Below, piece by piece: positions 1 through 64,000 of a stretch of 64,000 nucleotides of DNA. Every line of letters starts with the position of its first letter. Within the stretch, counting starts at the first letter, position 1. The position numbers were made by a program, and so were the translations under genes. The notes beneath the pieces are model-generated. The model did not search any database and was not told the DNA's origin. It saw only the letters and a list, made by a program, of their open reading frames with translations. The stretch is from Hyperoplus lanceolatus (Eukaryota > Chordata > Actinopteri > Uranoscopiformes > Ammodytidae): assembly GCA_026929865.2 (NCBI GenBank), contig CM049403.1, positions 1,094,001 to 1,158,000 on the forward strand, written 5' to 3'.

Positions 1-494
1 CATGGTTCTGCCCGCCCGCTGTAGCTTTCCAGCAGGTAGTTGCTCAGGTTGTCCACCCAGGTTGTGATCCTTGAAGGTCCTAGATATCATTTCTCCAAAA
101 AATCACTTTGCCCCCTAGGTATAAGCTATTCTAAAGAAGATGTAGGGCCGGTTTCGCAGACATGGATTAAGCCTAGTTCTGGACTAAATTGTACTTTCAA
201 TGGACAATCTCCATTCAAAATTCCATTTAGTCCAGGACTAGGCTTAATCCATGTCTGTGAAACTGGCCCCAAGAGTCCAATCTCTACTCACAAGTGAATG
301 CAGAGGCTACATTTTTCCAAACTACAGAAGGCTCAAGGAGCTTACACACATCCAAATTAGAATGAACTTATCTTGATAATTCTAAAATAAATATTTACAT
401 TTTCAACACAGTCTTTTCTTTCATTTGGACTATGTCACTTCTACCCCCACCGCCCCCCCACCCCCCAACCCCCCCAGGTTCAGAGACATTTGGC
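1..494. other. Intronic sequence, no gene seen
   Basis: Apart from the hairpin element at 145-270 and a C-rich run near 441-475, I see no coding signal. Because the only b4galt6 exon in the window is at 4809, this stretch is inferred to be b4galt6 intron. Confidence 0.4.
145..270. mobile_element. Hairpin MITE
   Basis: The two ends are inverted copies. The left arm GGCCGGTTTCGCAGACATGG continues into a stretch reading TTAAGCCTAG, and the right arm is its reverse complement ending in CTGGCCCC, with a short AT-rich loop around 190-225. The whole unit folds into one hairpin with a few mismatches. No coding capacity. The superfamily is not determined, and I see no clear target duplication. Confidence 0.7.
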
Positions 495-586
495 GCTTTT
501 CCACCGAACATTTAGCTCTGCTCGAACTCAACTCAGCTCAACTTGGTTTTGGTAGCAACACGGGTCGTTTTCCACTGCAAATAGTA

Positions 587-2316
587 GGGGAGACCGGGGT
601 AGGTAGGCACACTTTTTACTCCAGTGACAATTGCTCATCACCTAAACATCTTTCAATAGTCAGTCCTACATTAAATTGAAGCTTAAGGTGTTGGCTTGAA
701 ATTTGTACCCCTCACTTTTTCTAACTTATTGTAATAAAGAATAAATTAATCATCAAAGACACCCTTACACGACGGGGTCGGTTGTCACAATGTGTAAGGG
801 TGATAATGGGGTTGTTTGTCACAATGTTATCTCAATGGGAACAATCTTAAAAAGAAAGCAGAACTGCATTTTAAAGTTTAATTTCATTGTCAAGTTGAAA
901 AATAGGCATACATAACTTTATGCATCTTAACACAAAATGAGCAAGGAATAAACAAACAGTAAATCCATATTAAGACCAACCTACTGTATGTAACAACATA
1001 AAGAACAAAACAAATATGTCTAACAATAATAGCCTACTCAACTAGGCTACACACATCTGCTGTTTCTTCTACCTCAGCTGGTGTGGAGTGCACTGGGGTG
1101 CAGTAGCCTTGGCAACTGGTCTAGTTTGGGATGCACTGGGTTGTTTTGATTTTGTAGCCCTTATTCTCTTTTGCATGCTAGCTGCCTTTTCCTGCCCTAT
1201 TCTTTCCTTCTCTGGGGTGTCAGTGAGGATAAAGCTTGACATTTTCTTTTGTTATTGGGTTCCTTTTCTGGCTGCAGCCTTTGGATAACATGTGACAATA
1301 GGGCTGGACGAGCTGTTGCCGTGACGCAGAGTTGGCTTGTTTTAAGCCGCAAACTACATGGATTAGCTCTCGTGAGCTAGCTGGCTAATAATGACATCTT
1401 TAGCCTACTCGGGGCTTCACCCCCGTGCTGTTATTGTTGGAGACAGCCAGCAAGGCTGGTTTTATGTAACTTTAAAACATGTCAAACTGGAAAATATTAT
1501 TTGTGTTGAAGCTGGAGTTAAAGTATTACCAGACATTTGCTCATTACTTAATTTTGACAGCTTTTTTAAATGAAGATGAGCAAATACTGCAGGAAAATTC
1601 AAGTCTTTCATTATTTTGATATAGGCTACTATCAATTGGAAAATGTAGGCTATTTGGTTGACGCTGTCATTTTTATTTTGCACTGACTGACTAAAGCCAG
1701 ACTGGTGTGGTACTTTGCACCATTTTTTCTTTAGTATGGAAATTTAAGTTCCAAGCAAAAGATGAAAATAATCTTATGTGATTAAAGTTCAGTACGGTTA
1801 TTGTAATCCATTGAATTTAAAGGAAAAATACTATACCGTGATATAAAATTACCTATATCGTGATATATGATTTGGTCCATATCGCCCAGCCCTATGTGAC
1901 AACCAACCCCCCAAAAATGTGACGACCAACCCCAACTGGGATTTCTTGCTAGCATCAAGGCCAACAACCATCTGATAACTAATTAGCTTGCAAACAACAA
2001 TCTAAACTATAGCTTACCCTTCACACTTTTTAGGGTAACAAGTGTTTTGTTATAAACCCATTGTGTAAAAGCCCAGAAGAAAAATACTGAGGAGCTAAAT
2101 ATTTTCAATTTGACAAGAAAAACACAAACAGTCCTCTCACCTCAAATTCAGCAGTCTAACTCAAAGGAATACTAACTCAAAGGAAGACTATGTAGGTGAC
2201 CTCTGATTTCAATTCTGGATATTTACTTACCAAAATTTAACAGACAGCGCCTTCTGGTTCCGATTATATAACGATTGTGACAACCAACCCGTGTGACATA
2301 TAACCCCGTTCTCCCC
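587..2316. mobile_element. GGGGAGA-TIR element, copy 1
   Basis: The left end GGGGAGACCGGGGT is inverted at the right end as ACCCCGTTCTCCCC. The interior repeats phrases such as GTTGGTTGTCAC on both strands. Two relatives lie at 37260-61092 (split) and 61149-62272. Removing the nested hAT unit and its duplication leaves about 1.13 kb, close to the 1124 bp of the 61149 copy. TA flanks the left end (585-586) but is lost on the right. No intact ORF. Confidence 0.65.
1299..1894. mobile_element. hAT-like MITE with perfect 8-bp TSD
   Basis: The ends are TAGGGCTGG (1299-1307) and CCAGCCCTA (1886-1894). They are flanked by identical 8-mers TGTGACAA at 1291-1298 and 1895-1902, an 8-bp duplication as expected for hAT. 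The right half includes the ATATCGTGATATA stretches common beside this terminus type in fish. Non-coding. It sits inside the element 587-2316 and is therefore younger than it. Confidence 0.85.
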
Positions 2317-2470
2317 TCCCTCCTGAACATGGGCGGGGTCGTCATACAAAGAGGCAGAAAGTACTATGAACTGAACCAACTGCCAAAAATACGGATGGAA
2401 AATGTTTAAGAAATACCCCCCTTGTATCCGTTTGCTAAAAGCTGCTAGCTGCCCTACATGTCTCCTCTTG

Positions 2471-3649
2471 TAGCGCCCTATGATTTCCGCGATAACGAAA
2501 ACACGGACGGAATCACGGAATCGGGCAATTAAAACGGAATCTACTGTTTAACACGGAATGTCACGGAATTCGCCATTATTTTGGTGAAATTCAATTTCCA
2601 AGGCAAAGGGAAACAACACGGTTGAAATTAAAGCAGAACTAGGGAGGAATTTTGGTTTGGCGACATCTAAAGACCAAACTATACTGCCGTGAAAAGTAGA
2701 GCCTGGCTGCAGGATCGCTAATGTAACACAGCGCCAAACCCCTTTCACAAATCTGTCTATTCAATGTTTACTTATGAATGTATCCATGTACGTAACTCTG
2801 AAATGTACATAACTTAATTTATTGTTAATAATATGGTCTGTTTATAAATTCGGCATATGATTAAAGCATCTAGAAGCACGTAATCATGTTAAACGTTTAC
2901 TGTTTTTAAGTTATTAATGCCACTCGCTCCCGCAGATACACAGCACAGGGAGGTCTTATATTCAGCCATTGCTAAAGGGAGTGTTGTATTATGGAACGGC
3001 CGCTGTGGTGCGAAATTCCAGTCTCAACAATGTTTCCTACACGCAATTATAACTCTAGCGTCTACAGCCCGTTGTTTTCATGTAGTGTAACTTGTGTAAT
3101 GTGTTACATTATTCAGCTGTTGCCGTGATGTCGGCTAACGCTGATGCTAATGATAACTTGCTCTCCGTCGCACAATAGACTGTAGGTTGGTGTTGCAGCC
3201 AGCTGTTAGGTGAAACGCTGTCCCACAGGTAAAAGCCATGGACCTATAAAGCCTGTCCAATATTCACTCTAGTCCAGCTTCTTGAAAAGTTTATAAGGAC
3301 TTTATTATTTATGTAAAAATAATATTTAATGTTTCACTTGAAGCACAAAATGAATGGCTTTATTTTCTGTTATAGCCTATTGCCTATAGCCTACCCAACA
3401 AATTTGTTTTTTAGTTTTTTTTAAGCACAAAAAACAGTGCAATGTTGTGATGTATTTTAAATTTAGCCTTATATCTGATTAAATTGTTAGAATATTATTT
3501 GTTCGCAATAATTAGACACTCGTTCTGATGACGAAATGAGTGTTAATTGTAAAAAAACGGAAGTCATGAGATTAAAACGGAAAAAACGGAATTTGTGAAA
3601 AAATAAAACGGAATTTGGAAAAAAATAAAACGGATTTCATAGGGCCCTA
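2471..3649. mobile_element. TIR element with TAGGGCCCTATGAAATCCG-type ends
   Basis: The left end TAGCGCCCTATGATTTCCG and the inverted right end TAGGGCCCTATGAAATCCG differ at three positions. The 6-mer CTCTTG lies directly outside both ends (2465-2470 and 3650-3655). Subterminal stretches repeat CGGAATT and AAAACGGA. No ORF of transposase length is present, so it is a non-autonomous copy. The superfamily is uncertain: terminal sequence of this kind is frequent in fish, but a 6-bp duplication is not the hAT norm. Confidence 0.7.
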
Positions 3650-4055
3650 CTCTTGTGTTGTGTACAGTACAGTATGTTTAAAGTAACATCCTCAACAACC
3701 AACACAACCGGGTGAGCTTAGCGAATATATGGACATTTCATTATGTTTATTCAGATCTGTGATGCAAATCAATTGAATGAGAGCCAGACAAGGCTGCACA
3801 AAATACACTCGAAAAGTCCCGTAGAGTTTGGGAGAATATTAAATAGAATGAAGCCGGTAGTCTCTGGCCAATCAGTGTCCGGCAGTCTGCCGATGTCACC
3901 TTTTAGCATCGGCTCAGCTCGCTTGGAACCTAGAGCGAGGCGATACCAAAAAAGCAGCCGCTACCAGGGACCAGGTACCGTGATCTTTGTGGTGGAAACG
4001 CCAAAAATGCAAGTTGAGTCGAGTCGAGCTGATTGATACCACGCAGTGGAAAAGC

Positions 4056-4808
4056 ACCAATTGTTTCCTGCATTCTGGTGACTGTAAAGGAACCTATTCA
4101 AAAGATACAAGTACACTGCAGCAGCATTTAAATGTCAAATATACTAATTTTATGGTTTTATATTCATATATTAAAGACCTACTTCACAGGTGGGAATATG
4201 AAGGTGTATTGAACTCTGAGATCCTATGTAGTATAAATGTGCAAACATTTTTGAAATTGGTTCATCCTAGCCTGAGAAAAGGCAGAAAGAGTGTTTTATG
4301 GTCTCACTGTCTAACCCTACATTTTACTAGTGTGACATCACACTAGTAAAAATGTAGGGTTAGGATTAACAGGACGGCTGGGCCAAGGGAAAACTGAGGA
4401 AAGAAAAACCTCATTCATTATATTATAATAGCGATTTTATAATGATAGAATGCCGGTTCCGTATTCCTTTAAGTCTATTATTATCGTCTATTACTTTAAT
4501 AACTTCCATCTTCCTGTGAACTAGACAGTAACATTCACCCAGCAGATCTGCTGCCCTTTACTGCATGTAAATGGTCCCCATGTCCACTCTGCACTCTCAA
4601 CTCTTTAACTGTTTGATAAAGGTTAAAACTCCTCAAAAATAACAAAAAGTATATTAGAGTGTTAAATCCCAAAGAACTTCATGTCCTGGAGTAGAGTTAG
4701 GTTGAGGGAAATGGAGTGGATCTATTGAGGAATGAACTGTGTTGTGCTTTCTTCTAACAATGTGTATAGGATGTCTGTGTTTTAAGGAGTGTGTGACTGT
4801 GTTTGCAG
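4056..4808 (+). other. b4galt6 last intron, 3' part
   Basis: No coding signal was seen. It contains the small perfect hairpin at 4311-4363 and ends in a normal acceptor, GTTTGCAG, directly before the exon at 4809. Confidence 0.5.
4311..4363. repeat. 25-bp inverted repeat with 2-bp loop
   Basis: The arm 4311-4335 (CTAACCCTACATTTTACTAG and five more bases) is inverted at 4338-4363 with one extra A. The loop is only two bases, so this is a near-perfect cruciform-forming palindrome. It may be a tiny MITE. No flanking duplication is evident. Confidence 0.75.
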
Positions 4809-4956
4809 GTATAAACTACTGAGGTATTCCAAAGAGCGCCAACACTTGGACGGCCTCAACAACCTCCATTACACCCCCCACATGTCCCTGAGCAGCCTGT
4901 ACAAGAACATCACAGTGGACCTGGACCCAGAGCTGGCTCCTATCGAGGACTACTGA
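4809..4956 (+). CDS. b4galt6: Beta-1,4-galactosyltransferase 6, terminal coding exon (partial gene)
   Basis: After the acceptor GTTTGCAG the exon reads one base completing a codon and then 48 residues to TGA at 4954-4956. Landmarks are RYSKERQ, DGLNNL, LYKNITV and the ending PELAPIEDY, the C-terminal signature of the B4GALT5/6 branch. These are Golgi type II membrane enzymes that transfer galactose from UDP-galactose; B4GALT6 makes lactosylceramide from glucosylceramide. Sequence alone does not settle 5 versus 6. The tail-to-tail ttr gene does, because TTR neighbours B4GALT6 in tetrapods. Only the last exon is in the window; the catalytic DVD and WGWGGED exons lie upstream, outside it. Family assignment is firm, and paralogue assignment rests on synteny. 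Confidence 0.85.
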
Positions 4957-6126
4957 ACTGCTCAGGCCCCACACCACGCAACGCTGACAGATAATCTATA
5001 GGGAGAAAAAATGAACAAAAGTAGGGCAATCCAAAAGTAAAAAATTAAGAGGCAGTGGCAAGTCTCTCAAAGTGAACGTGCGCGCGTGTGTGTGTGTGTG
5101 TTTGTTTGTTTTTGTGTGTGTGTGTCTGCGTGTATGTGGGGCTGCGTGTCTTTTTAGTTCCGTGCCAACTTAACTACTAGAAGTTGACCTTTTTTTTTGT
5201 TTTTGGTTGGAGGGAGCGGCAGCATCTCCGCTCTGATGTTTACTGCATATGCCTTAATGTGGCAGAGGCACAGCTCCCTCCGTGCGGCATAGCACTGCTT
5301 CACTTCTCATGTATCACCGTCACCTTACAAAGCCAACAGACAAGACCGCCTTGTCTCACTTTCTACTATCATTTTGTTATATACATATCATTTTGTTAGG
5401 CCACGGTATTCCTTTTTCAAAAGGAGGGATGTGAGTCAGCTCTACATTCATGTTTGTGATGTACATTCTTTTTTATTTTTGATATGTGGTATTTATTTCT
5501 TGTGTTTAAGGCTGTTTGAGGAGCACTCAAGTTTTTTTTTTGCTGTTTGTTTTGCTGCACTGCTGCTGAACTGCGCATGACCATGTATGTAAATATCAGC
5601 CTTTTTAAAGCTATAACACAACAACACACGTATGTAAATATGGGCCTTTAAACGCTCGGGTATATTAGTGATATTCCAGTGGATTTGAACATTTTATTTT
5701 GGCAGCTACCTTCGTTGTGAGGATTTAACAAGAGTGAGTGCTTTCTTCCTAACAGGAAGATCTTCTAACAATATAGGATGTTTGCTTTCAAAAAGAAAAA
5801 GAGGATCCAAATATCAAGATTTTACTTTATCTTTTGCATGCCTTAATTAATTTTATTTACCAGATTCTTTTTCTTTTCAAACAAATTATTTCATCAGTTG
5901 GAGATGTGTATATTTTTTAATGTAGCCTTTAGTTGTGCTTTGTTTTTTCTTTTGAGGTGCACTGTATGAAGAGTAGAGCGACTGTATAATGAGCAGGGTC
6001 AGCCATTTCAGCACCATGTGTCCAGGAGAGCTTTGGGCTTTTTTTCCTCAGATGTCCTTTTATTTTCTTTTTTGTATTGTCATGATTTAGTGCTGGACCA
6101 TGTGATAAAGCTCTTTACTGTACTGT

Positions 6127-6302
<176 letters not shown>

Positions 6303-8506
6303 CGCTGGTCTTATTGTTTTATATGAAGGGCCAGAATGAGAGAACCTTAGTGTCAGCTCCACACAGCTGAAGCTACTGTGGTTCTTGAATGGCACACTCT
6401 GTGAATAGTTCCCTTTCTTTCAAAGCTTTGAGCACTATGAAGAAAATGGAGAGAAAAAGTGTTGGCAGATTATTTTTGAGCAGATGTTCACTGTTAGGAT
6501 TCTCCTTTATATCTCCAGGTTTTGACCATGAATTGTTTGTCTGAACATGTTTTCCTTGATTGTAAGTTGAAGCAGAACTCTGGTCATTATACTTCATCTG
6601 GTTCAGAATCTCTGCCAAGCCCTGATACACTGTGTGATTTAAGGCTCCAAACTGTGAAACATTTCAATCACCAAAGAGCTGTACCAAAGTAAGGCTTTCT
6701 ATGTGAGCCACATCTCCAGATCAAGCAGTCAGGAAAGCCACTGGCCAACATGAGCCCTCTACTCTGGCTCATCTAAAGGTCCCTGTAGTCTTCATCGGCA
6801 GGCTGTTGTCATGGCGTTGTATATGGATGGATAGAACTCTGTTGATGAAGATCATGTGAGATGATTGATGCTACTGAGTTGTCCTTGTTGTGAGATGCTT
6901 TCAATGCAAATCACAATCGAAAAAAATGAAACGTACATTTTTAAGTGTCAGCGAGTTGATGTTGGCTGCATATTTAGCTTTTTCTTTTTTAACAAACTGA
7001 TCAGTCAATAAATTCACGATCTGATTAAGCCCTTGATTAACCAAGTCTATCTGCAAACATTTTAAAATTATTAGTATAAATAATTTATTATTTTAAGCAG
7101 AAATTTCATTAAAAAATACTTCCAGTCCACTTTCACAAATGTGAATCTACGCTAATAATGTCAATATACTTTGGTTTTGGTGCTGTAAATTGGACAAAAC
7201 GGGCCACTTGAAGATGCCAAATCGCAATCTGCAAAATTACAATTTTAAAGGACATAAAATGAATTGATAATGATTAATGAATGCAGATTAACCTAGAGAT
7301 TGAATGAATGAATTGAGCAAGCATTATGACGAGCCTCAACACAGCATTGGACATCTCATGTGTCATCCAATGTCTGTTTTTTACACAGTGTGCGGGCTCC
7401 ACAGTGCAGCTTCCTGTCAGTACGAGCAGGCTTCTAAACATTTCAAAGTGCTTACAATCATTTTGCGCCATGCTTTAAAAGGTATTCAAATTGTTAGTCT
7501 TCATATGCTGGAGCTCATTCGGAATGTGGCAAACACTTGGTAACTTGTGACATTTCTTTTAGTAAAACCTTAAAGATTTTGTGAGCGATTCATTGATAGG
7601 TTCCAGCTAATGAAATGACCAGAGTTCTGTTTTCAATGCTTGTTTCGTTGTTAAGCATTACATGTCAGTATCAGCCCAAACCCTTGCCACAGCCTGTGTA
7701 TGTTTACAGAGTGTTTTTATTTCCCTCTCAAAAGCAGACATGGCTGAAACTACCCATTTAACCCAGTGTGTGTTGCCACAGAGCGCTTCACTAGCATGGG
7801 GCTCATAGTAGAGAGTCACATGTAGTGCTGGAATCCACCTCTTTGAGCCGTGCCCTTTTCTTTCTGGACACACTAGACTTTGAACAGTGTTGGTTAAGCA
7901 GATGGTTCTCTTATGCCATGCCTTGTCTTAGCTTAGAACCACATTTTGGCATAAGAGAAGAAAATCCTCCCTCTTTCTCTATTAGACTGGCTGTAATCTG
8001 ACTGTAGCAGTGAGCCTGAGTGTAGTGGACATCCTCAGTCTATTGATGAGCCTTCCGCTGGTTAGGGCGCATACAATACAGTGCCCCCTCTTTCTGTTGC
8101 TACAGTATTTAATGCAGCGGTAATGCCTTAAGTATTCATTACTGTTTGTGGTGAAATATCAAATATGTGGGAAGCAGTAATAAGATTTTGTCTGTAAACA
8201 TACTGAAAATATGAACTTTCATATTCCATGAGGGACTCGACTCAATTAAACTTTTCTATATTGGGGGGGGGGGGGACTTGGTAACAAAACAGAGTAGGGT
8301 GACAACACCATTTAGTTGAAATGGCATTCTGAATAGCATGACCTGCTGCATGTTACCTTTCTTCTTTTATGTGTGTTACTGTTGTGCAAATGAAGAAGTT
8401 CAACTTTGTCCAAACATGGTGACATGCTAATTGACAGGCTTCAACATGTTTTCTCTACTTGAGTTTTGGTTGAAGTTGTTTGAAAAGCATCACCTATCAA
8501 ATATGA

Positions 8507-8519
8507 CCCCCCCCCCCCC

Positions 8520-8555
<36 letters not shown>
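8507..8555 (+). repeat. Poly-C followed by (CA)n
   Basis: About 16 C then about 17 CA units. A separate run of about 12 G lies at 8264-8275. Simple-sequence DNA only. Confidence 0.9.
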
Positions 8556-8557
<2 letters not shown>

Positions 8558-9261
8558 GTATGGCCTCCACGCTTCTCTGCCTTCCGTCGCCCTCCTGTTC
8601 TTTCCCAGAAGGCAAATCAAACCATAGTAATGCATCTGTACTGTTCATTGTGTACATTGCAGTGTTACGTCCATTGAAAAGGAAAGCATATTACCGTCTG
8701 CGGCAGCCAAACTTTTACTAGTATTTACAGTGTGTTTTTTCTAGTTCTGGTTTAAGACAGCCTCGGCCTGAAGTTCCTGGGCCGTGTCAAAAGGCCAGTG
8801 GAGAAGATGCACGTCGTTTAAGGGGCAGTTCAGCATTGTGTTTCAGTTACGTTGGACAACTTGTATATGGAATATCAAACAAAACAAAACTTCAAGTGAA
8901 TAAAAGTCAGAAGAGGTGTTAGGAGAAGATATGACAGGGCATTCAGCATGTAGCACTTTTAGATCAGGCTATATTCCATTCTTCTCTTGGATCTGCTTAG
9001 TATCTAGTTTGCATGGCCAAAGCCAAACCCTGTTCCCTGTGCTGAGTGCTTAACTGGAGAAGTGTCTGTTTCTAATGAGTTGGTATTGGCCTTGCTCTGT
9101 TTGGTCCCAGTATGAGCTGAGGTTGACTCCAGCCAGTATTCAAAACCTTTCAGATCTGTTTATTATTAGACAACTGTATTCCATTTTGCAGTATTTATTT
9201 GTGCCTTGAGTTCTTTATTTTTTCATTTAAAAGAGAGAAGAGATTAAAAATGTTTTGTTTT

Positions 9262-9925
9262 CCTGAAATGTCAACGTTGTGTCCCCTTCATTAATGGTAT
9301 TGAGTCAAACAGAGTTTATCATGGGAGCCTAACACTGAGATACCAGGGCCGTCTGCACGTTATGCATGTCACATGCACTTCTCATTCCACCAATCAGTTC
9401 ATTCAAACCTAACTACTGTCCTCCACTACAAGCACACATCCTTCATCATCAACAATTACAAGCACAAATTGCTGAAGCTATGAGGCTAAAATAACTCTTT
9501 TGTAGCCTTCAGCATGCATGGCCTAGCCTTCCATTACATTCATGGACGATACAATTTCCTTTACATCCACTTTCCATTTGCATGACGACCAAAAACAGGT
9601 CCACAGTGGCTTTGCTGCTGTGAACAGCTCTGATGAAACCACTGAGTTAACAGCATTGTGTTGTGATGTGTTTGTCACATTCATCCCTGTGCTCCAGTGT
9701 TTGTCATCATTCAGGCTGCTTTTGTGGACTTGCAAGACATGGTCTTTTATTTGATATGTTCGCTAGGCATTCCTCTTTACATGTTTGAAAATGTCTTTCT
9801 TTGAAGAAAAAATTCATAATTAGAATCAATATATATACCGATACATCATTATGGACATACTGCATATGCTGGTCGATGGAGAACAGTGTGCATCCAGAAA
9901 TGCCAAAGATATGGTTGAAGACTTT
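9262..9925. other. Intergenic, no gene seen
   Basis: Read on both strands. There are short ORFs only, with no recognisable motif, repeat end or RNA gene. Lies between the b4galt6 3' end and the nested element at 9926. Confidence 0.4.
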
Positions 9926-11765
9926 AGCTGCGAACACACCGCACTGGCCCCCTGCGGCGGTTGGTCGCGTGAACGCAGGAGGCTCGCCGCTTGATCATTG
10001 GGCCATATATTCTCAACGCCGTTTCTGAGATCAGACCCGTCACACTTACAGTGCAACAACAACAACAACAAACACGCCAAAAAGATAAATAATTTCATCT
10101 TGCCGCATATGTTGGCCGCCAGTGGTGGAGCCAGGAAATTTTCATTGGTGTGGCCAGGATGGGACCAGTGATAATTTTTGGGTGGCAAGCACAAGGGCTT
10201 CGGTTTTGCTTCAACATAAGTTGGGGTCTGGGGGTACTCCCCCAGAAAAAAACGTGCTTTAAACATACCATTTTGTGCATTCTGGTGAATTTTAATGTAC
10301 TTATTTATGCCTTCTGTAGCCTATTTAATTATTATGGTGGACATGTCGACATTTCGGTTAAGGAAAAGACAACAGGCTCCCAGTGACGTAAACATAATGT
10401 TAGGCTATAAAAAGCAGTAAGGCTCTCAGGCATTCTGTATTGCTTTCAAATATTTACTCTACTGTATTGTTAAAAAAATAAATTTAGGACTCATGACACA
10501 GCAGCAGTGTGAACTATTATGATACTTTACATTTTAAAATCATAGGGGAATATTTATTATCATTTAGGAGATATATCAATGTTTCAACATCCTGAACTGT
10601 TATTTTTCCTCTTTTGGGGAGAATAGGGTTGTCTTCCTTACTTTTTGAGGGGGAAAAATGTATGTCTTCATCCCCTGTGCCCCCTCCCCCCGCCCCACCT
10701 CCCCAAATCTACGCCTATGGGCAAGCATGTGTCTGTGAGTTGCTGAAAAAAACTGCACCACAGCTGCCACCGAAATGTTCAGACTTCAGAATTTGCATCA
10801 AAGCCCTAATGATCATAAAAACAAGATGCTTTATTTAAACTATGTCCATATTTAGGTGGTGATTGTATTTTTTTCGGGCTGTACTAAAACTAACGGAGGG
10901 AAGCGGCTCACTGACTGTATATCCTCTTGTTGCGCTGTCAGTTCGCAATGCCGACATGGCTGTGTTTTCATGCTCGTGAAATGCAATCCGGTCGCGGATC
11001 GTAGAAGCCTCCCATGAACAACGTTAGCGGACATGATATCCCCGGCGGCCGGTTATCATTTTAGCCGTTAAGCCACAGAGCTTTTCTCACCGGCAAGGTG
11101 ATGACACCGTTACCCACAGTCACAGTCTCACCCCATGTTTCACTGGGTGAATCACTGCCTCGCTCGCGCAAGGCTTTTGTGTTTCGGTTTAACATCGTCT
11201 TGGGCGAGCGAGTGTTTTAACTTTATGCTGAATAACCATTGCACTGCAATCGCTGAAAGCGAAATAGTTCAGGCGGGGGCGGGGCAGAGCGGAGTGCACT
11301 AGTAGAGATGGAAGGGTTTGCTTACTTGCCAGTCGAAGCGTCAGATCTGTAGTAACCATGGTAGTAACAGGCAGTCAGGCTTGACCTGTTAAATTCAAAT
11401 ACAGGATGTGTGCGTGCGGCTAAAAGGTCTGACAGTGTACTAGCGGTGTAAGAAAGGTTCCGCTTCTTTCCACAGCCGTCAAAACTATTGACGGCTGTGA
11501 TGTGGCGCTTGGGGTGGCCAATGGGGTGTCCGAGATTCTGCGGGGGGTGGCCGTGGCCACCCCCGGCCCCCCCCCTGGGTCCGCCACTGTTGGCCGCGCC
11601 GCAAATGGTAGCGCCTTCGATTGACTTGCTTCGCTGAAGCGCGGCCACGCGCCGCAGAAACGCCCGCCGCTGGACGCCGATTATTGGGTGGACGCGCGGC
11701 CACGCGCTAGTACATTGACTTTGTATGTAATCTCGCAGCGCGCCCAGTGTGGTGTGTTCGCAGCT
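9926..11765. mobile_element. MITE with AGCTGCGAACACACC TIRs, split by a hAT element
   Basis: The left end AGCTGCGAACACACCGCACT is inverted at 11744-11765 with one mismatch. Without the insert 10120-11589 and its duplication the element is about 360 bp, GC-rich near the right end, and non-coding. TTT lies on both outer sides, a possible 3-bp target duplication that would suit a PIF/Harbinger-type element, but the run is too simple to be sure. Confidence 0.65.
10120..11589. mobile_element. hAT-like element with perfect 8-bp TSD
   Basis: The ends are CAGTGGTGGAGCC (10120) and GGGTCCGCCACTG (to 11589), a CAGTGG/CCACTG terminus of hAT type. TTGGCCGC flanks both sides (10112-10119 and 11590-11597). 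A plus-strand G-rich stretch around 11540-11580 and a C-rich one at 10680-10700 mark the subtermini. No transposase-length ORF. It inserted into the MITE at 9926-11765. Confidence 0.85.
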
Positions 11766-13531
11766 TTTTGGAAACAGTGTTGCTGCCACATCATTTGTCC
11801 ACCAGAGAGCACTGACAAGTTATTTATTTTATCAACTGCAAAATTTCTCCCACAGTAAATCACAATTATTTAACAAGCACATTTAAGCAGTCCCTATCAA
11901 AAACAGTGACATATTGAACAAAAACATTCCTATAAGCTACGCACTGAGAGAGCTTTCAGTTACATCTTGTGCCCTCCATCTGCAGACTTCTAACAGCCGA
12001 TAAAAAGAACTGCTGATAAAATGATATTGCAGAAATAGTGTTATTGCTGTATTTGGCAGCTAAAAGGTAGCAAGAACTTGTTTTACAGGAATCCTAGGTC
12101 TGTTAAAAAGAATTTGCATTAATTGGCAACATTGCACCACAAGGTGCATTAGTAGCTTTTCTGGAGATTGGTTATCAAATTGATTGGTTATCAAATGATC
12201 TTTTGCAGCAATCTGTCTGTCTCAACTTTGAAGCCAACATGAGTGAACAGTCCTCAGTCCCAGAACATCAGACTGGGACGCTTTAATGAGAATTGAAGAA
12301 TGAATGGTCAATGTTGACATGTTGGAATTTCTTAAAAACAGTTGCTTTTACATCACTTGCCCACCAGAGTGTGCTCACTTGTAACTGTTAAATTACCAAC
12401 ACACTACATTATTATGCCAAAATAATTAAATACATTTAAGGGAGTGTCGACGTTGAATTACTTTTGCACTGTAGATTAGAACCGAGCTATCTCCGTTACC
12501 TACTGATAAAGACCATGTGACGTGGATGAAAGACCCGGGAATGATCCAGTAAGTTGTCCTTGTACTAAGACTTGTTTTTTGGCAAAATTATATTTCTAAA
12601 GTCAATATTGAACCCCTTAATATGTTGGCCGAATGACAGAAATCAGTGTATTAGATATTAGTATCTTTTGTCTGTCAGTTATATTAAAGGCTAGATTGAT
12701 TTTGTAAACATTTTTTATTAGGACTTTTGTCCCTAGAGCTTTTCAAAATGTACAATTAAAGTGAAGAGAATGCGGTCCACACCACTTTACAGCGTGGTCT
12801 AACACAGCAGCTCTTTGATCCTCTCTCTGTCCTTATTGTCTGATCACCAGCTCTCTTCATTTCCTCATCAGTTCTTTTGAAGAACAAGTTCCACACTGAG
12901 CCTAGCTGGTGATAATGTAGCAGCCACGCTGCACATGTGCCTGTCAGTGGCTCAGCATGTGCTATGGCTATCCCCCTTCACACCTCATTGACTTGGTGAA
13001 GCTAGCTCCACTGTCTCACTTCTACAGTCTTTGGTAACAGTTTGAGTCTGGTTTGAACTGTTACTTTGTAAAGTTTGTTCCCCCCTTGATCAACAAAAGA
13101 CAAAATAAACACTTCATTGCAATATTCTGGAAAACAGACCTGATGTTTGTCTCATCTATTTCCTTTTGGTAATGACCCTCTGATATGACTTTACAACTGG
13201 TAAAAGCTGAATAAAGGTATATTCTACCTAACCAATTGTAGTGTATGAAAAAGTCCTGTGTGATGAGGCATGATCATGACCACATAAATTCACAACACAT
13301 CTTTGGTCATACAAATGATAAAGGTATGTTATATTCAGCATTTAGTTTCATCTTAAATTTCTGTTGAAACTCCCCCTGTTCATTTGTCAAAGAAGGAAAG
13401 CAGTGTATTTAATAGGGTACAGATGTTTGTGTGACATGTAGAGCAAAGTTGTTTCACAAGAGTTTTTAATAATAAATGTGAGTGTCAGTCTGCAGTCTGC
13501 TTTATACTGCTGTTTATGATCTACAGATTTA
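11766..13531. other. Intergenic, no gene seen
   Basis: Mostly AT-rich, with no convincing ORF. Two segments of about 50 bp resemble each other (around 11777-11828 and 12340-12395, both centred on CCACCAGAG), so part of it is an old repeat of unknown family. Confidence 0.4.
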
Positions 13532-13968
13532 CACTCACCAGCCACTTTATTAGGTTCACCGGTTCATTTTCTTGTTGACACATATAACTAATCAGCCAAT
13601 CACATGGCAGAAACTCAATGCATCAATGACCATGTCCATCCCTTTATGACCACAGTGTACCCATCTTCTTATAGCTACTTCCAGCAGGATATCGAATCAT
13701 GTCACAAAGCTCAAATCATCTCAAACTGCTTTCTTGAACATGACAATGAGTTGACTGTACTCCAATGGCCTGCACCACATCTCAACCCAATAGAGTGTCT
13801 GGTGCTGCAACTGTGTGATGCTATCATGTCAACATGGACAAAAAGCTATGAGGAATGTTTCCAACACCTTGTTGGAAGCATGCCACAAAGAATGAAGGCA
13901 GTTCTGAAGACCAAAGGAGGTCTAATCCGGTACTAGCAAGGTTTACCTAATAAAGTGGCCTGTGAGTG
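13532..13968 (+). mobile_element. Tc1/mariner deletion derivative
   Basis: The left end CACTCACCAGCCACTTTATT and right end AATAAAGTGGCCTGTGAGTG are inverted repeats. TA precedes the left end (13530-13531). At 437 bp it is far shorter than an autonomous Tc1 element. It keeps only the C-terminal part of the transposase frame (see 13604-13936). Confidence 0.8.
13604..13936 (+). pseudogene. Tc1-like transposase C-terminal remnant
   Basis: An open frame of 110 residues with FQQD near residue 27 and a degraded LQWPAPHLNPIE at about residues 52-63. These correspond to the second Asp and the final Glu region of the DDE domain of Tc1-like transposases. The N-terminal paired-like DNA-binding region and the first catalytic Asp are missing because the element is internally deleted. 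Not functional. Confidence 0.75.
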
Positions 13969-14042
13969 AATATGCAACTGATAACGCTGTTGTCTTGAAG
14001 CTGAAGTCACTGATAAAAGTGGTAAAAAAAACTGATAAAAAT

Positions 14043-14066
14043 CACACACACACACACACACACACA
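14043..14066 (+). repeat. Short (CA)n microsatellite
   Basis: About 12 CA units directly before the foldback element at 14075. Confidence 0.9.
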
Positions 14067-14074
14067 TAAATGTA

Positions 14075-15378
14075 ATGAGAGATCTTTATGGAAGAAATTG
14101 GGCGCCACTAGATAAAACACGGATAAAACCAGGTCAGTTTAGGCCCACCAAACTGAACCCATACAGGTCAGACATGCTAAAAGGGTAGAAAATCTCAGAA
14201 GATCTCAGGAATAGAGTTGTCTGGGGACAGCTATAAATTAATTCAAAAAAAGTTTGAGCACCATCGGTCCACCGTGAGGCAAATCATCTACAAATGGAGA
14301 GCTTTAAGAGTGACTGAACATCTGCCTAGAAGTGGACTTCCTTCAAAAATATCTTCAAGCGCCACAAGAAAAGTATTTTTTTAGTTAAAAGCCAACCCAC
14401 ACATTACATCTAGTGATTTGCAGACCTCTCTTGCAACATCTGGGACAGATGTGCATGGTTCCACAATAGGAAGAAAACTCAGTCAACATGGCTTTCAAGG
14501 GAGGGTTGCTGAAGAAGCCTCTGCTCTCAAAAAAGAACAAAACTGCTTGTCACAGCTTTGCCAGAGAGCACCTGGAGATACCTGAAGTCTTAATCTGTGG
14601 ACAGATAAGTCCAAAATTGATCTGTTTGGTCATAACCAAAACCGCCATGTTTGGGCAAAAACGCAACTCTGCCTACCACCAACAGAACCTTCTCCCAAGT
14701 GAAGAATGGTGATGGCAAATGGTCTGCAAATCTCCAGATGTAATGTTTGGGTTGGCTTTTACCTGGAAAATCCCTTTTCTTGTGGTGCTTGAAGACATTT
14801 TTGAAGGAAGTCCACTTCTAGGCAGATGTTAAGTCACTCTTAAAGCTCTCCATTTGTAGATGATTTGCCTCACGGTGGGCCGATGGAGCTCAAACTTTTT
14901 TATACGAATGTATAGCTGTCCCCAGACAAATGTGCAACATCAAAACTCTATTCCTGAGATCCTCTGAGATTGTTTCCCCTTTGAGCATGTCTGACCTGTA
15001 TGGGTTCAGTTTGGTGAGCCTAAACTGACCTGGTTTTATCTTTGTTTTATCTAGGGGCGCCCAATTTCTTCCCTAAAGATCTCTCACTACATTGGTCTAT
15101 TTCATCAATCAGTTTGGCCCACCTGATTGTGTTTACCTTGCTCGATTTAAGCAATGCAGCTCAGGGTTCACAAACTTTTGCACATACAACATTTGTCAAA
15201 TAATTTGTTTTATCTATTTTAACAATTGATTTCTGGAAAAGAAAAATGTTGAATTGATAAACAAACATCTGTTATTTCATATAAAAAATACTGGTATTGA
15301 AAAAAATGTGTTAATAATGGTTAAAATAAATAAAATTCCAAAAGGCTCAAGGGGTTCACAAACTTTCGCACGACACTG
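14075..15378. mobile_element. Foldback Tc1-like element A
   Basis: Left arm (about 14080-14435) and right arm (about 14735-15095) are inverted copies with scattered differences. Both carry the N-terminal transposase region; on the left arm (+) a frame reads HRSTVRQIIYKWRAL, a typical Tc1 helix-turn-helix. The right side continues to a terminus ending GGTTCACAAACTTTCGCAC near 15375. A related terminus is repeated at 16936. The structure suggests two 5' halves joined head to head after loss of the 3' half. No intact transposase. Confidence 0.7.
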
Positions 15379-15802
15379 TATATATATATATTTGTATGTA
15401 CAATCATATGAAAAAGTTTGGGAACCCCTCTCAGCCGGCATTATAATTGACTCTGCTTTCACAAAAAAAAATATAAAAGTGGTATGTCTTTAATTTACCA
15501 GGAACAGCTAAGTACTGGGATGTTTTCCAAACAAAGATTTTTTGAAAAGCAGTATTTGGTTGTATGAAATAAAATAAAATGTGAAAAACTGGCTGAGCAA
15601 AAATATGGGAACCCTTTTGGTTTTGTTGATTTTAATGCCTGTAACAGCATGTAAAACTGATGACTTTAAACACAAAGTTGGTTGGATTATGTTGTTAAGC
15701 CTTGAACCTCATAGAAATGTCTGTTTAATCATGAGAAAATGTATTTTAGGTGCCTAAATGCAAGTTGCACTTCTCTTTGACTCTCTGCTGAAGTGAGACA
15801 AA

Positions 15803-16222
15803 ATGGGATCATCAAAACTGCTCCCAAAAGAAAAGAAAACAAAGATTATTCATTATCATGGTTTAGGGGAAGGCTATAAGAAGCTTTCCCAAAGGTTTCA
15901 ATTGTCAATTTCTACTGTAAGGAACGTTGTCAGGGAATGGAAGGACATAGGCACAGTTGCAGTTAAACCCAGGACTAGCAGACCAAGAAAAGTACAAGAG
16001 TTCAACAAATCAGTGCAATTTGCACCAAAACATCTGTATGGCCAGGTGATGAGAAGGAAGCCCTTTCTGCACCCACGCCACAGATACAGTTGCATGGAGT
16101 ATGCAAAAGCTCATTTAGACAAGCCAGATTCATATTGGAAGAAAATGCTTTGGACTGATGAGACACAAATTAAGTTATTTGGTCTTTATAAAAAGCAGAT
16201 GTTTTGGTGCAAATTGCGCTGA
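15803..16222 (+). pseudogene. Tc1-like transposase, internally deleted
   Basis: 139 residues open. The N-terminus MGSSKLLPKEKK is followed by a helix-turn-helix (QLSISTVRNVVREW) and a GRPR-like hook (SRPRK). The frame then jumps to a region ending in LWTDETQIKLFG, the first catalytic Asp motif of Tc1 transposases. Between them the second DNA-binding helix region present in the minus-strand copy is deleted. The frame ends before the second Asp and Glu. Not functional. Confidence 0.75.
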
Positions 16223-16431
16223 ATTGTTGAACGATGTACAGATACACAATCTGCAGCCAGATGTTCTTGCAGGTCTTTGGAGGTGATCTGTGGGTTGTGT
16301 GCAACCATTCTCACAATCCTCCACCTATGCCGCTCCTGTTTTTTTCTTGGTCTGCCATGTCTGGGTTTAACTGCCACTGTGCCTGTGTCCTTCCATTCCC
16401 TGACAACGTTCCCTACAGTCGAAATTGACAA
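16186..16431 (-). pseudogene. Tc1-like transposase N-terminal half, inverted copy
   Basis: The minus-strand frame keeps the helix-turn-helix, the hook motif HGRPRKKQE and the second DNA-binding region (ITSKDLQEHL, VHRSTIQRNL) missing from the + copy. It stops before the catalytic domain. The likely start ATG lies upstream near 16530, out of frame with this segment because of a small indel. Confidence 0.65.
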
Positions 16432-16935
16432 TTGAAACCTTTGGGAAAGCTTCTTGTAGCCTTCCCCTAAACCATGACAATGAACAATCTTTGTTTTTCA
16501 GATCTTTTGGGAGCTGTTTTGATGATCCCATTCTGTCTCACTTCAGCAGAGAGTCAAAGAGAAGTGCAACTTGCATTTAGGCACCTAAAATACATTTTCT
16601 CATGATTAAACAGACATTTCAATGAGGTTCAAGGCTTAACAACATAATCCAACCAACTTTGTGTTTAAAGTCATCAGTTTTACATGCTGTTACAGGCATT
16701 AAAATCAACAAAACCACAAGGGTTCCCATATTTTTGCACAGCCAGTTTTTCACATTTTATTTTATTTCATACAACCAAATACTGCTTTTCAAAAAATCTT
16801 TGTTTGGAAAACATCCCAGTACTTAGCTGTTCCTGGTAAATTAAAGACTTACCACTTTTATTTTTTTTTGTGAAAGCAGAGTCAATTATAATGCCGGCTG
16901 AGAGGGGTCCCCAAACTTTTTCATATGACTGTATA

Positions 16936-17023
16936 CAGTGCTGTGTGAAAGTTTGTGAACCCGTTGAGCCTTTTGGAATTTTATTTATTTTAACCATTAT
17001 TAATTCATTTTTATCAATACCAG

Positions 17024-17030
<7 letters not shown>
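16936..17030 (+). mobile_element. Terminus of Tc1-like family A, truncated
   Basis: CAGTGCTGTGTGAAAGTTTG and the following 75 bp are the inverse of 15290-15376 with few differences. The copy is cut off by the TA microsatellite. Confidence 0.7.
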
Positions 17031-17094
<64 letters not shown>

Positions 17095-17118
17095 CATAAT
17101 CAGTATATATATATATAA
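17031..17118. repeat. (TA)n microsatellite
   Basis: About 30 TA units to 17090 and a second short run at 17105-17117. Confidence 0.95.
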
Positions 17119-17133
17119 CAGCACATATAACTT

Positions 17134-18092
17134 ATCAGCCAATCTGCTCAGGGCTGGAATAGTTTTCCTTCAAGAAACCCACTCACATGACTCTGACCAT
17201 GGGCGATTAAGTAAATGCTGGCGTGGACAATTTTTTCATTCTAATTTCAGGGCTAAGGCTAGGGGCACAGCTATCCTTATTGATAGTAATATTCCTTTTG
17301 AGTCCTCAAACATTATATCAGACAAAAATGGACGTTTTATTATTGTCTCAGGCAAACTTTACAATAAGTCAGTCATCTTGGCCAACGTCTACGCGCCTAA
17401 CGTCGATGATGTAGAATTCTTTAAGAGATTTTTTTCTCAACTCCCCGATCTCAATTCCCATTCTCTTATTCTTGGTGGGGATTTTAATTGTTATCTAGAT
17501 CCAGTCTTAGATCGCTCTTCCCCCAAACCTGCCACTCTTAGCAGATCTGCAGGTTATATCAAATCATTTCTTGCTGATTATAGCCTCTCTGATCCATACA
17601 GGTTTTTATACCCCACAGGAAGAGAATATTCATTCTTTTCACATGTTCATCACACTTACACCCAAATTGATTATTTTTAATTTTCGCTTGTTGGAAGTCT
17701 TATTTTGAAAGGGACACACCAGGAAATGGTGAAACTACAGCGAAAGCTGCCGGTATGAAGTCAATATGACTCGCAGCAGAGTATTTCTCTATCAGTTAAA
17801 GCAGAGAGACCTGAGAGAGACGCGCGGCTACCCCCTCCCCTCTTTTATCTGATTTTATTTTATTTCTTTATGTTTTTTTTTTTCATATTGATTGTTTATT
17901 TGTTTCTTGTAGCGTGTATTTTTTTTGTGCTGTTTTTTTTTTTTTATGCAGGATTGTTTGTGGTTGGGTGGGGGGGTGGGATATGGGCGGGGTGTGTTCG
18001 GGGGAAGAAAAAAGGGGAAAAATTCAATCATTGTACTGTATTTGCTTCGCAAATCTTTTGATGAATAAAAAAACCTTTGTCAGAAACTCATA
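17134..18092 (+). mobile_element. L1-clade LINE fragment, 5'-truncated and internally deleted
   Basis: One open frame from about 17140 to 17680 matches the apurinic endonuclease domain at the start of LINE ORF2. It has VFLQETHS, a LANVYAPN strand and GGDFNCYLDP, the catalytic Asn/Glu/Asp motifs of this fold. The frame stops at 17678 and no reverse transcriptase follows. The next 400 bp look like an L1 3' UTR: T-rich, a G-rich stretch at 17965-18000, and a terminal AATAAA-like GATGAATAAAAAAACC near 18060. The reverse transcriptase is therefore deleted. Poly-A is not distinct. Confidence 0.75.
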
Positions 18093-18115
18093 TATATATA
18101 AAAAAATAATGTTAA

Positions 18116-18250
18116 TGTAATACCGTCATTTATTACATTGCAACAGTTTATTTGTTCAGAAATGTTATTGGCAAGTTATTACATTATCGGCTTTTATAAC
18201 ATTAAAAACTTAAAATGACTACATTATTGGCTGTTAATACGTTATGGACA
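18116..18250. repeat. Degenerate TTACATTATTGGC-type repeat
   Basis: Several imperfect copies of TTATTACATTATTGGCT-like phrases on the + strand. Low-complexity; the family was not recognised. Confidence 0.4.
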
Positions 18251-18288
18251 ATTTTTGGCTGCAACAACAGCGCATGAGTATTTTAGTT

Positions 18289-18294
18289 TTTATT
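18289..18294 (-). terminator. Candidate ttr polyadenylation signal
   Basis: AATAAA on the minus strand, about 254 nt after the ttr stop codon. A plausible 3' UTR length for ttr, but not proven; other TTTATT hexamers occur near 18124 and 18146. Confidence 0.4.
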
Positions 18295-18360
18295 GTGTTA
18301 AAAAGGGCTGAGCTATTCTCTCAAACAGATCATCAAAGGATGTAGACAAAATCAGATCGT

Positions 18361-18381
18361 CTGTCTGTCTGTCTGTCTGTC

Positions 18382-18417
<36 letters not shown>
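18361..18417 (+). repeat. (CTGT)n(GT)n microsatellite
   Basis: About six CTGT units followed by GT units. Falls in the probable ttr 3' UTR. Confidence 0.9.
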
Positions 18418-18418
<1 letters not shown>

Positions 18419-18547
18419 ACATGGTGATGAAGGAAGATTTGTTCACAAGACGAAAAAAACAGAAGATTTTGCGCTGCATTCATCTCACTGTCCCAATCCC
18501 TCAAGCAGACTGGACATATCTATGGTGTGTGTGTGTCACAGTGTGAG

Positions 18548-18655
18548 TCACTGGTGGGCGTTGATGACCACGGCTGTGGTAGTGTAGGAGAACGGACTGA
18601 GCAGCAAGGCCAAGGTATAGTGACGATGACCTTCAGCATGGGCCTCAAACACCAC
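18548..18655 (-). CDS. ttr: ttr exon 4 (coding part)
   Basis: The acceptor TGTGCAG is followed by GTGGTGTTTGAG. 35 residues then TGA. Encodes the FG loop and the GH strands ([20 protein letters not shown]). Phase 0. Confidence 0.97.
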
Positions 18656-21600
18656 CTGCACACACACGCACACACACAAACACACGCACACACACACACA
18701 CACACACACAGAACAGTGGTTTAGAAAGTACTACTCCCACTGTCTATTGCCATTTTTATTTTCCCTTGTGTTCTTTACACTACATTGAGACCCCTTCCTG
18801 CTGTGAAAAAAGTAACTATCTAACTTTTACTCTCTGAGTATATTTTATATGAGCAAATTTTTACTTAAGTAATATTTATCAGCCTTTAGCTCAGTTGGTA
18901 AGGCGTCCCCCTCCCGGGCCGGGCCCAGCAGCAGACCCGGGTTCGATTCCCACCCGCCGTCGTTCTCTGCATGTCACTCCCCTCTCTGCCCCATTTCACC
19001 TCTGTCTCTCTGCACTGTCAATAAAGCATAAAAATGCCAAAAAAAATATCTTTAAAAAAAAAAAACTTTTCCGGAAATGGATCAAGTAAGACAGGTTTGT
19101 GGAGGGAGAAGAGTGTCAGTGAGTGTGAATGATGGGAGAAAGACAGAGCTGTAATTTCTGATTAAATACAGTAAGGGCTACACTAATAGACCCTGTTGTG
19201 AATCATGGTCTCTCATTGAGAGAGGCAGGGTTGAGAGTGCAACCCAATCAGCAAACATCTACAGTTGCATCCGTTATACGAATTTTCCAGCAAACAAACA
19301 GGTGAGAGTTGCATCCTTAAAGTAAATAACAACATTACAGGAATTGATTTCTGTATTGCAATTATAGAATATTTACACAGATGAATATGTAATTTGGAAA
19401 TGTACTCAATAAAATATAAAATAAAAATATGTATCCATCTATTGAAGCAAACTTCTGATATTATTTTTTTTTTTTTACCTAAAACAACTGGTATGTTATA
19501 AAATAAACAATTTCATATGAACTTATTTCACTCTTTCCTCAAAGAAAATATGTAAATTGTGTGAAGTATTTAAAATTTTTCAAACTGGAAAGATTACAAG
19601 TTTGGAATTTGTGTATTGGGGTTTGATGCTAGTGTTTATACTATGAGTGTGTTCTGAGTGACAGTATGTGTTATCTCAGGGGCACTTTACACGGTGAAAA
19701 CGTGACAGTTTTCACATTTTTGGTAAAAAAAACGTTCAGAAAGAATTTATTTGAAATATTCACTCGTACACATGTTTTCAGAGGAAACGGGCCGAAATCG
19801 CTGTAGTAGGCATGCCAAGCCAATAGTCAGCGGTGACACTTAACCTAGTAGATAGCTCTTCCGGTACAATTTGATGCATAAAACCTTACTCTAACCGAAA
19901 ATTAATGCCATTAACGTTGATAAAGCAGTTGGTGTAAGCTTGGGGTTACAAGTAATGTAAATTACAAGCTTCCTGTCCTCTTATTTCACCGCATTAAACT
20001 CGTGAAAACAGAAGACATGCTGATAGTGAAGGGGCTTTGTGAGCGGCTACTTTCCTGTTAGGCATACTTCAAAATAAAAGTCGACTCATGTTTGTCCAGT
20101 GAAATGCTATTAATGTTTAGCCAGTGAAATGCTTTTACTGTGAAGCCGTAGCCTTAATGCTCCTTTTGTTGAACAGTAACTTAACCGCTGCGCGCTGAAC
20201 TATGGATAGTGTTTTTTAATGTAGAGAGAGCCGTGTCCCTGGCATATAGAAGCTACACACGTTTATTTTGCTAGAAAAACAGGCAAAGCACAAATCTTTC
20301 CCCAGACAAAGTGGCGGGTGGTCTCAATAACTTACTAATCGCTCAGACTAAATTGGCGAGTGTTATATTTGAGCCCTGCACGACACTCTCCGCTGATCAC
20401 AGTAATGGTGGCGCGGAGACACCTTTCATGTTATGTTGTCTTCTAACTTTATAACTCGCGTGTAGGTATTTTGACTGCAAATGTTATAGACTATGCATAC
20501 GCATACGTGAAGTGGAGCCGTGACGTAGGCGTTACCAGGGAAAATGTTTTCGGTGTTTACAAGAAACCAAACCCGTTGTGTTTTCCAAAAAATCCTCCCT
20601 GGGAGTTGATCTCAAACTTGCGGTTTCATGCCTGCGTTTGCTGTTTTCATGTAAATTATATAGTGCAACCGCGAAAATATTTTCCGCGTATGCACCGTTT
20701 CGTGTTGTCGTATGAACAGCCCCTCAATGAGGCTGGTTCATAGTGTTTGCTGCACTGAACCTGTTTTGCAGGTGAAATGAACTGTTCAGCTACAGTGACC
20801 GTTGGTAGTGCAGACTACTGTAGTTAGAGTTTTGCACATTGAGCTCCAGTTGTGCCCACTGTGGGTTAGCGATAGAAAACAACTGTAACATGGATTCATT
20901 CACTTTGCGATGACACGGCGGTGTTATTAAGTGAGTTGACACTTACATCAGCTACTTCATGAAATGGCGTGCTCCCCTCATTCTTCCAGTACGTTTTGGT
21001 ATCAAACTCAACCCGATACACTCCTGCTGGGAACTGCTGCTCTGTGATCAGATTGTGGGTCTCTCCAGTGGCATCCGTCACTCTGCAGCAAGGGACAGGG
21101 AAATATGTCTGCATGGTTTGAACATTAGTCTGAATAAGCACAAAACAGCCTTAAAAAATCAAATGTTTCTAATATTACAGGTGCATCTCATAGTATTAGA
21201 ATTTCATAGAAAAGTTCAATTGCTTCTGTTATCTAATTCAAAAGGTTCTAAATATTCTATATTCATTAGACACACACTTAAATATTTCACAATTATTTTT
21301 GTTTGATTTTGCTGATTACAGTTTACAGCTCATAGAGGGCAATAGGGTACCACCCCCCTTGATCCATAACAGCAAAAAACTAAAATAATATAAAAACAAT
21401 GATGAGAAAAATAATAAATATAATGAAAATAATATTTACAATTATCATTTATGATTTCAATACAGTTTTTACCTGCATCTAAGTCTGACTATCATTGTCC
21501 AATCAGCTTTTGTGTTCCGTACTGTCACTCTCGGGCGATGTCGGGCTGATTGAAAATCGCCCTGAGCACTCTCATAGACTTTCATGTAAAAGCTTTTTTT

Positions 21601-24600
21601 TTTCAAACTGTAGGCCCCTCAATGCAATCTCTATGGGTTCCGGGGGTGATCGCCCCAACGTGTTGTCGTCATATGTACAGTAAACAATGGACCAATTAGT
21701 GACTGATACAGTCACATGTCCGGTCTGCTGACCAAAGTGGTCACGTTCAAGTTCAATACAAATAACTTTATATCAACTCAGGCGAGGCTGGTGAACAACT
21801 AGTTGGATTGGGGGATCGTATGACCACGGGTTTTTCACAGGGCTCGTTTGAACAGATAAGGGGGCTAGCAGGATGCTAAGAAGCTAACGCTCTGTTCTGC
21901 AACCGCTGCATTTTGATTAGACTGTATAATGGCTTTTGATCGATCCTGATCTCAGCACAGACACCGCATGACCCCTATGCATCATCTCTCCAAAAAGGTG
22001 AAAAAACATTAAATATCAATTTGCATATGGACTGGCCAGCACCGTTCAACAGCTGATCCATAGACTGTTAATACTCTGACCTGTGCTATCACCTCGCCTA
22101 CCAAGTAAGGGTGCTGTAGACAGTAGTAACCTAACCAATGTGATGATTAGCACTGTTAAAGGTGCTGTAAGCGGAATGGTTCTTTTAGCTAACTTCCTGT
22201 CAGTTACTGCAGTTAGCAGTCCCCTCGCTCGTCCCTTAATAATTAATGCACTGCGGTCTTCAAGCAGCAAGTTATCTAGCATCATCTCAGATCCATAAGT
22301 GTGATAAAACATGATAAAAACCATCAAAACAGACATTGGGAAGGATTTTTACCTGCTCCGCCATTGTAGGCGCATACACATTCACCCATCTGTTGCTCTG
22401 GCATGCACCGGCAGTGAGACCATGGAGTGTATATACTATATATGAGTGAGACGAGTGTCGGTTTGTAGCGTTCAAAAATTTCGGGATACACCAAAAAGTT
22501 TATTTGCCAATTACATGCAGAGCAGCTGACCGAGAGATCGGCTTTATGAAACGTGCACATTATGTAAGTGATCACTGTATGAATAAAGAGCGATTTAACA
22601 CTTATATTAACATAAATAAACCGCTTACTTCACCTTTAACCCCTTCAGACCCTGCGTCCATTGGAATGGACATGACATATTTCTTTCTCTAAACCAATAA
22701 ATACTCTGTATTTGGATGATGTCAGCACTGCTGGTTACTGATTGGATCCTGATTATCCAATCAAAATCATGTAATGACTTTGAGCATGCTCTGAGAGAGT
22801 GACAGACATCTGACAAGACAAGTATGGCTGAGCCGATCCAGAGAGGGAAAAGTAACTGCCCATTTTCAATCTAAAATCTACATTTATGTTCATGCTAACC
22901 AAACAAACGTGCACTCAGTGTAACTATTACAAGTGATAATATTTGAAGTTATTTTGAACATATGTCACGTAATTAATTTGTAGGATTTTTTCAAAGTCCG
23001 ATGTCCAATGCAATGGACATCAGGAGTCGAGCGAATAACCTTGTTAAAGGTTAATTAGCCTACTATAAAAAGCATGGTTATGTGTAGGAAGTTCCATGAT
23101 CGTTTTACTGAAGGCAAAACTGATTTGTTTTTTATGTCATCTTATCTACAATCCTACATACGTAGAAAATACCGCGGAGATTTTGAAAGTACGGGCCACC
23201 CGGCGCCGACCGCCAGCCCCGCATCAGCGATGCCCCACCCGTCGGCCGTGCTCGAACGCTTCTACGAACCGCCGCCGCGCGCTTTCCGAACTCAAGTCCC
23301 AAGTTGTGGCCGATTGAAGGTCGCAATCGTGGCAAATCTGCAGAAAAATGGCCGCTCTCGCGAATACGTTTTCGTTAAGGGCGGCAGGTTTTTTGAGCTA
23401 TCTCGCTAAAACTTCATACACATGTGTATGTTGGTCCCCTTATGCTGTGTACACAGTTCGGTGATGATAGGTTGGAAATCCACAAAGTTGATGTCACTTG
23501 ACTGTATTTCAGGCCACGCAAATTTGGGATGAAAAAAATAATCATGGCTGACCCCTATGGTCCAAGAGGCTTTATTGTAGAGCACCATGAGCTGTACAAG
23601 TGTAAGAAATTTAAAGTCAATCAGAGTCAGTGTCATAGTCCCCCGAGGCTCCATGAGAAATTTGGTGTTGATACAGTAAAATTTGACTAAGTTGTGGTTA
23701 AAACCCTGTTTTTCAGTTTATGCTAATTAGCGGAAAATATTCCCAGGCGGACTTATATGGTCCCCAGAGGCTTTTTTATAGAGCACCCTAGTCTCGCAAA
23801 GCCAGACCAAACTACGGCAAGTAGTATGGTCTGGAAGCACTCCGTTTAGAGCCGTCTATTCGGGGGGAAACTGGGCTGGCCTGTTTTTATTTATTTAAAC
23901 CAATCACAATCATCTACGGCGGGGCTAACCCCGGGAAGCAGCCAATGGAGGCGTAGCGTTGTTTGCCGACGCCAGCACTTAATAGACGCTGGCGGGAGTG
24001 GTCAAGCCAGACTATAGAGCACCCTAACATACACCTGTGTGAGAAATTTCAAGTCAATCGGACTTACGGTGTGAGGGGCGAGGCCTCTCAAACTTTCTTC
24101 AGTCGGGGCTTAATAACAGCGCCCCCTAGCGGAAATTCAAAAAAACTGTATAACAGCACACCCCGTGGGGTAGGGATGCACGTTCTGTAAAATGTTTGCA
24201 TGTCTGCGTGTAACGGTGTGCTAGAAAATGAGGCGGAAGAAATATGAAGAAGAAGTAACAAAAAAGTATGGTGGAGAACAATAATTACGGCCCCTCAACA
24301 CTTGAGGGCCCGTACTTAATAATACACTTTATTTACTATGTTACAAAATGCTTAACAAAAGACCATAACACATAACATATATTAAGGAGCAATGCTGTTT
24401 GAAAGTAAGCAATGGAATTTAAAAATGAATACCAAATCCAACTCTAAGGGAGCCATTGTCGGGAGGCGATAGCAGAGCGATCATGCCTATTGGTGCCTGT
24501 AATAAGTGAGTGGAGAGAGCCCTGGCCCTCAGTAACGTGCATCTCAATTATCAAGAAAGAGAAAAGATACAAATGTACAACTTTTATTTAGATCAGCAGT

Positions 24601-27600
24601 TGATAAAAATGGACTAATATTGGAGATATGACTTAAGACATGTTTTGACTGGATCATCAAAACAGAGATTAGAATAAAATATAACCAACGCAGGGCCGGC
24701 CCGAGGCATAAGCGAACTAATAGTACAGGCATTTTATGAGAAAATAGGGCTGGACCTTTAAAAAATTGCAACAGAAACCATTCCAACTGTTTTTGACTCA
24801 TGAATATGTAATAAATAACATACTAAAAGTCTTAAGGAATCCATGTGGTGGAAAGTTATTTTCTAAGGGTTTTCTTAACCACACCTTTATGCCAATGTTC
24901 GGCTTCCTAAAGTACTGTTTTATTGTAGAGGGGATATGTGCCAAATTGTTAACCTTTTCAGAAAAGCATGACACTTGGTACACTTAAACAGTTTGGGGCT
25001 CTGAACATTTTCAGATATTTAGCCATTGCAAAGGGTTGTTTTTTGGTAATTTTTGTCTTTATTGGTTAGAGAGAGATATCAGAACCACATGACCCGACAG
25101 CAGACCTGGAACTCATATGGAAAACAGCCATCCTGTTTGTCTCACAAAGTCCAGCATGGTCTAGTATGCTGCACAGCATGGCAATCACCCGGGGTAAACA
25201 TCCTTTGTGTTTACCCCATTGGTTGATATGAGATATAGTGACACCAAGTGCATCTACTCCACATGTAAGTGCCTATGTGAACATGCCCACTGCCACAATT
25301 CCACCCCAATCATCACATTTAATCAACCACTGGTGGAAGGCCTTTCTTATGAAAGAAGCTGAGCCAGAGGTTATGTTAGTGACTTTGGGAATTCCACACT
25401 GATGTTAGTTTTTAGGGGTCCATTGGGCATGTTATGGCTGGTGCTGGGAAGAGGAAGTGATGGAGATTTTCTATGCAGCCAATGCCGTTGTGCACATTAT
25501 GACAGGGAAGAGGACAATATTGACTAGCATTGATGGTGTCCTCAAAGGCCTGATTCTGTGTGATGCACTTCTTGCGACTCCCCTTCAGCTGCAAGGAGAA
25601 GCAAAATATTGTGATGCAGAGATGTAATGACAGTATGAAAACCATTGGTGGCCTCACAAGAGTGCAGGGGATGACATAGCTGCAACATCTGACATGGCTT
25701 CACTCCATGTCAGCTTGTGCTGAAGTTAACAACGCGCACAGTTCTGAACAATCTCCAAGAAAGACACAATTACAGGGGGCTCTCGTGGCACAGTGGTTAG
25801 AGTGTCCCCCTAGAGGCCCAGGCCCCACAGAGGACCCAGGTTCGAATACGGCCTGGTTCAGTTCTCTGCATGTCATTCCCCTCTTTGCCTCATTTCTACT
25901 CTCTCTCCAAATCTAATGGAAAAAATCTTAGAAAGACACAATTACTGCTTGGATCCAAGCTTGTGCAGTGTCTCGCACCTATCCTCAAATGTTGCTAGGT
26001 CAAAGGCCATCGGAAACAGGATTTTGGTTATCATGGATGGACAAACAACTGCTGAGAACACATTCAAGAAGAGGGATCGAGTGATCACAATCAGTACAAA
26101 GATCCTCAGTGAAGATCGATTGTGAAGCAGTGCAGGTGGATCTTCACCTACTTTTCAAGTGACACATAATTGCTGCAAATGGTTCACAAGAACTGGGGTC
26201 CAGGTTAGGTATGAACTGTGCAGTCCGCCTCCAGCTCTGGTTGAGACCTTCTTGCTCCTTCAACAGCCACAGAAGCCAGTATTAACAGATGCCATTTTGA
26301 CGCTCCACACACCTGACCTTCCTGAAGGGACAGGTCATATTTAATATGTGCCGGATGGTGGAACTTGTTCAGCGCATCGATCGGACACGTATACATACGA
26401 GGACATTAGTAAACTGTACAGCGAAAATGTCAAAAGGAAGTATGGCTAGGAAGTTTTCATGTTCAACAGGGCAGATCGACCAAAGACAGTGTAGGTGAGC
26501 AGGTGGGAGGACCAAAGCAGCCGTCGTCATAGGTGAGAACATGCTGGTTGCCTTGAAGAAAAGCAAATTCTATTCAAACAACATAAAGCAGAGTTCATAA
26601 ACATAATCAGTGTTCACCAACAGAAAAGGAACTGTCAGACGTACCATGCCGCCTCACGAATGGGGATCGAAAGAGTGATGGTGGGGTGCTTGTCCATATC
26701 AAAACTGCCTTACCAACAGCTCCACAGATACTCTTGATGCACATGCAAGATGGACTGTAACAACTGAAAGTGCACATGCAAGAAGCATGGCATTGAGTGC
26801 TCTGTTGCATGTGGTACCTACAAATAATCTGGGGGAGCAAAATCATCTCAGGTTGGGGGTGATGATGAGGGAGACGATGAGGAAAACCACACTATGTTTA
26901 AGAAGTTCCAAGCTTTATACAACTATTAAATAAACGTAAAAGTCTATCTGAATACTAAGTTGAGTTTTTTTTAGTCAATTACTCAAGGCTACTTTGAAAT
27001 GTATCTCCCCTCTCAAGTTACCACACCCCAGAGGGGGTCATAGGGTAATGCATACTCATGGTATGCATTGATGTAGCCCTTTCACATTGCATTAGTACTG
27101 CTCTGGCTGCACTTTGAATTGTGCACCAAAATATTTTCATATTAAAATATATGTTCATCAGTTAAAACATTTATCAATTTGTGCCAGTTTAGCATTCACA
27201 AATATTTGTGTTTTCTTATATTGTTATAGTATTTTACAAACATTTAAGCCTATGTCTTTGTTAGAAAACAACATTAAAACTACACAATGTTTATGCAACA
27301 TAGGCCCAAATTATAAAGTCACAGCGATGTTTTCGGATATTATGGGCTTTCATTTTCGTAAACACATTAGATTCACCCTTAACTATTGACCTCAACTGTT
27401 TCTGATGTTGTATGTGGTATCATTGTAATCCCTGACCATGAAAACATAGGGGTAGACTATCACTAGTTATGTGTTATTATGTTTGATTCAGGAGTTATGA
27501 TGAAAAATTAATAATTAGGCTGTGGTGGAAAGTAAAATGGTCGCCACGGCAACCATGATTACATTTTGCAATGGCTAAATATCTGAAAATGTTCAGAGCC

Positions 27601-27648
27601 CCAAACAGTTTAAGTGTACCAAGTGTCATGCTTTTCTGAAAAGGTTAA

Positions 27649-27687
<39 letters not shown>

Positions 27688-27698
27688 TTTAGAGTGAT

Positions 27699-27742
<44 letters not shown>

Positions 27743-30700
27743 GAGGCCCCTGATCTTCGTAGGCCCTGGGGCTTCAGCCCAGGTAAGCCCATGCATAAAA
27801 GCGGCCCTGGTGATGGGGGAGAAAAGGACGCATCAGCTTAATTTTTTTTCCCCATGAAAGAAATACACGTCTGCAGAGATTTGAATGATTAGAATGTATT
27901 GGTGTGAGGAAACGGAAGATTTCAGCCCTGTGAGTGCACGGAATCTTTCGCCTCCGTGAGAATGGTGAATGATTCCCTCACTGCAATCAGGTGTGTGGCA
28001 CTGATTGGCTGATTGAGCCCAGGTGTGAGGAGGTTATATATGCCCTGAGACTCCAGTGCTCTGTACTGCTCATTGTCACCTTAAGAGGTAGTGGGAGGTT
28101 GTCTCCGAGTGCTCTCTGTGTTCAGTGTTACAAAGTCGACTGTTTTACTTGTGTGTCCGTTCAGCTGCTTGGCAGCGGTGGTTTTGTTCTTGCTTTAGTT
28201 TGCTATATTAAAAGGTAGCCTGTGTGGCCCTTTACAGCCTTGTGCTTTTTGTTTTTTTGTGTTAAGATATATATACCCACAATATATCCCACAAGGCTGT
28301 AGCCCATGAAAGGGCTCGTGATAGGCCCATAGAGAGAGAGAGAGAGAGAGAGATCTATCTATCTATCGGCCTATCACGAGCCCTTTCATGGGCTACAGCC
28401 TTGTGGGATATATTGTGGGTATATATATCTATGGGCCTATCACGAGCCCTTTCATGGGCTACAGCCTTGTGGGATAGGCAGACTCCAGTCTGCACTGACG
28501 CTCCCCTCTTCATGGCGGAGATGAGGCGGGTGTTTAACCACGATGTTAGGTTACGTCAGGGCTCTGCAAGTGTTGCAGAATTTTCAATTAAATTCCGGAC
28601 TTTAGCTACGCAATCAGGTTGGAACAGGGAGGCTCTAGTGACCACTTTTAGTCATGCCTTGTCTGAGAGAGTTCAGGATGAGCTCGCTTCCCGTGAGGTT
28701 CCAGATTCACTTGAGGATTTAATCGCATTGGCTGTTAGAATTGACAAAAGAATTTGTGAGCGCAATAGAGAGAGAAAACCGGCGTACACCCGCCAGATCT
28801 CAGAGGAGTATGAAATCCCTTCTGAAAGACCTACCCTGCCTGAGTGTCAGATCTTGGGGAAGTCTTGCAGAGTCTTAATAATTCCCCTCCCGTGGCCAGT
28901 AGTTGCCCCCCCTTTGTCCTTTGAGCTATTATGGGATGGACATTGGCGCACTTTCTCTGCATTTGTGGATTCAGGAGCAGCAGGTAGTTTATGGACTCAA
29001 CCCTGGCCCGTAAACTCAATTTATCCATTTATGATCTTCCTTGTCTCGACCATTTCAGTGTTCAGGTAGTGACAGTTCTCCAGAGCCCATTGTACCCCTT
29101 ACCCGCATCCGTGCCCCACTGACCTGGGAGATTGACACAGTGGTTCAGGGGGCTCAACAGCAGGAGCCTGACCCAGGAGGGGGGCCCCAAAGCTGTCGGT
29201 ATGTTCCGGCACGAGTGCGATCACAATTGCTTGAGTGGGGCCATTCTGCACACCTCACAAATGACCCTGGTGTTCGTCGCACTATTGGTTTTCTCAAACA
29301 AAGATTCTGGTGGCCCCGGATGGGGAGAGATGTGAGCGAGTTTGTGGCAGCTTGCAAAATTTGCGCCCGAAACAAGACGACGCAACAGTATTGCCGACCA
29401 GCACAAAACTATCGGGTGGGTCAGAGGGTGTGGCTCTCCACAAGGGATCTCCCACTGCGGGTAGAGTCTCGCCAATTGCCGCCACTTTTCGTTGGTCCCT
29501 TCAGGATCATTCGAAGGATAAATCCTGTCACTGTTTGCCTCTTGCTCCCCCGGTCCATGAGGATTCACCCCTTGTTTCATGTTTCCCGCCTCCAGCTAGT
29601 CTGTTCCAATCCACTAGCCCCTCCAGGGAGGGCTCCACCCGGGGTGGGTGGGGGGTCCTGTAGGAACATCAGGTGCCGTTCCTTAGAGGGGTGGTCCTGT
29701 GAGGAAACTGAAGATTTCAGCCCTGTGAGTGCACGGAATCTTTCGCCTCTGTGACAATGGTGACTGATTCCCTCACTGCAATCAGGTGTGTGGCACTGAT
29801 TGGCCAATTGAGCCCAGGTGTGAGGAGGTTATATATGCCCTGAGACTCCAGGGGCCTATCCGAAAACTCTTTTTTGCATAGGAAATTTCCTTTCCTATCG
29901 AGATGACCCGGAAGTGCTCGGCAGATAGGTGAATCCGAATAACCAAAATGCATAGGAAAGGAGCCTCGATTCATCCTTTAACCCTCCTTTAGCATAGGTT
30001 ACTCCTGACCAACCTTTGCTAAAGGAACGTAGATAGTGGTATCCCATAATCCTTTACGGCGGCAATATTTAAAGCAACAAGCCACCGCCGGAGTTTACCG
30101 ACTCTACACGAATACGAACGAGAGGCAAAACAGAAGAGAGGAGAGGAGAAGAGAGGAAGATTTAACTCAGCTAAAACAAAATACCCCCCCCCCCATTAAG
30201 ATAATAAAGAACTCATAAAAGACCAACATCATAATTTAGTTATTTTCGTAGCACATCATTTACACCATAAGAAAATAAAATACCAACTTCACATTTAATG
30301 AAGTTACTGGGGGCAGTTCATTTCAACATCAACATAGGCTAAGTGTAGCCTCTTTTTATTCCACATGTGAATTGGGATATATGGGAGTGATTCTCACTCT
30401 GTTGGCGACAACCTGATTACAATCAATATGAAAAGAACGCATGGATCAAACGAGCGCTTGTTGTAGTCAATTTTCGGAGAATAGTGTAGTTTCACGCGAC
30501 TCACGTCAGCAATACTCGCCGTCGCGCAATGACGTCGGTTAGGAAAGGTGGAGTCGAATTCATTTGAAACAACGCTGTCCTTTCCTATGTTCGATAGGAA
30601 GCACCTTTCATCTCTCCTTAACCCCGATGACGTTTAGGGGTTAAGGCATAGGAAAGGAGGCTTATAGGTTAGGAGATTGGACTTTTCGGATAGGCCCCTG

Positions 30701-33700
30701 TGCTCTGTGCTGCTCATTGTCACCTTAAGAGGTAGTGAGAGGTTGTCTCCGAGTGCTCTCTGTGTTCAGTATTACAAAGTCAACTGTTTTACTTGTGTGT
30801 CCGTTCAGCTGCTTGGCAGCGGTGGTTTTGTTCTTGCTTTAGTTTGCTACACTCAACAAAAATATAAACGCAACACTTTTGTTTTTGCTCCCATTTTTCA
30901 TGAGATGGACTTAAAGATCTAAAATTCATTCCAGATACACAATATTATCATTTCTCTCAAACATTGTTCACAAATCTGTCTAAATGTGTGATAGTGAGCA
31001 CTTCTGCTTTGCTGAGATAATCCATCCCACCTCACAGGTGTGCCACATCAAGATGCTGATCTGACATCATGATTAGTGCACAGGTGTGCCTTAGACTGTC
31101 CACAATAAAAAGCCACCCTGAAATGTGCAGTTTTGTCTCACAGCAAAATGCCACAGATGTCACAAGCATTGAGGGAGCGTGCAATTGGCATGCTGACAGC
31201 AGGAATGTCAACCAGATCTGTTGCTCGTGCATCGTCTGAGATCGTCTGAGACCAGCCACTGAGACAGCTGCTGAAACAATTGGTTTGCATAACCAAACAA
31301 TTTCTGCACAAACTGTCAGAAACCGTCAGGGAAGCTCAACTGCATGCTCGTCGTCCTCATCGGGGTCTTGACCTGACTCCAGCTCGTCGCCGTAACAGAC
31401 TTGAGTGGGCAAATGCTCACATTCGATGGCATCTGGCACGTTGGAGAGGTGTTCTCTTCACGGATGAATCTCGTATTACATTGTTCAGGGCAGATGGCAG
31501 ACAGCGTGTGTGGCGTCGTGTGGGTGAGCGCTTTGCTGATGTCAATGTTGTGGATCGAGTGGCCCTTGGTAGTGGTGGCGTTATGGTATGGGCAGGCATC
31601 TGTTATGGACGAAGAACACAGGTGCATTTTATTGATGGCATTTTGAATGCACAGAGATACCGTGATGAGATCCTGAGGCCCATTGTTGTGCCATATATCC
31701 ATGAACATCACCTCACGTTTCAGCAAGATAATGCACGGCCCCATGTTGCAAGGATCTGTACACAATTTTTGGAAGCTTAAAATGTCCCAGTTCTTGCATG
31801 GCCAGCATACTCACCGGACATGTCACCCATTGAGCATGTTTGGGATGTGCTTGACCGGCGTATATGACAGCATGCACCACTTCCCACTAATATCCAGCAA
31901 CTTCGCACAGCCATTGAAGAGAAGTGGACCAACATTCCACAGGCCACAATTGACAATCTGATAAACTCTATGCGAAGAAGATGTGTTGCACTGCATGAGG
32001 CAAATGGTGGTCACACCAGATACTGACTGGTTCTGAGTCTCCAGACCCCAAATAAAGCAAAAAAATGCGCATTTCAGAGTGGCCTTTTATTGTGGACAGT
32101 CTAAGGCACACCTGTGCACTAATCATGATGTCAGATCAGCATCTTGATGTGGCACACCTGTGAGTTGGGATGGATTATCTCAGCAAAGCAGAAGTGCTCA
32201 CTATCACACATTTAGACAGATTTGTGAACAATGTTTGAGAGAAATGGTAATATTGTGTATCTGGAATGAATTTTAGATCTTTAAGTCCATCTCATGAAAA
32301 ATGGGAGCAAAAACAAAAGTGTTGTGTTTATATTTTTGTTGAGTAGTTATTATTATAAGTATTATACATAGCCTATCGTGAGGAGAGACATGTGATGTGC
32401 TTGACCTTCTATGTAATACTTGACATACCCATTAGCGATATCTATCCATCCCCCGTCAGCAGTCTTTTGAGACACTTTGAATGCCACTGCCCCAGCTGGA
32501 GTCCCTTTCACTGCATCCAGGACTTTGACCATCAGAGGACACTTGGTGTCTGAGTCTCCATGTTTCTCCTGCAGGACGGCCACAGGTCAGGATCATATTA
32601 TTCCTCCTCTCTCTCGCTCATTCACACACTTATCCTCACACATCCACACAGTAGAACCAGGGTTGTTTTAGTCTTCAACGCACCACATTGTGACTTTCAC
32701 TACCATTCAAAAGTTGGAAGCGTTCCTTCAATAATGGCTATGTGAACACAGATAAGAACAGTATAATTGGCAATACATTTGCAATAGTTTTGGCCCCAAA
32801 AGAAGAAGAATGACATAATATTTCAATGAGAACTTTCGTGTAGTTGCTGTCCCCACAGTATGGCATGATGTGATTTGTCAGTCCATAGTATGTTCAGCTG
32901 ATATTAGATTTGATTTGATTAACCTATATTGTCATTGAATACACAAAAAAGTTATCTTTGAATAAACTGATAGACTGCAAGCCACTTAAAACAAAAAATA
33001 ATAATTCCATGATCCAATTCCAAAGGTGTTAATGCTACGCCAACCTTCTGTTTCTATATTAGGTTTTAAAAACAGCTTTTCTGGAGCATTAGCAAATAAC
33101 ACATTTGTAAAGATACTTTTCACAACTTAAAAGCATCAAAGACCATTTAGAAATATAAAATAGTCCTCTCATGAATCTGAATCTTCCTAATTAAGCTTTT
33201 GTGGATGGCATGTCCCAACATCATTATTATTAGTAGTAGTAGCAGTAGTAGTGGTTGTATTACTGGGTGCACACTGTGCTGGAACATGTAAGCAGCATTT
33301 GAAGAAATTGAAATTAATTTCAGTGAGGTGTTAACATTCCATTTAATTTATTTGTCCTATAGTCAACTCAATGAGTTAACATGAGAGGAACATAATCTGT
33401 GCTTCTCCTAGTACTTCAAGGCTGCTATGTAGTGGAGGATGAGTAGAGCAGCACAGTGAACTGGCGGGGGTCACTGAACTGATTCCTGCTCCACAAATCG
33501 ATTGGGTCTATTGGCCTGTTCTGTTTGTTCATAGAAGTTTATCTTTAAATGGTTTAGTCAGTAACAGTATATTAATGTTTTTCAAATGTAGTTAAACAGA
33601 AACAGGGAAAGAACTGCAGCAGAAGGGCACTCATACGTTAACCATGGTGCTCAACATGGGTCAAAAGTGACCTGAGTTTCGACTTTCTACTTCTTTACAA

Positions 33701-36103
33701 TCAATTCATTGTAGCCTATCATCCAGTATTCCAGGTATTCCTATTAAATGTGTTTTTGTTTGGACCACACACCTGACGTCTTTCCAGCGCACACACAACA
33801 GACGGGTAGCGGATGGTGAGTAGATATGAACTGATTTTGACAAAAAGTGTTCTGTATTCCAATAGCTTAGTGTGCCTTTAAATGCATTTTACATTAAGAA
33901 GTCACATATAGTTGAAAGATAAAAATGACATATCAGTGATTCTTGAGAAGTGTCTTCCAATATTAACTGCTGTTATGTTTAAAACTAAAAATATTAAAAA
34001 TTGTAGATGTTATCAGGGATTAAGAATAGAATGTCTGGAGCACAATTATCCCCTTAAATTTAAAGCGGCTACGAGTAACATTTAAATATCTTTTAAACAG
34101 CCTCATGTTTCCTCTGATAATCATAAATTACCTTTAACAGCAAACGAGACCATCAGTGCAAAGAAAGACGTTTTTATATAGTTTTTATTACTGCTTTTGG
34201 TCTGGTCGCACACCCAGTCCGATTTTCGGTTCGCTCGTGCAGGCTCTATGGTCACATATCCGTATTGGTCGCAGATTTCAGTGTGGAGCAGCAATGCTTT
34301 TCGAGAAGCCTATCCCTCCAGGTGAGGGAAGGGAAGCGGGAGCCTTGTTTGAGACAGTTATTTGTCGTCATAATGACTGATAATGGGGCTGAACCATCAA
34401 AGAAAAAAAAGAGAATGCAATGAAGAAAAGCTAAAAGGGAGAGTGATATAGGCTACGGGCGGGACGAGGGCGTTGCCAAGCAACTTGTATACAATTTCAC
34501 GAGAGCGAAACTAGACTGCAGTGTTTACTCCTAAATGAATGAGCGGTTGGTACTAACACAAAGTTTGCTTTGCTTCACCATCATCAGATAACCATTATCT
34601 GAAATAGTCATTATTTACATCAACAACACAAACACATTACCTCATCGTGATCCAGACTAACTGCCGTCTCTCGTGCATTCGCTTTCTGTGAGGACACGTA
34701 ATCTTTCAGCTCCGTGAGAGAGAGTAGTTAGGTGACACTGCTGCATCAACTCATTGCAATCAGGTGTGTGTAGCACTGACTGGCATTAGTTGATGCAGTG
34801 TCAAAACTACTCCCACGGAGCCGAAAAGAGTCCTCACACTTTCAACACACGGACATGCACTATATTGCGCCCTTCTCAGTTCACACTTGCACGCTTGGCA
34901 CGAGCTAGAAAACAGCTTTGCGACAGAGGGCGTCGTAAAAATGCTACCGCTTTTGTCCAAAGGGGACACCAACGTGACATGTTACTCGTAGTGGCTTTAA
35001 TTGTATCATTATTATGTCAAATATATGACACTTGTTATCTTCTCACGACGTCAAAAGAGAAGGTTTCAATCTTTCATATGCAATAAAACCTATTAAATAT
35101 GTACTTTAATGATTAAAAATAGCTTTTTACATCAAAAGCAACGCTAAATAATCTCTCATATCAATAAAAACTGTTTTTCTACAACAGATTCATGTTTCAT
35201 AAGGATTCTAAGTGGTGGGACCACTTTACTGCAAGTCAACACCGTCAGACATTTCATTATGTAAAATGTAATAAAATCAGGCGAAATAAGGGGCAGCTTT
35301 CACTTTGAAGGACCTCTTGTCAAATTCTATCTCTGCAGAGTACATTAGAGTCAGACAGGCTCTGATAACTGTTGTAGTTTTAGAATATTTTAATTTCCAA
35401 ATCTTGAAAGTCCTGTGTCACAACCATGATATGTCAACACCGACTTACAATTTCTAAAGAAGTTATTTGAAATTTTTTGAAAATTTTATTTTCCTAACAT
35501 CAACAGAAAAACCAAATGGCTACTAGATAAATTCCATTTGTTATGTTTGAGAAACGTTAAATATGTCAACACCGCCAGACGGTGGTGATGATGACGGTAA
35601 AAAAAAAAAAAAAGCTGGGAGGTTGTGTCAAAGCTTAGCTCAGTAGCTTAGTATATGTTGGATACAAACATGTAATTTAATTTGCATAAACATAGGGTTT
35701 GTATTTTTTCAACATTGCACCCTGTTTTGTCCCACTTCTCAAGAATCACTGATATATTTTCTCAACCTCACACTCCACACTGCACTCCATAGTCCACCGA
35801 CATGGGTCATCAGCTTCTGTTATTTTAATTTTTTTGGCAAAATGAGGTCTACTTTAAATGATAATAATAATCCAAAACTGTAGCCTAGCTCAGACTAAAT
35901 ACGAGATCTACAGTATTTACATTAAGAAAACAATGTCCCTATAAAAACGAACATATCCTAGAAAGAAATAGTTATTGCATTCTAATCATGTGGTAGAGAA
36001 AAGTCATTCAAACATGATTGCAGACACTGACCGTGGAGATGGGTGCGGTGTGGCAGAGCAGCAGAGCAGAGGCTAGCAGCAGACAGAGCAGTGGATGGAG
36101 CAT
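18548..36103 (-). CDS. ttr: Transthyretin, complete gene (4 coding exons)
   Basis: Four exons on the minus strand join in frame: 36103-36032, 32568-32429, 21082-20947 and 18655-18548, with GT/AG at every junction. The protein is 151 residues, the usual teleost length. About 19 residues of signal peptide ([13 protein letters not shown] core) precede a mature chain starting API. TTR is a secreted homotetramer that carries thyroid hormone in plasma. Landmarks are [13 protein letters not shown] (including the ligand-site Lys15 of human numbering), the Glu54 equivalent in ATGETHN, STPFHE and the last strand SYTTTAVV, where human Ser117 is Thr and Thr119 is kept. Exon 3 is 136 nt and exon 4 codes 35 residues, matching my recollection of human TTR. 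Introns of 3.5, 11.3 and 2.3 kb are filled with transposons. No stop or frameshift was seen, so the gene looks intact. It is tail to tail with b4galt6. Confidence 0.97.
18879..19068 (+). mobile_element. tRNA-derived SINE
   Basis: The A-box-like TAGCTCAGTTGGTAAGGCG and B-box GGGTTCGATTCCC are spaced as in a tRNA-derived promoter. The body then has GTTCTCTGCATGTCACTCCC and a tail AATAAAGCATAAAAATGCC plus A-runs. The same body phrase occurs in the SINE at 25774. The anticodon arm is not tRNA-like, so it is not a real tRNA. The flanking duplication is imperfect (AATATTTATC / AATATCTTTA). Confidence 0.75.
19678..20724. mobile_element. Putative TIR element, AGGGGC...GCCCCT
   Basis: The left end AGGGGCACTTTACACGGTGA and the inverted right end AGGGGCTGTTCATACGACAA share the first six bases and a loose pattern after. 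The interior has GTTTTC/GAAAAC-rich subtermini (19690-19745, 20545-20700). No clear target duplication and no ORF of transposase length. Moderate evidence only. Confidence 0.45.
20947..21082 (-). CDS. ttr: ttr exon 3
   Basis: 136 nt. The acceptor CTGCAG is followed by A, completing a Gly codon, then [14 protein letters not shown]. The donor GTAAGT follows GAAGTAGCTGAT. Encodes the EF-helix region ([19 protein letters not shown]). Confidence 0.97.
21177..21340. mobile_element. Truncated end of a Tc1-like element
   Basis: ACAGGTGCATCTCATAGTAT and the next 130 bp parallel the terminus of the foldback element at 49010 (CAGGTGAAACTC..., later TTACAGCTTAT). One end only, so a solo or truncated copy in ttr intron 2. 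Confidence 0.6.
21341..22154. other. ttr intron 2 sequence, no gene seen
   Basis: An AT-rich part to 21480, then a mixed stretch with a CTCTCGGGCGATGTC phrase resembling dispersed fish repeats. No ends, ORF or RNA gene could be supported. Confidence 0.35.
22155..22640. mobile_element. MITE with GTTAAAGGTG TIRs
   Basis: The left end GTTAAAGGTGCTGTAAGCGG and the inverted right end GTTAAAGGTGAAGTAAGCGG differ at two positions. 486 bp, non-coding. TTA at both extremes would fit a 3-bp Harbinger-type target, but this is not certain. Confidence 0.75.
22641..24330. repeat. Unclassified dispersed-repeat block
   Basis: Starts with CCCTTCAGACCCTGCGTCCA, with a partly inverted phrase ATGTCCATTGCATTGGACAT near 23000-23020, then a GC-rich part (23195-23290). 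It continues with phrases (CTATGGTCC...AGAGGC, TATAGAGCACC, GCGCCCCCTAGCGG) characteristic of a common fish repeat. It ends near a short palindrome ACGGCCCCTCAACACTTGAG at 24287. It hosts the MITE 23789-24014. The family was not identified. Confidence 0.4.
23789..24014. mobile_element. hAT-like MITE with 10-bp flanking repeat
   Basis: The ends TAGTCTCGCAAAGCCAGAC and GTCAAGCCAGACTA are inverted. TAGAGCACCC lies on both sides (23779-23788 and 24015-24024), so the 8-bp hAT duplication is included with two extra matching bases. Non-coding, 226 bp. Confidence 0.85.
24331..24691. other. ttr intron 2 sequence, no gene seen
   Basis: AT-rich with no supported feature on either strand. Confidence 0.35.
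25774..25929 (+). mobile_element. tRNA-derived SINE with perfect 16-bp TSD
   Basis: The A-box-like region TGGCACAGTGGTTAGAG, the B-box GGTTCGAATACGG, then GTTCTCTGCATGTCATTCCC as in the SINE at 18879. AGAAAGACACAATTAC occurs at 25758-25773 and again at 25930-25945, an exact duplication as made by LINE-mediated retroposition. Confidence 0.9.
26040..26900 (+). pseudogene. Degraded coding remnant with cysteine cluster
   Basis: Near 26745-26830 one frame reads CKMDCNN, stop, [19 protein letters not shown]. This Cys-rich layout resembles the C-terminal cysteine motif of a recurrent, uncharacterised fish transposon-linked protein. Several stops and shifts occur across the stretch. I cannot name the family with confidence; it may be the remains of a protein carried by the element 24692-27807. 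Confidence 0.3.
27903..28205 (+). repeat. 5' LTR of the gypsy element
   Basis: About 300 bp shared with 29697-29850 plus 30699-30848, with a handful of differences. A TATATA box-like stretch lies at 28035-28041. The boundary on the right is where the two copies diverge (after TTTGCTA). Confidence 0.65.
28267..28476. repeat. 60-bp palindrome arms plus third direct copy
   Basis: The arm 28267-28326 (containing CCACAAGGCTGTAGCCCATG) is inverted at 28369-28428. A third copy of the right-arm core follows directly at 28428-28476. The loop is an AG/CTAT simple run. Located just inside the 5' LTR. Confidence 0.8.
28488..29025 (+). pseudogene. gypsy Gag and protease remnant
   Basis: A frame with [21 protein letters not shown] and LATQSGWN, as in the capsid-region Gag of fish gypsy elements. 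It is followed in the same frame near 28960 by [11 protein letters not shown], the retropepsin active-site motif. The zinc knuckle and everything between are missing or short. The frame ends soon after the protease motif. Described as a broken retroelement gene. Confidence 0.7.
29101..29640 (+). pseudogene. gypsy integrase remnant (zinc finger plus tail)
   Basis: The frame contains [24 protein letters not shown] and CKICARNK, the HHCC integrase zinc-binding module. It then runs straight into [18 protein letters not shown] and [10 protein letters not shown] from the C-terminal region. The DDE catalytic core between them is deleted. Not functional. Confidence 0.75.
29851..30698. mobile_element. 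TIR element inside the gypsy 3' LTR
   Basis: The ends GGGGCCTATCCGAAAACT and the inverse ACTTTTCGGATAGGCCCC are nearly perfect inverted repeats; longer matching subtermini include CATAGGAAAGGAG on both sides. 848 bp, no transposase-length ORF. It separates the two parts of the LTR at CTCCA / TGTGCTCTG, proving it is younger than the LTR. Confidence 0.8.
30850..32343 (+). mobile_element. Tc1/mariner element copy 1, inactive
   Basis: TA at 30848-30849 and 32344-32345. The ends CACTCAACAAAAATATAAAC and the inverse ATATTTTTGTTGAG continue as inverted repeats of about 280 bp. Same family as 37525-39165. The transposase is broken (see next entry). It lies in ttr intron 2, with its right end 85 bp from exon 2. 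Confidence 0.9.
31148..32026 (+). pseudogene. Tc1-like transposase, deleted and with stops
   Basis: Compared with the open copy at 37823-38836, about 130 bp covering the end of the first DNA-binding domain are missing near 31230, which shifts the frame into a stop. A Glu codon is a stop near 31779 and an Arg codon is a stop near 31865. The catalytic FTDES and FQQDNARPH motifs are still readable. Not functional. Confidence 0.85.
32429..32568 (-). CDS. ttr: ttr exon 2
   Basis: 140 nt. The acceptor CTGCAG is followed by GAGAAACATGGAGAC. The donor GTATGT follows AATGG, splitting a Gly codon. Encodes [17 protein letters not shown] and WIDIAN, the A to C strands of the transthyretin fold. Confidence 0.97.
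32569..33930 (-). other. ttr intron 1, 3' part
   Basis: AT-rich, with a short (TAG)n-like run near 33228-33255. No coding signal or recognisable repeat end. Confidence 0.5.
34060..35000. mobile_element. MITE with TTAAAGC...GCTTTAA TIRs
   Basis: The left end TTAAAGCGGCTACGAGTAAC and the inverted right end TTAAAGCCACTACGAGTAAC differ at two positions. ATT on both sides may be a 3-bp duplication. Non-coding. It carries the palindrome at 34686-34840. Confidence 0.7.
34686..34840. repeat. Foldback of LTR-like sequence
   Basis: The left arm TGTGAGGACACGTAATCTTT... is inverted on the right as ...GTCCTCACA, with a CTCCGTG and a TGACACTG...TGCATCAACT match inside each arm. The left arm and loop also resemble the gypsy LTR start at 27903 (TGTGAGGA...CAATCAGGTGTGTG). 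Suggests an inverted duplication of LTR-derived DNA. Confidence 0.55.
35755..36031 (-). other. ttr intron 1, 5' part
   Basis: Unique-looking AT-rich sequence up to the exon 1 donor GTCAGT. No other feature. Confidence 0.6.
36032..36103 (-). CDS. ttr: ttr exon 1 (coding part, signal peptide)
   Basis: 24 codons from ATG (36103-36101) to ACG before the donor GTCAGT. Residues [20 protein letters not shown] form the signal peptide core. The ATG has CAGTCCACC upstream and is the first in this frame that gives a signal peptide. Confidence 0.92.
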
Positions 36104-36227
36104 GGTGGACTGATGCATAGACACACTGACACAAGCCACTGGTGTTCACATCTGACCTACTCAGTATCAGCTCTCTCATAACGGTCCCCCCCCCTCACCT
36201 CTCCCTCCTGCCCACTCTGTGGACCAT

Positions 36228-36252
36228 GTCAATACCTGAGTTATTGATTAAT
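36228..36252 (-). promoter_or_regulatory. Candidate HNF1 / FoxA sites of the ttr promoter
   Basis: GTTATTGATTAAT on the + strand (36240-36252) matches the HNF1 consensus GTTAATNATTAAC at 10 of 12 fixed positions. TATTGAC on the minus strand (36228-36234) fits a FoxA/HNF3 core. They lie about 125-150 bp upstream of the ATG. TTR promoters of mammals use HNF1, HNF3 and C/EBP for liver expression, so the position is sensible. Binding is inferred, not shown. Confidence 0.4.
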
Positions 36253-36415
36253 AAGGTTTATATGTAAGAGCCAGTCCTCTCACACAGCTAAAGAGTTGTT
36301 CCATCTAGCCTTTACATGCATTATACTAAATATTGTAACTTCAAGAAAATAACAACAAAATGTTTTAACAATTTCTTCAAGTATAAAACATTACTGAGTC
36401 CCAGGCCAAACAAAC

Positions 36416-37060
36416 AAGGTAGGATGGCCTAGAGGAAAGAGGGGTCCAGTAACCATGGTGTTGCTGGTTGGATCCCCTGGCACTGGACGAGAGGGTGTTA
36501 ATGGATTGGATTTATATAGCGCTTTTCAAGGCACTCAAAGCACTTTACAGGGTTCCAGGTTCCATTCATTTACACACAGTCATACTGGTGGTGGTAAACT
36601 ACGATAGTAGCCACAGCTGCCCTGGGGCAGACTGACAGAAGCGTGGCTGCCATTCCGCGCCATCGGCCCCTCCGTCCACCACCTCAAACACACAGCAATC
36701 ATATACATTCACACAAGGCACGGTGAAGGTGGGTGAAATGTCTTGCCCAAGGACACAACGACCATGACACAGGTGGCCGGGCGGGGATTGAACCGCCAAC
36801 CCTTGGATCATTGGCTGACCTGCTTAACCACCTGAGCCACAGTCGCCCCAATATTATATGTAGAACTAGTAGTGGCTGCTATTACATCTACGGTGCCCAC
36901 CATCTCTTGTGTTCTTGAGCAAGACACTTAACCCCAAACTGCTCTAGGGGCACTGTACTATGCTGACACTGCACTCTGACCCCCTCTGTAGAGTGGTAAC
37001 TTGAGAGGGGATCTGAGAAAAGAAAAATGTCAATGTGCCTCGTGTACAGTAACAGTTGAC
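36416..37060. mobile_element. Older SINE-like repeat, split by a SINE
   Basis: Left part 36416-36500 has GATGGCCTAGAGG and a B-box-like GGTTGGATCCCC. The right part 36860-37060 has GAGCAAGACACTTAACCCC and CTCTAGGGGCACTGTAC. The interruption is exactly the SINE at 36505-36849. Family not named. Confidence 0.45.
36505..36849 (-). mobile_element. tRNA-derived SINE (minus strand)
   Basis: On the minus strand it begins GGGGCGACTGTGGCTCAGG (A box), then GGGTTGGCGGTTCAATCCCC (B box) and AAGACATTTCACCC. It ends in a LINE-like tail with GCGCTATATAAATCC. Same head type as the SINE at 55409. Confidence 0.75.
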
Positions 37061-37259
37061 TAAATGAACTTAGAGACTAGTCATCTACAGGACACAGGTA
37101 TCCAGAGGTCTCATACTTTATGAATGCAGCAGTATGCATACAATGCATTGGTACATTTTTGACTGTTGGTGGAAAGTTATTTTCCCAAAAAATATGTGCA
37201 ACAAAGAAATTAGGGAACTGCTTATTTCAGAAAAAAAAATAGAAAATTAATATTTAGTA
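37061..37259. other. Intergenic sequence upstream of ttr
   Basis: AT-rich sequence with no coding or RNA signal, ending at the GGGGAGA element. Confidence 0.4.
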
Positions 37260-37524
37260 GGGGAGAGTGGGGTGAGATGTGCCACTTTTTATTCAAAGTG
37301 ACTTTAAAGTGAGGCCTTGACAGTAAAGTCTACAACTATAATATGTACATATATTTCAGGGTGTTGTGCATCCCTAGCAACAATAACTTTGGATCTGAAA
37401 TAAACTGTTTAAGAAATATAGCTTTCGGAAAAAAAGTTGTCTTGTGGCACAACTTGCCCCCGGTGTGGTGTAAGTTTTGCCTTTGGAGAGAATACCATGG
37501 GGTAAATTGTGCCATTGATATGTA

Positions 37525-39165
37525 CACTCAACAAAAACATAGACGCAACACTTTTGTTTTTGCTCCCATTTTTCATGAGATGGACTTAAAGATCTAAAAA
37601 TCATTCCAGATACACAATATTACCATTTCTCTCAAACATTGTTCACAAATCTGTCTAAATGTGTGATAGTGAGCACTTATGCTATGCTGAGATAATCCAC
37701 CCCACCTCACAGGTGTGCCACATCAAGATGCTGATCTGACATCATGATTAGTGCACAGGTGTGCCTTAGACTGTCCACAATAAAAGGCCACCCTGAAATG
37801 TGCAGTTTTGTCTCACAGCAAAATGCCACAGATGCCACAAGCATTGAGGGAGCGTGCAATTGGCATGCTGACAGCAGGAATGTCAACCAGATCTGTTGCT
37901 CGTGCATTGAATGTTCATTTCTCCACCATAAGCCGTCTCCAAAGGCGTTTCAGAGAATATGGCAGTACATCCAACCGGCCTCACAACCGCAGACCACGTG
38001 TAACCACACCAGCCCAGGACCTCCACATCCAGCAGGTTCACCTCCATGATCGTCTGAGACCAGCCACTGAGACAGCTGCTGAAACAATTGGTTTGCATAA
38101 CCAAACAATTTCTGCACAAACTGTCAGAAACCGTCTCAGGGAAGCTCAACTGCATGCTCGTCGTTCTCATCGGGGTCTTGACCTGACTCCAGCTCGTCGC
38201 CGTAACAGACTTGAGTGGGCAAATGCTCACATTCGATGGCGTCTGGCACGTTGGAGAGGTGTTCTCTTCACGGATGAATCTCGGTTTACATTGTTCAGGG
38301 CAGATGGCAGACAGCGTGTGTGGCGTTGTGTGGGTGAGCGCTTTGCTGATGTCAATGTTGTGGATCGTGTGGTTCATGTTGGTGGTGGGGTTATGGTATG
38401 GGCAGGCATCTGGTATGGACGAAGAACACAGGTGCATTTTATTGATGGCATTTTGAATGCACAGAGATACCGTGATGAGATCCTGAGGCCCATTGTTGTG
38501 CCATACATCCATGAACATCACCTCACGTTTCAGCAAGATAATGCATGGCCCCATGTTGCAAGGATCTGTACACAATTCTTGGAAGCTGAAAATGTCCCAG
38601 TTCTTGCATGGTCAGCATACTCACCGGACATGTCACCCATTGAGCATGTTTGGGATGTGCTTGACCGGCGTATACGACAGCGTGCACCACTTCCCACTAA
38701 TATCCAGCAACTTTGCACAGCCATTGAAGAGGAGTGGACCAACATTCCACAGGCCACAATTGACAATCTGATAAACTCTATGCGAAGAAGATGTGTTGCA
38801 CTGCATGAGGCAAATGGTGGTCACACCAGATACTGACTGGTTCTGAGTCTCCAGACCCCCAATAAAGCAAAAAAATGCACATTTCAGAGTGGCCTTTTAT
38901 TGTGGACAGTCTAAGGCACACCTGTGCACTAATCATGATGTCAGATCAGCATCTTGATGTGGCACACCTGTGAGGTGGGATGGATTATCTCAGCAAAGCA
39001 GAAGTGCTCACTATCACACATTTAGACAGATTTGTGAACAATGTTTGAGAGAAATGGAAATATTGTGTATCTGGAATGAATTTTAGATCTTTAAGTCCAT
39101 CTCATGAAAAATGGGAGCAAAAACAAAAGTGTTGCGTTTATATTTTTGTTGAGTGTATATATTAC
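37525..39165 (+). mobile_element. Tc1/mariner element copy 2, apparently complete
   Basis: TA at 37523-37524 and 39166-39167. Terminal inverted repeats of about 280 bp each (37525-37805 and 38873-39165) begin CACTCAACAAAAACATAGAC on the left and are nearly identical. One uninterrupted transposase gene lies between. The family is the same as the broken copy at 30850. Confidence 0.92.
37823..38836 (+). CDS. Tc1-like DD34E transposase, open reading frame
   Basis: 337 residues from ATG at 37823, a normal Tc1 transposase length. N-terminal helix-turn-helix [20 protein letters not shown], then a hook region (PHNRRPRV) and a second helix-turn-helix ending TVRNRLREAQL. Catalytic motifs follow: FTDESRFTLF (first Asp), FQQDNAWPH (second Asp) and [12 protein letters not shown] (Glu), with 34 residues between the second Asp and Glu, the DD34E pattern. 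It cuts and pastes its element at TA sites in the nucleus. An earlier TTG-led extension of five codons is ignored. The Trp in QQDNAWPH replaces the usual Arg seen in the sister copy, which may affect activity. Confidence 0.9.
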   Translation: MPQMPQALRERAIGMLTAGMSTRSVARALNVHFSTISRLQRRFREYGSTSNRPHNRRPRVTTPAQDLHIQQVHLHDRLRPATETAAETIGLHNQTISAQTVRNRLREAQLHARRSHRGLDLTPARRRNRLEWANAHIRWRLARWRGVLFTDESRFTLFRADGRQRVWRCVGERFADVNVVDRVVHVGGGVMVWAGIWYGRRTQVHFIDGILNAQRYRDEILRPIVVPYIHEHHLTFQQDNAWPHVARICTQFLEAENVPVLAWSAYSPDMSPIEHVWDVLDRRIRQRAPLPTNIQQLCTAIEEEWTNIPQATIDNLINSMRRRCVALHEANGGHTRY

Positions 39166-39172
39166 GGAGCCC

Positions 39173-39310
39173 CTAAAGGGACATGGAGGAAAAAAACATT
39201 TTTTTGGTTGAAAAAAAAAAAAAAAAAAAACATGGAGGAAAAAAATGTTTTGGTTGGAAAAAAAATAAATCAAACTCGAGATCTCGACTTCAAACTTGAG
39301 ATCTCGAGAA
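39173..39310 (+). repeat. Left TIR with subterminal palindromes
   Basis: Terminal 33 bp match the right end. The CATGGAGGAAAAAA...TTGGTTG unit is present twice here (39191 and 39231). It is followed by CTCGAGATCTCGA and GAGATCTCGAG palindromes, then two AACTTCCGGGTCAGA repeats (39312-39350). Confidence 0.8.
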
Positions 39311-39365
39311 CAAACTTCCGGGTCAGAATTTAACTTCCGGGTCAGAGGAAAAACTAAAAACAACA

Positions 39366-42300
39366 ATGGAGCGCACACACCCGTGGGGGAGATTTATCGA
39401 CGTCTATTTCGAGCTTGGCCTCAAATATTTGGACATTAAATCAGTACTTGCCAGTAGGCACGGCTTCCACATAAGTGAGAGACATCTGAAGAGGATACTG
39501 CGAGAAAGGGGACACTCTCGCCGCAAGGCGTACTCTGACCTGTCGGTCCTGGTTGATTTTATTAGCGACCAATTGCAGTACTCTGGACAGCTTCACGGGT
39601 ACCGATGGATGTACGCTAAATGCAGGGAGCATGGACTGCGTGTGAGGAAAGAGGATGTGCGGTTGGTGTTGAAAGAGCTCGATCCCAGAGGAGTGTCACG
39701 AAGGCTTTCCAGACGTCTCAGACGACGAAATTACTTTTCTAGAGGGCCGAACTTCATATGGCACATTGACTCTTATGATAAACTTAAGCCATATGGCATT
39801 TGTATCAATGGAAGTATCGATGGCTTCTCAAGGAAAATGATTTGGCTCAAGGCTTACACAACAAGTAGTGACCCAAAGTTGATTGGAGGGTATTATTTAG
39901 AAGCAGTGCAGCGTTTAGGGGGCTGTCCCAGAGTTGTGCGCGGCGATCTTGGAACCGAAAATGGCCACGTCAGAGACTTTCAGCGTTTCCTCGTCCCCAT
40001 TCAGCCAGACTGCACCATTGACAGTTACTTGGAGGGAGCCAGCACCGCCAATCAAAGGATTGAATATTGGTGGGGTTTTCTCCGTAGGGAGTGCGTGGAG
40101 TTCTGGTTAACGTTGTTTGCAGACCTTAGAGACAACGGTTTCTTTGATGGTGGGTTTCTGGATAAAGGTCTCCTTCAGTTCTGTTGCATGGGACTCATCC
40201 AGGTGAGTCAATTAATTATATACATGTGAATGTGTGAGTGAGATATGAGGGGTCCGATTAGAGGAAGAAGAGGAAAAGTAGAAAAGGGAGATAGAGTTGA
40301 CAGAGAGGGGCATGAAAGAAAGAGACAGAGGTTGGGGGCGGGGGGGGGGATGAGGGTGAATGCTACAATGTTGTGCTTGATTTCATTTGATAGGCTAATC
40401 GCACTAGTGGACAGGTTGCTAATGAACAGATGCTGTCTTTGAGACAAAGAGGAGTGATGCACAACACGGCTTAAAAGGTTAAAAATTGCGGCCAGATGCG
40501 GTTAAAGTGGTCTTAAGTTATTGAGTCCAACCGCCACTTTGGCTGGTGAAGGATATGTGCTAATGCGGCTATTCTAGCGTCTAATGAACTTCACCGACGT
40601 TAACAAACGGGAAGGACACGGCTCATTACATAAACTCAGTTAAATTACCTCATTTCCTGTGCACCTTCACATTAAAAGCATCACATTAGCCAAAAGTGAG
40701 TTGACTTTTATTTTGAAGCAGATAAGAACAGGAAGTTAGCGCTTCACAGTAGCCTATAAACACATTTTGAAATAAGCCATGGAAGAACTAATGTTAGGCT
40801 GAGGCAGGCAGGCAGGCAGGAAAACAGGACCCAAATGCAAGACGTAAAACAAAAAGAGATTTATTGTCCAAAAACTAACAAAAAAAAAGCCAACAGGCGA
40901 ACAACCAGGAGAAACAGAAAAAACAAAGAACAGGCACGGGACAGACTCACCAACAGGAACAATGATTGCACAGGGAACAAAGAAACACTGGGGGTTATAT
41001 ACACACACACAAGACAGGGTAGACAACGAGAGACAGGTGAAACACATTAGGGGCGGGAACAGCAATCAAACAGGAGGGAAACTTGACAGGACATGGGGAG
41101 GAACAAGACAGACATACCAAAATAAAACAGGAAACACAGGGGATCACCAAAACAAGACACAACAAAGACAGACCATGACAGTACCCCCCCCTAAAAGGTC
41201 GACTTCCAGGCGACCAAAAAAGAAAAAGTCAAACCCAAACAGGGTGGGTGGAGGGGAGCCAGGAAGAGGGAACAAAAAAAAAACATGGCCTGGGGCAGAG
41301 CACAGGGGTGACTGGCTGGACAGGGAACTGGAGTGGGGCAGAATGGAGGGGTTTCAGGCGGCCGACCTGGGGGGTAAGCAGGGACACGGTAGGGAGCTTC
41401 AGGCGGACGGCCTGGACGGTGAGGGCTCAGTCCCTCTGGAGGCCTGCAGCGACGAAGACGAGGAACCCCTTCTGGAGGACAGCAAGGGCGGAACCACTCA
41501 GGAGGCCGGTGGCGACAAAGATGAAGGCGAGGGAACCCTTCAGGAGGCCGGCGGCGAGGGCGACATCCCCCTTCTGGAGGCCGGCGGCGAGGTCGACATC
41601 CCCCTTCTGGAGGCCGGCGGCGAGGTCGACATCCCCCTTCTGGAGGCCGGCGGCGAGGGCGACATCCCCCTTCTGGAGGACAGCAAGGGCGGAACCACTC
41701 AGGAGGCCGGTGGCGAAAAAGATGAAGGCGAGGGAACCCTTCAGGAGGCCGGCGGCGAGGGCGACATCCCCCTTCTGGAGGCCGGCGGCGAGGTCGACAT
41801 CCCCCTTCTGGAGGCCGGCGGCGAGGTCGACATCCCCCTTCTGGAGGCCGGCGGCGAGGGCGACATCCCCCTTCTGGAGGACAGCAAGGGCGGAACCACT
41901 CAGGAGGCCGGTGGCGACGAAGATGAAGGCGAGGAACCCTTCAGGAGGCCGGCGGCGGGGGCGACATCCCCCTTCTGGAGGCCGGCGGCGAGGGCGACAT
42001 CCCCCTTCTGGAGGACAGCAAGGGCGGAACCACTCAGGAGGCCGGTGGCGACGAAGATGAAGGCGAGGGAACCCTTCAGGAGGCCGGCGGCGAGGGCGAC
42101 ATCCCCCTTCTGGAGGCCGGCGGCGAGGGCGACATCCCCCTTCTGGAGGCCGGCGGCGGGGGCGACATCCCCCTTCTGGAGGCCGGCGGCGGGGCGACAT
42201 CCCCCTTCTGGAGGCCGGCGGCAGGCAGGGGGCAGGGCCCCTCAGGCAGGGATAGGGGGCAGGGCCCCTCAGGCAGGGATAGGGGGCAGGGCCCCTCAGG

Positions 42301-44954
42301 CAGGGATAGGGGGCAGGGCCCCTCAGGCAGGGATAGGGGGCAGGGCCCCTCAGGCAGAGATAGGGGGCAGGGCCCCTCAGGCAGAGATAGGGGGCAGGGC
42401 CCCTCAGGCAGAGATAGGGGGCAGGGCCCCTCAGGCAGGGATAGGGGGCAGGGCCCCTCAGGCAGGGATAGGGGGCAGGGCCCCTCAGGCAGGGATAGGG
42501 GGCTGGGCCCCTCGGGCGTTAACAGGGAGCTGGGCCCCTCGGCGTACAGGGGCTGGGCCCCTGTAACAGGGAGCTGGGCCCCTCGGGCGTTAACAGGGAG
42601 CTGGGCCCCTCGGGCGTAAGGGGCTGGGCCCCCCGGGCGTTAACAGGGAGCTGGGCCCCTCGGGCGGCAACAGGGGGCTGGGCCCCTCGGGCGGCAACAG
42701 GGGGCTGGGCCCCTCGGGCGGCAACAGGGGGCTGGGCCCCCGCAACAGGGGCTGGGCCTCGGGCGGCAACAGGGGGCTGGGCCCCTCGGGCGGCAACAGG
42801 GGGCTGGGCCCCTCGGGCGGCAACAGGGGGCTGGGCCCCTCGGGCGGCAACAGGGGGCTGGGCCCCTCGGGCGGCAACAGGAGGCTGGGCCCCTCGGGCG
42901 GCAACAGGAGGCTGGGCCCTTCGGGAGGCAACACGGAGCTGGGCCCCTCGGACAGGAACGGAGGAGGAGGCCCCTCGGACAGGAACGGAGGAGGAGGCCC
43001 CTCGGACAGGAACGGAGGAGGAGGCCCCTCGGACAGGCAAGCTATAGGGCGGTCCCCCTCTGGAAGGCGTAGAAGGCGGTCCCCCTCTGGAAAGCGTAGA
43101 AGGCGGTCCCCCTCTGGGAGGCGTAGAAGGCGGTCCCCCTCTGGGAGGCGTAGAAGGCGGTCCCCCTCTGGGAGGCGTAGAAGGCGGTCCCCCTCTGGGA
43201 GGCGTAGAAGGCGGTCCCCCTCTGGGAGGCGTAGAAGGCGGTCCCCCTCTGGGAGGCGTAGAAGGCGGTCCCCCTCTGGGAGGCGTAGAAGGCGGTCCCC
43301 CTCTGGGAGGCGTAGAAGGCGGTCCCCCTCTGGGAGGCGTAGAAGGCGGTCCCCCTCTGGAAGGCGTAGAAGGCAGGCCTGACTGCTAGCATGCTGGGGC
43401 TGGTAGCTAGCCTGCTGGGGTTGGTAGCTGGCAGGCTGGTTGCAGGGACCCGGGTCCTGAAGCTTGTTCCTGGAAGTCGGGGCCTGGGGCTTGCTGCTGG
43501 AGACCGGGGCCTGGGGCTTGCTGCTGGAGACCGGGGCCTGGGGCTTGCTGCTGGAGACCGGGGCCTGGGGCTTGCTGCTGGAGACCGGGGCCTGGGGCTT
43601 GCTGCTGGAGACCGGGGCCTGGGGCTTGCTGCTGGAGGCCGGGGCCTGGGGCTTGCTGCTGGAGGCCGGGGCCTGGGGCTTGCTGCTGGAGGCCGGGGCC
43701 TGGGGCTTGCTGCTGGAGGCCGGGGCCTGGGGCTTGCTGCTGGAGGCCGGGGCCTGGGGCTTGCTGCTGGAGGCCGGGGCCTGGGGCTTGCTGCTGGAGG
43801 CCGGGGCCTGGGGCTTGCTGCTGGAGACCGGGGCCTGGAGCTTGTTGCTGGAGGCCGGGGCCTGGGGCTTGCTGCTGGAGGCCGGGGCCTGGGGCTTGCT
43901 GCTGGAGGCCGGGGCCTGGGGCTTGCTGCTGGAGACCGGGGCCTGGAGCTTGTTGCTGGAGGCCGAGGGCAACTCGGGAGCTGGAGAGCATCCGCAGAAT
44001 GGATGGCAATCCAAACTTACCACCCCCACTCTGATAGTCCTTAAAGCCGGAGACGGCTGGTAGCTGGGACTCGGGGGCTGAGGCTTGAAACTGAACACCG
44101 GAGGCAGTGGCTGGAGGCTGGAGCGTGGAGGCTTAGGACGGTTGCAAAAATCTGGTGGCAGTGGCGTGTAGCTCTCGGGCCAAAAAACTGTGGGGTTGAG
44201 AAGCTCGACTGCCCACTCGGGTAAGGCGCCCTCCAACTCGGGCTTAGCAGCGACAGCCTTGTAAATACCCGCCAACACATACCCCTGCTCCCTCCTACTG
44301 GGAATGTTCCCCCAACCGTCCATGGCACTGATAATAAAAGATAGCATGTCCTCCAGCTCATGGCAAAAAAGAGCGTCTGCTGGGTCCAATCTGGGTGCAA
44401 TCATTCTGTTAGGCTGAGGCAGGCAGGCAGGCAGGAAAACAGGACCCAAATGCAAGACGTAAAACAAAAAGAGATTTATTGTCCAAAAACTAACAAAAAA
44501 AAAGCCAACAGGCGAACAACCAGGAGAAACAGAAAAAACAAAGAACAGGCACGGGACAGACTCACCAACAGGAACAATGATTGCACAGGGAACAAAGAAA
44601 CACTGGGGGTTATATACACACACACAAGACAGGGTAGACAACGAGAGACAGGTGAAACACATTAGGGGCGGGAACAGCAATCAAACAGGAGGGAAACTTG
44701 ACAGGACATGGGGAGGAACAAGACAGACATACCAAAATAAAACAGGAAACACAGGGGATCACCAAAACAAGACACAACAAAGACAGACCATGACAACTAA
44801 TCCCAAAACATTCACAACAACCCATTTAATTTATCCTAAATTGTACAAATATGTATACTTATTCATTTAATAGGATGTATTCAATGTTTTAAAGTTTGTT
44901 TTTAATTAAAAGGAAATGTTCTAAACATGTTTGTTAATATTAATATAATAATTA

Positions 44955-45011
<57 letters not shown>

Positions 45012-45602
45012 AATATATAGATATTAATAGTATTGTTCTATGGGGGGAAAATGAGACCAAGATGATATGCTCAAAGGTAATAGGAGCGACATGCAAGGGT
45101 TAGGGTTATTCAAGTTTTCGATCATACTGTGTGCTACAAAATTGATTTGTGCTACTGAATATTTTGCTTGCTAGCACCAGTCCTACCACTTAAAAAAAAT
45201 AAGCGTACAGCCCTAGATATGCATGTATAGTTCTTCTTTAATGTATTTACTATTTTTATATTCTTACTTTTAACAGGATGAGTTGGATGACACTGCACAG
45301 GTTTGGAACAAACACACCATCAGGCCATCAAAAAACCCTAACGTCCCCAGCGGTCGGCCGAACATGATGTTTGCATTACCTGACCTCTATGGGACAAGAG
45401 ACTTTTTTCCCCAATTGAAGATGGTGATTTTCAACTGTGCAAAGATGCATGTGTCTTTCGCCGAACCAAACCGTGTGATCCAGATCTATATGAACTATGC
45501 AACATCTTTATGGCTGAGTCCAATCTCACTCTACCAACAGATCCATATCAGGCAGTGAACGTGTACATGCACCTCAGAGAGGTCATCAGTGCATCTGTGT
45601 AG
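39366..45602 (+). CDS. IS3-like DDE integrase/transposase, two exons, frameshifted
   Basis: Exon 1 is 39366-40202 (279 codons, donor GTGAGT); exon 2 is 45277-45602 (acceptor TTTTAACAG), joined in phase 0. The ATG lies in AACAACAATGG. Residues 1-105 contain an IS3-type HTH_21 module (HGYRWMYAKCREHGLRV). The integrase core has HIDSYD (Asp135), VRGDLGTENG (Asp194) and NQRIEYWW (Glu233). The C-terminal part reads VWNKHTIRPSKN and VPSGRPNMMFALPDLYGTRDF. Near 45412 one base is missing in a T/C run; the downstream part (CDPDLYELCNIFMAESNLTL) is open in the -1 frame to TAG at 45600. The first intron is swollen by the LTR element at 40792. Expected to cut and join the element's ends. Confidence 0.8.
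40792..41180 (-). repeat. 3' LTR (left copy)
   Basis: 389 bp, identical by eye to 44407-44795. Contains TGTGTGTATATAAC on the minus strand, a candidate TATA box, and TTTATT-type poly(A) hexamers. Confidence 0.9.
41181..43380. repeat. Arrays of 27-bp and 33-bp tandem repeats
   Basis: 41557-42230: 33-bp units (GGAGGCCGGCGGCGAGGGCG core) in higher-order groups. 42231-42500: about ten 27-bp units (CAGGGCCCCTCAGGCAGGGA). 42630-42945: 27-bp units (GGCAACAGGGGGCTGGGCCC). 42950-43035: four 27-bp units (CCCTCGGACAGGAACGGAGG). 43042-43375: twelve 27-bp units (GTCCCCCTCTGGGAGGCGTA). All periods are multiples of three, so frames stay open on both strands. Confidence 0.9.
42590..44404 (-). CDS. Proline-rich repeat protein of the LTR element
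   Basis: From ATG just inside the 5' LTR (44404) the minus strand is open for 604 codons. The first 100 residues are non-repetitive (MIAPRLDPADALFCHELEDM, then ALPEWAVELLNPTVFWPES), possibly a Gag-like or other leader domain. The next part is about 18 copies of a nine-residue SSKPQAPAS-type unit, then twelve LLRLPEGDR units, then PPFLSEGPP and LPPEGPSPL units. No retroviral enzyme motif is present. It may be the element's only protein; whether it is made or used is unknown. The array count probably varies between copies. Confidence 0.55.
   Translation of the reverse strand: MIAPRLDPADALFCHELEDMLSFIISAMDGWGNIPSRREQGYVLAGIYKAVAAKPELEGALPEWAVELLNPTVFWPESYTPLPPDFCNRPKPPRSSLQPLPPVFSFKPQPPSPSYQPSPALRTIRVGVVSLDCHPFCGCSPAPELPSASSNKLQAPVSSSKPQAPASSSKPQAPASSSKPQAPASSNKLQAPVSSSKPQAPASSSKPQAPASSSKPQAPASSSKPQAPASSSKPQAPASSSKPQAPASSSKPQAPASSSKPQAPVSSSKPQAPVSSSKPQAPVSSSKPQAPVSSSKPQAPVSSSKPQAPTSRNKLQDPGPCNQPASYQPQQASYQPQHASSQACLLRLPEGDRLLRLPEGDRLLRLPEGDRLLRLPEGDRLLRLPEGDRLLRLPEGDRLLRLPEGDRLLRLPEGDRLLRLPEGDRLLRLPEGDRLLRFPEGDRLLRLPEGDRPIACLSEGPPPPFLSEGPPPPFLSEGPPPPFLSEGPSSVLPPEGPSLLLPPEGPSLLLPPEGPSPLLPPEGPSPLLPPEGPSPLLPPEGPSPLLPPEAQPLLRGPSPLLPPEGPSPLLPPEGPSPLLPPEGPSSLLTPGGPSPLRPRGPAPC
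43470..43960. repeat. 27-bp tandem array, about 18 units
   Basis: Unit GCTTGCTGCTGGAGACCGGG plus seven bases; A/G variants at one site alternate (GAGACC / GAGGCC) in blocks. Encodes the SSKPQAPAS repeat on the minus strand. Confidence 0.92.
44407..44795 (-). repeat. 5' LTR (right copy)
   Basis: Identical by eye to 40792-41180. On the minus strand it starts TGTCATGGTC and ends CAGCCTAACA. Confidence 0.9.
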
Positions 45603-46459
45603 GTCAGAAGTATTTAGTTGTGTCTTGTGTTGAGCTTCGAAGTGGCAGGATTTTTTGGTCACTTAAGTTATTTACCTTGGTGTCCTTTTCCTTGATAAGT
45701 TTCCTTTAAAGTCATAACTCAACATCTCTAGCTTTTGGCAAATGTTCTAGTCCTTTAAACAATATTTTAGAAACACAGAAATGAAGGGGGGGGGGCTTTA
45801 TAGACAATCCTGAAACAGGTAAATAAAATGTGTATCAATTTTAGAACTTTACTTGTAACAAATGTGTCACTTTTTTCAGTTAGGATTGTATTTAACAAAA
45901 AGGTATAACTGGCTTCAGTTACTAAATGTGAATACTTATTCTGAGTCTGTCATGATAAAATATCATTGGATTTGGATTTGATGAGACCAAAGAAATGTAT
46001 GTATCTATCGAACTCTGAACTTTTTATGGCCAATCAGTACAAATACTGACATGTTACAGACAGGAAATTATCTGAGCAATTACAACCTGTGTTTAAAATA
46101 CTGAGAGATGGGTTAAAAAATGACAACACACGCTATTCATGTTTTTGTTGAGACTGGAACATTTTTTATTACTGTAACTATATTGCTATCTTGTATGTAA
46201 TTCTGGTGTGGAACTCTGAATAAACAAAAAAATGTCAAACATGTTTGGTGCTGTTTCCTGGTATTTTCAGGCCACATTTTACACTGGCCACATTAGCTAG
46301 ATGAACAACTTAACAATTAATTAATAATTGTACTTTTTCAAGAACAATTGACTTAATTGTTCTTGTAATCAGACTAGTATTACTTTTCATACCATGACAA
46401 GTTCCTGCAGTCTTCTTCTAAATGTCACAAGATGTTGCTGCGATGACAAGACAGCTGAT
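45603..46459 (+). other. Downstream of the integrase gene
   Basis: Probable 3' UTR: AATAAA in CTGAATAAAC near 46210. A segment at about 46330-46392 is inverted at 53092-53150. Otherwise AT-rich and featureless. Confidence 0.45.
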
Positions 46460-47097
46460 TGTATACCAACCCTTTCTCATCAAAATTACGTTCCCAGAGG
46501 ACTATTCGGCATTCTCAATTACGTTTGACCATTTACGTATTTTGTCCGTGATTACGTTTTTATGAACATATTCGGCATTCTCAATTACGTTTGACTGAAA
46601 AACGTATTTTGTCCGAAATTACGTTTTTATGAACATATCGCAAACAAGTTCGTTCTCAGCCTAGAGCTGTTCAGGATGCTCAATTACGTTTGGCTACAAA
46701 ACGTATTGATTACGTTTTAATAAACATATCGCATACATTCGTTCTCAGCCTATTTTTTGCCATTTATTTACCTCTAGGCTTATGTTTGGTTGAAGTGTGC
46801 ATTGTCTGGTCGGCTGCCTGAACTACAGCGCTGCAGGAAATTAATATGTTCCATAGATATGTTCACATGTTTCTTCATTCATTCATTCATTCATTCAAAC
46901 AAACTGGTGAAGGCAATCAACTTCCGACATGGCCACGCCCCCTTTGGGTGGAAAACAAAGCGATTTTGACTATAATGCAAAATTGCGGTCCAAAACAGCA
47001 CAAAAAGAAAACGATCAGAGATAAATAAGTTAAAATTTAACCGACAGACACAATGTTAAGATCCTTTACAACAACTCTGCCAGCTAGATAACGTTAA

Positions 47098-47358
47098 ATG
47101 ATTAATTTGATCAATCTAAAACTATGTGTGTCTAGTCTCTCAGCATCAATCTGGCGCAATGATCCGACCCATTGGCCAGAGATATCATGCCCTGATGTAT
47201 ATATTCACCTCACTGAGTCTCTATGTAAGCTGATTACACGTGAACTAATTGTTCGTTACGATAGCAAACTCCCACTGAATGCAGAGCGCAGCCGGGAGCT
47301 TCCTGCTGTCATACAGCCCTTCTTTAGGGGAATTTTTGGGGGCATGGCAAAGGAATAA
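47098..47358 (+). pseudogene. Small ORF in the left-only insert, unrecognised
   Basis: 86 residues with an acceptor-like TGTCTAG shortly before IWRNDPTHWPEISCPDVYIH and later RSRELPAVIQPFFRGIFGG. The W-DP-WP-PD-YxxL pattern recalls an N-terminal segment seen in some fish transposon proteins, but I cannot name it. It could be a captured exon or a chance ORF. Confidence 0.3.
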
Positions 47359-47604
47359 AACCATGATGTTTGTTTTTTACTTTGTAAACCACAAAACAGC
47401 TCAGGACATTGCAGATTTGAGCTATAACGCTTATTTTGAATGATCGCGCTGTCTTTGAGTACTGCCACGAGAGTTCTGTCTAGATGACGTATTGCCGACC
47501 TGAGGAAGGGTGACGTCAGACGCACGCCCCTCTACAAACCAATCAATGTCGAGGAATGTCACGTGACGCGGAACGAGCCTATAGCGGCAGCCCTGAGCTA
47601 CGAA

Positions 47605-48279
47605 GAGCATAAATCGTTGTGAGATGATCATTGTTGTTTGTGAGAAATGCAACACAATCGTCACTCAGTAAATGTGCACGATGTAGTTTGATGGTTATCA
47701 CGAATAAGGAGTTGTAGGCGGCCTTTACAGTTAAATAAGCAGGACAACTACAACCATATACCCACTTTGCTTGTCTTTTTACCTCTGTATAACCTTGTGG
47801 ATTAAATTACTTCTATTTTCTTCAGTATTTTACATTAAATGATCTTTGAAGTAAGATATAATTCACAACTTTTTTATATATATATATCTCACCTGCACAA
47901 TATGTTGCCTTTTAAAAAATGTTTTATATTTTATATTTCTGTGGCCAATGTTCTTTGTTGTTTTGATTGTGCAAATAAATTAAATCTAATCAAAAGCATG
48001 GTGGTGAATTGTAGGTGTGTTTAAATGTAAAATTGTACAATCTTCACACTCTCAACATTAGCACCTTTCCAGCAATGTATTCAGTTGGTGTTCTTTACCG
48101 CAAGGTTGATTTTATGATCAATTTGAAGGCCCAATATGGAAAATTAAGCTTTTTGTTTGCTCATTTGTTTTCTTGTGGAAATAGTAAACCAAAAGGTGTG
48201 TCCTTCAGAGATTATAATACAGAACCCATATGCATAGGCGTTGTTTAAATATACCTGCATGGATGGATGGACTTATAGA
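47605..48279. other. Interior of the 6.5-kb element, no gene seen
   Basis: AT-rich, with short ORFs lacking motifs. Confidence 0.4.
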
Positions 48280-48730
48280 TGGATAATGTACTTTATTTAT
48301 TGCCATAGGGAAAGTGTGGCATTGTAGTAGCAGTTATTGTGGATTGTATCAGGAATGACTTTCTGTAGTGGTCAAATAGCTGAAGGTGATGCTGTCCATC
48401 ATCTTCAGCAGCTTGTGCATTATCATTCTCTCCACAACCAACTGGGCTTAGTAACAGGTTAATAAGGATTTGCTCATGAAGTAGAGTCTGCGCTGTCCCT
48501 TCATGCAGTCTGTTGTTTAATTAAATGCCCAGGTTTCTGTAGCCCTCCATCAACTCAACCTCTTCTCCCAGAATGGAGATTTAGCCTAGTCCTCCTGGTC
48601 CTCCCAAAATCCATATCCATCTCTCAACCTTGGTTAAATTTAAGAGGTGTGTAGCTCCTACCATGCCCGAACACTACTGTCCACCTGTTCCCTGTCCCTG
48701 TAAACTGTCCTGTGAACTGCACACAGAACT
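48280..48730 (-). mobile_element. Degenerate Rex1/Babar-like LINE fragment
   Basis: The + strand reads like the reverse of the 3' reverse-transcriptase region of these elements: TACTTTATTTATTGCC tail, ATGCTGTCCATCATCTTCAG, CAACCTCTTCTCCCAGAATG and GTCCTCCTGGTCCTCCCAAA. Many stops. Assigned by recollection of the family's reverse-strand wording, so tentative. Confidence 0.5.
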
Positions 48731-49348
48731 GACACACCTTGCATCTGCTGAATCATCTGAATATTTATTTAAAATAGGCCCATGTGAAAGTGACAGGTGC
48801 TAATTGAGGGATGTGAAATACAAAGGCAGTTTGAACAAAATAGGCTAGAGTCATTGGAAAAACTGTTATAGAGGGATCTTAACCTTGCAGATTAAATCAG
48901 GGCGCTGTCAAGGCTTCCTCGCCCAATGCTACACCACAGGTCCAGCGCGATACATACGTGGAATGTCGCTGCCCGTATGAAAAGAACAAGAATAAATCTC
49001 TTATCAATACAGGTGAAACTCGAAAAATTAGAATATCGTGCAAAAGTTCATTTATTTCAGTAATTCAACCTAAATGGTGAAACTAATATATTATATAGAC
49101 TCATTACATTCAAAGTGAGATATTTCAAGCCTTTATTTGTTATAATTGTGATTATTATGGCTTACAGCTTATGAAAACCCCAAATTCTAAATCTCAGAAA
49201 ATTTGAATATTACATAAAATCAATAAAAAAAGGATTTTAAATACAAAAATGTCGGCCCTCTATAAAGTATAATCATGCATATGTACTAAGTACTTGGTTT
49301 GGGCCCCCTTTGCACAAATTATTGCCTAAATGCGGTGTGGCATGGATG

Positions 49349-49436
49349 TAAGTAAGTAAGTAAGTAAGTAAGCTTTTATTTATATAGCGCCCTTCACAGA
49401 CCAGGGTCACAAGGCGCTTCACAATGCGCTTCCAAA
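49349..49436 (-). mobile_element. LINE 3' tail with (TAAG)n
   Basis: Six TAAG units followed by CTTTTATTTATATAGCGCCC and CAAGGCGCTTCACAATGCGC. GGATG lies on both sides. The opposite arm of the foldback shows the uninterrupted sequence, confirming an insertion. Confidence 0.7.
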
Positions 49437-50348
49437 GGATGCTATCTGTCTGTGGCACTGCTGAGGTGTTATGGAAGCCCAGGTTGCTTTGATAGTGGCC
49501 TTCAGCTCCTCTGTATTGTTGGGTCTGGTGTGTATCATCTTCCTCTTGACAATAGTCCATAGTTTCTCTATTGGGTTCAGGTCAGGAGAGTTGTCTGGCC
49601 AATCAACACAGTAATACCATGGTCAGTCAACCAGTTACTTGTGGTTTTGGCACTGTGGACAGGTGTCAAGTCTTGCTGGAAAAAGAAATTCAGCATCTCC
49701 ATAAAGCTTGTCAACAGACAGAAGCATGAAGTGCTCTAAAATCTCCTGGTAGACAGCTGGTGGTGACTTTGGACTTGATAACACAGTGGACCAACACCAT
49801 CAGATGACATGGTGCCTCAAATCATCACTGACTGTTGAAACTTGACAGTGGTCTTCAAGCCCCTTGGATGTTGTGCCCCTCCACTCTTCCTCTAGACTGT
49901 GGAACCTTGATTTCCAAATGAAACGCAACATTTAATTTGGATCAGTGATGATTTGAGGTATCATGTCATCCGCTGCTGTTGGTCCACTGTGTTATCAAGT
50001 CCAAAGTCACCACAGCCATCTACCAGAAGATTTTGGAGCACTTCATGCTTCTGTCTGTTGACAAGCTTTATGGAGATGACAATTTCCATTTCCAGCTAGA
50101 CTTGGCACCTGCCCACGGTACCATAAACCACTGGTAACTGGTTGACTGACCATGGTATTACTCTGCATGAATGGCCAGACAACTCTCCTGACCTGAACTC
50201 CATAGAGAAACTATGGACTATTGTCAAGAGGAAGATGATACACACCAGACCCAACGATACAGAGGAGCTGAAGGCCACATCAAAGCAACCCAGGGGCTTC
50301 CATAGCACCTCAGCAGTGCCACAGACTGATAGCATCCATGCCACGCCG

Positions 50349-50349
<1 letters not shown>

Positions 50350-50388
<39 letters not shown>

Positions 50389-50512
50389 CCTTTATTTAAC
50401 CAGGAAAGTCCCATTGAGATTAAAAACCTCTTTTTCAAGGGAGTCCTGGCCAAGAGGCAGCAACAAGTTACATGTTCACTCACAATAATACACTCACAAC
50501 ATATAGAGGCAA
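50350..50512 (-). mobile_element. Retroposon 3' end with long poly-T
   Basis: About 38 T, then TTTATTTAACCAGGAAAGTC and CTTTTTCAAGGGAGTCCTGG. A common fish LINE 3' end of unnamed family, antisense here. The other arm of the foldback lacks it. Confidence 0.65.
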
Positions 50513-50826
50513 TATTTAGGCAATAATTCATGCAAAAGGGGCCCAAACCAAGTACTTAGTACATATGCATGATTATACTTTCTAGAGGGCCGACAGTTCT
50601 GTATTTAAAATCCTTTTTTTATTGATTTTATGTAATATTCTAATTTTCTGAGATTTTGAATTTGGGGTTTTTATAAACTGTAAGCCATAATAATCACAAT
50701 TATAAAAAATAAAGGCTTCACATATCTCACTTTGTATGTAATGAGTCTGTATAAGATATTATTTTCACCTATAAAGTTGAATTACTGAAATAAATGAACT
50801 TTTGCACGATATTCAAATTTCACCTG

Positions 50827-51217
50827 TATATCATGCCAAGTGTGTGGTGGACAAACCGCCGTCAAGACCACTTACCATTAAGACAGGGGACAATATACTG
50901 AGTCAACTGCATATGCAGAAAATAATAAACACTGCCACACCACACCGCAAACACTGATTAAGCACTGTTCATAAGACTGCCTAAAATTCTACCTTTTTAA
51001 GGTCAAAATCATGAATAAAGCAATCTTTAAACTACTCCCATTTGAGTAACTGGCCTACTCCTTCCAAATACTTTCAGTTGCAGGATTCACATTCAATATG
51101 CACCTAGTTTTATATTATGTGTAGGCTATGCACAATTTATAGCAACATTTAATATCATTAACTAAAAGAAAACAACCAAATCCCTGTCAGGGTAGGCTAC
51201 AAGATGTGACACACGCA

Positions 51218-51271
<54 letters not shown>

Positions 51272-52227
51272 TTGTAGAGTACTGCTTTAGTAAGTTCAAG
51301 AAGCCTATTCAATGAAATTTTAAACTGTACATTTAATTGTTTTATAATTTCATGTATAATCCGCCACATATTTGATCAGAAACTTTAAATTATACAACCA
51401 CAAAGGCTATAAAACACATTTTTCTTACAGAAATAGTTTCCCTAGCCTACATGCTTTAAGGTTTAGGGTAGGCCTATAAAGAATGTGTTCAATTCAAGTT
51501 ATTTTATTAATTTTTTGGTAGTGCAGCATGTTTCTGTAAGTGGTTCCATTATTCCTAAGGGCCCTTATGATGTTTCTGTGTGGAAACGGGGACGTTTCGG
51601 AGGAGGGGAATAATGTAACCTACTTCCTGTTAAGTTTTTTTTATTATGATGGGGCAGAACGGAAGTGTCAGCCGTGTGAACATGTCTGACTTGTGGTTTT
51701 ACGGCGGAGGCCCTGAATTGTAAATGGAATGCGCCCTGAATCGGCAGACACTCTGATAGGAGTCGAACGGGTCCACCCAGCCCTAAAAAGGATGATGGGA
51801 AATGTAGGATTACATAGCAACGGTGGTAAATACGTCAGCAAACTAACCAAATAGAGATCAGATACTCCCAATTACCGAATATAATGATATTCTGATGTAT
51901 TTCTCGCTAGATATGTTTTCAAAACATATGTTTATGCACTTACTAGCTGAAGTGTGACGTATTTGTGTCACCATGATAACCCTTGACTTCAAAAATTTGC
52001 TCTGGGAAAAAAAAACTCGGCGGCGGGTGGAGGGAGGGAGGGAGCGCTCTTGTCAGCTGTGTGTGTGTGTGCTATCTTTGATTGTGTCCAGTTGATCAAC
52101 AGCTTGGCACGTAGCCTATTTGTGTACCGAACATTTCTTGAGAATTAGCCTATCAGACTTCAGACAGATCATATGAATTCGCAATATCAAGATTATGAAA
52201 ATAAAGTACATAGGTCTCGCTAGAAAT
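50827..52227. other. Interior of the 6.5-kb element, no gene seen
   Basis: A CGCA/CA microsatellite at 51211-51269. A moderately GC-rich patch at 51640-51800 and another at 52010-52060 show no ORF of note. Confidence 0.4.
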
Positions 52228-52974
52228 CTTTTTAGCTCAGGGCTGCCGATAGGCTCGTTTAGCATTCCTCGATACTGATTGGTTTGTAGAGGGGCGTGCG
52301 TCTGACGTCACCCTATTTTCCCTGCAGCCCTGTGTAGTTCCGTAGTCTAGTTTAACGTTATCTAGCTGGCAGAGTAGTTGTAAAGGATCTTAACATTGTG
52401 TCTGTCGGTCAAATTGTAACTTATTTACCTCTGATCGTTTTCTTTTTGTGCTGTTTTGGACCGCAATTTTTTGCATTATAGTCAAAATCGCTTTGTTTTC
52501 CACCCAAAGGGGGCGTGGCCATGTCGGAACGTCGAATTCCTGTTTGAATGAATGAATGAAGAAACATGTGAACATATCTATGGAACATATTAATTTCCTG
52601 CAGCGCAGTAGTTCAGGCAGCCGCCCAGACAATGCACACTTCAACCAAACATAATCCTAGAGGTAAATAAATGGCAAAAAATAGGCTGAGAACGAATGTA
52701 TGCGATATGTTTATTAAAACGTAATCAATACGTTTTGTAGCCAAACGTAATTGAGCATCCTGAACAGCTCTAGGCTGAGAACGAACTTGTTTGCGATATG
52801 TTCATAAAAACGTAATTTCGGACAAAATACGTTTTTCAGTCAAACGTAATTGAGAATGCCGAATATGTTCATAAAAACGTAATCACGGACAAAATACGTA
52901 AATGGTCAAACGTAATTGAGAATGCCGAATAGTCCTCTGGGAACGTAATTTTGATGAGAAAGGGTTGTGTATAC

Positions 52975-54295
52975 AGTAGGGGGTGCGGTGCGGTCGTCCT
53001 GCCGGTTCAGGTAGGATGACCTGAAAAAAAATCTCTTTCACCCCACCAAAATAATATTAAAAAATCCAAAATAACAGTCAAAACATGTCAACTTAATGAA
53101 AAGTAATACTAGTCTGATTCACAAGAACAATTAAGTCAATTAACTATTGTAGAAAATGTGGGGGGAGAAAAAAAAAAAGAAAGAGACACACGGATTACTG
53201 TTTAAACTCAATATTAACCATTTGCATCATAAAATGACATGAAACAACTGCATTATTAATGGGTATTAACTATGAAAACTAGTGCTGTATTGTTAAACCC
53301 ATGGTTTAACATCGCAATGTTCTTTTTGGCCTAGCAAACTGTCGTTTTTTAACATGCTGTTGCAACAACTAGTAACCTTAAAGATAAAACACCAAAAACT
53401 ATCCCTGCTTTCCAATACCCATACAATCAACAATTTAGTATAATAGAAAAAAGATTTAGGATGTCCCGATTATTGTGGCCAGATTTAGTATTGTTAGAAA
53501 TACCCGGATGTCTACTACATCCGGCCGAGATTTTTAGTGTTTTAAACAGCATCCTATTTGAGTGATTCTGAGCCACAATCCAGTGCACACCGGACGTGAC
53601 GTCACATTGACGAAGCCTCTATATGAAAACAAACGGGGATGCAAGGGATATAAAAGAGGCAAGATCAAGGCACAATATTATGATGAAATAAATAAGTAAA
53701 AGCATGTCCAAAGTGTATGCGTACTGCATCCTAAGTAGATTCTTAGTATGTAGAATAGAAAAAAATCGAGTATGCGATTTGGAACACAGGGTATACATGT
53801 AACTCGCAGTTAAGTGACTGTTCATTCAAACTGAACATTTTATTAAGTATAACTTTACATTAAAACATTAAAATCATTTAACTGGCAAAACGAAAAAACG
53901 TCAAATAAATTTTGACTTTTATTTGGAAGCAAAGCCGGAACCTAGCTTTTCTTAGCTTCCGTCACAGGTAGCCTCTTCCGTGTGTGACCCTGGGACTACG
54001 CGGTGAAAGAACAGAAACAAAATCTTGTCATTTGCAATAGGAATACTTGTAACACTGCGCTCACACTAAAAACTTAATGAACGTTAGTGGCGGCCGGCAG
54101 TCATTCATTTTCACTTTCCTTACGAAGGGCGACTGGAGCACCTTGGCTGCAGCAGCGCCATAGCAACCACTGAGTGCACACAGGCGTATAGTGTGTCCAC
54201 ACACAGTCAATGACAACCAACAATTTTTTTTTTTAAATTAAATTAAAATAATATTACAACTTGTATTATCAAGTCATATAAGACTGCCCAAAAGT
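52975..54295. other. Between the 6.5-kb element and the HECT gene
   Basis: Contains the inverse of 46330-46392 at 53092-53150 and a minus-strand AATAAA near 53840 that could end the HECT transcript. No coding sequence. Confidence 0.45.
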
Positions 54296-55358
54296 TTAAA
54301 GTATGTCCATATTCAAGTAGTTGCTGGACAGCATGTTGTCAAACTCAGTGCGAAATTCAGGGTATGAACCGTAAGTGGACGGTACTTCAAGGGTAGCTCC
54401 ACAGGTATGACCAATGGGCCTTCTGCCCAGCCCGGTTTCAGCGTTGAAGCAAACCAATATTTTGTCAACACATATGACAGAAGACCCAGTGCAGAAACGC
54501 AGGATTTTTTCTGCTTGGGTTGGTCCAGCATTTTTCACATAACGTTTCAGGTGGTTAAAGGTTGTCTGTTCTTTCTGAGACAGCACCACTTTTGATGTTT
54601 CCAACAGTTGAAACACTCTTTTGCCTGTGGCCTTCTTTGACTCATATAGAGACAACACACTTTGCTTGTCTGACAACCTTATCTGTACAGGTGCCATGGA
54701 TGTGGAGAAGCAATCGAGTATATATTTTGGCTCTTGGAGAATGGCTTTGTGAGCCATTATTTTGATTGCAGGCTCCATGTTGTTCTTTGGAGGTAGGATA
54801 TGGGAACCCATCCTTGTGAAAAGGTCAAGCAATTCCTCTTCATCACTTTCCTCCATTGTGCCCTTGAGAGCTTTTTCAACAGCTGATCTCTCAACAGAAG
54901 GGAGGTATTCGAGAAATGAGCTCATCAGGATGTCAGTATCAACTGAGTCAATTCCATGGATGCAGGCTAAAATGAAAGCCTTTGAAAGCGTCACTGGCAT
55001 GACACCATGTTCGAGGAATCCTTCATTCAACCTCAGAGAAATCTGGCCTCAGCTTTGGAACTCGCTCTGATTCCCCTTCACACTGTTCAAGAAACTGCTC
55101 CCAGAATGCAGTGTACACTTCCCTTGACACTCCATCAGCATCAATAGCTTTTTCATTGACAAAGTCCATCTTCAGAGTCACATTCAAAATGCTGCTGTCC
55201 ATAAATACATCCACAAGATCAGCAACCACCTTCATCCTGCAAATTGATGCTCGTCGTGGACTCTCTGGATTTCCGGAGTTGCCAGCTGAGGTTGATGAGA
55301 AAGGTTGGCTGTATGAACTTGACGGGAAATCTTGTGGGGAGGAAGTCCGTCCACTGTC
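54296..55358 (-). CDS. HECT gene exon 5 (HECT domain)
   Basis: The acceptor CCCGCAG is followed by GACAGTGGACGG. A Ser/Pro-rich linker, then the HECT N-lobe and C-lobe. 1063 nt, not a multiple of three, because of the frame break at 55024-55034 between FSEVE and GFLEHG. Confidence 0.8.
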
Positions 55359-58300
55359 CTGCGGGAAAAAGACAATACACATTGTGAAAAGAGTGGCCAA
55401 TGAGTGAAGGGCGACTGTGGCTCAGTTGGTTGAGCGGGTCGGCCGATGATCAAAGGGTTGGAGGTTCGATCCCCGCCCTGCCACCTGTCATAGTTGTTGT
55501 GTCCTTGGGCAAGACACTTAACCCACCTTGCCTCGTGTGAATGTCGATAGTTAGCCTGCTATGTGTGTGTGAATGGTAACGTGTAAATGGGAACAGGTCT
55601 CCCTTGCAAAAGAGTCTTCGGACTCAATGGGATAAACCTGTATAAATAAAGGTTAAAAAAAAAAAAAAAAAAAAAGGAAAGACCCACATATTAATACTTG
55701 TTTGTATGTTGGTGTGAGAATACACAGTAAATTTTGAAGTGTTGAAATAACACTAAAAGAGTTAAATTTAACACTATTTCCGAGTGTATTTGGTCCCACT
55801 CAGAATTGGAGTTAAATTAACTCTTTTCAAAGTGTTAAAATTTTAGAGTTAAATTAACTCAAAATAGAGTTAAAAATTAACACTCGTATACACTGTATAG
55901 TGTTATTTAAATGTAACACTAAAGGTTAAACAACTCTCTAGAGTGTTAATATTATTCCCAGCAGTGTTAATAAATAACTCTTCTGTGATAACAAATCAAC
56001 TCTGATGGTGTTAATTTGAAAGCTGATTGACACTGCATTGAGTTATTTGAAGGTAATACTGCACAGTAAAATAACTCTGGCTAGTGTTGATGTTACACAC
56101 TACGTGTTGAAAAGTTACTCTATTGCAGTGAAAAAAGGGATGAACCTGGACTAAATGTTTGTTATGTTGTTGTTTGCACCGTGAGCGAAGGGGATGTTAT
56201 ATTTCATTGGGTAGATGTGTTTCATTCCATATATAGGTTTACTATGTCCCCTATTTGTTAAAATGCTTAACATAGAGAGCAGCTTTCGTTTTTACTTCAA
56301 AACACTTGTCACAAAATATCAAGTTCAATGGAATGATTAATTTCTATTTAAATTGTCTCCTGAGCTGAACTAGGGATCTGGCTTAAGATGTCCACAAACC
56401 GTTTTGTTATAACCAAAGAAACAACGGTTAGTTCACACAGAGATGTTTAATCTAAACAAAATGCATAGTCAGGTAATGGAATGAAACATCCCCTTCACTG
56501 AGGGTGCAAATAGCAACATAACAAACGTGAAGAAAGGGGTGGGCGGAGCTTTATAGAGTACTTTCTACACCCCGTCTTTTAACTACCGAAATTGACACCA
56601 ACACTAGGTGGCATTCTACTCCAGCTGTTGTTATATTAACTCAGATAGAGTTAATGGAGTTTGACACTGCATATTTAACACTGGGGAATTTACTGTGTAG
56701 TGTATTTTGGATTAGTACACACCCCTACAGACACCTACACATATTTTATTTTATTGTCTGAAGTCCTTCTTTTGACTTCTTCAGTTTAACAGTCATTCTG
56801 CTTGTTATTTGTTTAATTTTGAAGTAGACATTGTGTTCCATTTGTCTTACAAAGGCATAGAATGTGTCATGTAGTACCTCATTTCCGCCACAGGGTGGAT
56901 TTGACCTGTTATTGTACTCTCTGTCCTGTGAAACCTACACATGTAGTGCTGTACTGAGACGGATGGCGGACAGAAACATGTCTTAAAAAATGTGTCGCTA
57001 TGTCTGTGTATATTTAAAGAGAATCTATTAAAAGCAACAACTCTATATAAATACAACTCTTCGAGCCGCTCTTGAGTTTGATTATTCAAGTGTGCTACAT
57101 TGGTGTCAAAGTACAAATAATGTTGGAATGCTATTTCTACTAATGAAGCTCGAAAGCTTCCCTTCATTACCCTCAAACAGCACACCGTCAGTTTATAACG
57201 CAGGCTATCACATTTCTATATCCAAATATGAGTATGTGAATGTATTTTGAAAGTGGATTTGAAACACAATGAATCTACTTCTGAACATGATCTCCCTACT
57301 TGTATCCTTTTATACCATCCAGATACACAATGTTGGGAAAAAAATGCAACGCTGAACTTAATTATATCTTAACAGTTCTCTAAAATATTATACTAGTTTA
57401 AATAATGTGTTCATGGTTTCTTGTAGTGCTTTATCTTACTTGTGCAGTTTGCAATGCTGCCTTATGTATGGACTGCACATTTGGTGTAGGCAGGCCATTA
57501 GCTGAAGACAACGGGAGGGTTATATCCTGAATAGGTTCTCCACTCAGGTCGACACTCTGAAGAATGAATTAAGAATACAGTATCATTTGACAGCAGACAC
57601 TTTGACCTACATGTATAATATGTGATTGCAGATTGCAATCTATAAAAACTTTCTAAACGAGTCTTCTTCATAAGCCAGTGTTCTCTTGAAATCCAGGAAC
57701 ACTGGTGAGATGGTAAACATTCCACTTACATTTTTATAAAATTAAGAAAACAGAAAAAAATAAAAATCTACATAGGAGCAGGGCGCTGAGGACGCCATGT
57801 TGCACCGCCATGTTTCTACAGTATCACAGTATGGACAAACTTAAAATTTTTACTGGTTTTAATACCTGTATTACTATTTGTACTTCCTTTGCTTATTTTA
57901 ATCACATTACCTGTGTGACATCCTCATTGTTGACAAAATTAAATGTTATGACATCTGTCTCATCATAATTTGCTCCACCAAGGTCATCTTCTGGATCCCA
58001 CTCAACAGTGTCTGCCTCATCAGAGTTAGACTTCGATTCTGGAACTGCACTGGTCAGATCAATAGTTTCAAAGCAGGAGTCAGGGACAGCAGAAGAAGGC
58101 TCGAGATGATTCAAAACATCATCATCACTTGAATCAGTATCCTGCCCCTGGCCGAAGTGGGTTTTTGTATTGTCTTTTGGAGTTGAATGAGCAGGATGTG
58201 ATTTTGTTGAACCAGTCACAATCTCTGATGTGCTTTTATGTTTTTTGGACCTTGGTTGCATCTGGAAAAGCAGGTTCTATAATGAAAGAAATCACATTTA

Positions 58301-58445
58301 CTATTTTTTAAAGCTGTTATTTCAAATATGGCAGGGTGAAACACGTTTTCACAATGTATATTAAATAGTGATAAAAAAATGTATTGCCCAAGAAAGCTCC
58401 ATTACTCTATTAAGAGTAATATTTTAATATGTTTCAGATGTAATT

Positions 58446-58518
<73 letters not shown>

Positions 58519-59848
58519 CTACACATGTACAACAATCTATTTCCATCAGCCACAAACCTGATCAGTGATGTCGCTGTGTGCTGGCCCAGGCTCCAGGTCA
58601 GCAGTAAATGCTTCATCTGCATCAATGGGAGTTACATCCTCATCTGAAGTGTCATCATCTAAGGACTGATGTGTTCCTTGTTTTTTGGTGCATATGTAGA
58701 ATCTAAGCAGCTTTAACTTTATCTGCTCGTAAAGACTGCCAACAGACACGTCTAAAGCAATCTCCTTCCTTTTAAAATCACAGACAACAATATCAAAGTC
58801 TTCCACTCTGCCCTTCGTCGAGACCCCATCTGGGAAGAACAGTTGCTTTCCCATTTCCAGGATCTGAGACACATGTGACGCTTTGTCCATTGTCGTGTGC
58901 CTTGTCTCCCCTCCATATTGGGTCCGCACTTGACGGTATTCATTGCAAGTAAAATTAAGCCAGCCAATCTCAATCTTTCTTGTAGCCTTTTTTCCATTAC
59001 ATGTCTTCGGTGTCATCATATCCTCTGCTTTTCTCTCCAAGAGACATGACTTTGACACTCCTTTTGTCTTCATTTTCTGTGCTCCTATTTTTGATCTTAT
59101 TTTCTGTAGAAGCGTCTCTTTATCGGTGGTGCTGGTGGATTGTTGAGAGAATGAGAGGACAGCTAATCTGTCCCCATATGACGTGATGTACTTTGCCATT
59201 TGCTCGTCGCTCATGATGGCTAGCACTGCCTTGTCAACCTGTAAATATAAGAAGAAATGCTTAATATGCTTATTTTAAACATAATTCTCACACACACACG
59301 CGTGCACACAGACACGCACGCACGTACACACACACACACACCCAGAGATGGAAATTAACTTAGGGCAAAAAGAAACTGTGGAACTGTGCAGCGCACTTGC
59401 ATCATGTTTATTATGACGAATGTATTAAATATGCAAATTCGATCGGACCTGACTGGAAAGTATTACCCGACACAGTGGCGGGCGAAGTGACACAATTTAC
59501 ACGCCAGCACGCAAATCTACCTGCTTAGTTATTGATTTTGTATAAAGACCATTTACTAGCAGTAGTGTTTTCAATGGTAACAATGTATGACAGAGATAAA
59601 ACCCACATAGCTACTCATAAAGCACATTAAAATGTATCTGAAGCTAATTTACAACATCTCTAACAGCGTTGGACTAGCATAGGCCTACATCAGAGCAGGG
59701 AAGCTATGAGCGCTATTCTCACGTGACATTAACGCTAGTCCAATTTCTCTTAAATTAAGTTCCTGCCCACCTTGTCTCTTTGCATTCGCATGATGTCCTC
59801 TCTTGGGACCCCTCTGGACCGAAGGAAATGCTCCAAATCCTCCTCCAT
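54296..59848 (-). CDS. HECT-type E3 ubiquitin ligase of the giant element, five exons, frameshifted
   Basis: Exons 59848-59771, 59238-58558, 58261-57911, 57556-57440 and 55358-54296 all join in phase 0 at GT/AG sites, about 760 residues. Exons 1-2 read as a SAM-like unit (FLRSRGVPREDI, IMSDEQMAKYITSYGDRLAV) and then an unnamed conserved region (WLNFTCNEYRQVRT, LFFPDGVSTKGRVEDFDIVV). Exon 3 is acidic with ETIDLT, a probable SUMO-interacting motif at about residues 318-323. Exon 5 holds a HECT domain (DADGVSREVYTAFWEQF at its start). The catalytic Cys is in GHTCGA, 34 residues before the end MDIL, the normal HECT spacing. Near 55024-55034 a small deletion shifts the frame, so this copy is broken. 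Resembles fish G2E3-like proteins. Role in transposition unknown. Confidence 0.75.
55409..55677 (+). mobile_element. tRNA-derived SINE with poly-A tail
   Basis: GGGCGACTGTGGCTCAGTTG (A box), GGAGGTTCGATCCCC (B box), then GGGCAAGACACTTAACCC, ATAAAGG and about 20 A. In the last intron of the HECT gene, antisense to it. Confidence 0.85.
55722..56698. mobile_element. ACACAGTAAATT-TIR element rich in TTAACACT motifs
   Basis: The left end ACACAGTAAATTTTGAAGTG is inverted at the right end (to 56698) as ACACAGTAAATTCCCCAGTG, with TA outside. The left 400 bp are packed with AGTGTTAA / TTAACACT and GAGTTAA words on both strands. Non-coding. Confidence 0.7.
56699..57439. other. HECT gene intron 4, remaining sequence
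   Basis: AT-rich, with no supported feature besides the donor at 57439 (GTAAG on the minus strand). Confidence 0.5.
57440..57556 (-). CDS. HECT gene exon 4
   Basis: 117 nt, phase 0 both ends. The acceptor TTCTTCAG is followed by AGTGTCGACCTG; the donor is GTAAG. Encodes a linker (SVDLSGEPIQDI, NGLPTPNVQ). Confidence 0.65.
57911..58261 (-). CDS. HECT gene exon 3
   Basis: 351 nt, phase 0. Basic start (QPRSKKHKS) then acidic runs (DTDSSDDD, DEADTVEWDPEDD) around the SIM-like ETIDLTS. Donor GTAATG. Confidence 0.7.
58449..58518 (+). repeat. (CA)n microsatellite
   Basis: About 34 CA units in HECT gene intron 2. A second CA/CG-rich run lies at 59288-59341 in intron 1. Confidence 0.95.
58558..59238 (-). 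CDS. HECT gene exon 2
   Basis: 681 nt, phase 0. The acceptor ATTTACAG is followed by GTTGACAAGGCAG; the donor GTTTGT follows GATCAG. Carries the second half of the SAM-like unit and the conserved region ending LLRFYICTKK. Confidence 0.75.
59771..59848 (-). CDS. HECT gene exon 1 (coding part)
   Basis: 26 codons from ATG to GACAAG, donor GTGGGC. Residues MEEDLEHFLRSRGVPREDIM start the SAM-like unit. About 215 bp from the right end of the transposon. Confidence 0.7.
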
Positions 59849-59924
59849 CAGTATTTTCTTGTGTGCAGTTTCCCGTAGATGAATATGAGTCTGTTGCATG
59901 AGTGAGGCAGACGCATGGGCAGAC

Positions 59925-60064
59925 GTCTCAAACTCGAGATCTCGAGTTTGATCTCGAGTTTGAAGTCGAGATCTCGAGTTTGAAGTCGAGATCTCGAGTT
60001 TGATTTTTTTTTTTTTTCCAACCAAAATTTTTTTTTTCCTCCATGTCCCTTTAGGGGCTCCGTA
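59925..60064 (-). repeat. Right TIR with subterminal palindromes
   Basis: Inverse of the left end. Five overlapping CTCGAGATCTCGAG / TCGAGTTTGA units at 59932-60003, then an A/T run and the terminal 33 bp. More palindrome copies than the left side. Confidence 0.8.
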
Positions 60065-60211
60065 ATATATATCTCATAAACTGTAATGTGAGACAAATCC
60101 ATTAGACAATCACTTATTATAGGTTTATTTAAAGTAAATATTTTACAAAGATTGAGGGACAATTTTCTTAAACAAGGCCTAGCAGATCTAATGGTTTTAC
60201 CTGCAAAGCTT

Positions 60212-60385
60212 ACAATGACAAAGTCACCATCATCATATTTCTGGCCATCTGAATTCTCATCAGTGGTGTCGTTAAGTGGAATGGAGAGGTCAGTCTCTTC
60301 TGAGCTACTGTAGACAATCACTTTCTTTTGGTGACCAGCGTATACAGCCATGCCAATGGCACAACTCTCAGAAATTGACTTGGCA
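60212..60385 (-). pseudogene. Coding remnant GMAVYAGHQKKV, copy A
   Basis: A minus-strand frame with GMAVYAGHQKKVIVYSSSEE, an acidic stretch and GDFVIVSFAG followed by a GTAAAA donor-like site. The same frame is in copy B at 61383-61556. Probably the C-terminal part of the element's own ancestral protein; not identified. Confidence 0.45.
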
Positions 60386-60689
60386 CTAGCTGCTCCGCCC
60401 TTGTAGAACCAAATGCCACCTGGCATATGTGATTCCCCCTCCATTTCTGCCTCTAAATCAAGGCTCAAAACCCATCTGGACACCCTGGTTTTTCCTCCCC
60501 ATTAACTATACTCTTCTGCACTATATCTTTGTTTATATGTGGATATCTGGGCTTTATGTCTTTTATTTTTGTTATTGTTATTTTACCTTAATTTTTTACC
60601 TACTGAATTCACTATGTTCAGCACTTAGGACAGTGCAAACTGTTATAAATGTGCTTTTATAAATCCATTTTACTTACTTACTTACTTAT
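60386..60689 (+). mobile_element. L2-like LINE 3' end with (CTTA)n, in copy A
   Basis: A frame ending in the LINE ORF2 C-terminal pattern (APPLWNQMPP-like, KSRLKTHL), then a 3' UTR ending CAAACTGTTATAAATGTGCT and (CTTA)4-5. Shared with copy B, so inserted before the two copies separated. Confidence 0.6.
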
Positions 60690-61382
60690 AACTCTCCCCA
60701 GGCCCTCTGGCACAAATCACCCCAACCCCAGAATTTTGGATAATAAGCATGATGCAGCAGTTTAGGGCTGACATTATGCTAACTATATAGACACAAAGTG
60801 TAGCATACTAAAGCACTAAAACATGTGTCAAATGTTTTCAAACGTGTCTATAATTGTTCAGACACAATAATCAAAAAACCTTGATCATGGAAATTTTACT
60901 TTGAAAGGCAAAAACAGTTTTTTGAGCTTAAATGTGCTTATATCTTATTCCATGTGTCTCACTTCTTTACAGGATGAGTCAAATGGATGGCTCTTCTTAA
61001 ATATGTGGTCACATTTCCAATTTCTTCTATGGTTTTCTAGAAACAAGGGGTGGCACAACTTCCCCACTGGCACAACTCACCCCACTCTCCCCTATACAGT
61101 ACAATAAAGCTTTGCTGCAAAACTTTTGCGTTATCTTTGTAAACTGTAGGGGAAGGTGGGGTGATTTGTGCAACTTTTTACTCAAAGTGATTTTAAAGTC
61201 AGGCCTTGACAGTTATGTCTCCAACTCAAATATGTACATATATTTCAGGATGTTGTGCATCCCTGGCAATAAAAACTTTGGATCTGGAATAAACTGTTTA
61301 AGAAATATAGCTTTCGGAAAAAAAGTTGTCTTGTCGCACAAATCACCCCACGTAGTGGGGTGATTTGTGCGTCATTGTGTCA

Positions 61383-61556
61383 CAATGACAAAGTCACCAT
61401 CATCATCTTTCTGGCCATCTGAACTCTCATCAGTGGTGTCGTTAAGTGGAATTGAGATGTCACCCTCTTCTGAGCTACTGTAGACAATCACTTTCTTTTG
61501 GTGACCAGCGTATACAGCCATGCCACTGGCACAACTCTCAGAAATGTACTTTGCAC
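61383..61556 (-). pseudogene. Coding remnant GMAVYAGHQKKV, copy B
   Basis: Near-identical to 60212-60385 (GMAVYAGHQKKVIVYSSSEE, then DDDGDFVIV). Here the frame runs into the CACCCCACGTAGTGGGGTG palindrome instead of the donor-like site. Confidence 0.45.
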
Positions 61557-61871
61557 TAGTTGCTCCGTGCTTGTGGAACCAACTGCCACCTGACAAATGT
61601 GATTCCCCCTACATTTCTGCCTTTAAATCAAGGCTCAAAACCCATATGTACACCCTGGTGTTTCCTCCCCATTAACCTCTGCACTACTTACTTACCTCTG
61701 CACTACTATCTGTGTTTATGTGGATGTATGGGCTTTACGTCTTTTATTTTGGTTATTGTTATTTTACCTTCATTGTTTACCTACTGAATGCACTATGTAC
61801 AGCACTTTGGACAGTGCAAACTGTCATAAATGTGCTTTTATAAATACATTTTACTTACTTACTTACTTATA
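61557..61871 (+). mobile_element. L2-like LINE 3' end with (CTTA)n, in copy B
   Basis: The frame reads ALVAPCLWNQLPPDKCDSPY and SAFKSRLKTH, the C-terminal end of LINE ORF2, then a 3' UTR and (CTTA)n. Parallel to 60386-60689. Confidence 0.6.
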
Positions 61872-62272
61872 ACTCACCCAGGCCCTTGCGCACAAATCAC
61901 CCCATCCCCAGAATTTTGGATAATAGGCATGATGCAGCAATTTAGGGTTGACATTGTGCTAACTATATAGACTCAAAGTATAGCATACCAAAGCACTAAA
62001 ACATGTGTCAAATGTTTTCAAACGTGTCTATAATTGTTCAGACACAATAATCAAAAAACCTTGATCATGGAAATTTTACTTTGAAAGGCAAAACACAGTT
62101 TTTTGAGCTTAAATGTGCTTATATCTTATTCCTTGTGTCTCCCTTCTTTACAGGATGAGTCAAATGGATGGCTCTTCTTAAATATGTGGTCACATTTCCA
62201 ATTTCTTCCACGGTTTTCTAGAAACAAGGGGTTTTGCAACTTCCAAAATGCACAAATCACCCCACCTTCCCC

Positions 62273-62771
62273 TATATGTGTCATTATCAAATACTGAAAA
62301 ACTGTATATTTGGAGCTAGTTTAGTCTTCACTACTTTCTATACATTTCAATTCACACTGTTTATACTGTATAAGGTAATGTGAGAAAAAGGTTAGAAACA
62401 CATTGTTTTATCCTTTAATATTGATGTGTCCATTTTTATAAACTTTGTTTTCCTTATGGTAACTCTTAAACTGAAAATTGACAATAACGAGCTTTCAATT
62501 AAATGTGCTGTAGAGGATAATATATCCCTCTTACATCCTTGAATAGGTAAAATATCAGCCTAAAAATACTTCAATAAACTCAGAAATTTAAACTTGGGGC
62601 CCATTTGTAAGGAATCATTTTGAAAAAAGGTGTGGGTGTACATGTCCCATCATGCGCTGAAATGCCATGTGCAAACATAAGAAGAGTACATAGAAGGGAG
62701 AATAGCCTGCACTGTGCTCACTGGCCTACATGATCTAGCAGCCACAACATGACAAATGGGTTTAGTCTTAC
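62273..62771. other. Sequence downstream of copy B, no gene seen
   Basis: AT-rich, with no supported feature. Confidence 0.4.
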
Positions 62772-62868
62772 CGCTGTCATTCACTTTACAGAACTGCACA
62801 TTTCTATTCGGAGTAGTACCATCTGCAGTGTAACGTCTGGCAGATTGGTATATCTTATTGGACTCCAT
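62772..62868 (-). CDS. Possible first coding exon, unrecognised
   Basis: Minus-strand ATG at 62868, 32 codons (MESNKIYQSARRYTADGTTP, then NRNVQFCKVNDS) and one base of the next codon before a donor GTAAGA. An in-frame ATG four codons earlier exists. No second exon or family could be found; it could belong to a gene or to a transposon whose downstream part was displaced by the GGGGAGAG elements. Confidence 0.3.
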
Positions 62869-63290
62869 GGGGGGAAACAAATGTCAATCTTTGCATTTTT
62901 AAGCTAGTTTTATTATTGGTGTGCAAGCCCCTGGTACTTGAATATTTATTTAGAATTGTTCAGATGGTGACATCTTTATACACACATGATCTCCTAAGTC
63001 ACTAGTTCACTACATTACTACTGCATGTTAGCTCTCAACTCTCCGAATAGGAATTCAACAGCCATGGTTAGCATTGCTAGCATTACTGTTTTAATCATTG
63101 TCTTTGAAATGGTCTTTAAAAAAATCAGCTGAATAATAGAAACAATCCTCATAGTTTTTGGTGGTGTTCTTTCATGTTAACAATTGGTTTGATTGGTGCT
63201 GCTTTGTATCTAGTGGAAAAGAGTCAGTTGCTGTGCTTGGAGTGAAAACACTAGTATCAGTACATACAGTGTACAGTGTCAGTACATACC
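62869..63290. other. Intergenic, no gene seen
   Basis: AT-rich; no feature supported. Confidence 0.4.
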
Positions 63291-63370
63291 AATGTAAGAT
63301 ACATAAGATCCTTTATTCATCCTTTGGAAAATTGTTAAGCAGCAGTTGCAGTTCAAGTAGCAGGCTAAAG
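63291..63370 (-). mobile_element. LINE 3' tail fragment
   Basis: GATCCTTTATTCATCCTTTG GAAAATTG-type wording is the usual antisense 3' tail of Rex1-like fish LINEs. Short and degraded. Confidence 0.4.
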
Positions 63371-64000
63371 AGTTCAAATAAACAGATGTCCACTAACAGG
63401 AAAGATCCAATCATCAGTGCAGCATAGGCCTAGTACATGAGGGTCCACTGCAACATTCCCCTGAGAAAGACTACTGCTAACTTTTAGATCTCAGACATTT
63501 GATAATAATTAGCAGAGACAAGGAACTAAAACTTGAATGAATTGTTTTGTTGTTTCTGGATGACAGGGTAATTATTTCCACACAGGGCGCTGCTGACCTC
63601 CAGTGGTTTAACTTCTCCCCTTGCTGCAATAATGTCTGGACGCTGTGACATCACGATCGCTATGGTTACAGGATCATGATCTGACAAAGACCCAGTTGAA
63701 GGTTCGCAGAGCTAATGAGAACAAGAGCTGTCTTAGTTTTCACTGAGGAAATAGTTCAGTTTAGAGCTACGAAAAGGTTGGAAAACAAATGGTGTATTTT
63801 TTACAGAGTACTTTCAGCTGATAGTAATCTGAATTAATTTAAAATACCTGATAATACATTACATCGACTAATTGGAGTCTTTTAAGAAAGAAAATCATTA
63901 CTAAAGCTTTTGTGCAAGTGAAAGTTGAGCCTCCCTCTGTCATTCCTGTGAGTGCATGCAGTCTTCTCCAGGTGCGTGACTGTGTGTTCTGCTCTGTGAT
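63371..64000. other. End of window, no gene seen
   Basis: A moderately GC-rich patch at 63580-63720 (GACATCACGATCGC, CAGTTGAAGG) might be promoter-proximal, but no exon could be supported before the window ends. Confidence 0.35.

Follow-up and report, generated by a model that had tools for sequence, protein, structure and literature searches.

Ginger, Zisupton and similar DDE elements carry accessory genes of the ubiquitin/SUMO pathway, namely OTU and Ulp1 proteases. IS3EU, a Repbase superfamily near GingerRoot, is described as having TA..TA termini and usually 6-bp TSDs (PMC10045372, in the text available), and its presence in fish is reported in the accessible parts of two further papers (PMC12763893, PMC9945428). 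The closest described systems are the TET-bearing IS3EU families of rust fungi, for which the available text gives TAYGG..CCRTA ends, terminal inverted repeats (TIRs) longer than 30 bp and oppositely oriented transposase and alpha-kinase genes, and proposes that transposon TET genes aid escape from silencing (PMC12730594).

The locus analysed here lies in a 64,000-nucleotide stretch of Hyperoplus lanceolatus DNA, hereafter the window. Judged from its sequence features, it is probably an IS3EU-type transposon with two resident, convergent genes, of which the left one encodes an integrase-type DDE transposase and the right one a HECT-like E3 ubiquitin ligase. The termini and flanking repeats of the element are as follows.

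39157..39162, no strand: left ATATAT, sharing one base with the TA just after a Tc1 element (37525-39155)
39163..39315, plus strand: left terminal region, with a 34-bp exact TIR from TACGG, a poly-A tract and two palindromic CTCGAGATCTCGA motifs (39275, and 39295 with one mismatch)
59928..60064, minus strand: right terminal region, with a 34-bp exact TIR, a poly-A/T tract and three palindromic CTCGAGATCTCGA motifs (59933, and 59965 and 59985 with one mismatch each)
60065..60070, no strand: right ATATAT, at the start of a ATATATAT run

Exact inverted ends bound an element of 20,902 bp (39163-60064). These ends, TACGGAGCCCC... at 39163 and 60064, are identical for 34 bp before the first mismatch, beyond which similarity is imperfect through the poly-A/T tract and then the subterminal part. 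The sequence TACGGAGCCCCTAAAGGGAC occurs once per strand in the window, at 39163 on the plus strand and, as the reverse complement, at 60045-60064. The preliminary description had recognised the exact inverted ends and set the start at 39173; the true start lies 10 bp further out. Chance would not be expected to produce an exact inverted pair of 34 bp (about 1e-11 in 64 kb, by our own arithmetic with equal base frequencies); what matters is whether the two ends are those of a single element. The 13-bp palindrome CTCGAGATCTCGA, allowing up to one mismatch, was found twice at the left end and three times at the right end but is absent from the rest of the 64 kb, and this confinement indicates that the HECT-side end is of the same family as the transposase-side end. 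The ATATAT reported on both sides is indeed present, though in TA-rich DNA. Among 400,000 draws, 6-mers matched between random AT-rich sites of the window in 0.85% of cases and between any two sites outside the element in 0.04%; given the TA-rich surroundings and the 0.85% rate of random matches between AT-rich sites, the duplication is modest to weak evidence.

The left-hand gene, whose ATG lies 203 bp from the left end, encodes the predicted transposase.

39366..40202, plus strand: transposase exon 1, 279 codons, with a Clr5-like N-terminus and D135-D194-E233
40203..45276, plus strand: transposase intron 1 (gtgagt...taacag), which holds a nested LTR element
45277..45602, plus strand: transposase exon 2, with a frame change at about 45395-45410, then open to the stop at 45600-45602

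The integrase core matched Pfam rva_4 with 93.2 bits (cut-off 26, E 2.2e-26), while the N-terminus scored 19.5 bits against Pfam Clr5, under the cut-off of 22.3. Matches to the NCBIfam models IS3 (E 8e-4, 18.7 bits, cut-off 160) and IS481 (E 0.015, 14.8 bits, cut-off 224) fell far under the model cut-offs, suggesting that the protein is distant kin of these families and not a member. An acidic triad of D135, D194 and E233, with 38 residues from the second D to the E, was picked by eye. The sole PDB sequence match, to a ribosomal protein (E 0.68), was rejected. The frame break in exon 2 may reflect decay or an assembly error.

Together with the termini, these results support the IS3EU-like assignment made in the preliminary description. 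The TACGG..CCGTA termini have the TA..TA form of the superfamily and the TAYGG..CCRTA form of the rust-fungus families, the TIR exceeds 30 bp as in the TET-bearing fungal families, a 6-bp repeat, of modest weight in such TA-rich DNA, flanks the element, and the transposase is of the integrase-type DDD/E kind related to IS3/IS481, with its rva_4 core and its weak, far-sub-cut-off matches to those two models. As in the fungal elements, the transposase and a second gene are opposed; however, the available text describes theirs as an alpha-kinase, separated from the transposase by a TET/JBP gene (PMC12730594), whereas here the second gene is HECT-like and no TET gene was seen.

The right-hand gene runs inward from the opposite end on the minus strand.

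59771..59899, minus strand: HECT-like exon 1, holding the ATG
58558..59238, minus strand: HECT-like exon 2
57911..58276, minus strand: HECT-like exon 3, acidic and of low complexity
57440..57556, minus strand: HECT-like exon 4
54296..55358, minus strand: HECT-like exon 5, with an N-lobe-like part, a break, then a 250-codon frame with the HECT C-terminal part

Two convergent multi-exon genes near opposite ends had been proposed, and both are present; the first exon of the HECT-like gene had been placed 215 bp inside the right end, whereas its ATG was measured at 165 bp. The five exons, whose borders are the author's prediction from sequence alone, are all phase 0 with GT/AG borders and stay open for about 540 codons up to a frame break near 55025, past which the further frame of 250 codons runs to the stop. 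Five stretches of the same lengths, drawn at random 20,000 times, were never all open, a rough control since the frames and borders were author-chosen. HECT domains sit at the C-terminus of proteins, and HECT enzymes typically have their catalytic cysteine close to it. The frame in the last exon matched Pfam HECT with 21.6 bits (E 1.9e-4), just under the cut-off of 23.9, over 132 residues at the protein's C-terminal end, corresponding to positions 150-286 of the 306-position profile. In this region the cysteine of an HTC motif lies 34 residues from the end, a typical distance for the catalytic residue. The full read-through protein scored 18.4 bits against the same cut-off of 23.9. No PDB sequence matched the HECT-like frame up to E 10, no NCBIfam model matched the protein, and in this copy a complete bilobal HECT domain in an intact frame is absent, with the frame broken near 55025. 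AlphaFold predictions made with no alignment were uninformative for both element proteins (mean pLDDT 39.6 and 37.9). With a frame break in each gene, the present copy is probably non-autonomous.

The preliminary description of a 20.9-kb transposon is right as regards the 20,902 bp between the ends, but is misleading in that more than half of this length consists of nested elements. Three nested insertions account, by subtraction, for 11,504 bp and leave a core of 9,398 bp.

40792..44795, minus strand: nested LTR element in transposase intron 1, flanked by the 5-bp direct repeat ACTAA, with identical 389-bp LTRs at 40792-41180 and 44407-44795
42590-44680, minus strand: 696-codon tandem-repeat frame in the LTR element
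46460..52975, no strand: nested inverted-repeat element separating the transposase gene from the HECT-like gene, with arms of about 640 bp that are 95% alike
49025-50820: Tc1-like remnant inside the inverted-repeat element
55721..56699, no strand: MITE-like stretch of 979 bp in HECT-like intron 4, bounded by 26-nt terminal inverted repeats (TACACAGTAAATT...)

The identical LTRs and the ACTAA on both sides suggest that the LTR element is recent. It looks non-autonomous and very recent, and codes only for the long tandem-repeat frame, which is built of 27-nt and 33-nt units and in which no retroviral-type domain was found. The nested inverted-repeat element has TGTATAC at both edges, and the MITE-like stretch has the least certain bounds of the three. 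Between the convergent 3' ends of the two genes, two inverted copies of a sequence some 50 bp long (46346-46398 and 53090-53142) flank the nested inverted-repeat element; they may act as a hairpin terminator or represent a small, older element. In addition, two copies of a SINE-like repeat, roughly 140 bp long and 85% alike, occur in HECT-like intron 4 (55409-55544) and left of the element (36705-36848).

The HECT-like gene is most likely resident cargo, as IS3EU is matched by the termini, TIR and transposase and, with modest weight, by the 6-bp repeat, while the two opposed genes are laid out much as in the fungal elements. Residency is inferred here from one copy, and the cargo claim of the preliminary description finds its support in the anatomy of the present copy only. 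Exon 1 adjoins the array of motifs common to the transposase end, and window self-comparisons revealed no other transposon boundary around the gene. Weighing against the two-gene reading are the single copy, the breaks in both genes, the sub-cut-off HECT match and the weakness of the ATATAT repeat. The gene could instead be a one-off capture from the host or from another element, carried in one or a few copies and without a role. Such a capture would sit well with the single copy in hand, the broken HECT frame and an element that gathers insertions (three nested ones), of which the 6.5-kb nested inverted-repeat element exactly separates the transposase half from the HECT half. It is nevertheless considered unlikely, as exon 1 starts just inside the right end by the common motif array, mirroring the transposase, and the window self-comparisons showed no transposable-element boundary around the gene.

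The same mirrored arrangement, with a gene starting directly inside each end, argues against the ends of different copies having come to face each other by chance across an interval of ordinary chromosomal DNA in which an unrelated HECT-like gene happens to lie, as do the identity of the two 34-bp ends, their single occurrence each in the window and the ATATAT on both sides. Some room for a chance pairing is left by the TA-rich setting of the flanking repeat, which could itself be fortuitous, and by the failure to find an empty site within the window, where the flank repeats (the 87% left-flank copy, 37257-37480 versus 61146-61370, and the 91% right-flank tandem) miss the insertion point; it is the least probable of the readings considered. 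Only slightly more credible is a real right-hand gene that does not encode a HECT ligase and matches the profile through chance resemblance. The sub-threshold Pfam score and the lack of a PDB or NCBIfam match would be in keeping with this, but the 132-residue match covers the C-terminal part of the profile, falls at the C-terminus of the protein and includes a cysteine in the expected neighbourhood. The right-hand gene is therefore very probably HECT-like, and an IS3EU-type element in which it is resident remains the favoured reading of the locus.

Neither the element terminus nor the transposase matched any viral contig, and the HECT frame gave four pattern stretches in viral contigs, none of them confirmed. 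A search of genome contigs returned nine pattern stretches, of which one (L001) was confirmed; on reading of the frames it proved to be a short common stretch inside a membrane protein beside an ABC ATPase, and was set aside as spurious. The literature search, outside whose reach lay Repbase, Dfam and subscription papers, found no work naming both IS3EU and HECT and none that brings together the HECT domain, DNA transposons and Repbase, and an earlier Repbase note of HECT cargo is possible. What appears to be new here is the HECT-like cargo, seen in one damaged copy, while the IS3EU superfamily and its cargo-carrying habit are known; the available text of the literature examined mentions no HECT cargo for IS3EU. 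The accessory genes of Ginger and Zisupton likewise place components of the ubiquitin/SUMO world on DDE elements, but those are proteases, whereas the gene described here is ligase-like. Fish G2E3-type HECT proteins resemble the present protein in having a HECT-like C-terminus. A G2E3-like sequence is listed among unclassified repetitive elements of the fish Cottus, which fits a mobile HECT gene, though the accessible text provides no link to IS3EU (PMC5638112).

By analogy with IS3EU, the transposase would bind the TIRs, perhaps via the repeated CTCGAGATCTCGA palindromes, excise the element and join it to staggered target DNA, giving rise to 6-bp duplications. The ligase activity of the HECT-like protein and any effect of its gene on transposition, including the modulation of host control that the preliminary description raised as a possibility, are inferred; if active, the protein would ubiquitinate a host or element protein in trans. 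The simplest benefit of such a ligase would be degradation of a host restriction or repair factor, in analogy with the proposal made for TET in the available text of PMC12730594, while an alternative role could be control of the transposase level. It is conceivable, if somewhat less than probable, that an animal IS3EU lineage has fixed a HECT-type ligase as its second terminal gene, the counterpart of the fungal alpha-kinase, within a two-gene plan whose protein-modifying enzyme is swappable, and that this ligase directs host degradation against either a restriction factor or the transposase. If so, many of the fish HECT 'genes' annotated as expanded families would be transposon genes. Were HECT-like ligases standing parts of IS3EU, some of the expanded HECT families of fish would belong to mobile elements, and the superfamily would offer a third way for a host-acting enzyme to travel on a cut-and-paste element, in addition to the TET and alpha-kinase cargo of fungi.

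Scanning the window for Rfam families and tRNA genes gave no matches. To the right of the element lies a tandem duplication (60212-61096 and 61382-62276, 91%), and the 225-bp unit between its copies (61146-61370) recurs left of the Tc1 element at 37257-37480 (87%). Further left, broken Gypsy-like frames (28266-29751) show gag, integrase zinc-binding and Tf2-1-like SH3 matches. The Tc1 element at 37525-39155, which directly abuts the left end and has related copy arms at 30848-32344, retains an open transposase frame of 350 codons (37784-38836), suggesting recent Tc1 activity.
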